Source of the DNA: Lytechinus variegatus
Lineage: Eukaryota > Echinodermata > Echinoidea > Temnopleuroida > Toxopneustidae
Direction of reading: 5' to 3'
Assembly: GCF_018143015.1 (NCBI RefSeq)
Contig: NC_054757.1
Location: 19,272,285-19,336,284 of the forward strand
Length of the DNA stretch: 64,000 nucleotides
Shown here in pieces: positions 1 to 64,000 of this stretch (its first letter is position 1; every line of letters starts with the position of its first letter). The notes below the pieces were generated by a model, which saw nothing but the letters and a program-made list of their open reading frames with translations, was not told the origin of the DNA and ran no database searches. Position numbers and translations under genes: made by a program.

Positions 1-285
1 AATAATAATTGGCTTTTATGTAGCGCTTTAACAACCTACGAATGCTCAAAGCACTTCACAATCATTACCCGCTCACTGGATTCATAGCTTTTTAGCAGCC
101 TGTTAGGCGCACACTCGCTAAACCAACCACAATGATGGTCGTTTCATACCGGTACCCAATTAGCACCTGGGTGAGAGTGGCAAAGTGTGGATTGACGCTT
201 TGCCAAAGGACGCTAAGCCATGGTGGGATTCGAACACGACTCTCCGATTACAAGGCAAGGGTCAGAACCACTACACCACGACGCT
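1..285 (-). mobile_element. tRNA-derived SINE
   Basis: Read on the minus strand, the element opens with a tRNA-like head containing an A box (TGGTGTAGTGGTT) and a B box (GTTCGAATCCC), continues with a body containing a GGTGAGAGTGGC-like motif, and ends in an AATTATTATT tail at the window edge. The body is shared with elements near 617-905 and 3508-3625. Confidence 0.75.
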
Positions 286-430
286 TCAAACCGATCTTTG
301 TTCAGACGAGACAAACAAAATGAGAAAATGGGGGTCGGACACCAAAAAAATGTTGATCATATTTACGAAACTGCCCTTTATTTTTCAAGTAGGATAGCTT
401 TATTGTTTTATTTCTTTTGTTTCTCCATAC

Positions 431-3400
431 CTTGTAATTCAGGAGTTGACTCTGAAGGATGAATTTATCATCTTTAAGCTGTTCCAAGACACTTTCCAAG
501 TTCTGCACCCTCTTCATCAGGTCACTCATCTCCTTGCTGTGGTTATGGTGTGGCTTGTGCCCTGTGAACAATACCGTAATTGAGAAAGATAGATACCTTA
601 TATTCTTTTGCAAGTAATAATGACTATGCCTGCATATGTTTAGCGCTAATCACTTGCCTAATTAGAAGTCTTTCGGCGCTCTACAATAATGCAGCATAAT
701 TACCCTAGGTTTCGCAGTGCAGCTGTTACATACATGTACTTCTATTTCTAAAGGAATATATTCTTGCCGGGCACTCAGATACCTCACCTGGGTTGAGTGC
801 GGCACAATGAAGATAAATTTCTTAAAAAAAAACTTGCCTTGGCTGGGATTTGAAGCAATGACTCTCTGATAAAAGACGAGTAAAAACCACTAGACCAAAG
901 TACCCCCAGGGTGGCTGATTTTAAGTTCAGTGGCAGTTTCGGTGTTGGAAGAAAAAATTTAGATTGCCGTCCCTAGCTTAAACCAAAAAAAATGACCCCA
1001 ATCACATCATTTGTAGCTCAACACCTAGTCGGATTCCTCCCAAGAGCAGATTCATTTTAAATTTTGGAGCTGTGCTGATCTGAAAATTGACCAGACACCA
1101 ACACCAAAAGATTAATCATCCCCTGTTGGAATTGAGAAAGTACTGAAAAAAGTTCTAAAAGCAGGCTGAATTCAGAAAGATGATACAGATCAAGTCAGTG
1201 ATAACTCAACATGGAGTGACGAGGGTATGTTTTATGCTGTATTTCAACTCCATTGGCTCCACCCGTTATTTGATGTGGAGCCCCAGCCCCCTTTCCTTGA
1301 ACCCAACAATACATGCTCCTAGCATCTTCATGTCCATGAAGTTGCTTGTTTTGAGGGTTTTGAGGGTCACTGGATCCCAGCTCCATCTGATCCACAGGAC
1401 AGTCAGAAGCCCCATCTCCCCCCCAACAATGCACTCCTGACCACTGATAACATTCAGATCTCCACCTCCTACAAGCTGTGTTTTTATACCTGTTCCCAGC
1501 TCCACCTGCTCCAAATGACAGGAGCCCCATCCCTCTTTGAACCCCTACATTTTACGCCTTACCATTAATACCATTCACGTCTCCACCTCCTTGAAACTCC
1601 ATGTTCTTTCGCTGGATCCCAGCTCCGCCTGCTCCACCCGGCATCGAATGGGGAGTGCTGAGGAGCGGCTTGGAGGCTGCATGGGTGACCTTCTCCTGGT
1701 ACCCTGGAGCGAATTTCTTGTTTACAGTCTGTGCCACGTTGACATTGTTCTGGAACAGCTGCACTGGCAGGGAGCCATCTTCCTGGGGAGTGACACCATC
1801 AGCGATGATGATCTTCAAACTCTGGTTCTCTCCACCTGCGGCCTCCAGGCTCTCGATGAATGCATAAGCCTGGTTTGGAAACAGAAGAACAGGCAGTGTT
1901 TCACAAAGGTATACCTGCTTAGTGCTGACGCGCACTTAACCCTAATTCTCCCAGGGAGGGGAGCCATAATGGCCCCCCCCCTTGACAATATTCATGATAT
2001 ATCTGTTTCACCTCGCCACTCACTGACTTTTACTTTCAAGTCTCGCACAAATTTGTGATGCCTGGGTACGTGGTTACGATATTACGCAATAATATGTAAG
2101 TGCATGTCAGACCCAAAATTGCTCATAAACGTGATTTCATGTCCAAATCCAATGCAGATTGTGTTTTAGCCAAAATTCATAAATGTATCATCATTTCTAA
2201 TTTTACTGATTAAGCTTAATTAATTTTTTTTTATGATCAGAATTATGTCTGGAACAATTTCCATCGAAAAAACAATAAAAAATAAAAAGTAAAAAAACAA
2301 AGAAATACATGAGAAATAAAAAAAAACAAAACAATAAAATACATTCGAAATCGGTCGTGGTACCAGAATTTTTTTCATTCATAATTGTTAGGAAGCTATA
2401 AAGAATATTTTCACCCAAATTAGCATTCTAGGAGCTTTATTTAGTGAATCAGAGCAAAAAGTATGATTTCATGAGTAAATTAGCATAATTAATTCACATA
2501 AAATAAAAATATATGAATTCAGTGAAATTTACCAACTGCGTAGATTACATCATTCTCTACCATCATGCAAATTTTTGTTGTGATCGCCTAATCCGCGGTC
2601 GAGATCTTAAGGGGGGCCATATAGCCCCCCCCCCCCCCCCCCGGAATGACAAGAATCAAAATACCCCAGGAGATTTAGGGTTAAAGCAGATACGAGCCAA
2701 TAACACCATCTCGAGTTCTCATACCTGGCCAGTTTCCTGACCCATAATGCCAGTGTAGTCTAGTATTATAGACCAAATTAAATGATAACATGCTAGTTAA
2801 CTACTCAATACATATATACCACCATAATTATGCTACCAAATAGCAAACAATTACTTTACCTGTCAGAACAATTTATTTCCTCTATACAAATACAATTATA
2901 GATCACAATTTATTCTCTGCAGTAATAATAGATATAAACAAAAGAGGAAATTTTATCACTATTATTTATAACCCACAGTAAATGAGAGATCACAGACAAT
3001 TCACTCCCACTTTAAATGCTATAAAAATGTAACTATTATCATTATCATTATAGTCAATCAATTCTTTTCAAAGTACCATAACACATAGTTTGTGGCTACT
3101 GGACTAAACAAAACAGAACCATGTTAATCAAGGAAAATCATAAACTAGACTTAACACTAATGAAGGTCGATGATTTCTTTCAATTGAGCAAAAAGTTTCC
3201 CTTTTCCCTTGAAAGTTCTAATAAAGATTAAGAGCTGATGAATATCAACAAACCTGCTTAGCCGCATCTGATGAGGAGTCTTTCAACGAGGGAGCTACAC
3301 CAATAATCTTGATCTTCTGAGCAATAGGACTGATGTTTGCAAGCTCGTCCGAGAGCTCTGCCATCGAGTTGATTTCCACCTCGGCACCGTTACCATAGTC

Positions 3401-6400
3401 TATGTAGATCACCTGAGCCTAGAATTGGAAATTCATAATAATGATATATTTACCCAAGGTAGCTACTTAAATTACGAAAAACTGTTCTCCCAACGGCCCT
3501 GCATAACAAAATGTTACGACCCCGACATTAGCGGGGCTACCTAGGTGATTAAGCATTCAAGGAATTTCTTCCTACCAGGTATCCATTAACTACACCTGGG
3601 TGGAGAGTGGCAAATGTAGGAAAGTAACAGAAAGGGAGGGGGGGGGTGACCCACAGATAATTATTTAAGAATCTGCTGTTTTATGTAATTTAGGCATATC
3701 TTACAAACAGCTTTACGGGGCAGCATCGTTGACATATCAGTCAGAAAGTGAGATAAAACACCCCATCAGCCAAACTGAACACAAAAAAGGCCCGAATTCA
3801 CAAAGATGGTTTTGAAGACCATCCTTTGAACCTATGGTTTATGCAGATTTCCTGTACAAATAACGCTCAATTTCAATAACGCGTATATTGGAAAGTGTCT
3901 AATACTAATTCGTGCTTCTGTCAGTGCACCAAACTGATGCCTGTTGCCATGGTTAAGTCAATAAAAACACCATCACACAGCTACAATAATTTCTACCACC
4001 AGTGTGATTACCACCGCCTTTACCAGCACTCCTCACCAACACTACCACCATTGCTGTCACCATGGTGACACGACACTAGCTCCAAGCTTTACTTCATCTA
4101 AGATATACGGTTAGGTTTGCAATAGGGTTTTACGCAAGGTTTAGAATAGGGTATAGCGTTAAATCCAGGGTTGAAGTTGGTCATTTGATTAGCGTGTGGA
4201 AGTTACAGCAGAGCAGTTGTCGCCAGAGCAAATGTCATGGAACTGTCATCATCATCAATGTAGTAGGAAATCAACTAACCACACTGACAATATCATAAAC
4301 AGAGGAGAGCGTAGTATGGGATTATTGTAGGGCTTTACCATGTTGTGTGTATGTCCTGTCACTCTGCATCGGTACCAAGCTCCATCGTCCTGAAAGATTG
4401 CTCCGTAGATCTACAAAAAAAGAGAAGTAAATTTTGCAGATATTTTATAGAAAGGGGATTCCAATCTTGAAAATATATGATATTGAACTGCCCTTATTCT
4501 GTACATTTTTAAGAATTCAAAACACTTGTGTTATTTTGGCCGTTTTTGTTGTAATGGTCTGGTGCCAAGCCTAACTTTGTTTACTTTGACAGCCTATCAA
4601 AACTTGTCATTTAATTTAGTGTCTACTATTTCTCTTGGTTATATTATATATTGTTTTGTTCTAGCATTCTATTCATTAATGTGAGTTTTAGTCTGATGAG
4701 TTTATGTTGAGAAGCTTCAGTCTATCAGTGTTCTACAAGACAACATCCAAGGTATCTTAATGCTATTTTCCAAATATAACCCTTCTTTTGAAATTTAAAG
4801 CAGGTAAATCATAGCAATAGAATGTTGCAAGTTTGAAATAACAGAGTGGCTAGACTCATCTTGCGCAGGAACTCTTGTTCCATGATAAAGAAAGTCATTA
4901 TTTTCTCACTCATATGCATGGAAAAATGCATTTATTAAAAGATTATATACTGATAGTGATACACAGCTTAGACGAACAGTAATCCACAACTTTTGTAAGT
5001 GCTTTACTAACCTTGTTACTGTCAGGGTGGAGTTCATGGACTTTTGGTGCAGAATTGCAGTGGTCCTGGAGCTTTGACATGATGATAGAGAACTTCTCCA
5101 GGTTTTCCCTGTTGACTGCCTGGACATAGATGGTGTGTGGATCCACAACATGGGTGATACTAACCTTCTCCTGCAAGATTATACCCACAAGGGCCCCGTT
5201 AACAAAAATCTAAGCAATTGATCATGACTGGTGCTGACCTTTTGGTACAGAGTTGCAGTGGTCTTGGAGCTTTGATAGGTTCTCCATGTTTCTCTGTTGA
5301 CTGCTTAGACCAACAATAATTACTTTTATAAGTGCTTTACTAACCTTGTTTCTGTCAAGGTGGAGTTCATGAACTTTTGGTGCAGAATTACTGTGGTCTT
5401 GGAGCTTCATGTATTCATGTTTGTGATTTTCATCACATTCTGTTTTTGACCTAAAGTTTGCATTTATGTGACACTACACAGTGCACAAGATTTACCTCTT
5501 TATGTGTGCGTTTGTGTATGCAATTTTCAATTCTGATTTCGACCTAGATTTTATCACTTACCAAATTTTTGTATAGGTGACTGTGCAATTCACAAGAAAT
5601 TACCTCGGGGGGGGGGGGGGGGGACAATTTTTCTATTATATATGGAGAATCAATGCTAAATTACCTCGGGGGGGGGGAGAATTTTTTTATTATCTATGGA
5701 GAATCAATGCTAAATTACCTCGGGGGGGGGGGAGAATTTTTTATTATCTACGGAGACACTAATGCTGTAACCGATTTTTATTCCAATTCCCGATCCGATC
5801 CGATTTTCCCCTTTTTTCTACATTTTTCCGAACTCCGATTTTTGACCAGTGGGGAAAAAATCGGATCGGAAAAACCAAAACATAACAAGACAAAAAAAAA
5901 CACGTGGCGACATGTTTGCCGTCAAAATGCGCTGGTGATTTGTTTAGATCTCAGACAAAAGCGGTGGAAGGAAAAGAAGATAAAGGGGAAGAAAATTATG
6001 ATTTGTTTTTATCTGTGATATTAGCGGAAAGGCAGGTGGAGAAGAAGATTATGATTTGTTTTGATCTCCGACATAATCGGGGAAGAACAAAACGATAATG
6101 ATGATAATTGGTGATAATTTGTTTTGATCTCCGACAAAAATGGAGAAAGAAAAAAAAAGGAAAGACGATATGTTTTGATCTTAAGCGGAGGCAAATAAGA
6201 TTTAGTTGAACATGCTGACATGCGCGGTAATATTTACGACTATCTGACTATACGTCGTCTAAGAGTTTACGATTACCTCCGCTATCACTACGATGTTGTA
6301 GAGAAGGTAAATATCATGGTGAACAACTCTGGATAATAATGCGTCTTTTTCGGGAGGTCATGCGACCTTTATGAGATTACGATTACCTCCGCCATCACTG

Positions 6401-9400
6401 CGATGTTGTAGAGAAGGTGAATATCATGGTAAACAACTCTAGATAATAATGCGTCTTTTTTGGGAGGTCATGCGACCTTTAAGAGTTTACGATTACCTCC
6501 GCCATCACTAGGACGTTGTAGAGAAGGTGAATATCATGGTAAACAACTCTGGATAATAAAGCGTCTTTTTCGGGAGGTCATGCGACCTTTAAGAGTTGAA
6601 CACGCTGACATGCGCGGTAATATTTACGACTATCTGACTATACGTCCTCTAAGAGTTTACGATTACCTCCGCTATCACTACGATGTTGTAGAGAAGGTAA
6701 ATATCATGGTGAACAACTCTGGATAATAATGCGTCTTTTTCGGGAGGTCATGCGACCTTTATGAGATTACGATTACCTCCGCCATCACTGCGATGTTTTT
6801 TCAGGAGAAGGTGAATATCATGGTAAACAACTCTAGATAATAATGCGTCTTTTTTGGGAGGTCATGCGACCTTTAAGAGTTTACGATTACCTCCGCCATC
6901 ACTACGATGTTGTAGAGAAGGTGAATATCACGGTAAACGCATTATTATCCAGAGTTGTTTACCATGATATTCACCTTCTCTACAACATCGTAGTGATGGC
7001 GGAGGTAATCGTAATCTCTTAAAGGTCGCATGACCTCCCAAAAAAGACGCATTATTATCTAGAGTTGTTTACCGTGATATTCACCTTCTCTACAACGTCC
7101 TAGTGATGGCGGAGGTAATCGTAATCTCATAAAGGTCGCATGACCTCCCGAAAAAGACGCATTATTATCAAGAGTTGTTTACCGTGATATTCACCTTCTC
7201 TACAACATCGTAGTGATGGCGGAGGTAATCGTAAACTCTTAAAGGTCGCATGACCTCCCAAAAAAGACGCATTATTATCCAGAGTTGTTTACCATGATAT
7301 TCACCTTCTCTACAACGTCCTAGTGATGGCGGAGGTAATCGTAAACTCTTAAAGGTCGCATGACCTCCCAAAAAAGACGCATTATTATCTAGAGTTGTTT
7401 ACCATGATATTCACCTTCTAAAACATCGTAGTGATGGCGGAGGTAATCGTAATCTCATAAAGGTCGCATGACCTCCCAAAAAAGACGCATTATTATCAAG
7501 AGTTGTTTACCGTGATATTCACCTTCTCTACAACATCGTAGTGATGGCGGAGGTAATCGTAAACTCTTAAAGGTCGCATGACCTCCCGAAAAAGACGCAT
7601 TATTATCCAGAGTTGTTTACCATGATATTCACCTTCTCTACAACATCGTAGTGATGGCGGAGGTAATCGTAATCTCATAAAGGTCGCATGACCTCCCGAA
7701 AAAGACGCATTATTATCAAGAGTTGTTTACCGTGATATTCACCTTCTCTACAACATCATAGTAATGGCGGAGGTAATCGTAATCTCAAAAAGGTCGCATG
7801 ACCTCCCGAAAAAAGACGCATTATTATCAAAGAGTTGTTTACCGTGATATTCACCTTCTCTACAACATCGAAGTGATATGTTGTAGAGAAGGTGAATATC
7901 ATGGTAAACAACTCTGGATAATAATGCGTCTTTTTCGGGAGGTCATGCGACCTTTAAGAGTTTACGATTACCTCCGCCATCACTACGATGTTGTAGAGAA
8001 GGTGAATATCATGGTAAACAACTCTTGATAATAATGCGTCTTTTTCGGGAGGTCATGCGACCTTTAAGAGTTTACGATTACCTCCGCCATCACCACGATG
8101 TTGTAGAGAAGAGGCCTATCGTTGATCGGCGGTAGTGTCGCGCGCTGGAACGTCATTATCTTATTTTCCTTCCTCCGATTATGTCGGAGATCAAAACAAC
8201 TCATCATCTTCTTCCTCCGCTTTTGTCAGAGATCAAAACAAATTCTGCCATCAGTGTAGCGTGCCGCATTTGTCCACGCGCCGGCCACATACAAATTTTA
8301 ATGTATTTTTTTGTTTTTGAATATCTTCCGATCCGATATCCGAACCGATTCCGATTTTAGGAGCAAAACTTCCGAACCGAACTCCGATCCCGTAATTGCT
8401 CGAACTTACAACATTAGGAGAAACAATGCTAAATTACCTTGGGGGGGGAGAATTTTTTTGTTATCTATTGAGAAACAATGCTGAATTACCTCGGGGGGGG
8501 GGGGAGAATTTTTTTTATTATCTATGGAGAAACAATGCTAAATTACCTCATATCCTTGGAGCTTCTTAACCTCATCTGGTCCTATGAAGAAAGACAAGGA
8601 AAAAGATCACTTGGAATTTCAGGATGCTTTTCATAAATAATACAAATTCAGTAGATTCAACTGATTTTGTATTTAAATTCATTTTGGTTTAATATCTACG
8701 ACCATAAAAAGGCACATTGCAAAAGCTATAGAGATCTATCATATCACTATAAGAGGCAGCAATTCCATACCTTATGCACTTTTTGTTAAGAAGGGTCTGA
8801 GGACAATTTGTGTGTTTTTATACATGACAATAAAATTAATTGAATTGACTTGTACAGCCTGTTTTTCCATGTTATTGTTATGCTATGACTGTCTACCGTA
8901 AGCTAAAAATCTGGTTGTGACAACAAATTGCAAATTAATATTTTTAGAATGACCATAGACATACCTTTGTTGTACTGATGGGACCCTTCCTTCCAATTTG
9001 GATCTGGACGTCCAGGAGTTGCAAGTAAAGCTCTGCAGAGAAAACCAATAGTGGACATAGTGAATAGCTTTTAAACTCAGCTGAAAATTATTTTAAATGT
9101 CAATTAATTGTGTGTTACATGTACAAAATCGATAGATAACTGGTTTATTGATAAAAAACATCATTGCGACAAAGTCGAATTGCGATGAGTTTACAAAGGT
9201 ACAGAGGCATTACATAATCATAATAATAAAAAAATTAATAAAAATATTAGGTAAGAAAAATATATCACATAATCATACATTCGTAATTTCATGAAGGTAA
9301 TCCATTTTAAACACAATTTAGAAGTATAATTCGAGATCAGTTTGAAAATAAATATATGAATTGAGAGATTCAATATATGAATTGAGAGAATGGAACAAAG

Positions 9401-12400
9401 AATATGCACGTAGATGAAGGAGAAAAGTAGGTGAAGAAGGAAAGGAGGGGGAGAAGATACTGAAGTTAAAGGAGAGGAGAAATAAGAGGAGAAAGGGAAA
9501 AGGCATACAAAAGAAAAATAGCACATTTTGTAGAATTTCACTGGACAAGGGTAATAATTACTCTTCCTTTTCATTCTTTCTGAGAAACTAAATATAGCCT
9601 TTGAACTTTGGAAACATCTATGGAATCATGACACATAAAAGCTGCAATAATCACAGCAGTTTAAAGAGATTTTGGTCATTATCCACTCAGAATGGAACAC
9701 ACAGATCGCATGTTTTTAATTTAGATAGGAGGGGGTTTGCACTTGTCGCAAAGTGACAACTTTAAAAGGGGAAGTTCAGCTTGACAAAAAGTTTATTTTG
9801 AAAATAGCGGAAAAAATAATAACAAAAACATTGCAGAAGGTTTGAGAAACATCCATCAAAGAAAAAAAGCTGTTAGAATTTCAATCATTTGATTTGTGAT
9901 GTCATATGTGAGCAGCTTTCCTTTATATTGATGGTAAAACTCAATGAAATGTCATTTTCTCAGAAAATTGAAAATGATTTTACTGCATATTCAGTATATC
10001 AATCTAGAGAAATCATTTTACACCCATTCCTAAAATGCAAAAAATAAAAAATCCATCACAAACCATTAAAAATTTGAAATTTATGCATTTATTATTATAT
10101 AACATATGGGGCAGCAGCTTGTTCATGACTGTCACAAATCCAAAATCTAATAACTTCCTTAATGTTTAATGGATTTTCCTCAAACCCTCACTAATATTTT
10201 TTCATCATTTTTGTCTGCTATTTTTTAACATCAAACTTTTCTTCAATGTGAACCCATCCCCCCCCTGTAACCAGTATTCCCAAACCCATGAGCTTATAGA
10301 CCCTATCATAAAACAAGCAATTTGGTTTCAATGAGCCACAGGCTAATACCCTTTTCATAAACCTATCCTCCAATTAGCCGCCTAAGAGTAATGCGGATAA
10401 TTCAATAACAAGTGGAATGCCTCTGGCCGTCTCACCTGCATCACGCGGTTCAATATAGCAGCAGTGCTGACTTTGAAAACTACTCTAACTCGCACAAGAT
10501 GTTCAGTGATACATGGTTACTCTTATGTCCTCTTTTTATGAACTAGACCAATAAACTTACAGAGATATGATGGTTATTCAACAAAAAACACGAACATGGC
10601 CAAAGTTCATTGACCTTACATGACCTTTGACCTTGATCATGTGACCTGAAACTCGAACAGGATGTTCAGTGATACTTGATTACTCTTATGTACAAGTTTC
10701 ATGAATCAGATCCATAAACTTTCAAAGTTATGATGGTAATTCAACAGATACACCCAATTCGGCTAAAGTTCATTGACCTTTGACCTTGGACATGTGACCT
10801 GAAACACGCACAGGATGTTCAGTGATACTTGATTACTCTAATGTCCAAGTTTAATGAACTAGACCAATAAACTTTCAAAGTTATGATGGTAATTCAACAG
10901 ATACCCCCGATTCGGCCAAAGTTCATTGACCCTAAATGACCTTTGACCTTAATCATGAGACCTGAAACTTGCACAAAATGTTCAGTGATGCTTGATTACT
11001 ATTATGTCCAAGTTTCATGAATCAGATCCATAAACTTTCAAAGTTATGATGGGAATTCAACAGATATCCCCAATTCGGCCAAAGTTCATTGACCCTAAAT
11101 GACCTTTGACCTTGATCATGTGACCTGAAACTTGCACAAAATGTTCAGTGATGCTTGATTACTATTATGTCCAAGTTTCATGAATCAGATCCATAAACTT
11201 TCAAAGTTATGATGGGAATTCAACAGATATCCCCAATTTGGCCAAAGTTCATTGACCCTAAATGACCTTTGACCTGGGTCATGTGACGTGAAACTCATGC
11301 AGGATGTTCAGTGATACTTGATTAACCTTATGTCCAAGTTTCATGAACTAGGTCCATATATTTTCTAAGTTATGATGACATTTCAAAAACTTAACCTCAG
11401 GTTAAGATTTCGATGTTGATTCCTCCAACATGGTCTAAGTTCATTGACCCTAAATGACCTTTGACCTTGGTCATGTGACATGAAACTCTAATAGGATGTT
11501 CAGTAATACTTGATTAACCTTATGGCCAAGTTTTATTAACTAAGTCCATATACTTTCTAAGTTATGATGTCATTTCAAAAACTTAACCTCAGGTTAAGAT
11601 TTGATGTTGACGCCGCCGCCGCCGTCGGAAAAGCGGCGCCTATAGTCTCACTCTGCTTCGCAGGTGAGACAAAAATTGCGTTCATAAACTCCGAAAATAA
11701 GCCGCATTATTTTTACGAGCGCCCGTCCTGAAAAAGGCGGATAATCGCCATGACAACTGGACACGCCCCCTCCGATGCGGTTGTGTTGGAAAAGGGTGAC
11801 CTTGTGACCGCACCATGGCAATTATCCGCATTATTTGGAAATGCGTTCATAAACTCAAAATCTTGTCCCGATGCTGCTATTATGCGGATAATAGCAGCAT
11901 CAGAGTAATGTGGATAACTCTTGTCCTCCTCCAATTTTACGACCAAATTATGCTGCTATTAACCGCCTAATTCATAGTAATTGGGTTTATGAAAGAGTAT
12001 AAGAACAGCCAGTACACACTAAAATGCCAACAATAAAAACTGGTCAATGCTTGTAAATTTGGGTGATATACATGTAGTACAATAGCCCTTCACATAGCTT
12101 GAAGGGGGCAATCAACACCTTCTTCTTATCCTCTGCTAATCCTTTGCTAATCTTTTGGTAATCCTCTGGTACTAATCACAATGCTATGAAACTCATTAGT
12201 GAGAATAAAAGATGGTTGTTTTCTAGAGCAATGTGAAAATGGGTGGACTGTCAAGATCAGTACAATGACTGCATTATTTGTTACAAATGATCAGCAGGTA
12301 ACTCTGCTTGAAGGGCTACTCCAGGCTGAAGATAATTATCGCTAAATAAATAGAGTAAAATTCATGGAGCAAAATGCTGAAAATTTCATCAAAATTGGAT

Positions 12401-15400
12401 AACAAATAACGAGGCTATTGAATTTTAAAAATTTGCATTACTCCGGTGAAACAGTTCTATACATGTCTTCATGAATATTAATTGGGTGGGATGATGTCAC
12501 ATCCCCACTTTCCTTTTTCTTACATTATTATTACATGGAATCATAATTGTTTACTTTTTTCATGAATGTGTAAATGATGTGTCTCCATCATGATGAAATA
12601 AATTACAGCTATAAACAACTAATGCACTTGATCAGTTGTCAATCCAATTGTTTTAGTTCTTGGTAGAAAAATTTTGAATAAACACAATTTCATACATTGT
12701 ATAATAAAATACATATTAACAAGTGGTGATATGACATTATCAGCCCACCTAATGAATATTCATGAAGACATGCCTAGAAGTGTTTCACTGGAGTAACGCA
12801 AATCTTTAAAATTCAATAACATTGTTATTTGTTATCCGATTTCATATACACAAAAGAAATAGTGAGTGATGTCACCAGTCTCCTCATTTGCATACTGACA
12901 AGGATGTGAATATAACTGTTTTGTGAAATTAAGCAAAACTTTGAAATGTCACAACTTTTTTTATTTTACATCCGATTTGATAAAATTTTCAGTGTTATGC
13001 TTGTTGGATTTTTCTCTTTTTATTTGAAACAACTTTTTGTTGGGGTGGACTTGTCCTTTAAAAAAAATTCTTACTTTCTATTCTTCTCTGATCTCCGTAC
13101 AGTGAGGACTCTTCCTTGCACCACTTTACCTTGGCAAGTGTTTATAGCCATCTCAACAGAAGAGTTATCTTCAAAATTTACAAACCTGCAATATAAAGAC
13201 AGTTTGATAAGGAGCAGTCAATTGAATTATCAATGTACTAATTACCTTTATGGGTTAATCTACAGAATGGTCAAAAGCAAAAATGTTTCATTTAGAGATA
13301 AATACCTGTTGTGGTAACAAACTCATGAGTCTGAAAAGATCCAATAAACTGAATACCCAAGTGTTTGCATGTATGATGGGGTGTCCAAACTTCGCAAACT
13401 TTTGAAAAATATTCTTCAGGCTTAAATTTGTTCACAAAATATTCACAATTTATGCAAAACCAATTTATTTTTTAATAGTTACCACATTGACGGCAAAGTC
13501 GTAAACTATAAAATCATTGACGAAAATGTATAGTAGGTCAAGGGGTTTCACCGGTATCGCGACCTCAAAATTCCAGTACTATTCTAATCCCGATCAACCA
13601 ATGCGCGCTGTGCTGGAAAAGTGTGACCTAACTTCGCGGACCAAAGATTTTGAGGAGATCTAAACAAAAACTCAAGCTTAAAAGGTGAGATACTTACATG
13701 TATTTCAGATTGACAACAAAATGCTATAGAATTAGTCAGTACCACATTGAACTCACATTTTTTAATATCTGCTTGCAAAATGATATTGTGATGCTTGTTG
13801 AGGATATCAGATTTCTTTGGAACGGGCGCTAACGGTGACAAATTTGCCGATCTTTTGTCAATATTTTCATCAATACTGAACTCCTCCTAAAGAAACTTAC
13901 ACCAATGGGTAATTTAGGCCACTTTTCACGTTGATGATGTCAGATTTTAAGGATATTGTCTGTTTTTTAGATAATGACAGTCCGCGAATTATGGACATGC
14001 GTGAAGTTAGGACTCACTGCGATACACGTATGAATAGAAAATATGTCCAAATGGCTCTAGAAGAAAAGTGTGTAATTGGTGAGAAATGAGCAAAATAAGC
14101 AAGGAATTCCATCAAATGTCGCGTATTTTCCAGCAAAATTAATGCATTGTCCTGCATATGCCCTTTTTGTGTTAGTTATCATCAGAATTATCAGTGATCA
14201 GCTGAAATTTCATGATTTAACAAAGATAATTTCAATGTACCACACATATATATCTACGATAATACGGTGGTAATTAACCTTGATTTTTACAAGCTTTCTC
14301 ATGAAGTAATTGTTTGCTGCAATTATTTTCTTTTACATTTTATGGGTTACAAAAGAAACTGATCAAACTTGTACAAGGGCACTTCAAATTCCACTATGTC
14401 AAAATGAACAATATTTTTACATAGTATGCTAATTTCAATAATCTTTACTTAGCCCATGTCAATACTTTGGATTCAGAAGCCAACTGATGTGAGGGGATAT
14501 AGTTCATAGTTCATTTATTTCTTTCTTTCACAAAAAAAAATTCATACATGGACTGGTAGTTACAAAACAAATGATAATAAAATAAATAGCAAGGTAAAAA
14601 ATGGATTGTCAGTATATAAACATACTTTGAGGTTGTTTACATAAATCATACCCAGTATAGGATTACAGAGACAAAATACACATAATTTCACATTTTTGAA
14701 AGAGGAAACCTTAAAAAAGCTAGGCTTGTCAAGACAAGGTCCCCAATTAGGATACAATAAGTGTAAATAGATATTTTACATGCTTAAGACTACACATCTA
14801 AAATAGCCTTTAGTGTATTTGAAACAATCTCTGAATTATTGACATGTGCTCAAATGTGTACAAATTCCACTCTGTCAAAACAATATTTTTATACATAGTA
14901 TGCTATTTTCAATATCTATACTAAGCACATGTCAATACTTTGGATTCAGAAGCAAATTGATGTGAGGGGATATAGCCTCTAAGTGTATTTGAAACAATTT
15001 CTAAATTATTGACATGTGCTCAGTAAAGGTTATTGAAGCAAGCCTGTACAGTGGCGTACCTAGGATTTTCCACAGGGGGGGGGGGGGGGCAAAACCTGCC
15101 AAAAAATTTGACAAGAGCATAAAAAAAAGGTCTTCAATCACAAATAAAGGATATTGTACCAGAAAAAAAAGTGACAAGCAAAAAGCAATAAAGGTACATG
15201 TATTCAAGTTCGTCAGGGGGAGCAAATAAGGTCTTTCAAGCTTGTCGGGGAGGGGGGGGGGGCAGGGATACGTCGTTTGCATGGGTTGTGAGTTTGTGAC
15301 TCGTCAGGGGCAGACCCCCCCCCCCCAGGTACGCTAGTGAGCCTGTATACAAAATAGTGTTCGTTTTGACTGAATGGAATTTGTGCAGTGCCCTTGAACA

Positions 15401-18106
15401 AGTTTGATCAGTCTCTTTTGGAACCCATTAATCAGGGTGTTGTAGCTGTCTCTAAAGAGGATTTTTTTAAATACAATGTAAGGAGAAATACAAGCTCTAA
15501 GTCCAAAGGATCGCAAATTATCCCTTTTCTAAGTGCAGGGGCAGGGGGGAGGGGGTGGCGTGCCTCACCACAAACAGTAAGTAAAGAGCAATAAAATAAA
15601 GAGTTGAGGTCAATTGCTTACACCGTGTTTACACATTGACTCGGCTCGCGTGTTGAATCAGCGAGCCGGGTTGAACACTGCGAAGAAGGGATCAGAGATC
15701 GCGTTCATACGTAGGGGAAGGCGGGGTAAGTTGAGCATAGGGGCAAGTTGAGCCACCAGCCCCAGGCCAATAATGAATGAGTCAGACATTGTGGTGGTGT
15801 CATGTATTGATGACCCATAGCATAACCCCTAACCCCACCACATTGTTTTCAACTTTGAAACAAAAAGTAGTTTTTTAGAGGGAAAAATATGAATTTCAGC
15901 CAAAAAAGTAAAAAAGAGTGTGAAATAGATAAGTGCTTTATAAACACACACATCTTTAAATATAATAAAGACAAGATAACAACATTATTAGTCCAGGTAT
16001 GGATCTTCATTCTTGTCATAGTCTTTTATATGATGGATGCATAATAAATGTGTGGATACAAAATTATCGCACTAAGTTCGCACTGGGGTAAGTTGAGCCA
16101 AACAGCATGGGGCAAGTTGAGCCATGGTAATTCCTATGGTAATGTATCTTAAAAGACAAACAAACTGTAAAAATCGATTGAAATGCTGGCTGAAAGGAGC
16201 AAATTTAAATGACTGCTCTTTTCCTTTTAAAGGATGTTAGTATTTATAGAAAATTACCAAGTGAAAAGACTTTAAACAAAAAATTGGCATGCTGGTTCTC
16301 CCCTCATACATTTTGTACATAGTTTTTGTGGCTCAACTTACCCCAGAAGGTGGCTCAAACTTACCCCATATATGGGGCAAGTTGAGCCATTTGACATCGT
16401 TTTTTTCAAAGGTCACGATGACTTTCAGTGTGGGGATAGAAAGTTATATATAGGTGGAAAATATTTCAGAAGAATTAAATTTTAAGGCAAGGTACTTATT
16501 TCGACAAGATTATTAATCATATCAATTCTAACATGCAAAAAGCAAAAACTGTCACAACTTACCCCGCCTTCCCCTACATATAAAAAGGCGAGTTCAACAC
16601 GGCTCGCGGATCTCGAACGGAAGAATTATGACGTCCCAAATTAAACGCGGGAAATTCCCTGCCGGAATTGAATCTTGTCCGTGCGAACAACAATGCCATA
16701 AGTGAAAGCGCGCAGTGACCTAGGTCAAGAGAGTTCGACACGGCTTTCTGTTTACACACGAAAAAATTGCAGAGTCTGACTCGGGTCGAAAGTTTTGAAA
16801 CCTTCGATTTTGTAGGATCGATAAAGCCGTGTTCGACACGGCTCGCGGATCACTCTGATCGTGTTCACAAAACATGAAATTGCCGTGTTGAGCACGGCTC
16901 TCGTGTTCAACCCCCGAGCCGAGTCAATGTGTAAACACGGTAATAGTGAGCCCCAAATTTTTAGGGCGCCAAAAATTGCGTTTTAGGCAAAATTTATCAA
17001 AATTGGCAAGCAAGCACAGTGAGCAAGCAAAAATTGCAACACTTTTAAAACAAAAATCAAAATTTGTAACAGATTTTTTATATAACATTCAGAAAATAAT
17101 TTCACCTTACTCTTTTCTTTCTTTTCTCTTTTTTTCTTGGTCTTGAAAAATATTTTTTTTCCTCTGGGGGAGGGGGACCAAGCCCCCCCCTCTATATGCC
17201 ACTGATGGTGGTGGTTCGATTTTTTTTTTTAAAGTCATTGCTATTAAATACCTCGGTCAAATTTGCTCTACGGCGACCATACGGAGAGTCAAAAACAGCC
17301 GTTTTATTCATTTTCATTTGAAGTAAACTACCTTATGTAGCTGGTACAAAAATGATAAACGGCCGTTTCCGACTCGCCGTATGGCTGCCATACTCCCATA
17401 GGGCAAATGTGACCAAGGTGTAAAGCATGAATGCTTCTAAGCAAACAACCAGAGGACCAATGACTTAAGGTCTTTTCCAAGGGACTCATTTGCTACGTAC
17501 CCCATCCCATGTTGGTCACAAACTCTGAGTCTGACACTGGAAATCTCTAGAAATTAATCCTCACCCGTATTTGAACATTTGTGTTCCATCTTTGGGCTTG
17601 CCATCTTTCAAGACAGCCGATGCGATTGGTCCCATCTCGACAAAAAGCTGACGGAAATCATTCTGGAACAGAAATAGATCATAAAGCTTTGAAAGTTTGA
17701 TAACTGATACATAGTGTCAGTGATAGGCCTACTACTAGTAGGCCTACTACTAGTAGGCCTACTAGAAAAAACTTGTTCAGAACCATAAACCTGGGACTCA
17801 TGCCTGGGAGAAATTCAATTTTAGAAATTCTTAATGTCTCTTTTTTTCTACAATCAAATTTGTAAAAAAAAAATCACGCCTTAAATGGGTTTACGGTGGG
17901 AGATATCCCGCCGAAAGCGGGAGAGTTGGAGTCTCTGGAATACCAGGCCCTACGGGCCTAAATCTTACTGTTTTATTAAAATGAAATTTAAAAAACCTAT
18001 TTTTTTTATTGATTTATAATGGTTTCTAGTCATAATTTCACAATCTACTCACCTCAGTAAACGTCTTTGGGAGATTTCCCACGTATATGCTACCTTTGTT
18101 GGACAT
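431..18106 (-). CDS. TDRD10: TDRD10-like RRM + Tudor domain protein, 10 exons, 3' end outside window
   Basis: Exons in transcription order are 18053-18106, 17565-17662, 13075-13185, 8965-9032, 8547-8581, 5012-5170, 4339-4410, 3254-3418, 1563-1914 and 431-561. All are bounded by AG/GT and their phases agree across every junction, giving about 415 residues. The start is the ATG at 18106, with an in-frame TGA about 65 bases upstream. Residues 5-84 form an RRM with RNP2 (IYVGNLP) and RNP1 (KYGFVNFE, made across the exon 2/3 junction). Residues 123-300 form an extended Tudor domain containing GAWYRC near residue 187 and VIYIDYGN near 202-209. Exon 9 ends in a Gly-rich stretch; exon 10 (GHKPHHNHSK, then heptad-like MSDLMKRVQNLESVLEQL) looks like a coiled coil. 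RRM plus Tudor is the TDRD10 arrangement. Tudor-family proteins bind methylated arginines, often on Piwi proteins in germ granules; that role is inferred here. The last coding exon is beyond base 1. Confidence 0.8.
617..905 (-). mobile_element. tRNA-derived SINE, diverged copy
   Basis: On the minus strand it carries a tRNA-like head (TTTGGTCTAGTGGTTTTTAC, then a degenerate B box) followed by a body with a CACCTGGG-like stretch that also occurs in the SINE at 1-285. It sits in the intron between exons 9 and 10 of the TDRD10-like gene. Confidence 0.6.
1195..1560 (-). repeat. Degenerate tandem copies of the 3' part of TDRD10-like exon 9
   Basis: Two diverged units of roughly 120 bases lie directly downstream (in transcription order) of exon 9. 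Translated on minus they give GIKTQLVGGGDLNVISGQ and related sequence, matching the exon's own GIQRKNMEFQGGGDVNGING. The second unit keeps a weakened donor (AGTG|GTCAGG in place of AATG|GTAAGG). They look like decayed partial exon duplications inside the intron. Confidence 0.5.
3508..3625 (-). mobile_element. SINE 3' fragment
   Basis: Contains the ACACCTGGGTGGAGAGTGGC body segment of the SINE at 1-285 without the tRNA head. It lies in intron 8 of the TDRD10-like gene. Confidence 0.45.
5228..5415 (-). repeat. Two partial duplicates of TDRD10-like exon 6
   Basis: Minus-strand translation gives KLQDHSNSAPKVHELHLD followed by RNK and a GTTAGT donor at about 5412-5345, then ENLSKLQDHCNSVPKG at about 5300-5235. 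The genuine exon 6 reads KLQDHCNSAPKVHELHPD. The first duplicate also copies the first bases of the following intron. Neither copy has the start of the exon (EKVSITHVVD) or a clear acceptor, so both appear to be non-functional leftovers of tandem exon duplication. Confidence 0.65.
5590..5765. repeat. G-tract minisatellite, left block
   Basis: Three units of about 52-60 bases, each with a G9-G18 run, then an AT-rich stretch, then GGAGAATCAATGCTAAATTA. A matching block lies at 8410-8547, on the other side of the foldback element. Each unit carries CTAAATTACCTC, the minus-strand donor sequence of exon 5. Confidence 0.8.
5767..8398. mobile_element. Foldback (FB-like) DNA element with internal tandem arrays
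   Basis: The two ends are roughly inverted copies: CCGATCCGATCCGATTTT and TTTGATCTCCGACATAATCGG-type sequence on the left, and the reverse complement of the same motifs on the right (8150-8398). Between them is an array of about 110-bp units (core GATTACCTCCGCCATCAC): six forward (6190-6938), eight inverted (6938-7877) and two forward (7877-8112). Subunit-built inverted repeats are the plan of Drosophila FB elements. It interrupts the G-tract minisatellite in intron 5 of the TDRD10-like gene. No transposase ORF is present. Confidence 0.7.
6190..8112. repeat. Array of ~110-bp units in three alternating-orientation blocks
   Basis: Unit cores fall near 6271, 6381, 6491, 6661, 6771 and 6886 on plus, near 6998, 7108, 7218, 7328, 7436, 7546, 7656 and 7766 on minus, and near 7965 and 8077 on plus. 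A larger piece (6208-6270, starting GTTGAACATGCTGACATGCG) recurs at 6594-6655, so the first block has a higher-order period of about 386 bases. The units are over 90% alike by eye, implying recent amplification. Confidence 0.85.
8410..8547. repeat. G-tract minisatellite, right block
   Basis: Two to three further units of the minisatellite at 5590-5765, ending directly at the genuine donor of exon 5 (8547/8546). The element at 5767-8398 therefore split a longer array. Confidence 0.75.
9130..9600 (-). mobile_element. LINE 3'-end fragment
   Basis: On minus it ends with CGCAATTCGACTTTGTCGCA and then ATCAATAAACC, the same kind of tail seen near 32170 and 26400. The rest is AT- and purine-rich with no coding potential seen. 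Likely a 5'-truncated non-LTR copy. Confidence 0.45.
9765..10266. mobile_element. Palindromic MITE
   Basis: The left arm (AGGGGAAGTTCAGCTTGACA) and the reverse complement of the right arm (GGGGATGGGTTCACATTGAA) are diverged copies, with further matches inward (ATTTGTGATGTCATATG against CATGACTGTCACAAAT). No ORF. Confidence 0.55.
10346..12000. mobile_element. Outer MITE carrying a nested VNTR transposon
   Basis: Ends are inverted copies: ATACCCTTTTCATAAACC on the left and GGGTTTATGAAAGAGTAT on the right. GCGGATAA and TATTAGCCGC-type motifs recur in both arms. Its middle is interrupted by the element at 10429-11670. The flanks suggest a TA target. Confidence 0.6.
10429..11670. mobile_element. 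Non-autonomous DNA transposon with ~160-bp tandem repeats
   Basis: Terminal inverted repeats GTCTCACCTGC and GCAGGTGAGAC bound seven repeats of about 160 bases (GTTCAGTGATACTTGATTAC cores near 10500, 10660, 10813, 10978, 11140, 11304 and 11496). The right end has GCCGCCGCCGTCGG and AAGCGGCGCC. From memory this resembles a VNTR-bearing element widespread in marine invertebrates; I could not search for it here. Confidence 0.75.
12312..12843. mobile_element. Palindromic MITE, truncated copy of the 21851-22408 family
   Basis: The left arm has CTACTCCAGGCTGAAGATAA and CATCAAAATTGGATAACAAA; the right arm repeats these inverted (GTTATTTGTTATCCGATTTC). It shares TGATGTCACATCCCCACTTTCC and TGAATATTCATGAAGAC-type motifs with the complete element at 21851-22408. 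The right terminus is missing where the next element begins. Confidence 0.65.
12843..13066. mobile_element. Half of a palindromic MITE (60306-60862 family)
   Basis: Matches the right arm of the complete copy at 60306-60862, including TTGTGAAATTAAGCAAAACT and GGGGTGGACTTG at its end. It abuts intron sequence just before exon 3 of the TDRD10-like gene, whose donor lies about ten bases beyond the element. Confidence 0.65.
14375..15020. repeat. Direct duplication of ~165 bases with a retroelement inserted in one copy
   Basis: 14375-14501 and 14855-14981 are near-identical (GTCAATACTTTGGATTCAGA), as are 14803-14850 and 14982-15020 (GTGTATTTGAAACAAT). In the second copy the two parts are contiguous. 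In the first they are split after GATATA by 14502-14802. Confidence 0.7.
14502..14802 (-). mobile_element. LINE 3'-end fragment
   Basis: On minus it contains GGGGACCTTGTCTTGACAAG, an AT-rich trailer and AAGAAATAAATGAACTATG at the end, typical of a non-LTR 3' terminus. Boundaries are fixed by comparison with the unoccupied second copy of the flanking duplication. Confidence 0.6.
15049..15339. mobile_element. hAT-like MITE with 8-bp target duplication
   Basis: Ends CAGTGGCGTACCTAGG and GGTACGCTAGTG are imperfect inverted repeats, each next to a long G or C run. The exact 8-bp duplication AGCCTGTA flanks it at 15041-15048 and 15340-15347. An 8-bp duplication and CA..TG ends fit the hAT superfamily. 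Confidence 0.75.
15623..16940. mobile_element. Outer MITE with GGCTCG-type inverted arms, containing a nested element
   Basis: Ends CCGTGTTTACACATTGACTC and its inverted copy (GAGTCAATGTGTAAACACGG) match closely. The arms contain repeated GTTCAACACGGCTCGCGGAT-type motifs. The element at 15711-16577 sits in its left half. Confidence 0.75.
15711..16577. mobile_element. Inner DNA transposon remnant (GGGGCAAGTTGAGCC family)
   Basis: Ends GTAGGGGAAGGCGGGGTAAG and CTTACCCCGCCTTCCCCTAC are inverted copies (one gap). The motif GGGGCAAGTTGAGCCA or its complement recurs at about 15739, 16086, 16111, 16332 and 16374. No transposase ORF. Confidence 0.75.
16950..17210 (-). mobile_element. Truncated G-tract hAT-like MITE
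   Basis: On minus it begins CAGTGGCATATAGAGGGGGG, as the family of 15049-15339 does, then runs into AT-rich sequence with GCAAGCAAGCACAGTGAGCA. The far end lacks a clear inverted repeat. Confidence 0.4.
17250..17421. mobile_element. Short palindromic MITE
   Basis: CCTCGGTCAAATTTGCTCTA on the left mirrors TAGGGCAAATGTGACCAAGG on the right, and CGGAGAGTC...CGGCCGTTT-type blocks mirror each other inside. About 170 bases, in intron 2 of the TDRD10-like gene. Confidence 0.65.
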
Positions 18107-18480
18107 GACAAGGGCCGAAGGGGTTTGCAGAAAATGTAAAACTAGTCCTATTCTCTTTCGTCCAAATCACACGTGAGTTTAACAATCAATGGACGCGACA
18201 GCGACCTACATGTATGTACCGGGCGGGCTGGGCATGGGCCGCGGCGGCGGGGCAGCTGCGGGCGTTGGACGTGTGGATTCCTGTACTAGTACTAGCAGAG
18301 CATACGAAGACTGTCACTTTTTGGAAATTGATGTTTGTAAACACGTGCGCAATATAATATTCGAGGCCAGCGCCACGAGTGTGAAGTGCAAAGAGGGCGC
18401 TGTTCGTATCAGTGCTACGTCGTCTGCTTGTGCTTGAGGGAGGGGGGGGGGGGGGGGGGGGGGGGGAAGAGAAAATGAAA
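18107..18480 (-). promoter_or_regulatory. Probable promoter / 5' UTR region of the TDRD10-like gene
   Basis: Directly upstream of the start codon at 18106. It has the most CpG-rich stretch nearby (18220-18275, GGCCGCGGCGGCGGGG) and a G run of about 30 bases at 18440-18470. No TATA box was recognised. Placement rests on position and composition only. Confidence 0.35.
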
Positions 18481-19895
18481 TAATGAATATAGGTTCATTT
18501 ATCAATTCATTTTGCTTTTCTTTTGCATCTATTCATTTCACTTTTTTGACATTATATAGTATACAATCCCAAAGAAAGTAAACTTAATACATAGATGAAT
18601 TTACACATAATGCCAGAAAAGTAAAAAATAATTTACCATGACTTATCTCCTGTTTGTAAAAAAGAGGAGAACGACGAAGTGAAGGTGAAGCAGAGTCCTT
18701 ACGTCCCTCAGATCAAAATGTTTCAGAAAAGATGCATTTGCTCCCCTATTTCATCCAAAGTTGTCTCACAAGAAAGTTAGTACTCAAGTGGGTATACAAA
18801 AATGGTTGTTGAAATGTCCTTGAACGCATTCCATTATAAATCTATGATACTCGATCTAGATGGGATTTCGGGCAAATTCTTTTAAAGTTACAAGCGAGCA
18901 AAAACATTTTGATTACAAAAAAATCAAATTTGTAATAGATTTTGAAAAAATGATAAAAAATAATATCATAATTCATCCTCTTTCCCAATCTCTACGGCGT
19001 GAATTATTATGGGGGAGGCGCCCCTAAGCACCCCCCCCCCTCTTTATGCAGCTGGGAGGGTGCCATCGAAGTCCCCATTCCCTGCCATTATTTATTCAGG
19101 GTTCTCTAAAAATTTGATAAAATTGTTCTTGAAAATAAGCACTTTTCGTTCGTTCACTAATATTGTCTCTCTCCCGTAAAGATAAATGAAACGCCTGTAC
19201 ATAGAGACTGGGTAACACGACAATCCCCTTTTTAATTCCAGCTCACCTCTTTATCGTGAAGTGAAATCACTGGCATGCCCTAATTTAAGACCCACCGGAT
19301 GCTATATGGAGATGAACACTCAAGCATTTTTTTTCGATCGGTCGCTACGCTCCCTAACATAATATTTATACAGGCATATATATTTTTTTTTTGGGGGGGG
19401 GGGCAAGCTCCTATGTGAGATAATAATTTCCCGCGTTTGCCCACGATAGGCAATTTTCATTGTAGACCCTATTTAATAGAAAAAAAACATCGAAAATACA
19501 TTTTTGTTATTTTTCAAGGCCCCAGACACCCCCGACAAATGTTAAAATCTATAGGTCATTTAATAATTATCCTTCACAGAATCACATTTCCAATTATTAT
19601 TTTTTTTCTTTTTAATATCACAGCGTCTTATCCTCAACTGCTCAATGCCTAAACATTCACGTCATATCCTCGGTGAATTTCATCGGATTTTTAGAAAAAC
19701 ATGCATCTTGAAGGTTTCTTGAACTAATTAGAACCTCCAGGCACATTTTAATTTCCTGTCTTATCGTTCTAAACAAGAATGAAAGAAGAGACACACCCTC
19801 ATTATCGGGCTCATTTTGCCAGAATGAGCGTAAATATCCATCGGAAACAATTAGGTAGATTAAGGCCAAAGCGCGGGCGGGTTTTATGTAACAGC
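18481..19895. other. Gene-free AT-rich DNA
   Basis: No coding exon or long inverted repeat was recognised. Scattered fragments of G-tract MITEs occur (for example 18990-19060 and 19380-19405, each with a C or G run beside GGCAAGC or GGCGCC). Confidence 0.4.
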
Positions 19896-21328
19896 CAGTG
19901 GCGTAACAGGCGGGGGGGGGCAAGCTGCCCCTCCCCTGGCGGATTTCACCGGGAAATAAAAATAAAACGGGAAAAGAGAAAAGGGAGGGAGAAAGAAAGA
20001 GAAAGGAGAAGGGAAGGGGAAAAGGAAAGGGAAAAGTGAAAAGAAAACGAAGAAACAAAAATTAATGAAAAAGGAAGGAATAATAAGCGGGAAAAGGAAC
20101 GAAAGAAGAACATTTGAGAAAGAACAAATCATTCAGAAATAGGCCTATGTAATGCAATAGCAGGATGGGAAATAAATCAAAAGATGACAAAGTGGAAAAC
20201 AGTAGCGGGAAACGAAGGTATAGAATGGAATTAGTCAAAAGCTAAATTGGAAAACAAAGAAATGGGACAAGAAAAAAAAAACACTCAATAACACGACCGG
20301 CCTGCCGAGGATTGAAAGTAAAGAGCGGGAAGAAAGATGGACAGTATACAACATTGTGCTATAAGCTTCCTAAATTTTATGCAAATAAGCTATCGGGGCT
20401 TTGCCCCAGACCCCAGGCAGTAGGGACTCTTCATCTATAACATTCAAATGGCTCTATAACACCCCCCCCTGTATGGACCCTTCCTACGTTAAGCTTTACG
20501 TTCAGTCACTGGCATATAGGCGCGGGGGTCTTGTTTCTACACCCAAAAGGAAATAGGAGACAACGTATAATGAAATTAATGGAAACAATGAAATATGTTA
20601 TTTGCTGAATATAATATAAAATCTATTACATAATTAGAATTCAATTTCAATAGGCACTTTTTTGCAACTCGCTTTGCTCGCTGGCGATTGTTTTGCCCCC
20701 TCAAATATTTGGTTCATTACACAACTGGGTTGAATACATGTGTTGTGTAAAAGCTATATTCTGTGTATACCCGCGATTTTATTAAAAATAGCGCATTGCA
20801 CTGCCGTACATGATTATGGAAGTGTTGGGCCATGAACCCAAAAGTTCTATATCATGCAAGAGCAAAACAAAAAAAAAAGGAGGAAAGAAAAGCAAGGGAA
20901 AAGTGAAGAATGTAAAAAAATATCTCAAAGTTAGATTCTCATGAAAAGGTGATTTTTTTATCGCTCGCTTCGCTCGCTCGGGACATATATCAAGCAGTCA
21001 GTTTTTAGCACATGCATGCGCCATACTGTGCCCCCTCGTTTTTGTACTCTTTACGTTACTGCCGCAAAGAATCCTATTCACAGTGGGGTACAGACCACAA
21101 GAAAGGAATGGAAAGAGAGAAGAATTGTATATATTGGATATCTTGCCAAAATATATCACAAAATTGGATTTTTGTATTATTTTTTTTAAAGATAAATTCT
21201 GCCCGATACGCAATATCTGGCCCTCTCAAAATCGTCACCTCATTTGACACCATTACGCCTGTTCATACCATGATATGACCGGGATTTTTTTTTTTTGCTT
21301 TTGCCCACCGACTCCTGTTACGCCGCTA
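19896..21328. mobile_element. hAT-like element with 8-bp target duplication, no transposase
   Basis: Ends CAGTGGCGTAACAGG and CCTGTTACGCCGCTA are inverted copies. The exact 8-bp duplication GTAACAGC flanks it at 19888-19895 and 21329-21336. The 1.4-kb interior includes a purine-rich tract (19965-20060) and TCGCTCGCTTCGCTCGCTCG at about 20959, but no coding frame of note. Confidence 0.7.
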
Positions 21329-21469
21329 GTAACAGCTTCTTCCATTGATTTTAGGAAAGTTTTCAGAGCGAAATTCTTGCAATTCTCTCTGTTTCACTCG
21401 TCCTCTCCTCTGAGTTGAGCAGACTTCGTAAACGAACAACATCCATTGCATGGCTTTGTGCTATTCAGC

Positions 21470-21850
21470 GTCCCGTATCACAAACATTTGCAACTGATCT
21501 TAGAACGGATTTAAGTTTGATAGCATTGATGTATCATGATAATTAATCGTTACAATGACATTTGCTCTGGTTGAAATTGTAACAACTAACCCCAGTAACT
21601 ACAGAAACCCTAATACATTTTTTTGTATTATTCTTAAAAAAAAAACTCCATTCCAATCCTATAACTCTAACCCTTTTTCCCCGGAGATATCAAGACCGGA
21701 CCAAATGTCATGTCGATCACACGATTAATTTTATGTATTTGTGTCATAGGCATGATAGGAAGGAGAAGCTATCCAAGGCCCCGTGACACAAACCATGGTT
21801 ACTGATCTTAGAACAGATTTCCTTGACCGCGATGTATACGATTATTTATT
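21470..21850. repeat. Direct repeat pair (GATCTTAGAAC.GATTT unit)
   Basis: TATCACAAACATTTGCAACTGATC at 21478 recurs as GACACAAACCATGGTTACTGATC at 21784, in the same orientation about 306 bases later. The second copy is split by the MITE at 21851-22408. Confidence 0.55.
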
Positions 21851-22408
21851 AGGGGTGGTCCAGGCTGAAAATATTCAATCTTAATTCACAGAGTAGAATT
21901 CACTGAGCAAAACGCCGAAAATTTCATCAAAATCGGATAACAAATAATGAAGTTATTGAAGTTTAAAGTTTAGCAATATTTTGTGTAAACAGTCGTCATG
22001 AATATTCATTAGGCGAGCTGCTGATGTCACATCTCCACTTTCCGTTTTCTTGTTATTACATAAAATTATATTTTTCCATTATTTCATACTTGTAATGAAA
22101 TAAGTTACAGCAATAAATATCTAATGCACTAAATCAGTTGTCAATCAAATTTTTCTAGTTCTTGGAGGAAAAAATCTGAACCAACCTAATCTCATATAAC
22201 AAAATACAAAAGAACAAGTGGAGACGTGACATCATCAGTCCACCTAATGAATATTCATACAGACTGTTTTTACAAAATATTGACAAACTATAATATTCAA
22301 TAACTTTGCTTTTTGTTGTCCGATGTTGACGAAATTTTCGGCATTTTGCTCAGTGAATTCTATTTTATTTATTAAGCTATATAAATACTGTCAGCCTGGA
22401 CCACCCCT
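21851..22408. mobile_element. Complete palindromic MITE (AGGGGTGGTCCAGGCTGA family)
   Basis: Long inverted arms begin AGGGGTGGTCCAGGCTGA and end CAGCCTGGACCACCCCT, with matching interior blocks (CATGAATATTCATTAGG against CCTAATGAATATTCATAC). The flanks read TTTATT and TTAATTG, consistent with a TA-rich target. Confidence 0.8.
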
Positions 22409-23204
22409 TTAATTGTTACATGTAGAAGTGAACTCTCTCCCTCCTTTCTCGTAGGCTTAACAATCTTTCTCATTTTGCTTCCTCGTTTCTCTCTCTTTCC
22501 ATCGAGCATCCATCCACTGTGAATTCCTTGTTTGCCCATTTATTTGTTTATTTATTTTTGTTCATTTTCTGGAGCGAACTAATCTACATTTACCTTGATT
22601 TGAACTTTTACCTCCACGGAAAGAATATAGCACATACAAGAGAGAGCCTTCAGTAAACAAGGCAGGAGTATGCTGCACATTCAGATGGATAACAGATCGA
22701 ACACAGATGAACCCACCCCGAAATTTTGCTTGTCCACTGTATTCATGAATTCGCTTTGTGTCTGTCAGCCAGTGGGACCAGACCTTAAAACACAAAATAA
22801 ACAGGTTGTTAGCTGTTACAGTGAACATAGAAATCATTTAGGTAACTATTTTGACAATAATAGCGATAATTTCAAAGTTTTTTATCATTGTGTTTGTGAA
22901 AAATAACAATCGAAGCCCAAGCAAAATTAAAGAAAGAGAGAGAGAGAGAGAGATAGGGAAAGAGAGAGGGAGTATAAAACTATGATACGTGTATGCAAAG
23001 AGTACAAAACGGATGCATAACGTTTTCCAAGGGATGGCAAGATTCTTTTCCGTTTTACATCCTCTCTGTACCGTAAGTGCAGTGCGACCAAGCCTTTATA
23101 TTCGATATTAATTTTTCTAAGTAATATTTAAACATGATTGATGATTTTTTTTCGTCTATTTTTTCGTATATCACTCTTCTCATCTCTCCCCCTCTCTCTC
23201 TCAC
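22409..23204. other. Gene-free stretch with simple repeats
   Basis: Holds pyrimidine-rich DNA (22435-22520), a GA-rich run (22932-22972) and, at about 22990-23095, an unoccupied relative of the sequence flanking the MITE at 41325-41859. No coding exon seen. Confidence 0.45.
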
Positions 23205-23769
23205 CCGGGGGGGGGGGGGCACTTACATTGACGAGTGGATATACCATGCGCGACCAAAAAACACGTAAAAAGGATGTCTTTTTCACGATAGGGCACGTTA
23301 CATACGTAACGTGATAAGGGTGTCAAAAACACAAAAATAATGAAAAAAGGGTATCTATTTCGCAAGGAAAATTACGTGTTTAGGGTCGAATTTGCGGGGA
23401 TGATAAAACAAAATTAAGATGTTTTATAAAGGATGTCCTTTTTGCCCCAACACTTCATGTTTAGAGTCCGATTTGCGCGACGTGTAGAAGGTGGGGTCGT
23501 TCTAAACCAAATAAGGCAAATCAGCCGACGACCGAATGACCCGTAACAATAAAACATCCCTGCACTTGTTTAGGGGTTCATTTCAGGGAATATTTGCCAA
23601 GAGTATCGTTTTGTTTTTAATACTTGTTAAGAGTAAGGTTTCACACGCCAATACTTGTTAAGAGGTGCATTTTCGGAATATGGAAATTACGTGTTTAGGG
23701 TGCTTTTCGAGACCCCATGCATGGTTGCGCATGGTATCCACTCGTGAATGGAAGTGCCCCCCCCCCCGG
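23205..23769. mobile_element. G-tract MITE, CCCGGGG-ended family, copy with 8-bp duplication
   Basis: Inverted ends carry a G/C run, then CACTTACATTGACGAGTGGA and its inverted partner (TCCACTCGTGAATGGAAGTG), then GCGCGACCA. The exact target duplication TCTCTCAC lies at 23197-23204 and 23770-23777. It runs in the opposite orientation to the copies at 41325 and 62071. Internal near-palindrome ACGTTACATACGTAACGT. No ORF. Confidence 0.85.
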
Positions 23770-24054
23770 TCTCTCACACACTCCCTTTCTCCCCCGCCTG
23801 CGTGCTTCTCCCTCTTTCCTAGTATTCATGTCATATGATATATTCACTTTGTATTTTGTGAACAAAATATTGGCGTATGCCACCGATGTTCTGATAAATT
23901 CAATTCATATTATCAAATTCAAGAAGAACTCATCAATTAAAAATCAATATCCCTTTTAACTGTATTTGAATATTTTTTAAACATGACTTTGATTAATGAT
24001 AATATGTTAAATATCTTGTTTACGAAATTGTCTCCACAAAATCTATTTTATGCA

Positions 24055-24268
24055 CATGGCTGGTCATAGTGTTCGATCCTCAGCCGGGTCATTCCAAAGA
24101 CTTGTAATAATGGGACCTTCTACCTTTTTGCTCGGCGCTCGGCATTTAGATTGGAGAAGGGTAATAATGACATTATTATGTTACGTAGGGCCCTCTGATA
24201 GAGCAGTTTCCTAACTGAAGTGATTACCCTGGGTAAATAAAACGTTATTATTATTATTATTATTATGG
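24055..24268 (+). mobile_element. SINE 3' portion with (TTA)n tail
   Basis: Contains a B-box-like GTGTTCGATCCTC, then GGTAATAATGACATTATTAT, then TACCCTGGGTAAATAAAACG and a TTA repeat. This is a tRNA-derived layout lacking a clear A box. Confidence 0.5.
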
Positions 24269-24334
24269 CAGCAATTAGTTTTTTCCCGTACATTTTTACA
24301 TCTTATTTTAACTTTTATCTCTTGCTTGCTAATT

Positions 24335-24598
24335 GCTATATTACACCGTAAAACGCTGTTTGAAATTTGAAGCACGTTTATTTGCATGTGAAACCCTACC
24401 CTTAAAAAAATATTGGAAATTTGACAGTGTAACACGTAGCTTTCCTAACGAAATATATACCATACCATATTTCCAGCATTTTAGCGTTTTTGATACCCTT
24501 ATTACGTTACATATAGAACGTGCCCACTTAAAAAAAGAAATTCCTTTTTACGCGAGATCGCGCCTGGTATCCACTCGTCAAAAGAAGTAGACCCCCCC
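24335..24598. mobile_element. Deleted copy of the CCCGGGG-ended MITE family
   Basis: Keeps GTGAAACCCTACCCTTAA, GATACCCTTATTACGTTACA and the right end GGTATCCACTCGTCAAAAGA plus a C run, all collinear with 62200-62625, but lacks the left third. Confidence 0.7.
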
Positions 24599-24633
24599 TC
24601 GAGTTTTAGGAGGAACCAAAGTAATGTGACTAT

Positions 24634-24789
24634 GGGGAGCGTTTCAAGAAAGGACTTGTCAGACGTTTTATCCGTCAAGTACTGTTTTATCCGACAGTTA
24701 CTATCATGGTAACAGTGCCTCTCAGCCAATCACAATCAGTTGCCAGACCTGACAACTTGTCGGACGAAAATGTTGATGAAACGCTCCCC
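24634..24789. mobile_element. Short MITE, GGGGAGCGTTTCA..TGAAACGCTCCCC
   Basis: Ends are inverted copies and the interior has GGACTTGTCAGACGTTTTAT and GACAACTTGTCGGACG. A second member at 51501-51929 has the same sequence but with another MITE inside. Confidence 0.75.
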
Positions 24790-25836
24790 TGGAAACTCAA
24801 TCTAAATCGGATATGTCGCCATTACCATAGGCATAGTATATAGTAACCAGAATTTTGCACACGAGCCGCAAATTGAATGTTTCCGTTGTGGATGCGAAAG
24901 TCTCTTCCAAAATCAACTACCGTCGTAAAGGTCCGTTCGCGTCGTACAGCGAAAGGTCTGGCACAATTTCCTGGTATGCAACCGCGTGTAGCCAGGATTT
25001 TTTTTAGAGGGGGTACGTGGCATGAATGGTTGCACACGAAGCGTGCCGCGCGCTCTACGGCGAAGGGTGCAGGGAGGGGGAGTTTTTGATATCTCATTAA
25101 ATTCAAATCAAAAGAATAATATCTCGATTTCAATATAATTGCCGGGATAAAAAAAAACAACAACCTGTTTTCAAAAGAAATTATTAGAGCCCCCAAATGG
25201 GAAAAAATTGGGGAATTTGAAATGATACTTTCCGCGCGAAGTGCGGAAGCGAAAACGTTTTATATAAATTGAGATGAGAACCGAAGTGGTGTAAAATGCC
25301 TACCTAGATCATATTTGATTGCAAAAACTTCAAATTTCTTTCGCTTGCAACACAGAGTAGAAGACGGGTAGGCCTATATGCTGGAGGAAATATTCCCTCC
25401 CATGAATGCTGCTGAAGCTCTTAATTTCATGAATTTCTCTTAAACTTGAAACTGCTGTAATTTTGATATTTCTCAAGTTATGAAGAAAAAAGAGCTCAAA
25501 ATGTGAAAGGCAAGATATTAAAGCTAGAAGAGCAACATTTCCTTTTTCATGAACGCGAAGCACGGAAACCTCTGTGATTTATTTTAGAAGATTTTTTTTT
25601 TTTTGGGGGGGGGGGGGTAATTGAGCTTCCCTTTGTATGATTGTCAAACTTCAGTGATTATCTAAATCTGAACTAAAGGCGCAAACCCGACAAGAGATGA
25701 ATGTGCAGCGATGGAATTTCATCGAATACATACATGTGCACATATAGCACAGCACGAATGCCTTCCCCTTTCCGCAGATCCTTTGCCCCAAATTGCTTGA
25801 TGAAAAGCGTAAAAATAGCATTTGAGGACTTGGGGA
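24790..25836. other. Gene-free DNA with a G-tract repeat fragment
   Basis: 24990-25080 resembles the GTAGCCAGGATTTTTTTTAG / AGCGTGCCGCGCG type of interspersed repeat. No exon with agreeing splice sites was found. Confidence 0.35.
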
Positions 25837-26093
25837 CATTAGCATACCTAAGGGGGGGGGGGCAGAGTGGGCAGACTGCTCCCTCTGACGAGTCAGAACC
25901 CATGCAAGGAACGTATCCCTCCGGGTATCCCTACCCCCCTGACGAGTCACAACTGATCCCTGACGAGCCACAAGTGGTCCCTCCTTTGATCTTGAAGACC
26001 TTTTTTTAATTCTTTATTTTTATTTTTTTTGCTTGTCAAATTTGGTGGACGAATTTGCCCCCCCCCCTGAGGAAAATCCTACGCACGCCACTG
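25837..26093. mobile_element. hAT-like MITE with 8-bp target duplication
   Basis: Ends CATTAGCATACCTAAGG and CCTACGCACGCCACTG with inner G and C runs match the family of 15049-15339. Flanks CTTGGGGA (25829-25836) and CTCGGGGA (26094-26101) form an 8-bp duplication with one mismatch. Interior repeats CCTGACGAGTCACA-like motifs. Confidence 0.7.
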
Positions 26094-27214
26094 CTCGGGG
26101 AGTGACGGTGTTTACCTCCTCGCTCTGAAAAAAGACCCGAACTTTGTGTCAATGCGATTGAAAAACAATTACATTTCATACTCTTTAACACAATGCAATG
26201 ATATTATGGCAAGAATATTCAATGTATATACGAATCCCATAGCCGGTGAGGGGGAAAACCGAGTAGTAAAAGGTGTGGGCAAACAAAGGGGAAAGGCAAT
26301 TTCGATGTCTTTCCTGCGCGGAGCGCGGAACCATTTTTTTAAATGAAGAAAAAGATAGATGGATGGATAGATAGATAAACAAATTGCTTAGTAATAAAAA
26401 GCAAGACACCATCGCGGCTAAGGCCGAATTGCGATGTATTTACAAGGTAATAATGACACAAAATTCAAACAATATAAAATAATAACACAGATAATTACAA
26501 AATAAACACTACGGATAAAATATGGTATTAAAACTACTTGTGTTGTGGAATTCTAGAAAGAAATATTAACTGAAATTGAATTGTGTGTCTGGGAAATGAC
26601 TAGTGTGTATGCCATTGTAGTATTCAACTATATAATTATAAAGTCGGAAATAATTAAAAAAATAACTTAACGAATTGGCAAAAGGTATTTCAAATGACAA
26701 AAATATAAAATGATAAAAGATAAATAAAAATATTATTCGTGCATATGCTATTATGAGTTTATGAAAACGTGGTTAGCGTATGTGTTAATAATTCGTCTAG
26801 TTATACTGCCAGTTTGTTTAAATTTTACGTAGAGACTGAGAAGAATGTTTCGTTTAAGTTTTTATTATTTTGACCTAAAAGAAAGAAAAAAAAAACAAGA
26901 AAGTTATACATTTCTTTCCTTTTCTCCTTTCCCCCTTTTTTATTTATTTTATTTTTTTTTTGGGGGGGGGGCGACCACCCCACCGACCCCTCCCCTGGCT
27001 ACGCGCCTGCTGATATAACACAAGTCTGCTATGCAGACTCTGAATGGCTCGTGAGGTGGGATCTGCTGGTTTGCGAAGCCTGAAAGGGCGAGCGAAGCGA
27101 GTCATTTCTGCAGCCTCAGTAGACCTAGTCTGCTATGCAGACTCGTTGAATCAGCTGAGGTACACACACTGCAGATGTGGGTCTACATTTGTAGACTAAT
27201 ATAACACTACTAGA
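26094..27214. other. Gene-free DNA with LINE tail and G-tract repeat
   Basis: 26341-26450 is a minus-strand LINE 3' tail (GGCCGAATTGCGATG beside a GATG/GATA run). 26940-27015 ends in GGCTACGCGCCTGCTGA after a G run. The 15-base palindrome GTCTGCTATGCAGAC occurs at about 27023 and 27128. Confidence 0.45.
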
Positions 27215-27546
27215 GACCTTCACTGACTGAGGATACGACGCTGGGTAATTAATTTCTAATAAAAAATGATCAGAAATCTGATTCTGTGAATTATGATAAC
27301 TTTTCCTTTTCTGCACGATACTTAGGCTGATGCTGACTCCAATACCTGTTTAACTATGATAGTGTCAAGAGCTTCTTCACGTCTTCTGAAAATACGACAA
27401 CCAACAGAAAGTACATTTATCGTTGTGTTCACTTTTTTGTCTTGAAATGGACAAGGAATGAACAAATTGAACCTTTTAAATTGAATCATTAAACTTTTTT
27501 GCTACAAATTCTACATATTCCATTGCATGCTAACGCATTTGGCACG
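27215..27546 (+). promoter_or_regulatory. Conserved 5' flank of LRR-Ig copy 1
   Basis: About 330 bases are shared with 35405-35791 and 42775-43152: GAGGATACGACGCTGGGTAA, then CCTGTTTAACTATGATAGTG, then AATACGACAACCAACA, then CTTGAAATGGA. The block probably includes promoter and 5' UTR. No TATA box is evident in all three. Confidence 0.5.
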
Positions 27547-30500
27547 ATGAGGGTGTTTATCTTTCTGTATATTCTTTTCTTGTTGGGAAGAACAGGTCAT
27601 TCACGATGTTCAAATCTTTGTGAGTGCAAGCAGAGGAGGACTTTGGTCGATGTGACATGCACAGATCTTGATGATATGCCTCAGGATCTCCCATGCAACA
27701 CTGTTTTGCTTGACTTGAAGAGCAATTCAATTACTGCACTCAAGAAGGAGTCATTCTCATGTCTCGGAACCTTGGTTGAGCTTCTCCTGACCAACAACCG
27801 CATTCGCTTAATCGAGAAAGGAGTCTTCGAGGATGCAACCCAACTGCAGTATATTGAACTTGATTCAAACTTCCTTCAAAGGGTTCCATACCTTGGTACC
27901 TTACCGGCTCTCCTGAAGCTATCAGTCAACAGGAATTCTCTGAAAGAGTGGCAACAGCAGACCCTTCGTGATCCATCAGGTACACGACTTTCATCGCTAA
28001 AACTGGCATTCAACAAACTCCAGAATCTACCTAAAATCCCATTTAGAGTATCATCACTAGATTTAGAAGGGAATGCAATCAGGGACATTTCAACAACTAT
28101 TTTTGCTTACCCCAAATTTATATCAAATTTGTGTATTTCATACAATAATATTGAATACTTGGAGAAAGCGCAAACGATGAAAAATCTGAAGGTTCTTTCA
28201 CTCGAATACAACTATATCAAAAGCATCGGTGAAACTCTATTCACTTGCTTTCCTTCAATAAAAAGAATCTACCTACAAGGCAATAAAATTGTGGATGTCT
28301 CTTTCTTTTGTAACATGCAACGTTTGGAGTTCATCTCATTGGAAGATAACCAAATCAGATTTGTGGGTAGACCCGCATTTACCAACATTTCCAAAATAGA
28401 ATCCGTCAAATTGAATGGCAATAAGATCGATCAATTTTCAAACGATATTTTCTTTAACGCACCGAATAGTCTAGGTCTTAACTCCAACAACATTTTAACA
28501 CTAGACGCACTGTATGGAAGGAATCATTCAAACGTGCATATTTTGAGTGTTGATAAAAATTATCTGCGAAGCATTTCTGTTAAGTATTTTCCGACGTTAA
28601 ATTATCTTTATGCTTCTCAAAATAAGCTCACAACTTTACACTTTGGAATTTCCGGACACAGAAATATTAAATACATTAACTTGAGATGGAACTGTATTTC
28701 AAATTTAACTAATTTTGACAACCTAAGCAACCTAACATACTTGGGTCTAAGTCATAACCTTCTTACTGCATGGGATCATAAATACCTGACAGGTTTGCCA
28801 AAACTCCGTTATCTCTTTCTAAGCAACAATAAAATGTCAGTGATTTCAAACTTTACAACATTGCCAGAACTAGCAGAGTTAGATTTGTCGCGTAACAATC
28901 TCCATATGATAGAAAACTCAACCTTTGATTCCTTACCAAACCTTGCAGAATTAAACCTCGCCAAGAATAAAATATCTTACCTAAATTTCGTCCGTTCGAT
29001 CACACCACTGAAGAGGTTGAATGTAAGTCACAACAAACTTAGGGTAATCGATCGTCAATATTTTTCAAGTTTAATCTCTCTCAGAACACTGGATTTAGCT
29101 TTCAATCTCATAACAGAGGTCAACCCCCTAAGCTTGACTTCTCTTCAAAGGTTTGATATCAGTCATAATTTGTTAACCCATTTAAATTTAAATCACATAT
29201 TTGATACAGAACAATTGATTTATATGAATGTAGAGGCCAATGGAATTACTGAAATCATCTCCATGTCAGCCTTACATATAAACATTAACAATAATGCTAT
29301 CGGATCTTCCAACTCAAGTGTTCTATCAGGAAACAACATTTTCTCCCGCAATAATAACCTGACAGACTTCAAACAGATAAGGATTTCACCTGATTTGGTC
29401 GGACTTTACCTGAAGACGAACCAAATTAGTTCCATACCGAATTTTACCTTCGTGTCGGCATCTTCACTCTTCTTTCTCGAGTTGGATGATAACCACCTTC
29501 TTGATATTCAAACTTTAGCTTTTATTGGCCTAAAAGATGTCGTCAGATTGAGCTTAAACAGAAACCGTTTGGTGTACCTCCCCGCTGGTGTGTTTTCACA
29601 CATTGAGCAGCTGTCGTATCTCAGGTTGAGTGGAAATCCTCTGAAGTACATTTCTAATCAACAGTTTTCAGGAGTGCAGAGCCGAATAGGTACCGGTATA
29701 GATTTGTCTTGCATACCCCATTCGAACAAATCCATAGACGTGTTAGGAGATTTGAAAAATGTTCAATACCTGAACCTTCATCAAAGTTTTGCTTTTAAAC
29801 AGTACTTTATAAGAAACACTACTATACAAGCAGATACCACTATTGAATTCCAAGAACTTTTGATATTTAGACTTTCTTCACTTAATCTCGGAAATAACTG
29901 TAGAGAATTGTTAATGAACAATTTGGCGGCACTTGATTTGTCTAACAATTCTTTTACTTCAATTCCAAGATACTGTCTACCAAAAAACAACAAGGCATAT
30001 ACTCTTAACTTGTCCGATAATAAAATCAAAGTCGTTTCTAATGATTCATTAGACAAGCAACAGCAGTTCTGGATGTTGGACTTAAGTTACAACAATATTA
30101 TATCATTCGAATTCGGTTCCTTGCAATATCAGACATACTTGACCGACTTAAATCTTGAGGGCAACCAAATCACCACACTGAATATTGGATATCTAATGTT
30201 CTCTTTGAAATCAGTAAGAATTAATTTTGAAAGTAATCCTCTGTTGTGTGATTGTGACCTCATCAAGACTTTTATAACCCTATGTATACATCAAAAAGAG
30301 AAATCCATGAAATGTGTTAAACCTGCAGCATACGCCGACACTTCAGTGGCCGAACTAGCTGCCGCAGACAATTTTAGTTGTCGCCCACAATTGTGCTCTC
30401 CATCATATCAAACCCTGTTTTCGTTCGTTGGTGAACAAGTTGAGTTACCTTGCCCAGTCAAACATTCAACATCAAGCAACACTTACTGGTCAGTAACGCT

Positions 30501-30849
30501 TCAAGATCTGCACTTCTCTGATAGAGACACCTTACCCGATGGAGTTTCCATTCTTTCTCATAATGCTCTTCAGATCAATAATGTTACCAAAAACATGACT
30601 GGTTTTTACACTTGTTGGAGTGAAAATGAAGCTGGGCAAACGAAATTCACCCTAAAATTAATTGTCAAGGAAAATATAAGGGAAAATATTGAAGACAGAA
30701 CTGACTATTCAGCAATGTTAGTCCAAAACTGGACGGACAATCTTCAGTGTGGTAAATCTCTTGCTACTATCAATATCATGAGTAAAAATTTGCTATCAAC
30801 GATGCTAGCAATGCAATCGATCTACCTTTTTTTTGCAAACTACAATTGA
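27547..30849 (+). CDS. LRR-Ig cell-surface protein, tandem copy 1 (intronless)
   Basis: Single open exon of 1,100 residues. I chose the ATG at 27547 because it is followed at once by a signal peptide (MRVFIFLYILFLLGRTGHS); an in-frame ATG at 27499 would put 16 polar residues before it. Order: LRRNT with clustered cysteines (CSNLCECK), about thirty LRRs of the LxxLxLxxNxI type across residues 55-890, an LRRCT beginning NPLLCDCD near 896, one Ig-like domain with cysteines near 969 (ELPCPV) and 1023 (FYTCW), a polar stalk, and a hydrophobic end with no cytoplasmic tail. There are many N-x-S/T sites. The architecture resembles LRIG/LINGO-type proteins or Toll ectodomains, but no TIR domain or transmembrane-plus-tail is present. 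The hydrophobic end suggests a GPI anchor or tail anchor. Binding or recognition is inferred; no ligand is known. Confidence 0.9.
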   Translation: MRVFIFLYILFLLGRTGHSRCSNLCECKQRRTLVDVTCTDLDDMPQDLPCNTVLLDLKSNSITALKKESFSCLGTLVELLLTNNRIRLIEKGVFEDATQLQYIELDSNFLQRVPYLGTLPALLKLSVNRNSLKEWQQQTLRDPSGTRLSSLKLAFNKLQNLPKIPFRVSSLDLEGNAIRDISTTIFAYPKFISNLCISYNNIEYLEKAQTMKNLKVLSLEYNYIKSIGETLFTCFPSIKRIYLQGNKIVDVSFFCNMQRLEFISLEDNQIRFVGRPAFTNISKIESVKLNGNKIDQFSNDIFFNAPNSLGLNSNNILTLDALYGRNHSNVHILSVDKNYLRSISVKYFPTLNYLYASQNKLTTLHFGISGHRNIKYINLRWNCISNLTNFDNLSNLTYLGLSHNLLTAWDHKYLTGLPKLRYLFLSNNKMSVISNFTTLPELAELDLSRNNLHMIENSTFDSLPNLAELNLAKNKISYLNFVRSITPLKRLNVSHNKLRVIDRQYFSSLISLRTLDLAFNLITEVNPLSLTSLQRFDISHNLLTHLNLNHIFDTEQLIYMNVEANGITEIISMSALHININNNAIGSSNSSVLSGNNIFSRNNNLTDFKQIRISPDLVGLYLKTNQISSIPNFTFVSASSLFFLELDDNHLLDIQTLAFIGLKDVVRLSLNRNRLVYLPAGVFSHIEQLSYLRLSGNPLKYISNQQFSGVQSRIGTGIDLSCIPHSNKSIDVLGDLKNVQYLNLHQSFAFKQYFIRNTTIQADTTIEFQELLIFRLSSLNLGNNCRELLMNNLAALDLSNNSFTSIPRYCLPKNNKAYTLNLSDNKIKVVSNDSLDKQQQFWMLDLSYNNIISFEFGSLQYQTYLTDLNLEGNQITTLNIGYLMFSLKSVRINFESNPLLCDCDLIKTFITLCIHQKEKSMKCVKPAAYADTSVAELAAADNFSCRPQLCSPSYQTLFSFVGEQVELPCPVKHSTSSNTYWSVTLQDLHFSDRDTLPDGVSILSHNALQINNVTKNMTGFYTCWSENEAGQTKFTLKLIVKENIRENIEDRTDYSAMLVQNWTDNLQCGKSLATINIMSKNLLSTMLAMQSIYLFFANYN

Positions 30850-31220
30850 ATATTTTCAGGAAGTTTCGAAATCTTTGTTTTGCGTTTTTATAGTGTATTA
30901 GTGAGTTAAGGGATTGTGATAGGCAGGCTTACTTTATATTCTTTTACGGAAACATATTATGGAAGTGCAGTATTGTGGTACTGTACGAAATAATAACTCC
31001 ACAGTGTAATTAATTCAATCACCTTTTTAACGGTTTATTGCTGCATTTGCTGTGACAAATATAATGTTACATTACAACTACAAGAACGTAGTTCATAAAT
31101 CGTCATAAAATGTCGAGTTTATTTTGAATGAAAGGACTGGATCATCCTGGCATCCCGTTACAGAAATAATTGCGTTTCAACTCAGTTTAAAAAAAATCGA
31201 TCACAAGTCCCTAATAAACG
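30850..31220 (+). other. 3' flank of LRR-Ig copy 1
   Basis: Shares AGGAAGTTTCG, ATAGTGTATTAGTGAGTTAA and GAAATAATAACTC with the 3' flanks of the other two copies, so it probably holds the 3' UTR. An AATAAA lies at about 31213. No repeat block like that at 39761-40900 follows it. Confidence 0.45.
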
Positions 31221-31224
31221 GCAT

Positions 31225-31372
31225 ACATTCGTAATTCTGAGGCTTCGTTATTCCGAAGGTTCGTTAGTCCGAAAACGAAATGAGGTTCGTAATTCCGAAG
31301 GTTCGTTAATCCGAAAACGAAATGAGATTCGTAATTCCGAAGGTTCGTTAATCCGAAAACGAAATATTCTTT
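31225..31372. repeat. Minisatellite, ~50-base unit
   Basis: Three units of TTCGTAATTCCGAAGGTTCG followed by TTAATCCGAAAACGAAATGA, the last incomplete. Confidence 0.8.
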
Positions 31373-31465
31373 TCTATTCTATTTTTTTTGTTTGCTATAC
31401 TAGCATCTTTGCAATATTTTTGTATAACCTATTTTTTACGTATTAGTTTGACCAATTTCATCGTT

Positions 31466-32053
31466 AAAAGAGAATGAAACCTTTAGAACAAGATAGCTTG
31501 TGTGAAAACAGAAAAATCAAAGAAACAGATCAACGAAAGTTTGAGAAAAATCGGACAAAATAATGAGAAAGTTATGAGCATTTGAATATTGCGATCTCTA
31601 ATGCTATGGAGATCCTCAAATTGGCTATGCGACAAAGCTGTATGATGTCACTTGTGAACAACTCTCCCCATTACTTTAGTATATATTTCACTTAAATTGC
31701 TTCTTTTATCTAATCTATCAGAAGATCATGTGTTCTTTCTATAGGAGGGCATGTAATACAGATTTTTAAAGAATACATCAAGGATAAAGAGTTTGTATCA
31801 CCATAAGAAAAAAAAAATATACATTTTGAGGGTAATCTATAGTCCATCAAAGGGAAAGTTGTTCACATGTGACATCACACATTCTTGTTGCATTGACAAT
31901 GGGAGGATCTCCATAGCATTAGTGATTGCAATATTCAAATGCTCATTACTTTCTCATTATTTGTCCGATTTTTCTCAAACTTTCTTTGTTCTTATTCTTT
32001 GATTTTTCTGTTCCGACACAAGCTTATTTGAACCAAAGGTTTCATTCCCCTTT
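31466..32053. mobile_element. Palindromic MITE (GAATGAAACCTTT family)
   Basis: AAAAGAGAATGAAACCTTTAG on the left mirrors CAAAGGTTTCATTCCCCTTT on the right. Interior blocks also mirror: TTTGAGAAAAATCGGACAAA with TTGTCCGATTTTTCTCAAAC, and TCTAATGCTATGGAGATCCT with GGATCTCCATAGCATTAG. Confidence 0.8.
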
Positions 32054-32069
32054 AAGTACTCATTTAAGT

Positions 32070-32228
32070 CTATATCAAGATAATAGGTTTGTGTATCATT
32101 TTAAGAAAATATTACGATACTTTGTATGAGAACTTTATATGTAACTTGCATGTTTGTAAAATTGATCACAATTCGGCCTATGGCTGCGATGATCTTTAAA
32201 TAAACCATTTTATCTATCTATCTATCTA
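32070..32228 (+). mobile_element. LINE 3' tail with (ATCT)n
   Basis: Ends CACAATTCGGCCTATGGCTG, CGATGATCTTTAAATAAACC and ATCT repeats, the same tail type seen inverted at 9130-9600 and 26341-26450. Confidence 0.5.
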
Positions 32229-32384
32229 ACAAGATTCTGTTCAAATCATAATACCCCTTTAAGCATGTTAAGCGAAACTTTCCAATGTCATCACTTTTTT
32301 ATTTTACATCTGATTTTGATGAAATTTCAGTGCTATGCTTGTTTGATTTTCCCCTTTTTTGATGGGCCTTGTTATTTTTTGGAA

Positions 32385-34185
32385 CTCCCAACACTTATAT
32401 TTTGAATTATCTATTGCCACAGGAACAGTTCCATCTAAACTAAAACTTGCTAAAATTGTACTGATTAATAAAAAATGACATACATACCTCAAACTACCGT
32501 CCTATTTCAATATTGCCTTTTTCTTCATAAGATATTAGAAAAAGATCTATATACTCCTATTTATGATGATTTGTGTATAAATAATATCATTGATCCATGT
32601 CAATATGATTTTCAAAAGAATATTTCAAGTGAAATGGCCCTAATTGACTTACATGATACGATTATTTCTTCTTTGTATATAAAAATTACACACGATTTGA
32701 ATCTTTATAGACTTATCTAAAGCCTTTGACTCATTAGACCATGATATCTTACTTAAAAAGTTAAATATGTATGGACTCCGTGGTGTTCCCTTACTATAGC
32801 TCAAAAATTATCTTTCAGATAGATTACAATATGTATCTTTCAATAAAACACTTTCTGACCCACTCCCCATTTATTGCATGCGGTATTCCTCAATGTGCAA
32901 TCATTGGTCCGCTTCTCTATATGTAAATTATTTATTTTTATGCTCTATAGTGTTTTTTATATGCAGAAAATACTACTTTGTTAATATCTCATGAAAATAT
33001 TGTTAAATTATCCAATGTGATATCAACTAATCTGAATAAGGTTAGCAAGTGGTTTGACAACAATAGACTAGTTATCAGTGTTGAGAAGTCTAATTATGAG
33101 TATTTCCATAATAAACAAAAAGCTTTCCCTATTGATTGAATGAAAATTTTACAATGAGATTGTAAAAATAAGTTTTAACCAACCTGAAGTGGTCCAATTT
33201 TTAGGTTGCACTATTGACCAACATGTTACTTGAATATATCATATTCAATCTATTCATGCAAAATTTCTAAACAACCACTGGCATCCTTAATAAATTACGT
33301 CATATTTTACCACGAACAATTATGAAATTATTATACAATACTCTTATCCTACCCCACTTAACTTATTGCAATAGTGTCTGAGGCCATACTTATACATCAC
33401 GTTTACAGGGTATCTATAAATTACAAAAGAGAATCTTAAGAACATGTACCCATGCAGAATTTAGAGCCCCATCAAAACATATTTTTATATCTCTTAATGT
33501 TTTAAACATATTCCAACTCAATAAATATTGCACAATAATCTTTCTGTTTAAAGAAACTTTAAATATAAACAAACAAATCCTTCCACGTACATGAAATAAC
33601 ATGTTTTATCTTAATAGTAGTATTCACACTTATAATACAAGAAGTTCTTCTAAATTCAATGTTGGTAAAGTCAATAAAGAGTTCACGTTACAACCAATAG
33701 GGCAGTATACTCATGCGCATCTTTCTGGAACTCCCTTCCCTCATCCATTTTTGTTTTCCCTTCTCCAAATGTATTCAAACGAAAACTCGAATTATATCTT
33801 TTATCTCACGATTTGAATTATTGATTATTTGACCAAGATCCTTGCTTTGTATTTGTAATGTATTTATATGTATTTCAATGTATTTGAATGTATTTATTTA
33901 TGTATTTTAATGTATTTCAGTTTTCTTCTCATATTCCTTTCTATTTTTTTTTAATTCTTCAATTCTGACATTCTTTGGTAGGATTACTGCCTCGACAAAA
34001 ACTTGCAGTATTCCTCAATTCCATCCTTTTCTTCAAATCTCTGTATCACCTTATGTAATATAGGCATGTTTACTTGTATATTTTCAAAATGTCTCTGCTT
34101 TGTATTGACAATCTGTTATTATGCCCACATGCATTCTCTGTACATTTATTCTTTTTATCGGAATTGAAAATAAATGAATTGAATT
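32385..34185 (+). mobile_element. Decayed non-LTR retrotransposon (LINE) with reverse transcriptase remnants
   Basis: At 32704 the frame reads [19 protein letters not shown], a classic LINE reverse-transcriptase block, preceded by remnants of the NYRP-type block near 32490 and followed by NYLSDRLQYV-type sequence. Near 32959 the catalytic YADD box reads YAEN, so both aspartates are changed, and stops and frameshifts are frequent. A thumb-like region near 33350 (LPHLTYCNSV, a stop, then GH) and IYKLQKRILR follow. The 3' end is GAATTGAAAATAAATGAATT. It resembles the Jockey/CR1-like group; clade assignment would need alignment. No 5' ORF1 is visible, so it is 5'-truncated, inactive and old. Confidence 0.8.
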
Positions 34186-34187
34186 AC

Positions 34188-34346
34188 GTGTCCAACCAAT
34201 TTTTGGGCAGTAATTTACCCAATGCGGGAAGCATATTGTCCAGCAAGGTTAAAAAATAAGCAGCAATTGCTTCAGAATGGGCAAAATTTTCATCACAATG
34301 GATAGATAAAAAGGCCGGAAAGAAATGCCCAATGTTGGTTGGACAC
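34188..34346. mobile_element. Short MITE, GTGTCCAACC..GGTTGGACAC
   Basis: Ends are inverted copies (GTGTCCAACCAATTTTTGGG and CCCAATGTTGGTTGGACAC). AATTAC precedes it and follows it two bases away, a possible target duplication. It lies directly against the LINE 3' end. Confidence 0.65.
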
Positions 34347-34509
34347 ATAATTACCCTCATGGAGCACTTTTACTCAATATTTCAAAGACTGTATTGTGAT
34401 ATGTTATTTTCCTTTTCAATGTTGATTTATTGACGACACTGTAAATATGGTAAATGGTGGCAAATTCACTGGCACTGAAATACCCACTGAATTATTTTCC
34501 TACCCAGGT

Positions 34510-34885
34510 AGCCCCCAAGTGGGGGCCATATGTGTTCTGGGATGATTTCCATCTGGATATTTCGCAGAACAACACACATTGGTCCCATGTGGGGCCCAAT
34601 TATGCTGTTCTGGGATAATCTCTATTCAGATTGCCCAGAACAACAAATATGGGGCCCACATGTGATGATCTGGGAGAATTTCTATCTGGATATTGCCCAG
34701 AACAACACACATTGGGCCAAAGTGGGGCCACATGTGTTGTCCTGGGAGATCGCGATTGCCCAGAACAACACATAATGGGAACAATGTGGGGCCCGAATGT
34801 GTTGTTCTGGTAGGATTTCCATATATAGCTTGCCCAGAACAGCACAAATGGGGCCCATATGAAGCCCACATGTGTTTATCTTAGA
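34510..34885. repeat. Minisatellite, ~60-base unit with internal palindromes
   Basis: Six to seven units built from GCCCAGAACAACACACATTG, GGGGCCCACATGTG-type and GTTCTGGGA motifs. Because CCCAGAACA and TGTTCTGGG are complementary, each unit can fold on itself, and all frames tend to be open. Confidence 0.8.
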
Positions 34886-34889
34886 TGTT

Positions 34890-35404
34890 TTCTGCTCAGA
34901 ATTGCCTGAATGACATATAGGGGACCCATATCTAAGTTATACATTTCTATATTTGTAGAAGTACTAAATAAAGTTTCAGTAACAGCAATTATATGAAATT
35001 CAAAGTTTAAAGATGATAAAACAGTTTACATTTCATCAAAAATTTTATTTAGGCTTCGAGCATTTAAATGAAAGATAGAAAGTTTTGACTTAACATTGCT
35101 AAACTGTCTACTGAATTCTTCACAAATTATATATTCACATGCACTGTCAAGCCAAATAACTGGATCAGAAAATGCATAAGCAACAGTTTTGTTCATTGAA
35201 AAGGGATTTTATTTCAATTTCAATTAATGCTCGATATCAATCGTCTTGTTTCAATCAAAATAATGAAATAAGGTCCAATGAAATTCACTATCATCTTCAA
35301 CATGATTGAATGGAAAAATAGTAGCACAACAATGCTGACATAGCCATGACTGAGTAGAGAAAAGAGTACACCTCTCACAATAAACTATAATTCCCTGAGG
35401 AAGA
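34890..35404. other. AT-rich spacer before LRR-Ig copy 2
   Basis: No exon, inverted repeat or tandem array was recognised. Confidence 0.4.
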
Positions 35405-35791
35405 GTTGCCATGAAGGATAATTACTGAGGATACGGAGCTGGGTAATTATAAATAATCAGACATCTGATCCAGTGTAGCATAATAACTTCTCGTTTTCTG
35501 CAAGATATTGAGGTCGTTGCTGCCTCCAGTACCTGTTTAATTATGATAGTGTCAAGAGCCTTTTTACATCATCTTAAAATACGACAACCAACAAACGAAA
35601 GAGCTTTTATCGGGACAGATTACGTGAGAGGATTTTGATTTTTTTTCTCACTTTTTTGGCCTTGAAATGGATAATGAATGAACATAGTGGACATTTAAAC
35701 GAAATTGTATTTCTATGGACACGAAAAAGGAAACTATTCTGCTTACATTCCGCTGCATATTCCATCGGATGCTTACAACCCGTTTGGCACG
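35405..35791 (+). promoter_or_regulatory. Conserved 5' flank of LRR-Ig copy 2
   Basis: Homologous to 27215-27546 and 42775-43152 (CTGAGGATACGGAGCTGGGT, then CCTCCAGTACCTGTTTAATT, then AATACGACAACCAACAAA). It is closest to the copy-3 flank, with which it shares ATCGGGACAGATTACGTGA-type sequence absent from copy 1. Confidence 0.5.
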
Positions 35792-38700
35792 ATGAGGGTG
35801 CTTATCTTTCTGTATATCCTTGTCTTGTTGGGAAGAACAGGTCAATCACGATGTTCAAATCTTTGTGAGTGCAAGCAGAGGAGGACTTTGGTCGATGTGA
35901 CATGCACAGATCTTGATGATATGCCTCAGGATCTCCCATGCAACGCTGGTTTGCTTGACTTGAAGAGCAATTCAATCACGGCACTCAAGAAGGAGTCATT
36001 CTCATGTCTCAAAAGCCTGGTTGAGCTTCTCCTGTCCAACAACCGTATTCGCTTAATCGAGGAAGGAGTCTTCGAGGGTGCCAACCAACTGCAGTACATT
36101 GAACTTGATTCAAACTTCCTTCAAAGGATACCATACCTTGGTACCTTACCGGCTCTTCTGAAGCTATCAGTCAGCAGGAATTCTCTGAAAGAGCGGCAAC
36201 AGCAGACCCTTCGTGATCCATCAGGTACACGACTTTCATCGCTAAAACTGGCATTCAACAAACTCCAGAATCTACCTAAAATCCCATTTAGAGTATCATC
36301 GTTAGATTTAGAAGGGAATGCAATCAGGGACATTTCAACAACTATTTTTGCTTACCCCAAATTTATATCAAATTTGTGTATTTCATACAATAATATTGAA
36401 TACTTGGAAAAGGCGCAAACGATGAAAAATCTGAAGGTTCTTTCACTTGAATACAACTATATCAAAAGCATCAGTGAAACTCTATTCACTTGCTTTCCTT
36501 CAATAAAAAGAATCTACCTACAAGGCAATAACATTGTTGATGTCTCTTCCTTTTGTAACATGCAACGTTTGGAGTTCATCTCATTGGAAGATAACCAAAT
36601 CAGATTTGTGGGTAGACCCGCATTTACCAACATTTCCAAAATAGAATCCGTCAAATTGAATGGCAATAAGATCGATCAATTTTCAAACGATATTTTCTTT
36701 AACGCACCGAAAAGTCTAGGTCTTAACTCCAACAACATTCTAACACTAGACGCACTGTATGGAAGGAATCATTCAAACGTGTATATTCTGAATGTTGATA
36801 AAAATTATCTGCGAAGCATTTCTGTTATGTATTTTCCTACGTTAAATTCTCTTTATGCTTCTCACAATAAGCTCACAACTCTACACTTTGGAATTTTCGG
36901 ACATAGAAATATTGAATACATTAATTTGAGGTGGAACTGTATTTCAAATTTAACTAATTTTGACAACCTAACCAACCTAACATACTTGGGTCTAAGTCAT
37001 AACCTTCTTACCGCATGGGATCATAAATACTTGACAGGTCTGCCAAAACTCCGTTATCTTTATTTAAGCAACAATAGATTGACAGTGCTTTCAAACTTTA
37101 CAACATTGCCAGAACTAGCAAAGTTAGATTTGTCCGGTAACAATCTCTACATGATAGAAAACTCCACCTTTGATTTCTTACCAAACCTTGTGGAATTAAA
37201 CCTCGCCGAGAATAAAATATCTTGCCTGAATTTCGTCCGTTCGATCACACCACTTCAAAGGTTGAATGTAAGTCACAACGACGTCAGGGTAATCGATCGT
37301 CAATATTTTTCAAGTTTAATCTCTCTCAGAAAACTGGATTTAGCTTTTAATCTCATAACAGAGGTTAACCCCCTAAGCTTGACTTCTCTTGAAAGGTTTG
37401 ATATTAGTCACAATTTGTTAACCCATTTAAATTTAAACCACATCTTTGATACAGAACAATTGATTTATATGAATGTAGAAGCCAATGGGATTACGGAAAT
37501 CATCTCCATGTCAGCCTTACATATAAACATTAACAATAATGCTATCGGATCTTCCAACTCAAGTGTTCTTTCAGGAAACAACATTTTCGCCCGCAATAAT
37601 AACTTGACAGACTTCAAACAGATAAGGATTTCACCTGATTTGGTCGGTCTTTACCTGAAGACGAATCAAATTAGTTCCATACCGAATTTTACCTTCGTGT
37701 CGGCATCTTCACTCTTCTTTCTCGAGTTGGATGATAACCACCTTATTGATATTCAACCTTTAGCTTTTATTGGCCTGAAAGATGTCGTCAGATTGAGCTT
37801 AAATAGAAACCGTTTGGTGTACCTCCCCGCTGGTGTGTTTTCACACATTGAGCAGCTGTCGTTTCTCAGGTTGAGTGGAAATCCTCTGAAGTACATTTCG
37901 AATCAACAGTTTTCAGGAGTGCTAGCCCGAATAGGGGGGTATACTGGTATAGATTTGTCTAGCATACCCCTTTTGAACACGTCCATAGAGGTGTTAAGAG
38001 ATTTGAAAAATATTGAATACCTGAGCCTTCATCAAAGTTTTTCTTTTAAAAAATACTTTATAAGAAACACTTCTGTGCAGGCAGACACCACTGATGAATT
38101 CCCAAGACTTGTGATATTTATTCTGTCTTCACTTAATCTCGGAAATCAATGTAAAGAATTGTTGATGAAGAATTTGGAGGTACTTGATTTGTCTAACAAT
38201 TCCTTTACTTCAATTCCCAGATACTGTCTACCAAGAAACAGCAAGGCATATAATCTTGATCTGTCCGATAATGAAATCAAAGTCATTTCTAATGATTCAT
38301 TCGACAAGCAACAGCAGTTCTGGATGTTGGACTTAAGTTACAACAATATTATATCATTCGAATTCGGTTCCTTGCAACATCAGACATACTTGACCGACTT
38401 AAATCTGGAGGGCAACCAAATCATAACACTTGATAGTGGGTATCTTACGTTCTCTTTAAAATCAGTAAGAATTAACTTTGAAAGTAATCCTTGGTTATGT
38501 GATTGTGACCTCATCAAAACTTTTTTAACCCTACCTCCAAACGAGAAATCCATGAAATGTTTTCAACCTGCAGCGTATGCCGGCACTTCAGTGGCCGAAC
38601 TAGCTGCCGCAGACAATTTTAGTTGTCGCCCACAATTGTGCTCTCCACCATATCAAACCCTGCTTTCGTTTGTTGGTGACAAAGTTGAGTTACCTTGCCC

Positions 38701-39142
38701 AGTCAGACATTCAACATCAAGCAACACTTACTGGTCAGTAACGCTTCAAGAACTCCAGTTCTCTGATAGAGACACATTCCCCAATGGAGTTTCCATTCTT
38801 CCTCATAATGCTCTTCTGATCAGTAATGCTGCCAAAAACATGACTGGTTTTTACACTTGTTGGAGTGAAAATGAAGCTGGGCAAACGAAATTCACCCTCA
38901 AATTAATTGTCAAGGAAAAATTAAGGGAAAATATTGAAGACAGAACTAACTATTCGACAATGTTAGTGCAAAACTGGACGGACAATCTTCAATGTGGTAA
39001 ATCTCTTGCTACTACTTATATCATGAGTAATAATTTGCTATTATCAATGCTAGCAGTGCAGTCGATCTACCTTGTTTCTCAAACTACACTTGCATATTTT
39101 CAGGAAGTTTCGGAATCTTTGTTTTGTGTTTTTATAGTGTAA
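35792..39142 (+). CDS. LRR-Ig cell-surface protein, tandem copy 2 (intronless)
   Basis: Single open exon of 1,116 residues from the ATG at 35792 (MRVLIFLYILVLLGRTGQS signal peptide). An in-frame ATG at 35705 would add 29 residues. It has the same domain order as the copy at 27547: LRRNT, about thirty LRRs, LRRCT (NPWLCDCD), one Ig domain (ELPCPV ... FYTCW) and a stalk. Protein identity to the other two copies is roughly nine residues in ten. It differs most in the LRR segment encoded near 37915-38180, where it carries two extra residues (RIGGYTGIDLSS). Its C-terminus runs on past the point where copy 1 stops, ending in a second hydrophobic stretch (SLFCVFIV), because a T-run in copy 1 has a different length. 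No stop or frameshift breaks the reading frame, so it appears functional. The 5' flank is conserved with the other copies. Confidence 0.9.
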   Translation: MRVLIFLYILVLLGRTGQSRCSNLCECKQRRTLVDVTCTDLDDMPQDLPCNAGLLDLKSNSITALKKESFSCLKSLVELLLSNNRIRLIEEGVFEGANQLQYIELDSNFLQRIPYLGTLPALLKLSVSRNSLKERQQQTLRDPSGTRLSSLKLAFNKLQNLPKIPFRVSSLDLEGNAIRDISTTIFAYPKFISNLCISYNNIEYLEKAQTMKNLKVLSLEYNYIKSISETLFTCFPSIKRIYLQGNNIVDVSSFCNMQRLEFISLEDNQIRFVGRPAFTNISKIESVKLNGNKIDQFSNDIFFNAPKSLGLNSNNILTLDALYGRNHSNVYILNVDKNYLRSISVMYFPTLNSLYASHNKLTTLHFGIFGHRNIEYINLRWNCISNLTNFDNLTNLTYLGLSHNLLTAWDHKYLTGLPKLRYLYLSNNRLTVLSNFTTLPELAKLDLSGNNLYMIENSTFDFLPNLVELNLAENKISCLNFVRSITPLQRLNVSHNDVRVIDRQYFSSLISLRKLDLAFNLITEVNPLSLTSLERFDISHNLLTHLNLNHIFDTEQLIYMNVEANGITEIISMSALHININNNAIGSSNSSVLSGNNIFARNNNLTDFKQIRISPDLVGLYLKTNQISSIPNFTFVSASSLFFLELDDNHLIDIQPLAFIGLKDVVRLSLNRNRLVYLPAGVFSHIEQLSFLRLSGNPLKYISNQQFSGVLARIGGYTGIDLSSIPLLNTSIEVLRDLKNIEYLSLHQSFSFKKYFIRNTSVQADTTDEFPRLVIFILSSLNLGNQCKELLMKNLEVLDLSNNSFTSIPRYCLPRNSKAYNLDLSDNEIKVISNDSFDKQQQFWMLDLSYNNIISFEFGSLQHQTYLTDLNLEGNQIITLDSGYLTFSLKSVRINFESNPWLCDCDLIKTFLTLPPNEKSMKCFQPAAYAGTSVAELAAADNFSCRPQLCSPPYQTLLSFVGDKVELPCPVRHSTSSNTYWSVTLQELQFSDRDTFPNGVSILPHNALLISNAAKNMTGFYTCWSENEAGQTKFTLKLIVKEKLRENIEDRTNYSTMLVQNWTDNLQCGKSLATTYIMSNNLLLSMLAVQSIYLVSQTTLAYFQEVSESLFCVFIV

Positions 39143-39760
39143 TAGTGAGTTAAGGGATTGCGTACGAAATAATAACTCAACAATGTGATTAATTCGAACT
39201 CCCTTTTTTCAATGGTTAGCTGTATTTTGCTTTGACAGATATACAATGAATCATATATTTCATATACAAGAACCTAGTTTATTATACAGATATTGACTGC
39301 ATAGAGGGAAATATAACATTTCAGATCCTGGAGGGGAGTTTTTGTCGAGGATTATTATACATTTTCCGTAGCGCGAAGCGCTGAGGAAAAACATAGTTCC
39401 CAAGATATAACTACCCAAGGTAAGTGAAATGATATATTGTTCCCGTAGGATATATACAGTGACCTGTATAAATGCATATTACAAGATAGGTAGAAAATTG
39501 TACTGACCCACAAATCTTGTAGTGGTGAGATGTAGAACAGAGAAGTACAGGAGAAGACCAATTCCATACCTAATCGAGTCACTTAATGCCTTGTAATGGT
39601 GTCGGGGAAAACTTTGCACTCTCGTTCTCTTACTTACTCTCTCCTCTTACTATCCTCTTTTTCCTCTGTCACCCCTCTCCTTTTCTTCTCGATTTTTATC
39701 TTTCACTGGTTTTTTCCCCCCTCTTTGCTGGGATTTCCATGTTATTGTTGTAAGAAGCTG

Positions 39761-40900
39761 TTCAATTGGGTGACATCCCGCGATACCAAAGGCCCGCGAG
39801 ACCGACTTTTTTCCCCTTCATCGGGTGCGATCGAGTGGTTTAAGGCGCCTCGTTGCAGCGGCGTAACAGGTGTCTTATCAGAGGGGGAGGGGGCAGAGCA
39901 AAAGAAAAATTCCCGATAACTAAGTCCAGAATCATTGGCTTTGCGAGGATTTCATTTGATGGGACAGTAGTGAGCATGCGACCCACGCGAAGTGTGCGAA
40001 ACACTTAATAATGAGCGCACGAAAGGCGCTCCATAAGAGTTTCCCCCTGCCGCGCGAAGCACGGAAGCTCCGATGATTACTTCGAATTGTTCCTTGCCCA
40101 CTCCTGCTCTTCCTACGTTTTCTGCCTGAAATGGGGGAGGGGCACAGCCAAAAAATTCGCGTTCACTAAGTCTAAAATTAGTGGCGAAGCTAGGATTTAA
40201 TTCAAGGGGGCGATAGTCAGCACGCAAAGCGTGTGAAATACTTACTGAGCGCAAAACGCCTTCGGGGGCGGGGGGTTGAATGGAGGTAGAACCTGTGACG
40301 ATCCTTTGAACTATTCCTTGTCTTCTGTTGCTCGTCTTACGTTCTCCTATACTTTCTTAGTTTCTCGCTGACGGTTCTCCCCCCCTTCTTTTTGGGGGGG
40401 AGGGGGGATTTGTGTTTGTTTGTTTTTCCTTTTTGCTACGAGGGTGTAATAAATTTATTAATATAATTGTTCATATATCTATTTATTTATTCATTCATTC
40501 AACTATTCTGTAATAGATTATTTTTTAATATCAACTTTTTTTTAAAGATAACATTTCAGCTTCTGCCAAAAACAGGCAAAGGACGTATTAAGATGTGCGG
40601 GAGCAGACAAGGAACGATTCATATGAACGTCGGAGTCGGTGCTTCCAGGCTTCTCGCGGGGGACAATCCCCATCCCTGAACCCTTCCCCCCCCCTACACG
40701 GAGCGCGCTTCCCGTGCTCACTACCGCCCTATTCTAGCCGGCGTTACAGGGAAGTATTTGCACTGCCCCCCTCTCGCCTCAGATAACAGGTATACGCCGC
40801 TGTAACGAGGTGCCTTAATCCACTCGACACCTGATGATGGAAATAAAAAAAGTCGGTCTCGCGGGCCTTCGGTCAAATGGTCGGATCCCGTTTAATTGAA
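39761..40900. mobile_element. Foldback MITE block downstream of LRR-Ig copy 2
   Basis: Long inverted ends: TTCAATTGGG, GGCCCGCGAGACCGAC and GGTTTAAGGCGCCTCGTTGC on the left mirror the right end (GTAACGAGGTGCCTTAATCC, GTCGGTCTCGCGGGCC, TTTAATTGAA). Inside are a CAGCGGCGTAACAGGTGTC pair and a GTGGCGAAGCTAGGATTTAA unit, so it is probably a nest of G-tract elements. No transposase. Confidence 0.7.
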
Positions 40901-41324
40901 ATGCGTGAGACATGTACATGTACATGTATAGTGTTGTCAGCCAGTTTTACCCTTCCTTTCCTTCACTTCTCAATTTCGCTGCTTCCCTATCTTTCTTCTC
41001 ATATCCTCTTCCCTCTCCCCTTTTCTTATCTCCATTTATCACCTCTTCTCTCTATCATCCACTTATCATGTCCATCTTCATTGTCTCGATACTATATTCC
41101 TCCATCTCTTTTCTTTCTCCCTTTCTCTCATTCATTTTTCCTTCTTCATATTTCTTGCAGTACAAAACCACTTGAGAAATTTGACATTGAAGTAGAGTTA
41201 TGCATGGTAGAATTGATATTTGAATGCATCATGTACATAAGTGCAATCATGTAGTGCAGTTACAGTGACGTACGCAACTGATGCATAGCGTTTTCCAACG
41301 GATGGCAATTTTTTTGTACGTTTT

Positions 41325-41859
41325 CCCGGGGGGGGGGGCACTTCCATCCACGAGTGGATACCATGCGCGACCATGGGGTCTCGAAAAGCACCCTAAACAC
41401 GTCATTTCCATATTCTGAAAATGCACCCTTTAACAAGTATTGGCGTGTGAAACCCTTCCCTTAACAAGTATTGGAAACAAATATTCCCTGAAATTAACCC
41501 CTAAACAAGTACAGGAATGTTTTATTGATACGGGTCCTTCGGTCTTCGGCTTTACCTTATTTGGTTTAGTACGACCCCACCGTCTATACCTCGCGCAAAT
41601 CGGACTCTAAACACGAAGTGTTGGGGCAAAAAGGACATCCTTTATAAAATATTTTAATTTTGTTTTATCATCCCCGCAAATTCGACCCTAAACACGCAAT
41701 TTTCCTAGCGAAATAGATACCCTTTTTCATTATTTTTGTGTTTTTGACACCCTTATCACGTTACGTACGTAACGTGCCTTATCGTGAAAAAGACATCCTG
41801 TTTACGTTTTTTTTTTGGTGACGCATGGTATCCACTCGTCAAGGTAACTGGCCCCCCGG
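41325..41859. mobile_element. G-tract MITE, CCCGGGG-ended family, copy with 8-bp duplication
   Basis: Same family as 23205-23769 and 62071-62630. The exact target duplication TACGTTTT lies at 41317-41324 and 41860-41867. The flanking sequence (GATGCATAGCGTTTTCCAAC ... ACATCCG ... CCGTAAGTGCAGTG) has an unoccupied relative at 22990-23095. Confidence 0.85.
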
Positions 41860-41867
41860 TACGTTTT

Positions 41868-42774
41868 ACATCCGTTTTGCATCCGTAAGTGCAGTGGGAC
41901 TGCTGTAACATACCATTGAATAGAATGTTGTATACAAAACTTAATTTAGAATCTAGAACCTTCTTTTCTGACAAACTGATAATTTCTTATATGCAATAAA
42001 TCTCTGGAGGTATGAACAACCAAATGATTTTCTAGCAATTCTCATTTTATTTATTTATTTAATTCATGCATGTTCACAATTTACAATGTAAAAGAATACA
42101 TAGATAACATATAAATATATACGAAACACAAGTAAATAATGAACATACAAAGGTGTTGCAACATAAGCTTTTTTTTTATTTCGGTTTTTTTCTATTTCAT
42201 CTTTTTCTGGTAACCTGATGCCATTCGATACCATTTGTGTAAAACAATCTACGTAATAAATATGTATTCCGTTTCCACATTTGTTCGCTCAAAGTAACAA
42301 CTTATATTTTTCCCCCATTGGGAGCCTAATTTTTTACAAGCTCTGCTTTTTATTTAGGTTTCCTCACTTTTTTTACATTTGTAGTGTACCTTATGCTTAA
42401 AAAAAAAAACTTATGTTAGATACTTAATTTTATCATTGATACACTATGTTTATGACCACATTTGTTACGTATATTATGATATTTGTTTTAAAAGTGGAAT
42501 CAATAAATGAATGAATGAATGAATGAATGAAGCTAAAAGCTTGATTGGTTGAAGCACCTTTAAACTTGTTTTCCATCCAAGCAAACAAAATAAAAATGTA
42601 AGAATAAGAAAGAGGGGAAAGAAAGAGAAGAATGTGAAAGACTGCCGAGATTTAACAATTAAGTTTCAAAAGAACAAAAGAGTCTAGCGAATATAATTAG
42701 TTCAAGAAACCTTTCAAGATGGCTGGGCAACTACTAAAGTCCTATCATAATTATTATTCCCTGGGGGTATGATG
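41868..42774. other. AT-rich spacer with LINE-like tail
   Basis: No gene seen. 42480-42533 ends AAGTGGAATCAATAAATGAA and then TGAA repeats, like a retroelement 3' end. 42040-42130 is similar in the opposite orientation. Confidence 0.4.
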
Positions 42775-43152
42775 CTACGGGAGGATACGACGCTGGGTAA
42801 TTGAAGATGAAAGTGATCAGATAATTTGATTTTGTGTAGTATGATAGCTTCTCATTTTCTGCATGATATCAAGGTCGATGCTGCCTCCAGTACCTCTTAA
42901 AATAGTGCCAATACCTCCTTGACATATTCTGAAAATACGACAACCAACAAAAAGAGAGTGCGTTATTTTATCGCGACAGATTACGTGAAAGAGAGGATTT
43001 TTATATCATTTTCACTTTTGTCTTGAAATTGATGATAAGTGAACAAATTGAAGCTTTAAACTAAACTACAAGTACGGACTCGAACTGTCTTGCTTCACAT
43101 TCTGCATACTATTCCATCGGACATGTCGGATGCTTACAACCCGTTTGGCACG
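42775..43152 (+). promoter_or_regulatory. Conserved 5' flank of LRR-Ig copy 3
   Basis: Homologous to 27215-27546 and 35405-35791 (GGATACGACGCTGGGTAATT, TGCCTCCAGTACCTCTTAAA, AATACGACAACCAACAAAAA). Just before the start it has a 9-base insertion, ACATGTCGG, relative to copy 2. Confidence 0.5.
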
Positions 43153-46100
43153 ATGAGGGTGCTTATCTTTCTGTATATTCTTGTATTGTTGGGAAGAACA
43201 GGTCAATCACGATGTTCAAGTTTTTGTGAGTGCAAGCAGAGGAGGACTTTGGTCGATGTGACATGCACAGATCTTGATGATATGCCTCAGGATCTCCCAT
43301 GCAACACTGTTTTGCTTAACTTGAAGAGCAATTCAATCACTGCACTCAAGAAGGAGTCATTCTCATGTCTCGGAAGCTTGGTTGAGCTTCTCCTATCCAA
43401 CAACCGTATTCGCTTAATCGAGAAAGGAGTCTTCGAGGATGCTACCCAACTGGAGTACATTGAACTTGATTCAAACTTCCTTCAAATGATACCATACCTT
43501 GGAACCTTACCGGCTCTTCTGAAGCTATCAGTCAACAGGAATTCTCTGAAAGAGTGGCAACAGCAGACCCTTCGTGATCCATCAGGTACACGACTTTCAT
43601 CGCTAAAACTGGCATTCAACAAACTCCAGAATCTACCTAAAATCTCATTTAGAGTATTATCGTTAGATTTAGAAGGGAATGCAATCAGGGACATTTCAAC
43701 AACCATTTTTGCTTACCCCAAACTTATATCAAATTTGTGCATTTCATACAATAATATTGAATACTTGGAAAAGGCGCAAACGATGAAAAATCTGAAGGTT
43801 CTTTCACTCGAATACAACTATATCAAAAGCATCAGTGAAACTCTTTTCACTTGCTTTCCTTCAATAAAAAGAATCTACCTACAAGGCAATAAAATTGTGG
43901 ATGTCTCTTCCTTTCGTAACATGCAACGTTTGGAGTTCATCTCATTGAAAGATAACCAAATCAGATTTGTGGGTGAACCCGCATTTACCAACATTTCCAA
44001 AACAGAAACCGTCATATTGAACGGCAATAAGATCGATCAGTTTTCAAACGATATATTCTTTGACGCACCGTACTGTCTAGGTCTTAACTCCAACAACATT
44101 TTAACACTAGACGCACTGTATGGAAGGAATCATTCAAACGTGCATTTTCTGAATGTTGATAAAAATTATCTTCGAAGCATTTCTGTTATGTATTTTCCGA
44201 CGTTAAATTCTCTTTTTGCTTCTCAAAATAAGCTCACTACTTTACACTTTGGAATTTTCGGACACAGAAATATTGAATACATTAACTTGAGATGGAACTG
44301 TGTTTCAAATTTAACTAATATTAACAACCTTACCAACCTATCATACTTGGGTCTAAGTCATAACCTTCTTACCGCATGGGATCATAAATACTTGACAGGT
44401 CTGCCAAAACTCCGTTATCTTTATTTAAGCAACAATAGATTGTCAGTGCTTTCAAACTTTACAACATTGCCAGAACTAGCAAAGTTAGATTTGTCCGGTA
44501 ACAATCTATACATGATAGAAAACTCCACCTTTGATTTCTTACCAAACCTTGTGGAATTAAACCTCGCCGAGAATAAAATATCGTGCCTGAATTTCGTCCG
44601 TTCGATTACACCACTGAAGAGATTGAATGTAAGTCACAACGATGTCAGGGTAATCGATCGTCAATATTTTTCAAGTTTAATCTCTCTCCAAACACTGGAT
44701 TTAGCTTTCAATCTCATAACAGAGGTTAAACCCCTAAGCTTGACTTCTCTTGAAAGGTTTGATATTAGTCACAATTTGTTAACCCATTTAAATTTAAATC
44801 ATATCTTTGATACAGAACAATTGATTTATTTGAATGTAGAGGCCAATGGGATTACGGAAATCATCTCCCTTTCGGCCTTACATATAAACATTAACAATAA
44901 TGCTATCGGATCTTCCAACTCAAGTGTTCTATCAGGAAACAACATTTTCGCCCGCAATAATAACCTGACAGACTTCAAACAGATAAGGATTTCGCCTGAT
45001 TTGGTCGGTCTTTACCTGAAGACGAATCAAATTAGTTCCATACCGAATTTTACCTTCGTGTCGGCATCTTCACTCTTCTTTCTCGAGTTGGATGATAACC
45101 ACCTTGTTGATATTCAACCTTTAGCTTTCATTGGTCTAAAAGATGTCGTCATATTGAGCTTAAACAGAAACCGTTTGGTGTACCTCCCCGCTGGTGTGTT
45201 TTCACACATAGAGCAGCTGTCGTATCTCATGTTGAGTGGAAATCCTCTGAAGTACATTTCTAATCAACAGTTTTCAGGAGTGCAGGGCCGAATAGGTACC
45301 GGTATAGATTTGTCTTGCCTACCCCTTTCGAACACGTCCATAGACGTATTAAGAGATTTGAAAAATGTTGAATACCTGAGCCTTCATCAAAGTTTTGCTT
45401 TTAAACAGTACTTTATAAGAAACACTACTATAGAAGCAGATACCACTATTGAATTCCAAGAACTTTTGATATTTAGACTTTCTTCACTTAACCTCGGAAA
45501 TCACTGTAAAGAATTGTTAATGAACAATTTGGAGGCACTTGATTTGTCTAACAATTCCTTTACTTCAATTCCTAGATACTGTCTACCAAGAAACAGCAAG
45601 GCATATAATCTTGATCTGTCAGATAATGAAATCAAAGTCATTTCTAATGATTCATTCGACAAGCAACAGCAGTTCTGGATGTTAGACTTAAGTTACAACA
45701 ATATTATATTATTCGAATTCGGTTCCTTGCAACATCAGACATACTTGACCGACTTAAATCTGGAGGGCAACCAAATCACAACACTTGATAGTGGGTATCT
45801 TACGTTCTCTTTAAAATCAGTAAGAATTAACTTTGAAAGTAATCCTTGGTTGTGTGATTGTGACCTCATCAAAACTTTTTTAACCCTACATCCAAACGAG
45901 AAATCCATGAAATGTGTTAAACCTGCAGCATACGCCGGCACTTCAGTGGCCGAACTAGCTGCCGCAGACAATTTTAGTTGTCGCCCACAATTGTGCTCTC
46001 CACCATATCAAACCCTGCTTTCGTTCGTTGGTGACAAAGTTGAGTTACCTTGCCCAGTCAGACATTCAACATCAAGCAACACTTACTGGTCAGTAACGCT

Positions 46101-46485
46101 TCAAGATCTCCAGTTCTCTGATAGAGACACCTTACCCAATGGAGTTTCAATTCTTCCTCATAATGCTCTTCTGATCAGTAATGCTGCCAAAAACATGACT
46201 GGTTTTTACACTTGTTGGAGTGAAAATGAAGCTGGGCAAACGAAATTCACCCTAAAATTAATAGTCAAGGAAAAAATAAGGGAAAATATTGAAGACAGAA
46301 CTGACTATTCGGCAATGTTAGTGCAAAACTGGACGGACAATCTTCAATGTGGTAAATCTCTTGCTACTACTAATATCATGAGTAATAATTTGCTATTATC
46401 GATGCTAGCAGTGCAGTCGATCTACCTTTTTTTTTTCTCAAACTACAATTGCTTATTTTCAGGAAGTTTCGGAATCTTTGTTTAG
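43153..46485 (+). CDS. LRR-Ig cell-surface protein, tandem copy 3 (intronless)
   Basis: Single open exon of 1,110 residues from the ATG at 43153; an in-frame ATG at 43090 would add 21 residues. Signal peptide MRVLIFLYILVLLGRTGQS, then LRRNT (CSSFCECK), about thirty LRRs, LRRCT (NPWLCDCD), Ig domain and hydrophobic end. Between about residues 430 and 540 it matches the copy at 35792 almost exactly (for example LSGNNLYMIENSTFDFLPN). In the variable block encoded at 45270-45550 it instead matches the copy at 27547 (RIGTGIDLSC, YFIRNTTI, EFQELLIF). After that it again follows the 35792 copy. This looks like a mosaic made by gene conversion or unequal crossing-over. The C-terminal tail is again unlike the other two because of T-run length (YLFFFSNYN, then a further hydrophobic stretch). 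The reading frame is intact. Confidence 0.9.
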   Translation: MRVLIFLYILVLLGRTGQSRCSSFCECKQRRTLVDVTCTDLDDMPQDLPCNTVLLNLKSNSITALKKESFSCLGSLVELLLSNNRIRLIEKGVFEDATQLEYIELDSNFLQMIPYLGTLPALLKLSVNRNSLKEWQQQTLRDPSGTRLSSLKLAFNKLQNLPKISFRVLSLDLEGNAIRDISTTIFAYPKLISNLCISYNNIEYLEKAQTMKNLKVLSLEYNYIKSISETLFTCFPSIKRIYLQGNKIVDVSSFRNMQRLEFISLKDNQIRFVGEPAFTNISKTETVILNGNKIDQFSNDIFFDAPYCLGLNSNNILTLDALYGRNHSNVHFLNVDKNYLRSISVMYFPTLNSLFASQNKLTTLHFGIFGHRNIEYINLRWNCVSNLTNINNLTNLSYLGLSHNLLTAWDHKYLTGLPKLRYLYLSNNRLSVLSNFTTLPELAKLDLSGNNLYMIENSTFDFLPNLVELNLAENKISCLNFVRSITPLKRLNVSHNDVRVIDRQYFSSLISLQTLDLAFNLITEVKPLSLTSLERFDISHNLLTHLNLNHIFDTEQLIYLNVEANGITEIISLSALHININNNAIGSSNSSVLSGNNIFARNNNLTDFKQIRISPDLVGLYLKTNQISSIPNFTFVSASSLFFLELDDNHLVDIQPLAFIGLKDVVILSLNRNRLVYLPAGVFSHIEQLSYLMLSGNPLKYISNQQFSGVQGRIGTGIDLSCLPLSNTSIDVLRDLKNVEYLSLHQSFAFKQYFIRNTTIEADTTIEFQELLIFRLSSLNLGNHCKELLMNNLEALDLSNNSFTSIPRYCLPRNSKAYNLDLSDNEIKVISNDSFDKQQQFWMLDLSYNNIILFEFGSLQHQTYLTDLNLEGNQITTLDSGYLTFSLKSVRINFESNPWLCDCDLIKTFLTLHPNEKSMKCVKPAAYAGTSVAELAAADNFSCRPQLCSPPYQTLLSFVGDKVELPCPVRHSTSSNTYWSVTLQDLQFSDRDTLPNGVSILPHNALLISNAAKNMTGFYTCWSENEAGQTKFTLKLIVKEKIRENIEDRTDYSAMLVQNWTDNLQCGKSLATTNIMSNNLLLSMLAVQSIYLFFFSNYNCLFSGSFGIFV

Positions 46486-47108
46486 TGTTTTTATAGTGTA
46501 TTAGTGAGTTAAGGGATTGCGTACGAAATAATAACTCAACAATGTGATTAATTCGAACTCCTTTTTTTCAATGGTTAGCTGTATTTTGCTTTGACAGATA
46601 TAAAATGAATCATATATTTCATATAAAAGAACCTAGTTCATTATACAGATATTGACTGCATAGATGGGAAATATAACTTTTTAGATCCTGGAGGGGAGTT
46701 TTATTTTGTCGAGGATTATTATATTTTTCTGTAGCGCGAAGCGCTGAGGAAAAACATAGTTCCCATGATATAGCTGTATATTGTTCCCGTAGGATATACA
46801 GTGACCTGTATAAATGCATATTACAAGATAGGTAGAAAATTGTACTGACCCACAAATCTTGTAGTGGTGAGATGTAGAACAGAGAAGTACAGGAGAAGAC
46901 CAATTCCATACCTAATCAAGACACTTAATGCCTTGTAATGGTGTCGGGGAAAACCTTGCACTCTCGTTCTCTTACTATCTCTTACTCTCTCCTCTTACTA
47001 TCCTCTTTTTCCTCTGTCACCCCTCTCCTTTTCTTCTCGATTTCTATCTTTCACTAGTTTTTTTCCCCCTCTTTGCTGGGATTTCCATGTTATTGTTGTA
47101 AGAAGCTG

Positions 47109-48239
47109 TTCAATTGGGTGACAGCCCGCGAGACCGACTTTTTTCCCCTTCATCGGGTGCGATCGAGTGGTTTAAGGCGCCTCGTTGCAGCGGCGTAACA
47201 GGTGTCAGAGGGGGAGGGGGCAGAGCAAAGAAAAATTCCCGGTAACTAAGTCCAGAATCACTTTTTCATTTTGATGGGACAGTAGTGAGCATGCGACCCA
47301 CGCGAAGTGTGCGAAACACTTAATAATGAGCGCGCGCGAAAGGCGCTCCATATTAAAGGAGAGGTTCCCCCTTCCGCGCGAAGCACGGAAGCTCCGATGT
47401 TTCCTTTGGATTGTTCCGTGCCCGCTCCTGATCTTCCTATGTTTTCTGCCTGAAATGGGGAGGGACACAGCAAACATTAACTAAGTCTAAAATTAGTGGC
47501 GAAGCTAGGATTTAATTCAAGGGGGGCGGTAGTCAGCACGCAAAGCGTGTGAAACACTGAGCGCAAAACGCCTTCGGGGGGGGGGGGGTGAATGAAGGGA
47601 GAACCTGTGACGATCCTTTGAACTATTCCTTGTCTGCTGTCGCTCGTCTTTCGTTCTCCTATACCTTTTTTTTTCTCGCTGACGGTTTCCCCTTCTTCTT
47701 TTTTTTTTTTGGGGGGGGAGGGGGGATTGGCGTTTGTTTGTTTTTCCTTTTTTGCTACGAGGGTGTAATCAATTGATTAATATAATTGTTCATTTATCTA
47801 TTTATTCATTCATTCATTCAACTATTCAGTAATAGATTGTTTTTAATATCAACTTTTTTAAAGATAACATTTCAGCTTCTGCCAAAAACAGACAGAGGAC
47901 GTATTAAGATGTGCGGGAGCAGACAAGGAACGATTCATATGAACGTCGGAGTCGGAGCTTCCAGGCTTCTCGCGGGGGACAATCCCCTCCCTGTACCCCC
48001 CCCTACACGGAGCGTGCTTCCCGTGATCACTACCGCCCCTAAACTGAAATCCTAGCTATGCCACTAATTCTAGACGGAGTTACCGTGAAATATTTAGCTC
48101 TACCCCTCCCCCTCAGATAACAGGCATACGCTGCTGTAACGAGGCGCCTTAAAGCACTAGACACCTGATGATGGAAATAAAAAAAAAGTCGGTCTCGCGG
48201 GCCTTCGGTCATTGAATGGTCGGACCCCGTTTAATTGAA
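47109..48239. mobile_element. Foldback MITE block downstream of LRR-Ig copy 3
   Basis: Paralogue of 39761-40900 with the same inverted ends (TTCAATTGGGTGACAGCCCG and CGGACCCCGTTTAATTGAA) and interior order, differing by small indels. It was evidently copied with the gene. Confidence 0.7.
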
Positions 48240-48789
48240 ATGTGTGAGACATGTACATGTATAGTGTTGTCAGCCAGTTTTACTCTTCCTTTCCTTCACT
48301 TCTCACTTTCGCTTCTTCCCTATCTTTCTTCTCATATCCTCTACCCTCTCTCTTTCTCTTATCTCCATTTATCACCTCTTCTCTCTATCATCCACTTATC
48401 ATGTCCATCTTCATTGTCTCGATACTATATTCCTCCATCTCTTTTCTTTCTCCTTTTCTCTCATTCATATTTCCTTCTTAATCTTTCTTGCAGTACAAAA
48501 AACGCTTGAGAAATTTGATAATGAAGTAGAGTTATGCATGGTAGAATTGATATTTGAATGCATCATGTAGTGCAGTTACAGTGAAGTAAAACACGATAGC
48601 GTTGCAATTTTATCTCTTAAAATTTTAAGATTCTTTTTTTAATAACATGTACTCGTGTCTCGTTATATGTAAAATTGAACATTGTTGGCATTGCATCTAT
48701 TTTCTCTTCCTCTTTCCTATATCTTTTTTCTTCGTTCTTCTAATATTCTGTTTCTCCACTCTCCATATCCCTTTTCTCTTCTTGTAAGC

Positions 48790-48915
48790 CAAGTCCGCCC
48801 CGAGTGTAGGTTGATTTGAAGGAATAGAGGTGGATCGGCTAGAATGTTAAGTGTAAAGTGCTATGCTTATTTCGGTTCTCTTTTCGTTCGGGTCGGCTTG
48901 TTGCTGGGGCGGACT
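48790..48915. mobile_element. Short MITE, AAGTCCGCCCCGA..GGGGCGGACTTG
   Basis: Inverted ends of about 13 bases. It resembles a GC-variant, shortened relative of the AAGTCCACCCCAA family at 60306-60862. Confidence 0.5.
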
Positions 48916-49112
48916 TGTACTTTTGTCCAACAATCTATATTATGTTTCAGTGCTCCATTAGACCTTGTTAACCGCCTTTTTGTTCGTTTACTCCGATATA
49001 ATGTTCTCTTTATTTACAGTATTTAATAATTCACAATGCTACTCAATGATTATGCCTATTGTTACGAATTTATTTTTTGTTTATTGTTCTCACTGTTTCC
49101 GTTCCACACGTG

Positions 49113-49396
49113 CACTGTTAGAAAAAATAAAAGAAGTTCCTGCAGCAGAGTCTCGAGAACACCTGTAATCTTACCGAATTGCGTAATAATCATTCTGTAA
49201 ATTCATAAAACAAGAATTTTTCTGCAATTTAACAGAACAGGTCTGTTTAAAAAGGGGAAAAGGGTGTTTTATTCAAGGAAATTTGTAAGATTCCATACAT
49301 CAAATACCAATTTCCTGTAAGATTACGCAATTTGGTAAGATTACAGGTGTTCTCGAGACTCTGCTGCAGGAACTTCTTTTATTTTTTCTAACAGTG
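49113..49396. mobile_element. MITE with a perfect 63-bp terminal inverted repeat
   Basis: The first 63 bases (starting CACTGTTAGAAAAAATAAAA) and the reverse complement of the last 63 are identical by eye; the 158-base centre is less symmetrical. A perfect arm implies recent insertion. No clear target duplication was found. Confidence 0.8.
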
Positions 49397-50460
49397 AAAT
49401 ACTTAGTGATATTTTATCAATCTTATTCCATATCGACACTCATTTATGTTTCTTTTTACCTTTTGCAAGGTATTGGTTTGGGTCTCATCTATCAAATGGA
49501 AGTAAAAGTTTTGACAGAATGTTACACTTGAGTGAGCACTGTCCAAAGCTCGCAGAAATCTGTTTGCGCAATGCTCGTTTTTTACGTTGTTTTAAGGGAA
49601 AGGGCGAAATCAAACTTACCCTTGCGAAACATTTCTCATACATTTCCCTTGCCCTTGTAGTCAATTGAAATAAAACGAATACATTAAAGCATTTTATAAC
49701 AATTTTGCCACCAAACCGAAATTTCAACACTTAGTAAGCACCACATTTACCCTTTTTGTGACAGCTGGATCTGATGACATAACTGAATCTGAAGAAAGGT
49801 TTCATCAGACATCTCCAGCATTTTTTCACTTAGTTTTTTTCATTTTAGTTTTTATCATTTTAAAGTGGGTTTACATTTCATTTTTCGTTTAATACTCGTT
49901 TCTCTACACTTTTCCCAATCTTGACAATGATTAATTTGTTGATGTTCGCGTCATTGAATGTATTATTTTAGCCAATGTATGATTATGTATCTTCGTATTT
50001 TTTTCTCTCTTAGATCATCATTCTCAAGCTCATAGAGCTTATGATGCTCCAATCATGTATATGTATATATAATGGAGATAAATGATTATACTATGAATAC
50101 CATGTAATGTTGAAAATGATGTATATATGTATATGAATAAAATAAAATCAAATTAACAAAATGAAAATCAAGCCTAAGCCATTCCATGTAAATCACAGCT
50201 CAGTGTGAAGCAAATATCGTCACGATGGTCTCGGTGTGTGTGGGATCGGGGTGGGGCGCAATGCACTCTTCGAAGTGTTTTGAGCAAGGAAACAGTTAAA
50301 AAGGAAAAAAAAGATATCTTCACATCAATTTTACTTTCTAAATTCCACGTGTTCTTCATGACTATGGTCTACTTTTATTCACATAACTATTTCAAAGTTC
50401 TGCGCTAATCATTTTTCACTAACTTTTCAAAAGTAATTGGTGCTCACTCAAGCGGAAATA
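49397..50460. other. Gene-free AT-rich DNA
   Basis: No exon recognised. 49985-50160 has a LINE-like trailer ending GAATAAAATAAAATCAAATT. Confidence 0.35.
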
Positions 50461-51480
50461 TTTTTCCACAAATTCGAATTGCAGAAGCTCCGACGTTTCT
50501 TTTAATCGTTCCTTGTCTGCATCCGCTCTTCTTACGTTTTCTGCCTAAAATGGGGAGGGGCACAACAAAAAACTTCCCGTTAACTAAGTCTAAAATTAGT
50601 GGCAAAGCTAGGATTTAATTCAAGGGGGAGCTAGGTAGCTGTCTGCACGCGAAGCGTGTGAAACACCGAGCGCGCAAAACGCGTTCCGAGGGGGGGGGGG
50701 GGGGGTGCGTAGAGGGATAAGCTGTGACGATCCCTTGAACTATTCCTTGTCTGCTCTCGCTCGTCTTACGTTCTCCTCTACATTTTTATTTTCTTGATCA
50801 CGTTTCCCCCTTTTTTTGGGGAAGGGGGGGGGGATTGGCGGGGTTTTTTTTGCTACGAGGGTGTAGTTAATTGATAAATATAATTATTCATTTATTTATT
50901 AATTCATCTTTAACAGATTCATTTTTTAACATCATTTTTCCATAGATAGACTGGGAATAGTTTGCAAAATGCTTTTCATAATACTATGAAATCGGACACC
51001 CCATTCCCTCTCTCACTTCATCGTCTAATGAAATCATATTATAGTCTCTGAAGAAATCTACACCACCGAGGTTAAACCAAAAATGTTACAACAATTAGAC
51101 TGATGAACCCAAATACAGTGGCGCCGCATCACAGGTGGGCTGTTGCAAATTAAAAAAAAAGAAAAATCAGAAATATCCTAACCATATTTTGCATAGAAAT
51201 GCCCACACTGATAGACACAGAGCACATTCAAATAAATTTGATATTATTCCAAGTTCTTTTCCTCTGTATTTTCTCATACCTCTTTTACTTTCAATTTCTC
51301 CTATCGTTCCTCTTGACCCCACCCCCTCTCTCTCCATTTCTGTTCTCTTTAATTTTGTTAACATCTTATTCCTATATAAAATAAAATGAAATCCTTCTGG
51401 ACTTAGTTACCGGGAAGTATTTTGGCTCTACCCCCCCCCCCCCGAAAACAGGCATATACGCCGCTGCATGCAACGAGGCG
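50461..51480. mobile_element. Third, diverged copy of the 39761-type G-tract block
   Basis: Shares TTTTCTGCCTAAAATGGGGA, CTAAGTCTAAAATTAGTGGC, GAAGCGTGTGAAACACCGAG and TTGAACTATTCCTTGTCTGC with the blocks at 39761 and 47109. No LRR-Ig sequence is next to it, so it is an independent insertion or the relic of a lost unit. Confidence 0.55.
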
Positions 51481-51500
51481 CTTTAAACCACTCGTCACCT

Positions 51501-51929
51501 GGGGGGCGTTTCATCAATATTTTCGTTCGACAAGTGGTCAGGGCCTGTTGTACAAAGAGTTATGATTGATCCGATCAATCGCAACTATGGACGGCCAGCA
51601 AAGTCAACATCTATTATGCATGTTTGTTCAAAATATTTTTTAGCTGTGATGTATATTCATGCATTCATTGATTTCTTGAAAATTCACTGCGCTTCTCTTT
51701 GCATAAAAACGACATTGTGCAAATTTTTCTTTAAAAAAATTATGACACTGATGGATTTCCATAGAGTTACGATTGATCGGATCAATCATAACTCTTTGTA
51801 CAACAGGTTCTCAGATCTGACATCTTTCCTGGATTCTGATTGGTTGAGAAGCACTGTTACAGTAACTGTCGGATAAAACAGGACTTGTCGGATAAAACGT
51901 CTGACAAGTCCTTTCATGAAACGCTCCCC
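51501..51929. mobile_element. MITE of the 24634-24789 family, interrupted by another MITE
   Basis: Ends GGGGGGCGTTTCATCAATAT and CTTTCATGAAACGCTCCCC match the uninterrupted member at 24634-24789. The sequence between CGACAAGTGGTCA and TCAGATCTGACATC is the inserted element 51541-51810. Confidence 0.75.
51541..51810. mobile_element. MITE, GGGCCTGTTGTACAAAGAGT family, nested
   Basis: Inverted ends (CCTGTTGTACAAAGAGTTAT and ATAACTCTTTGTACAACAGG) with GATTGATCCGATCAATC inside. TCA stands on both sides, a likely 3-bp target duplication. A relative lies at 58919-59136. Confidence 0.8.
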
Positions 51930-52344
51930 AGATGAAGGGAAAAAAGTCGGTCTCGCGGACCTTCGGTCAAGTGGTCGGACCCCAAATTAACACCCTTTAT
52001 GCAAATTCCCGAATGAAATATTTTGCAGAAGTATTCTTCAGTGTTGTCTTTCAGCTGGGCATGACACAAATTAAAAATCTGAAATTGCCCAAAATGACTT
52101 TTGGCGCACTTTTGTTTCGCCCCGGCCCACTGTGCGAAAAAATGTGAAATGAAAATGATTTTTGAGAGAATCCTTAATCTATTCATTTTACTTGCTGAAT
52201 GGGAGGAGAATATATAACATCCCTCAGATCGAGTGACTGCACCACAGGGGGGATGGGGGGGGGGGGGGTGCATTTGCACTGTCAACATAACTTGTCACAT
52301 TATACAGCCATTCATTCCAAAACATTAAAACCATGATTACCATG

Positions 52345-52700
52345 AAATTCATGACCATCTTTCAATACGCATGACCATCACCGCTGGAACCACGATTACC
52401 ATGACTTTCATGGCCACCATCATTCCAAACACATTGACCATTACAACCACAATTACCATGATATTCATGGCCACTATCATTCCAAACACATTGACCATTA
52501 CCGTTACAACCACAATTACCATGACTTTCATGACCACCATCATTCCAAACACATTGACCATCACCGTTACAACCACGATTACCATGACATTAGTGACCAC
52601 CATCATTCTAAACACATGACTATCGCCGTTTGAACCACAATATTCATGACCACCATCATTCTACACACAATCACTGTTAGCACCATGATTACCATGATAT
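52345..52700. repeat. Minisatellite, ~57-63-base unit
   Basis: About five units of CCATGACTTTCATGGCCACC, ATCATTCCAAACACATTGAC and CATTACCGTTACAACCAC. Because the unit length is near a multiple of three, both strands give long repetitive open frames (TIIPNTLTITVTTTITMTF), which are not taken as genes. Confidence 0.8.
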
Positions 52701-53508
52701 TCCACCATCACAACCATGCACCATGAAGTTTTTTTTCTCAAAACCCCTTGGTTAAAAGGCTATTCCTATTCAGGTGTAATTGCTCTGTGTTGTTTAGATT
52801 TGTATGCAACCACCACAATTTCGACCACTGCAAACTGAAACCATTGCCACAATAAACAATCATCATATTACTTGAATGATTCAATCAACGACACATAATC
52901 AGAAATTAAAATGATTTTTTTAATAGTTTATTGAAATTGAATGCCTGCTTGATTTATTATGATAGAAATAAAATAAAATCCCTAAAAAAGCACATAATAT
53001 CATTATTGAAATGCATAAATCTTTTTGGTATACTACATTTCTCTAAACAAAGATTTTTTCAGAGAGAAAAAAAACTCTGTCTATTGTCCACAATCTGCAG
53101 GCTCTACAAGTTAATCCCAAAAATTTAAATAATTTTGATTGCATATACATGAAAATTGGCATTTTCAAAAATTTTGCCCTACCGAATTCCATTTTACAGA
53201 GCACAAAATCTCTAAAAACTGATCATAACATAATTGTTATATTTTTGTTCATAAGTTAATGAAAATAAGAGGTACATGAAAATAGCATTGGCTGAATTCA
53301 CAAGAATAAAAAATATTTGTCTATTATGTAGCACAATATCTATGCATGGTCAAAGTGTTTTATCTACCTCAGTGATCTACAAGTAGTCACAAAATTGGTT
53401 CAAAGTGCACACAAAAATGATATATGAAATAATTCAATCTGTGAAATTTCAAAAAAGATTCTAAGCAATTAGAGTTGAACTTTGTGGTTATCAAAATCAA
53501 TTGCTTTC

Positions 53509-53852
53509 TGGGGCAGGTTTCATAAAGCTGTCAGAAAAGTTACACTGGTCTAGGCAAACAACTAGAACATGGCAATCAAATGTGTTTCTCAAAATTGTAA
53601 AATGTACCTTTATTATGTAAAATACATAATACATTGTGCTGCAGTCGACCCATGTGAGGTAAATGGGTACTGCTACAAATATATGAGCACTTTGAGCACC
53701 TAATAATGTGGATATCCATGCAATATAAATACCCTTCATATTTTCAGTGTAAGGTACTCTACATGCTTTCTACATGTATTAGCACTTTACATTCCTGCTG
53801 TTTATAAAGTCATGCATAACTTTGAATACAGCTTTGTGAAACCACCCCCCCC
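53509..53852. mobile_element. MITE, GGGCAGGTTTCATAAAGCTG family
   Basis: The left end GGGCAGGTTTCATAAAGCTG mirrors the right end CAGCTTTGTGAAACCACCCC. About 340 bases, no ORF. Confidence 0.6.
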
Positions 53853-53859
53853 CCCAAAA

Positions 53860-55480
53860 AAAAATATTAAGTAATCAGCACGGATGTCAACAATTGAAAT
53901 GGTTGATAAAAAAAGAGAGCGGGCCGGGGAGCATTTTCACTTCTAAAACACCATGGCTAAACCAAAAAATATTTCATGAAATTGTCATAAACATCAGTAT
54001 TGAAATGAAACTTCAATTGTCTTAATACTGTTTCTTTGACCTATGATACTGGTTCAGTGACCTTATATTTCAAAAGCATGAATAAAAAGATTATGCAATT
54101 TCTCTGACAAAGTGTTAAGTTTCTGAATTGAGATCAAAAGCCATCCATTGAAAACTTGCAATGGAGTAGTCACGAGCACAATATGTATCAAAATAGGTTG
54201 AATTCATGTTTGTTTTTTCTTTAAAACATAATGGATGTATCAATTATTACCAACGTATATCATAGAATAAAATAACTTCTATTTACATTAATATAGATTG
54301 GTATTTATTTCAATAAAGCAGGAATTAGATTTCAAGTAATAAAAGAAAACAAAATCTGATTGCTGTCATGTGATAAAAAGGGAGATTTTGTGAGGACAAT
54401 TTCATACTAGATATCTAATAAATATATCAGTAATCAAGGTTATTGGATTTTTTTGGTGTGATTTATGCAATTCTTGAAACGGATATTAGATTGTTTGAAT
54501 TGATTACTGGTGAGTTATTCTTGATTTTGAGATATGAGGCCACTTGTACTTCCTGTAGCACGAAGTTAGCAAATTGACTGTAAGATTGATTTTCATGTTT
54601 AACAGTACATGGCGGTCAAAGCAATCAAACGTAAATTGTGTTCTCAGATCAATTGCTAATGTTTGTGATACAGGACAGTAGATAGCACAAAGCCGATGAA
54701 TACTGTTCATTTATGAAGTCAAGTGAATTTGGAGCAATAAGTCAAACACAGAGAGCATTACAAAATGCAACATTGGAAACTGGCCTAAAATCAAACATAA
54801 AATCAATCACAGCTTGCATTGAACTTCAGTAACCCAATTGGAGTTAATACCTTGTTGGTCGGTGATAAATGCATTGAATGGAATTTGTATGCAATCACTT
54901 GAAAAGTTTGTGATTGATTTCGGCTGTGTGCTTCTTGCACTGGTATAAACTATAAATTGACTACTTATAGTAAAATAAATCAACCAACCAACAAATTGCA
55001 AGCCAAGTTTTATGATCTAAATCAATTGCAAATGTAGTTAAATGGAAAGTTGTATGTTAACTGCAGGGCAGCTTCTCGCAATAGAAAGGAATACTTAATT
55101 TACTATAAGTGAGACTGATCCATCAATTTTAATCTTTTACAAATGCCCTGTAGTAAATTCATTGGGTAAAAAAGTCATAAATTATATCTCCTCAAATGTG
55201 AAATATATACACTGGTCCACAGTGGCTGCTGAACCAGAAAACAAAGAGGGCGCAAAGAGCAAATTTAAAATACAGGGGTCCCAGATGGCTTTATATCTTA
55301 AATTCAGCCATGGGGCCTAATGTCTAATGGATCATTCTTAAAATGTCATAGAGATAGTGTGCATCACTTGTGCCCCTGCTCCTACCTGCCACTGGTTGAT
55401 AACACCTAGGAATAACTCCTAACAAATGTAATTAATAAATATATGTATTTTATTTTAAAAAAATAAAAGGTCATTTTCTT
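53860..55480. other. AT-rich DNA without recognised features
   Basis: No exon or inverted repeat seen. It could belong to the 3' UTR or downstream flank of the minus-strand gene at 59418. Confidence 0.35.
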
Positions 55481-55722
55481 ACACTGTAAAAACTGCGGTG
55501 TTAAAACTGACACCAATTGGTGTTAATAGAGGACCACACCCTGAGGTGCTAAAATTACACCCTAGAGATTAAACATAACACCAAAGAGTGTAAAATTAAC
55601 AACAAAAGGTGTTGTAATGACACCTATAGGTGTAAAACTAACACCACCAATTTAACACCGGTGTAAAATATCTGATGATGGTCCTCTATGTACACCGGTT
55701 AACACCACAGTTTTTGCTGTGT
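55481..55722. mobile_element. MITE, ACACTGTAAAAACTG family
   Basis: ACACTGTAAAAACTGCGGTG mirrors CACCACAGTTTTTGCTGTGT. GTGTTAA, ACACC and GGTGT motifs recur many times inside, so it can form several hairpins. About 240 bases. Confidence 0.75.
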
Positions 55723-56257
55723 AAGTTCAGGTTCAAACAGAATAAAAGAAATAAATACTATTTGATGAAAGAGACAACTCATTTGTTAAGCACTTATAGG
55801 CATCATGCTGATGTATAAAGGATTTATGTAAGTGGATTATTATTACTTAAAAAAAAACACATTGAATGACAAAATCTCCACGATCAAATTTGAAAGTAAA
55901 GAGAAATATTACATTGCCTTGAGCTATGAAAATAAGCTGGCAGGTTCAGATTGTTGGAATTACGGAAAAAGAATTCTGAATTCATGAAAAAGTTCGGTAC
56001 ATAGCTATGTCCCAGAAAAGTAAAAATCACAACCAGTAAATGTTTGCTTAATTTTTGTGTGCAATCAATCTTTTTTCTCACCAAAAAGGAGAAATGTCAA
56101 TGATTTCGTGTAATAAACTCCGAAGTATTCATCTGCTAAATGCTATTTATAGGGAAATTTGAATGATTTAAGATGATGATAAAAAAAATGAAAAGGAATT
56201 ATTTTTTAAATAGAATTTGTATCAACTCCTCATCAATCCAATATTTTTTGTACAGTG

Positions 56258-56763
56258 CATCCCAGAAAAAAATAGGTTTTCAAGTTGTTTTCCAACATTA
56301 CCAAAAATGATTCATAATATATAATTTGAATCAATAAGAGTATTCTTATTTTGATTCTAAATGTAATATGAAGGGTCTTAGATACATGTACAGATAAGTG
56401 AGGAGAGTTAAATTTCTGTCAAAGACATGTTGCGCAGAAAAATTAAATGTAAAAAAAATAATGGTTCATTTGCATTTCTATTCCAAATATTGACTTTGTC
56501 ATGTTTATTTTATGATATTTCTACAAGATGAAATATAATTGATTCATATATGAATCACTTTGAAAATTAATTCCAACAAATTTTAGTTTTTACTGGCAGT
56601 ATGCCCATGTGTTAAAGGATTCACTAAATATCTAGTCTCTAAAAGAAGAGATATTACTCGTGTAATTTATGTCAAATCCGAAGTCAAAAAACATTTAATG
56701 ATTGTCATATTTACAGCACCACTGGAGAAAAAGTTTTTTCCTTTTTCTGGGACACACTGTAGT
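56258..56763. mobile_element. MITE, CAGTG..CCCAGAAAAA family
   Basis: GTACAGTGCATCCCAGAAAA on the left mirrors TTTTTCTGGGACACACTGTA on the right. The same right end occurs at 61067-61088 beside an exon of the gene at 59418. Confidence 0.6.
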
Positions 56764-56769
56764 TCAAGA

Positions 56770-58918
56770 CTTGGGGGGGGGGGGGGGTTCACAAAGAATA
56801 AAGTCTGAATAAAACTCATGCTCAAGTGGCAATGCACATGTGATATTCAAAGCCTAATCCCATTGATGAATACACATAATCATACGAGGAGTGTGATCTG
56901 ACTTATACAGTAATGCATTATAATACAACTTGCATTACAAAAATAAAAAGTGATTTCTTTGTCTTTATCAGACTTAACTCAATGTGAAATACCCTCTCCT
57001 TCAAAATAGTGATATTTTGCATATGAAACAAATTCAATAGCAATATTCCACAGGATGATAAGATATGTAAGTGAGATGTTATCATTTTCTGTGCATAAAG
57101 AATACAGAGAGGATGCCTCGCATCTTCCCTATACAAAAAAAAACTATAACACATACAACATAGAAATGACTCCTAATCAATACAACACAAACCTGATTAA
57201 TTGTGCATTCAATACTATATAAATACAAAATATAATTCTCATGATAGTTTCCTCATGGACACAAAAATAATAATCTCTATTATGACACAAAACATTATGT
57301 TTCAGTTGAACTTAATAATGAACTACCATGTATTTTTTTTCATAACATATTAAGTACAGAGTAACAAATATACATATAAGTTAGGTTATTTATAAATAAG
57401 TTTTACAACAGAGAGAGAGAGAGTGAGAGAGAGAAGGGGGAAGACATTAACAGTACAAGACAGGTGCAAAAAACAAACATTTAAATAGGATAAGTAAAGT
57501 AAGCATAGATTTGGTCCCTACTAGTATGAGATATACACAAACAATGGATGATAAATGACGAGATGTATTCAATGAGCACCAGATGAAGAGGGGATAAAAG
57601 AGGACTATTTTTTCAAGCTCTTCTTCCAATCACTTATGTTGTCAAAGACGCAGTATCAAATAATGGAATACTGCATTAGCCCCAATATTTTGCTGTTTCA
57701 TTTTCTCAAGTTTTGTACCCACATCGCCACAAAAATCTCTTGGATAAATAAAGTGAATGAAACAACACTAGATGAAGAATTATTCAATGAACTTGTTTTT
57801 GAAGAAAATTTCCAAAATAATATCTTAGTGAATATGTGGATCGTGGATCAATGATGAAAAAAGTTTGCTTGCATCTAATATTTGACTCAAAAAGCAGCTG
57901 AGCAGTTCAGATAATCAATCAGTTAATGAAAACTTATTGGGTGGGGGGGATTACAAAACCATCAAAGCGAATATTTGTTTTTGTTGGGGGGATTCTTTGC
58001 ATATGAGTTGTAAAATCCAGATAAAGAACCTATTTTCCCTATCCTCCTCCCCCCATGGCCGTACGCAGAGATATTTTACTGGGGGGGGGGCAGGATGCGT
58101 AAACTTAAAAAAAAACAACTTGAAAGCGAGAGAGCAAAGTGACCGAGCTTGTCATAAAGTAAATTGAAATAGAATTGATTGATTTTCATAAACAAATTTA
58201 AGTTTTCAAAATTTCTGAGGGCAAATGCCCCACCCCCTGCTGTGCACGGCAATGCCCCCCCCCCCCGGCGTTAAATCCCTAAACAAGTATTTGGATTCAA
58301 TCCTTGTTTGTCAAGATTTGATTTCAATTTTGGAGAGTTTACTCCCATGTGAAAACTATGAACATTTGGAATATCTTATATCAACAAAGGTGATCAGTCA
58401 TTCATTAAGTTGTGTTAAAATCATGAACTGCTTCATAAAACGGCATATGCTAGCTACTACCCAAAAAGCTATCATACAAGCAGATTAAATTATGCCCCCG
58501 AAATAAAACATTACATTGTTATACTTGTAAACTATGTGGTTGAACATTTTTGAGTAGATTCTGTACAACATGAATAAATCTAGATAACCAATTTGTGTTA
58601 GATGCATACAGATATTGCTGTTTTACTGCAGAGAATTTTCATTTTCTAAATAACTTACGTTAAACTCCCTGCATCCGCTTCATTTACTTTGTTTTGCTCA
58701 ACACTGTGATCAGAAAAAGGCTCGGGATATTGGACTTTCTGATGTCAAATACTGACTTCTTGATAGCAAATACTCAAAATATAACAGTACATACTGTATA
58801 TAACACAGTTGTGAATTTTGATGCAGAATAACACAAATAGACAAACAAGATCTGCTCCAAACCTTGAATAAAGTCAAGGTCATATACTGTATCTATTGAT
58901 TAATCTTCAGCGACTTCT
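56770..58918. other. AT-rich DNA with G-tract repeat fragments
   Basis: No exon recognised. A GA run lies at 57412-57440. 58052-58260 looks like a G-tract MITE (GGCCGTACGCAGAGATATTT next to a G run, ending in a C run). Confidence 0.4.
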
Positions 58919-59136
58919 GGGCCCCCGTCTTACAAAGAGTTGCGATTGATTCGATCTATTTCAACTATGGAAAGCCAGCAACGCCCACACCTAAAATGCA
59001 TGTTCGTTCAAATTGTTTTGTAGATATGACATTCATTGTTTTGCACATTTCTTACAGAAAAAAATTATAACACTGATGGATTTCCATAGATTTACGGTCG
59101 ATTGGATCAATCACAACTCTTTGTGAGACAGGACCC
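58919..59136. mobile_element. MITE, GGGCC..CTTACAAAGAGTT family
   Basis: Diverged relative of 51541-51810: CTTACAAAGAGTTGCGATTG mirrors CAATCACAACTCTTTGTGAG, with TGATGGATTTCCATAGA shared inside. It lies about 280 bases past the stop codon of the minus-strand gene. Confidence 0.7.
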
Positions 59137-59417
59137 GGTTGATGTTGATTTTATTTGCGACCTGAAGTTTCATAATCACAAAACTGCCACTTCATAATCT
59201 TATAATGATTGGTAATTACAAAACGAGACACAACAGTGATGGTGTACTCAAGTACACACAGGTAAAATCTTTCTTACATTTGACAAGAAATAGTGCCACT
59301 TGCTGCAGCAGAAAGTTATATAATATAGCTGTGAAAAGAGATCAGAGATAATAAATAAGTTTTTATGATTATACAGTAAGTAATGTACAACATGTTGAGA
59401 TAAAGTCTTTTCGTGCA

Positions 59418-61243
59418 TTAAACAGCATGCGGTGGGCTACTCCTATCGATTTCATCTTCGTACCTATTGCCATAATAAGCATCGTTGGCGTAGAGTTTGT
59501 TGTTAGGTTGGTTGCCCTGCAAGCTGAGCCCACCGTGGAATGGGTTTTCATGCAGGTTGACGTCATGAGGTGACCCGCAAGAGGTCGAGTGACCTCGTGG
59601 CGAGAGAGACGGCGAGTCGTCTTGTGCATAGGGGTTTGAGAAGTGGACGTTGGCATTCACCACGTCAGCACTGAAGTCTCTGTCGACGTTGTCGTCGTAA
59701 TCCTCGCTCGGCTGCGCCAGGTGCGTCTCGATGGCCGAGATCTGAGGATTTGGCACGTCGACGACATCGTCGGGCTCCGAGGAGCACACGCTCTCTCCAT
59801 CACTACAAACGTCCTCCTTGGGTAACATGATTATGCTCGCATCCTCACACGCCGCCGTATCACCGTGGTACTCTTCTATCGTATCCGCTGGCTCGTTTAC
59901 AGGTACCGCTTCGTAGCCCAGCCTACGCCGCTTTCCGGATCCGGGACTCGACCCGGTCGAACGATGGCTCGATGTCGAGCGATTTGAATGAATGCTCGCC
60001 TGCGATATTTTGCGAGCGGAACCGTTATGCATCGTCCTTGCTACCACCGGATTAGCTTGGACCGGAACACTGCTGTAACGCACATCCACGGAGTGACTCC
60101 TTTGACTGGGTGTCGAGTGAACACTGCCCTCGCTCTCCATCCTCATGACAGTGGGTGGGGCTGATGGTCGTCTTGGCTACAGGTAAAAAACAAACACATG
60201 CATGATACCTTCTGTTTGGTGACGAGAACAATACATATCCCAAGGCAATAATTATAAACAGCAAAATCTCTTCTCAAAAATGTACTAGTACACGTGCACT
60301 TTACGGACAAGTCCACCCCAACATAAAGTTGATTTGAATAAAAAGAAACAAACTGAAAATTTCATCAAAATCAGGTGTAAAATATAAGAAAGCCATGACA
60401 TTTTAAGTTATGCTTAATTTCACAAGTTATATCACATCCAGGTGGGTATGCAAATGAGGAGATTGATGACGTCATCTACTCACTATTTCTTTTGTTTTTT
60501 ATCATATGAAATAAGGAATATTTAATTTTTCTCATAGTCAAGTAAAACAATGACTAATTCCTCCCTGAACACGTGGAATAAACTTTGTTTAATCCTATAT
60601 GATTCAGTCAAGTTGGTCCTTATTGTCAAATCTATAAAAAATTAAATATTGTATAAATCAAACAACAAAAAACAGAAGAAAAAGTGAGGGCCATCATCGA
60701 CTGTCTCACGTTGAGGTATGCATATCACTATTTTGTGAAAAATAAGCAAAACTTTTAAATGTCTCTTATTTTAAATCCGATTTTGATGAAATTTTCAGCA
60801 TAATGCTTGTTTGATTTTTTTTTACATTTATTCAAATGAACATTTTTCTGGGGTGGACTTGAAAACTGGGGATTTTATCCTCGCCCAACTCAAAACCCCT
60901 AGGCTTGTGCATTGCAACAATGTTTGCCAAGTTCACAGACATCGTGTCGAAACATGGAGCTTACTATCAAAGCGGAAATTGCACTCAGTCTATTAGCGTC
61001 AAATTTTCAAACAGAAATATGTTGGATGATTGAGATATCTACGTATTCCTTAAACTGAGTTTTCTGTTTTTCTGGGACACACTGTAGTCCCGACTTACTT
61101 CCATTTCCAGTTCCTGTATGCCTCTGGATTGGTTCCCTGCCTGATTATTGGTGTTCTGGTGCAGAGGATGGGATACGTTGTAGCTGGGGGGTCGCAGTGG
61201 ATTCCGACCTGTCTTGGCCCTCTTATGCCTCTCCTGATAATTC
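59418..61243 (-). CDS. Last two coding exons of an unrecognised protein (Ser/Pro- and acid-rich C-terminal region)
   Basis: Two phase-compatible exons, 61099-61243 and 59418-60176 (stop at the 59418 end), encode about 300 residues. The first begins after TTTCCTCCAG with one base of a split codon, reads NYQERHKRAKTGRNPLRPP and onward, and ends GAA|GTAAGT. The second begins after CTGTAG with PRRPSAPPTV, continues through Ser/His-rich sequence, a basic patch (GSGKRRRLGYEAVPV) and acidic stretches (EDYDDNVDRD), and ends RSSPPHAV. No globular domain or membrane segment is seen. The composition resembles the disordered cytoplasmic tail of a membrane protein, but I do not recognise the family and no upstream exon was found before the right edge. 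Codon use is clearly more GC-rich than the flanking DNA, which supports real coding. A TTTATT (AATAAA on minus) near 59147 could be a polyadenylation signal. Confidence 0.72.
60306..60862. mobile_element. Complete palindromic MITE (AAGTCCACCCCA family)
   Basis: ACAAGTCCACCCCAACATAA mirrors TTTTTCTGGGGTGGACTTG. Interior blocks mirror too: ATTTCATCAAAATCAGGTGT against AAATCCGATTTTGATGAAAT. It sits in the intron between the two exons of the gene at 59418. Confidence 0.8.
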
Positions 61244-62070
61244 CTGGAGGAAACAGAAATCAGTCGAATCGTTCTGAGTTGCTGATGAATGAGTTTTTGA
61301 GCCCTGATGGTATATCTACATGCCAGGGAGGGGGGGGGGGGTGGAACTGGAACATGCCCCCTCCAAAATATCACTACTTATATCTCAAAATTTAGAACAT
61401 GTTTAATGGTATATGTTATTCCTATATGTTGCCTCTCATTCGTTTTGAAAGAAGCTCTTTGAACTGAAGCAATGATTCAGTCTCAGTTACTGATGGATAA
61501 TTTACCGTCTTGATGATTCAGTACGGTAACACAGTCTGTTCTCTGAGGGCAAAAAACATTTTTCTAAAGATGTAAGGTGAGGGTAATAGCTGTGGTAGGG
61601 TTTTTATTTTGGAATCATATGATAAGGATTATAATAGATCATTTTTAAAGCTAATGTTTATGTTTGGCTTCATGTGTACCATTCCGTTAGGAGCAATAGC
61701 TGCAGGAGCATATGACATGGAACCTTCAAGTCAATAGTTCAGCAGTATTGCAGTTGCGATATTAGAGTTGCTGTTGATAGCAGTAGACTGAGTTTCAACA
61801 CAATGGTCAAAGTGTAAAATCCAGCCTTAATGCTTTGGGGCTACATTACACTAACTGGACAAAATGGTCACTCAAACATCACTGACCAACCCTGACAGTT
61901 GCTTTTATAGGTCAGAAAAAAAACTTTATAAACAAGTAAAAAACATTCCTCCATCTGCCAATTACCATGGTCAGCTCAAGGTAGTTGGTGGAGGCCAGCC
62001 TCGAGTCCACATTTTGACAGCATTGGCCTTGGCCCGAGGCACATTCACAAAGTCTATGGGAAGAGTTTTT
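61244..62070. other. Intron or flank without recognised features
   Basis: Searched on minus for a further exon with a phase-0 or phase-1 fit to 61099-61243; none was convincing. A G run lies at 61328-61340. Confidence 0.35.
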
Positions 62071-62630
62071 CCCGGGGGGGGGGGGGGGGCACTTCCATTC
62101 ACGAGTGAATACCATGGCGCGACCATGGGGTCTCGAAAAGCACCCTAAACACATAATTTCCATATTCTGAAAATGCAACCCTTAACAAGTATTGGCGTGT
62201 GAAACCCTACCCTTAACAAGTACTGGAAACAAAACGATACTCTTGGCAAATATTCCCTGAAATGAACCCCTAAACAAGTACAGGAATGTTTCATTGTTAC
62301 GGGTCCTCTGGTTGTCGGCTTTATCTTATTTAATTTAGTACGACCCCACCTTCTACACCTCGCGCAAATAGGACTCTAAACACGTAGTGTTGGGGCAAAA
62401 AGGACATCCTTTATAAAACATTTTAATTTTGTTTTATCATCCCCGCAAATTCGACCCAAAACATGTAATTTTAATAGCGAAATAGATACCCTTTTTTCAT
62501 TATTTTTGTGTTTTTTACACCCTTTTCACGTTACGTACGTAACGTGCCCTATCGTGAAAAGGACATCCTTTTTACGTGTTTTTTTGGTCGCGCATGGTAT
62601 CCACTCGTCAATGTAAGTGGACCCCCCGGG
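62071..62630. mobile_element. G-tract MITE, CCCGGGG-ended family, copy with 8-bp duplication
   Basis: Complete copy of about 560 bases. Ends CACTTCCATTCACGAGTGAA and its partner TCCACTCGTCAATGTAAGTG, with internal palindrome ACGTTACGTACGTAACGT. The exact target duplication GAGTTTTT lies at 62063-62070 and 62631-62638. Confidence 0.85.
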
Positions 62631-63039
62631 GAGTTTTTATCCAGTGGCCTTGTGACTTGTAGGTTCTACACAAGACTACATCCCTAAGACTCTGCTCAAC
62701 TATTTCTTACAACAGTTTTTGTTTGGTTGAATAAAAATAAGAAATATGGCACTTGGGTAATTGTCTTTACAGTTCATAAATACTGCAAATGGGTCTGCTA
62801 CAGTATATTACAGCTGTAATGGGCTCTACTACGCTTGAATTACAGCAGATCTCTGTTCCAGAAAGATCAAAATGGTCACTCAACCGGCATTGACCATTGT
62901 AACCAACGCTTGACTACAGCTCTAGAGTGAAAGCCCCTTTCATTTTGTCTTTTGTCCTCCTACTCGCTAGATACAAACTAGAATCTGTACCTAAATCATT
63001 TCTGAGGTCGTACAAAATCCACATTGAGCTTTATTTTTT

Positions 63040-63345
63040 TTGTCAGTGGTCTAGTGGTTCTGACTCTTGCCTTCTAATCAGAGGATCATGGGTTTCAATC
63101 CAACCCATGGTGTTAACTTTCTTCAGCAAGCAATCTGTCCATCTTGTGCTGCACTTGGCCAAGAAAATCGGTTCCTGGCATTGGTCGATCAACCCTTGTG
63201 TGCCAGGAGGGCATCCATGCTAAACCCACGGTAATGATTAAAGTATCTCTGCAAAGTGCTTCTAATTAATATCCCCAGGTGGATTTGAACAGCTGACCCT
63301 CTGAATGAGAGTACTGTAAGAGGCAAGAACCCCTAAACCAATTCA
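63040..63345 (+). mobile_element. tRNA-derived SINE
   Basis: A tRNA-like head with an A box (AGTGGTCTAGTGGTTCTGAC) and a diverged B box (GGGTTTCAATCC), then a body containing CAGCAAGCAATCTGTCCATC. A second, inverted tRNA-like stretch (GGTGGATTTGAACAGCTGAC) follows at 63281, so two fragments may be joined. Confidence 0.6.
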
Positions 63346-63616
63346 CTTGCAATCATCTTCTAATTTGCCAATTCAAAGCAGTCTCAATTGATCATGCTGT
63401 ATGGAGCACAAATATTACCGTTCCCATCATCATGCATTCATAAACGGGCACATCCAATTACTTACTTCTCAGCTCACGGCTTGAACATATAATCACCTTA
63501 GTTCATCAAAAAAAATATTCAAAACAAAACAGCTGTATTACAGTGGCGTTGGGGCTTGGCGACCTCACATAAGACTTCAAAGCTTGTTCAAATTCATTTT
63601 CTCAAGACAGCTAACT

Positions 63617-63705
63617 CCTTCAATTTTAGAGTTATGAAACACTTTCCTATGTTTCATGGCTAAGGTGTCATAACTCTTAAATTGAAGGAATTTAGTATGA
63701 GGAGT
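63617..63705. repeat. Small inverted repeat
   Basis: TCCTTCAATTTTAGAGTTATG mirrors CATAACTCTTAAATTGAAGGA with a 44-base loop, a MITE remnant or hairpin. Confidence 0.55.
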
Positions 63706-63881
63706 TCTCTACAGGAATGTGAAAACTTTTAAGATAACATAAAGGTTCTTACAATTCTTCTGATTTGTAAATACAGATCTTTTCTGAGCTGGTGGTGAAA
63801 TTTGAGATATGAGTTTTTAACAGCCCACCAACCATATTTGATCATCATTATTACTGTTATTTCACTGCGTTTACACCCTTT

Positions 63882-64000
63882 GGCCCGTATTCTGAAGTCG
63901 GTTTAACTTAGACCATGGTCTAACTCTTGTGCTTAAATTAGTTTTTAGTATACATAAGTTTGTATTTATAATTTTGTTATATCTGTATATATTATGTGTA
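63882..64000. mobile_element. Left end of a MITE cut by the window edge
   Basis: GGCCCGTATTCTGAAGTCGG, TTTAACTTAGACCATGGTCT resembles, from memory, the terminus of a common invertebrate MITE. The partner end is outside the window. Confidence 0.4.

Follow-up and report, generated by a model that had tools for sequence, protein, structure and literature searches.

Sea urchin immunity is usually described in terms of expanded receptors with a signalling domain of their own. The locus described here raises the question of whether a sea urchin genome also keeps a family of large receptor-like proteins that have none, and, if so, how such proteins are displayed and what they might do. The three longest open reading frames of the 64-kb window (the whole stretch of DNA analysed) each encode, in one chain, a signal peptide, an array of leucine-rich repeats (LRRs) and an immunoglobulin (Ig) domain. 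These three genes, here called copies 1–3, and the parts of copy 1 are as follows.

27547..30849, + strand: copy 1, whole coding sequence, 1100 aa, with signal peptide, LRRNT, about 35 LRRs, LRRCT, Ig domain, stalk and hydrophobic end
27700..30225, + strand: copy 1, LRR solenoid, residues 52–893, from the model strand list and the motif scan
30247..30381, + strand: copy 1, LRR C-terminal cap, with C901, C903, C923 and C945, by cysteine pattern only
30394..30666, + strand: copy 1, Ig domain, I-set like, residues 950–1040, from Pfam, PDB search and AlphaFold
30748..30750, + strand: copy 1, stalk cysteine C1068, from the alignment
30790..30840, + strand: copy 1, C-terminal hydrophobic helix, residues 1082–1098, of low model confidence, two residues from the protein end
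35792..39142, + strand: copy 2, whole coding sequence, 1116 aa, the frame extending beyond the stop position of copy 1
43153..46485, + strand: copy 3, whole coding sequence, 1110 aa, the frame likewise extending beyond the stop position of copy 1

Read from TTG, the frames of copies 1, 2 and 3 run to 1116, 1145 and 1131 aa; the likely Met starts lie at 27547, 35792 and 43153. Chance open frames are excluded as their origin, the next longest stop-to-stop frame of the window having only 252 codons. We use intronless of the coding part, as a UTR intron may exist in all three. Pfam found LRR_8 in 11–12 stretches of each protein (the scanned input carried two extra front codons in copy 2 and one in copy 3) and modest Ig matches at about residues 950–1040, with best E-values of 6.7e-6, 2.1e-4 and 2.3e-4 in copies 1, 2 and 3, of which copy 1 only passed a curated Ig cut-off (ig model, 24.5 versus 21.8 bits). 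When the Ig stretch of copy 1 was searched alone against the PDB it matched titin (2.4e-13) and contactin-1 (2.5e-11), and these matches settle the Ig identity of copy 1 at the level of sequence likeness; protein identity within the trio, and thus for copies 2 and 3, is 89–92%, a figure too low for the term 'near-identical' under which the three had first been described. LRRNT and LRRCT were assigned from cysteine patterns rather than from Pfam, whose LRRCT model did not score in copy 1. No TIR, kinase or other signalling domain was found in copies 1–3 by Pfam, and alignment and hydropathy placed no membrane helix with cytoplasmic tail of the Toll-like type in any of them. The initial annotation had read three uninterrupted LRR-Ig frames here, with signal peptide, both caps, one Ig domain and a hydrophobic end and without TIR, kinase or cytoplasmic tail. 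The ORF listing, Pfam and AlphaFold bear out the frames and their places, each of the named parts is present (the caps by their cysteines, the end in weak form), and the absences hold, such that the architecture of copies 1–3 is well supported.

An AlphaFold model of copy 1, built from an alignment of 24 family rows, reached a mean pLDDT of 80.4 and a pTM of 0.71. By our own count of its strand list the model contains 37 LRR-type strands between residues 52 and 893, and a motif scan identified 31 clear LRR motifs; from the two together 'about 35' is a fair number for copy 1, so that the long array first proposed stands while its size, given then as about thirty, is revised upwards. The solenoid is followed by a cap helix (903–912) and by Ig strands at 965–1038 (pLDDT ~60–80), the Ig fold being modelled with moderate confidence, and the stalk is disordered from residue 1045 (pLDDT <50) apart from the helix at 1082–1098. 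A Foldseek search with this model returned 616 PDB matches at E 0.001, and the best 50 of the 616 comprised 46 TLR ectodomains, two structures of the nematode Toll TOL-1, one of FLS2 and one of LGR5. The TM-scores of these 50 by query length are modest (0.23–0.38), and the likeness to TLRs is therefore general rather than detailed. The top-ranking PDB match by sequence was the IGF-binding acid-labile subunit (1.4e-40), ahead of TLR13.

Might a signalling domain nonetheless be joined to these proteins by splicing? A downstream exon adding a TIR was among the findings that the initial annotation had named beforehand as evidence against its own reading. A genome-wide search with PF01582, in which 96 of 96 candidates were scored, gave 43 matches, none of them on C18, the chromosome of the window. 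Six of the seven copies in the clade of copies 1–3 (the window clade) contain no GTRAG donor within their final 450 coding bases; the exception, L015, has two, of which one immediately precedes the stop codon. On these two grounds a spliced downstream TIR exon is unlikely, and on this point the first reading stands. A non-canonical donor, or a signalling domain other than TIR, may still exist.

Copies 2 and 3 each lie inside a 5.8-kb tandem duplication, and a dispersed repeat separates the two units.

35427..41235, + strand: tandem segmental duplication unit with copy 2, sharing 91.4% identity with the copy 3 unit
42781..48569, + strand: tandem segmental duplication unit with copy 3, from self-comparison of the window
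23212–23767, 41328–41859 and 62079–62629, unstranded: dispersed repeat of ~550 bases, 88–91% identical, the stretch at 41328–41859 lying between the units of copy 2 and copy 3

Between copy 1 and copies 2 and 3, one long match spans the coding region and short flanks, and a separate block of ~180 bases lies upstream. Three further copies occur on the minus strand, 57–91 kb before the first base of the window (19.181–19.215 Mb). The C18 cluster thus consists of six copies in two inverted triplets, three of them outside the window, and across the triplets the partner of copy 1 is L010, on the minus strand (95.5% over 3.86 kb). Haplotype duplicates were considered as the source of the six and rejected, coding DNA identity among them being only 93.4–95.8%. 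Elsewhere in the window, tandem and inverted repeat arrays with offsets of ~110 and ~160 bases occupy 6204–8111 and 10487–11610, and a serine-rich, acidic frame of 252 codons with no Pfam match at 59421–60176 (minus strand) is perhaps an exon of an unrelated gene. Pfam on seven other ORFs of the window gave nothing above a cut-off.

The genome is of echinoderm origin by its mitochondrial contig: under translation table 9, COX1 there reads AAA as Asn, ATA as Ile, AGA as Ser and TGA as Trp at sites where these residues are usual, and its product matches solved COX1 at 1e-255. This is the code of echinoderms, and the gene order, LSU rRNA-COX1-tRNA-ND4L, is of sea-urchin type. How far does the family extend? 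A search of 870 Mb of genome with copy 1 scored 42 of 268 candidates, so that its counts are lower bounds; it yielded at least 47 matches (E 1e-5), among them at least 24 intact, near full-length members, in agreement with the proposal of an expanded LRR-Ig family lacking coding introns. Six of the 24 form the C18 cluster, one is on C2 (87%), and 17, at 49–58%, are spread over C1, C2, C3, C4, C15, C17 and C19. Stops or frameshifts interrupt another five loci, although a single frameshift in such a locus could be an assembly error. Three pairs (L022/L024, L023/L026 and L030/L031) are 97.4–98.9% identical across the coding part and flanks, and on this identity each pair likely represents two haplotypes of one gene; when the pairs are merged the 24 intact members fall to ~21. 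On C1 (59–68 Mb) and C2 (22–32 Mb), several LRR and TIR genes recur at similar offsets of ~5.6–5.7 and 7.1–7.2 Mb. These regions look like retained second haplotypes, and local gene counts there may be doubled.

A more distant set of relatives, here called cousins, was recovered with a cousin as query (41 of 295 candidates scored). It comprises at least eight intact genes (four on C6, two at C18:17.0 Mb and two at C1:74.8 Mb) and one broken at C1:56.4 Mb; the four on C6 form two pairs at 97–99% identity, which may likewise be doubled haplotypes. Cousins align to the family over the whole length at 24–27% and end in a real membrane helix with a short basic tail. Pfam recognises the Ig domain weakly outside the window clade: of four members of other clades that were scanned, two gave a match that stayed below cut-off and two gave none, and of three cousins scanned one had Ig_3 below cut-off, one a weak match to other Ig models and the third none. 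In the alignment the two Ig cysteines are present in all 24 family members, and the stalk cysteine C1068 is found in 32 of 32 aligned LRR-Ig proteins (the 24 members and eight cousins) and is absent from two outliers, L047 and L048. C1068 may pair with C950 or with a second chain. The outliers themselves (L047 at C16:11.8 Mb, L048 at C1:6.4 Mb) are distant LRR proteins that also have a hydrophobic segment close to the stop or directly at it. An unrooted FastTree of all 34 proteins separates the 24 from the rest with support 1.0, and the group of eight cousins is also supported at 1.0.

If copies 1–3 have no cytoplasmic part, the question becomes whether they are held at the membrane by the C-terminus, as the initial annotation proposed, or released. 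The best 13-residue stretch of the last 60 residues is hydrophobic in 24 of 24 members (mean hydropathy 1.26–3.54) and is followed by no K/R in 15, by one in eight and by two in one; the eight cousins instead show an apolar run of 23–31 residues and then a tail with 2–4 K/R. The window clade lies low in this range (1.26–1.95 in six of seven copies, with L015 at 2.33 on a run-on end), and other clades reach 1.88–3.54 in 16 of 17 members (L018, 1.32). The hydrophobic end of copies 1–3 is thus real but weak. We scored all ends with a home-made GPI rule (small omega site, spacer and hydrophobic remainder, with a cut-off of 1.2 set by us) in place of a trained predictor. Outside the window clade, 11 of 17 members scored at or above 1.2 and four scored 0.40–0.92, while L018 and L019 failed; six of eight cousins had no site, the other two scoring 0.07 and −3.56, and the outliers L047 and L048 scored 2.5 and 2.6. 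Within the window clade, copy 1 scored −0.02, copy 3 had no site, L010–L012 scored 0.07–0.99, and copy 2 and L015 scored only on run-on tails, copy 2 not at the homologous place. As a control, internal positions of eight proteins were scored as if they were ends. Equally good internal positions numbered 0/980 in L016, 0/975 in L020, 3/979 in L027, 14/981 in L030, 5/996 in L014 (copy 2), 87/980 in L009 (copy 1) and 330/990 in L018; in the cousin L043, which has no site at its end, all 1014 internal positions count. By this home-made rule GPI-like C-terminal anchoring is likely for the family. Anchorage by the C-terminus alone is therefore plausible for most members and weak for the very copies on which it was first suggested.

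To judge from their ends, the window's copies may indeed be secreted. Carried further, this would make them decoys or opsonins whose tail has decayed, the protein binding microbes in the coelomic fluid, which we regard as possible though on balance unlikely. The window clade has some of the least hydrophobic tails in the family, four of its seven copies end in a polar N-Y-N while three extend beyond that stop, and copies 1 and 3 do not pass the GPI rule. However, all seven retain a mildly hydrophobic end, which AlphaFold models in copy 1 as a 17-residue helix (at low confidence), and in none of the seven has the stop moved inwards.

Selection and sequence exchange offer a second view of the family. 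Nei-Gojobori omega is 0.29–0.50 in the window clade and 0.24–0.50 for all within-clade pairs, and maximum-likelihood estimates (IQ-TREE) put the 24 together at 0.44, the window clade at 0.52, clade D at 0.55 and clade E with L018 at 0.41. Pooled over five clades, omega is 0.09 for the LRR framework, 0.52 for concave sites, 0.68 for motif edges, 0.37 for convex sites and loops, 0.35 for the Ig domain and 0.63 for the tail. The framework is strongly kept by selection, a result that is firm in each clade (0.06–0.14; window clade 0.14). Concave omega exceeds convex in three of the five clades (B, D and F), and it is these three that produce the pooled difference, for which the convex class includes buried residues; in the window clade (0.34 versus 0.35 for convex sites and loops) and in clade E (0.39 versus 0.41) concave sites show no such excess. 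Positive selection is not shown, pooled omega being <1 in every site class. Single classes exceed 1 in the window clade (LRRNT, 2.51), clade B (signal, 1.49; edge, 1.59), clade D (tail, 1.09) and clade F (signal, 1.02), but these values come from 20–62 columns and their intervals include 1. The copies exchange sequence: the closest relative of a copy switches along the gene, and a home-made compatibility test gave p = 0.002 for the C18 cluster of six and 0.001 both when the C2 copy was included and within clade D.

These habits bear on whether the proteins serve recognition of changing ligands at all. They might instead be adhesion or developmental recognition proteins, neural or gametic, with the expansion as lineage noise and no part in immunity: the Ig domain of copy 1 has its nearest sequence matches among the I-set domains of titin, contactin, DCC and Robo, and the vertebrate LRR-Ig proteins LINGO and NGL are adhesion molecules. 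We consider this improbable, as copy number, broken copies, clusters and exchange are, by analogy, habits of recognition families that face changing ligands. A relic or pseudogene cluster without function, to which the five broken loci might point, is very improbable indeed given 24 intact frames of ~1100 codons and a framework omega of 0.09 pooled and 0.14 in the window clade.

The reading that we favour, at roughly even confidence, is of an exported receptor-like family, most of it GPI-held and the window's copies perhaps released, in which recognition works through a partner with a cytoplasmic domain. The protein would lie outside the cell, probably by way of a GPI anchor at the short hydrophobic end, and its LRR surface would bind a ligand, whether microbial or self. 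A signal, if any, would be handed to a partner bearing a cytoplasmic domain, much as CD14 works with TLR4 and the Nogo receptor with its partners. An immune role is suggested by analogy, from family habits. More tentatively, we suggest that the family may form, alongside the Toll-like receptors, a further germline repertoire for recognition: some 21 distinct LRR-Ig proteins, each one open frame, with TLR-sized ligand surfaces, GPI-held or released and diversified by exchange, which would confer specificity on signalling partners used in common. Within the superfamily the anchor would then differ (membrane helix with short tail, GPI-like end, possibly secreted), one recognition design appearing in several display forms. 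If true, this would provide a natural panel of LRR surfaces, closely related to one another, on which ligand specificity could be studied, together with a change of membrane anchor within a family.

The LRR-Ig kind is already known in sea urchin, where Sp-Lrr/Igr_14 is termed a hypothetical protein with leucine-rich repeats in the available text of PMC2830187. The name Sp-Lrr/Igr and its host group imply LRR and Ig receptors numbered to at least 14, a likeness by name and description only; the peptide of Sp-Lrr/Igr_14 given there (eight residues and two flanking residues only) had no convincing match among our 34 proteins. Among the matches listed from a literature poor in subscription papers, none reported an echinoderm LRR-Ig family without a tail, nor is one described in the available portions of PMC2830187, PMC6043800, PMC13428168, PMC2575513 and PMC2772990. 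The Toll-like receptors of S. purpuratus number 222 genes that arose by germline expansion, according to the available text of PMC6043800. Sea urchin Toll-like receptors likewise combine a long LRR ectodomain, long open frames and germline expansion, and the genome searched here holds long open frames with TIR, many of 850–960 codons. In contrast, the LRR-Ig copies lack TIR and cytoplasmic part, have an Ig domain in their place and carry ~35 LRRs, and none of the 43 TIR loci is among the at least 47 matches of copy 1 (E 1e-5; 42 of 268 candidates scored).

Beyond echinoderms, LRIG, LINGO and LRRIG proteins of vertebrates, amphioxus and molluscs likewise have LRRs and then an Ig domain, all extracellular; the vertebrate proteins have fewer LRRs than the family here, and a membrane helix and cytoplasmic tail in addition. 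GPI-held LRR recognition without a signalling domain is found in the variable lymphocyte receptors of lamprey and in CD14. Variable lymphocyte receptors are assembled somatically, in lymphocytes, from incomplete germline genes, whereas the genes described here are complete in the germline, and their 24 complete frames rule out a system of that type. CD14 lacks an Ig domain and has a smaller number of repeats than the family here. A TIR-less LRR-Ig repertoire of such size would, if true, mean that in sea urchins too recognition and signalling are split between proteins, as they are in CD14.
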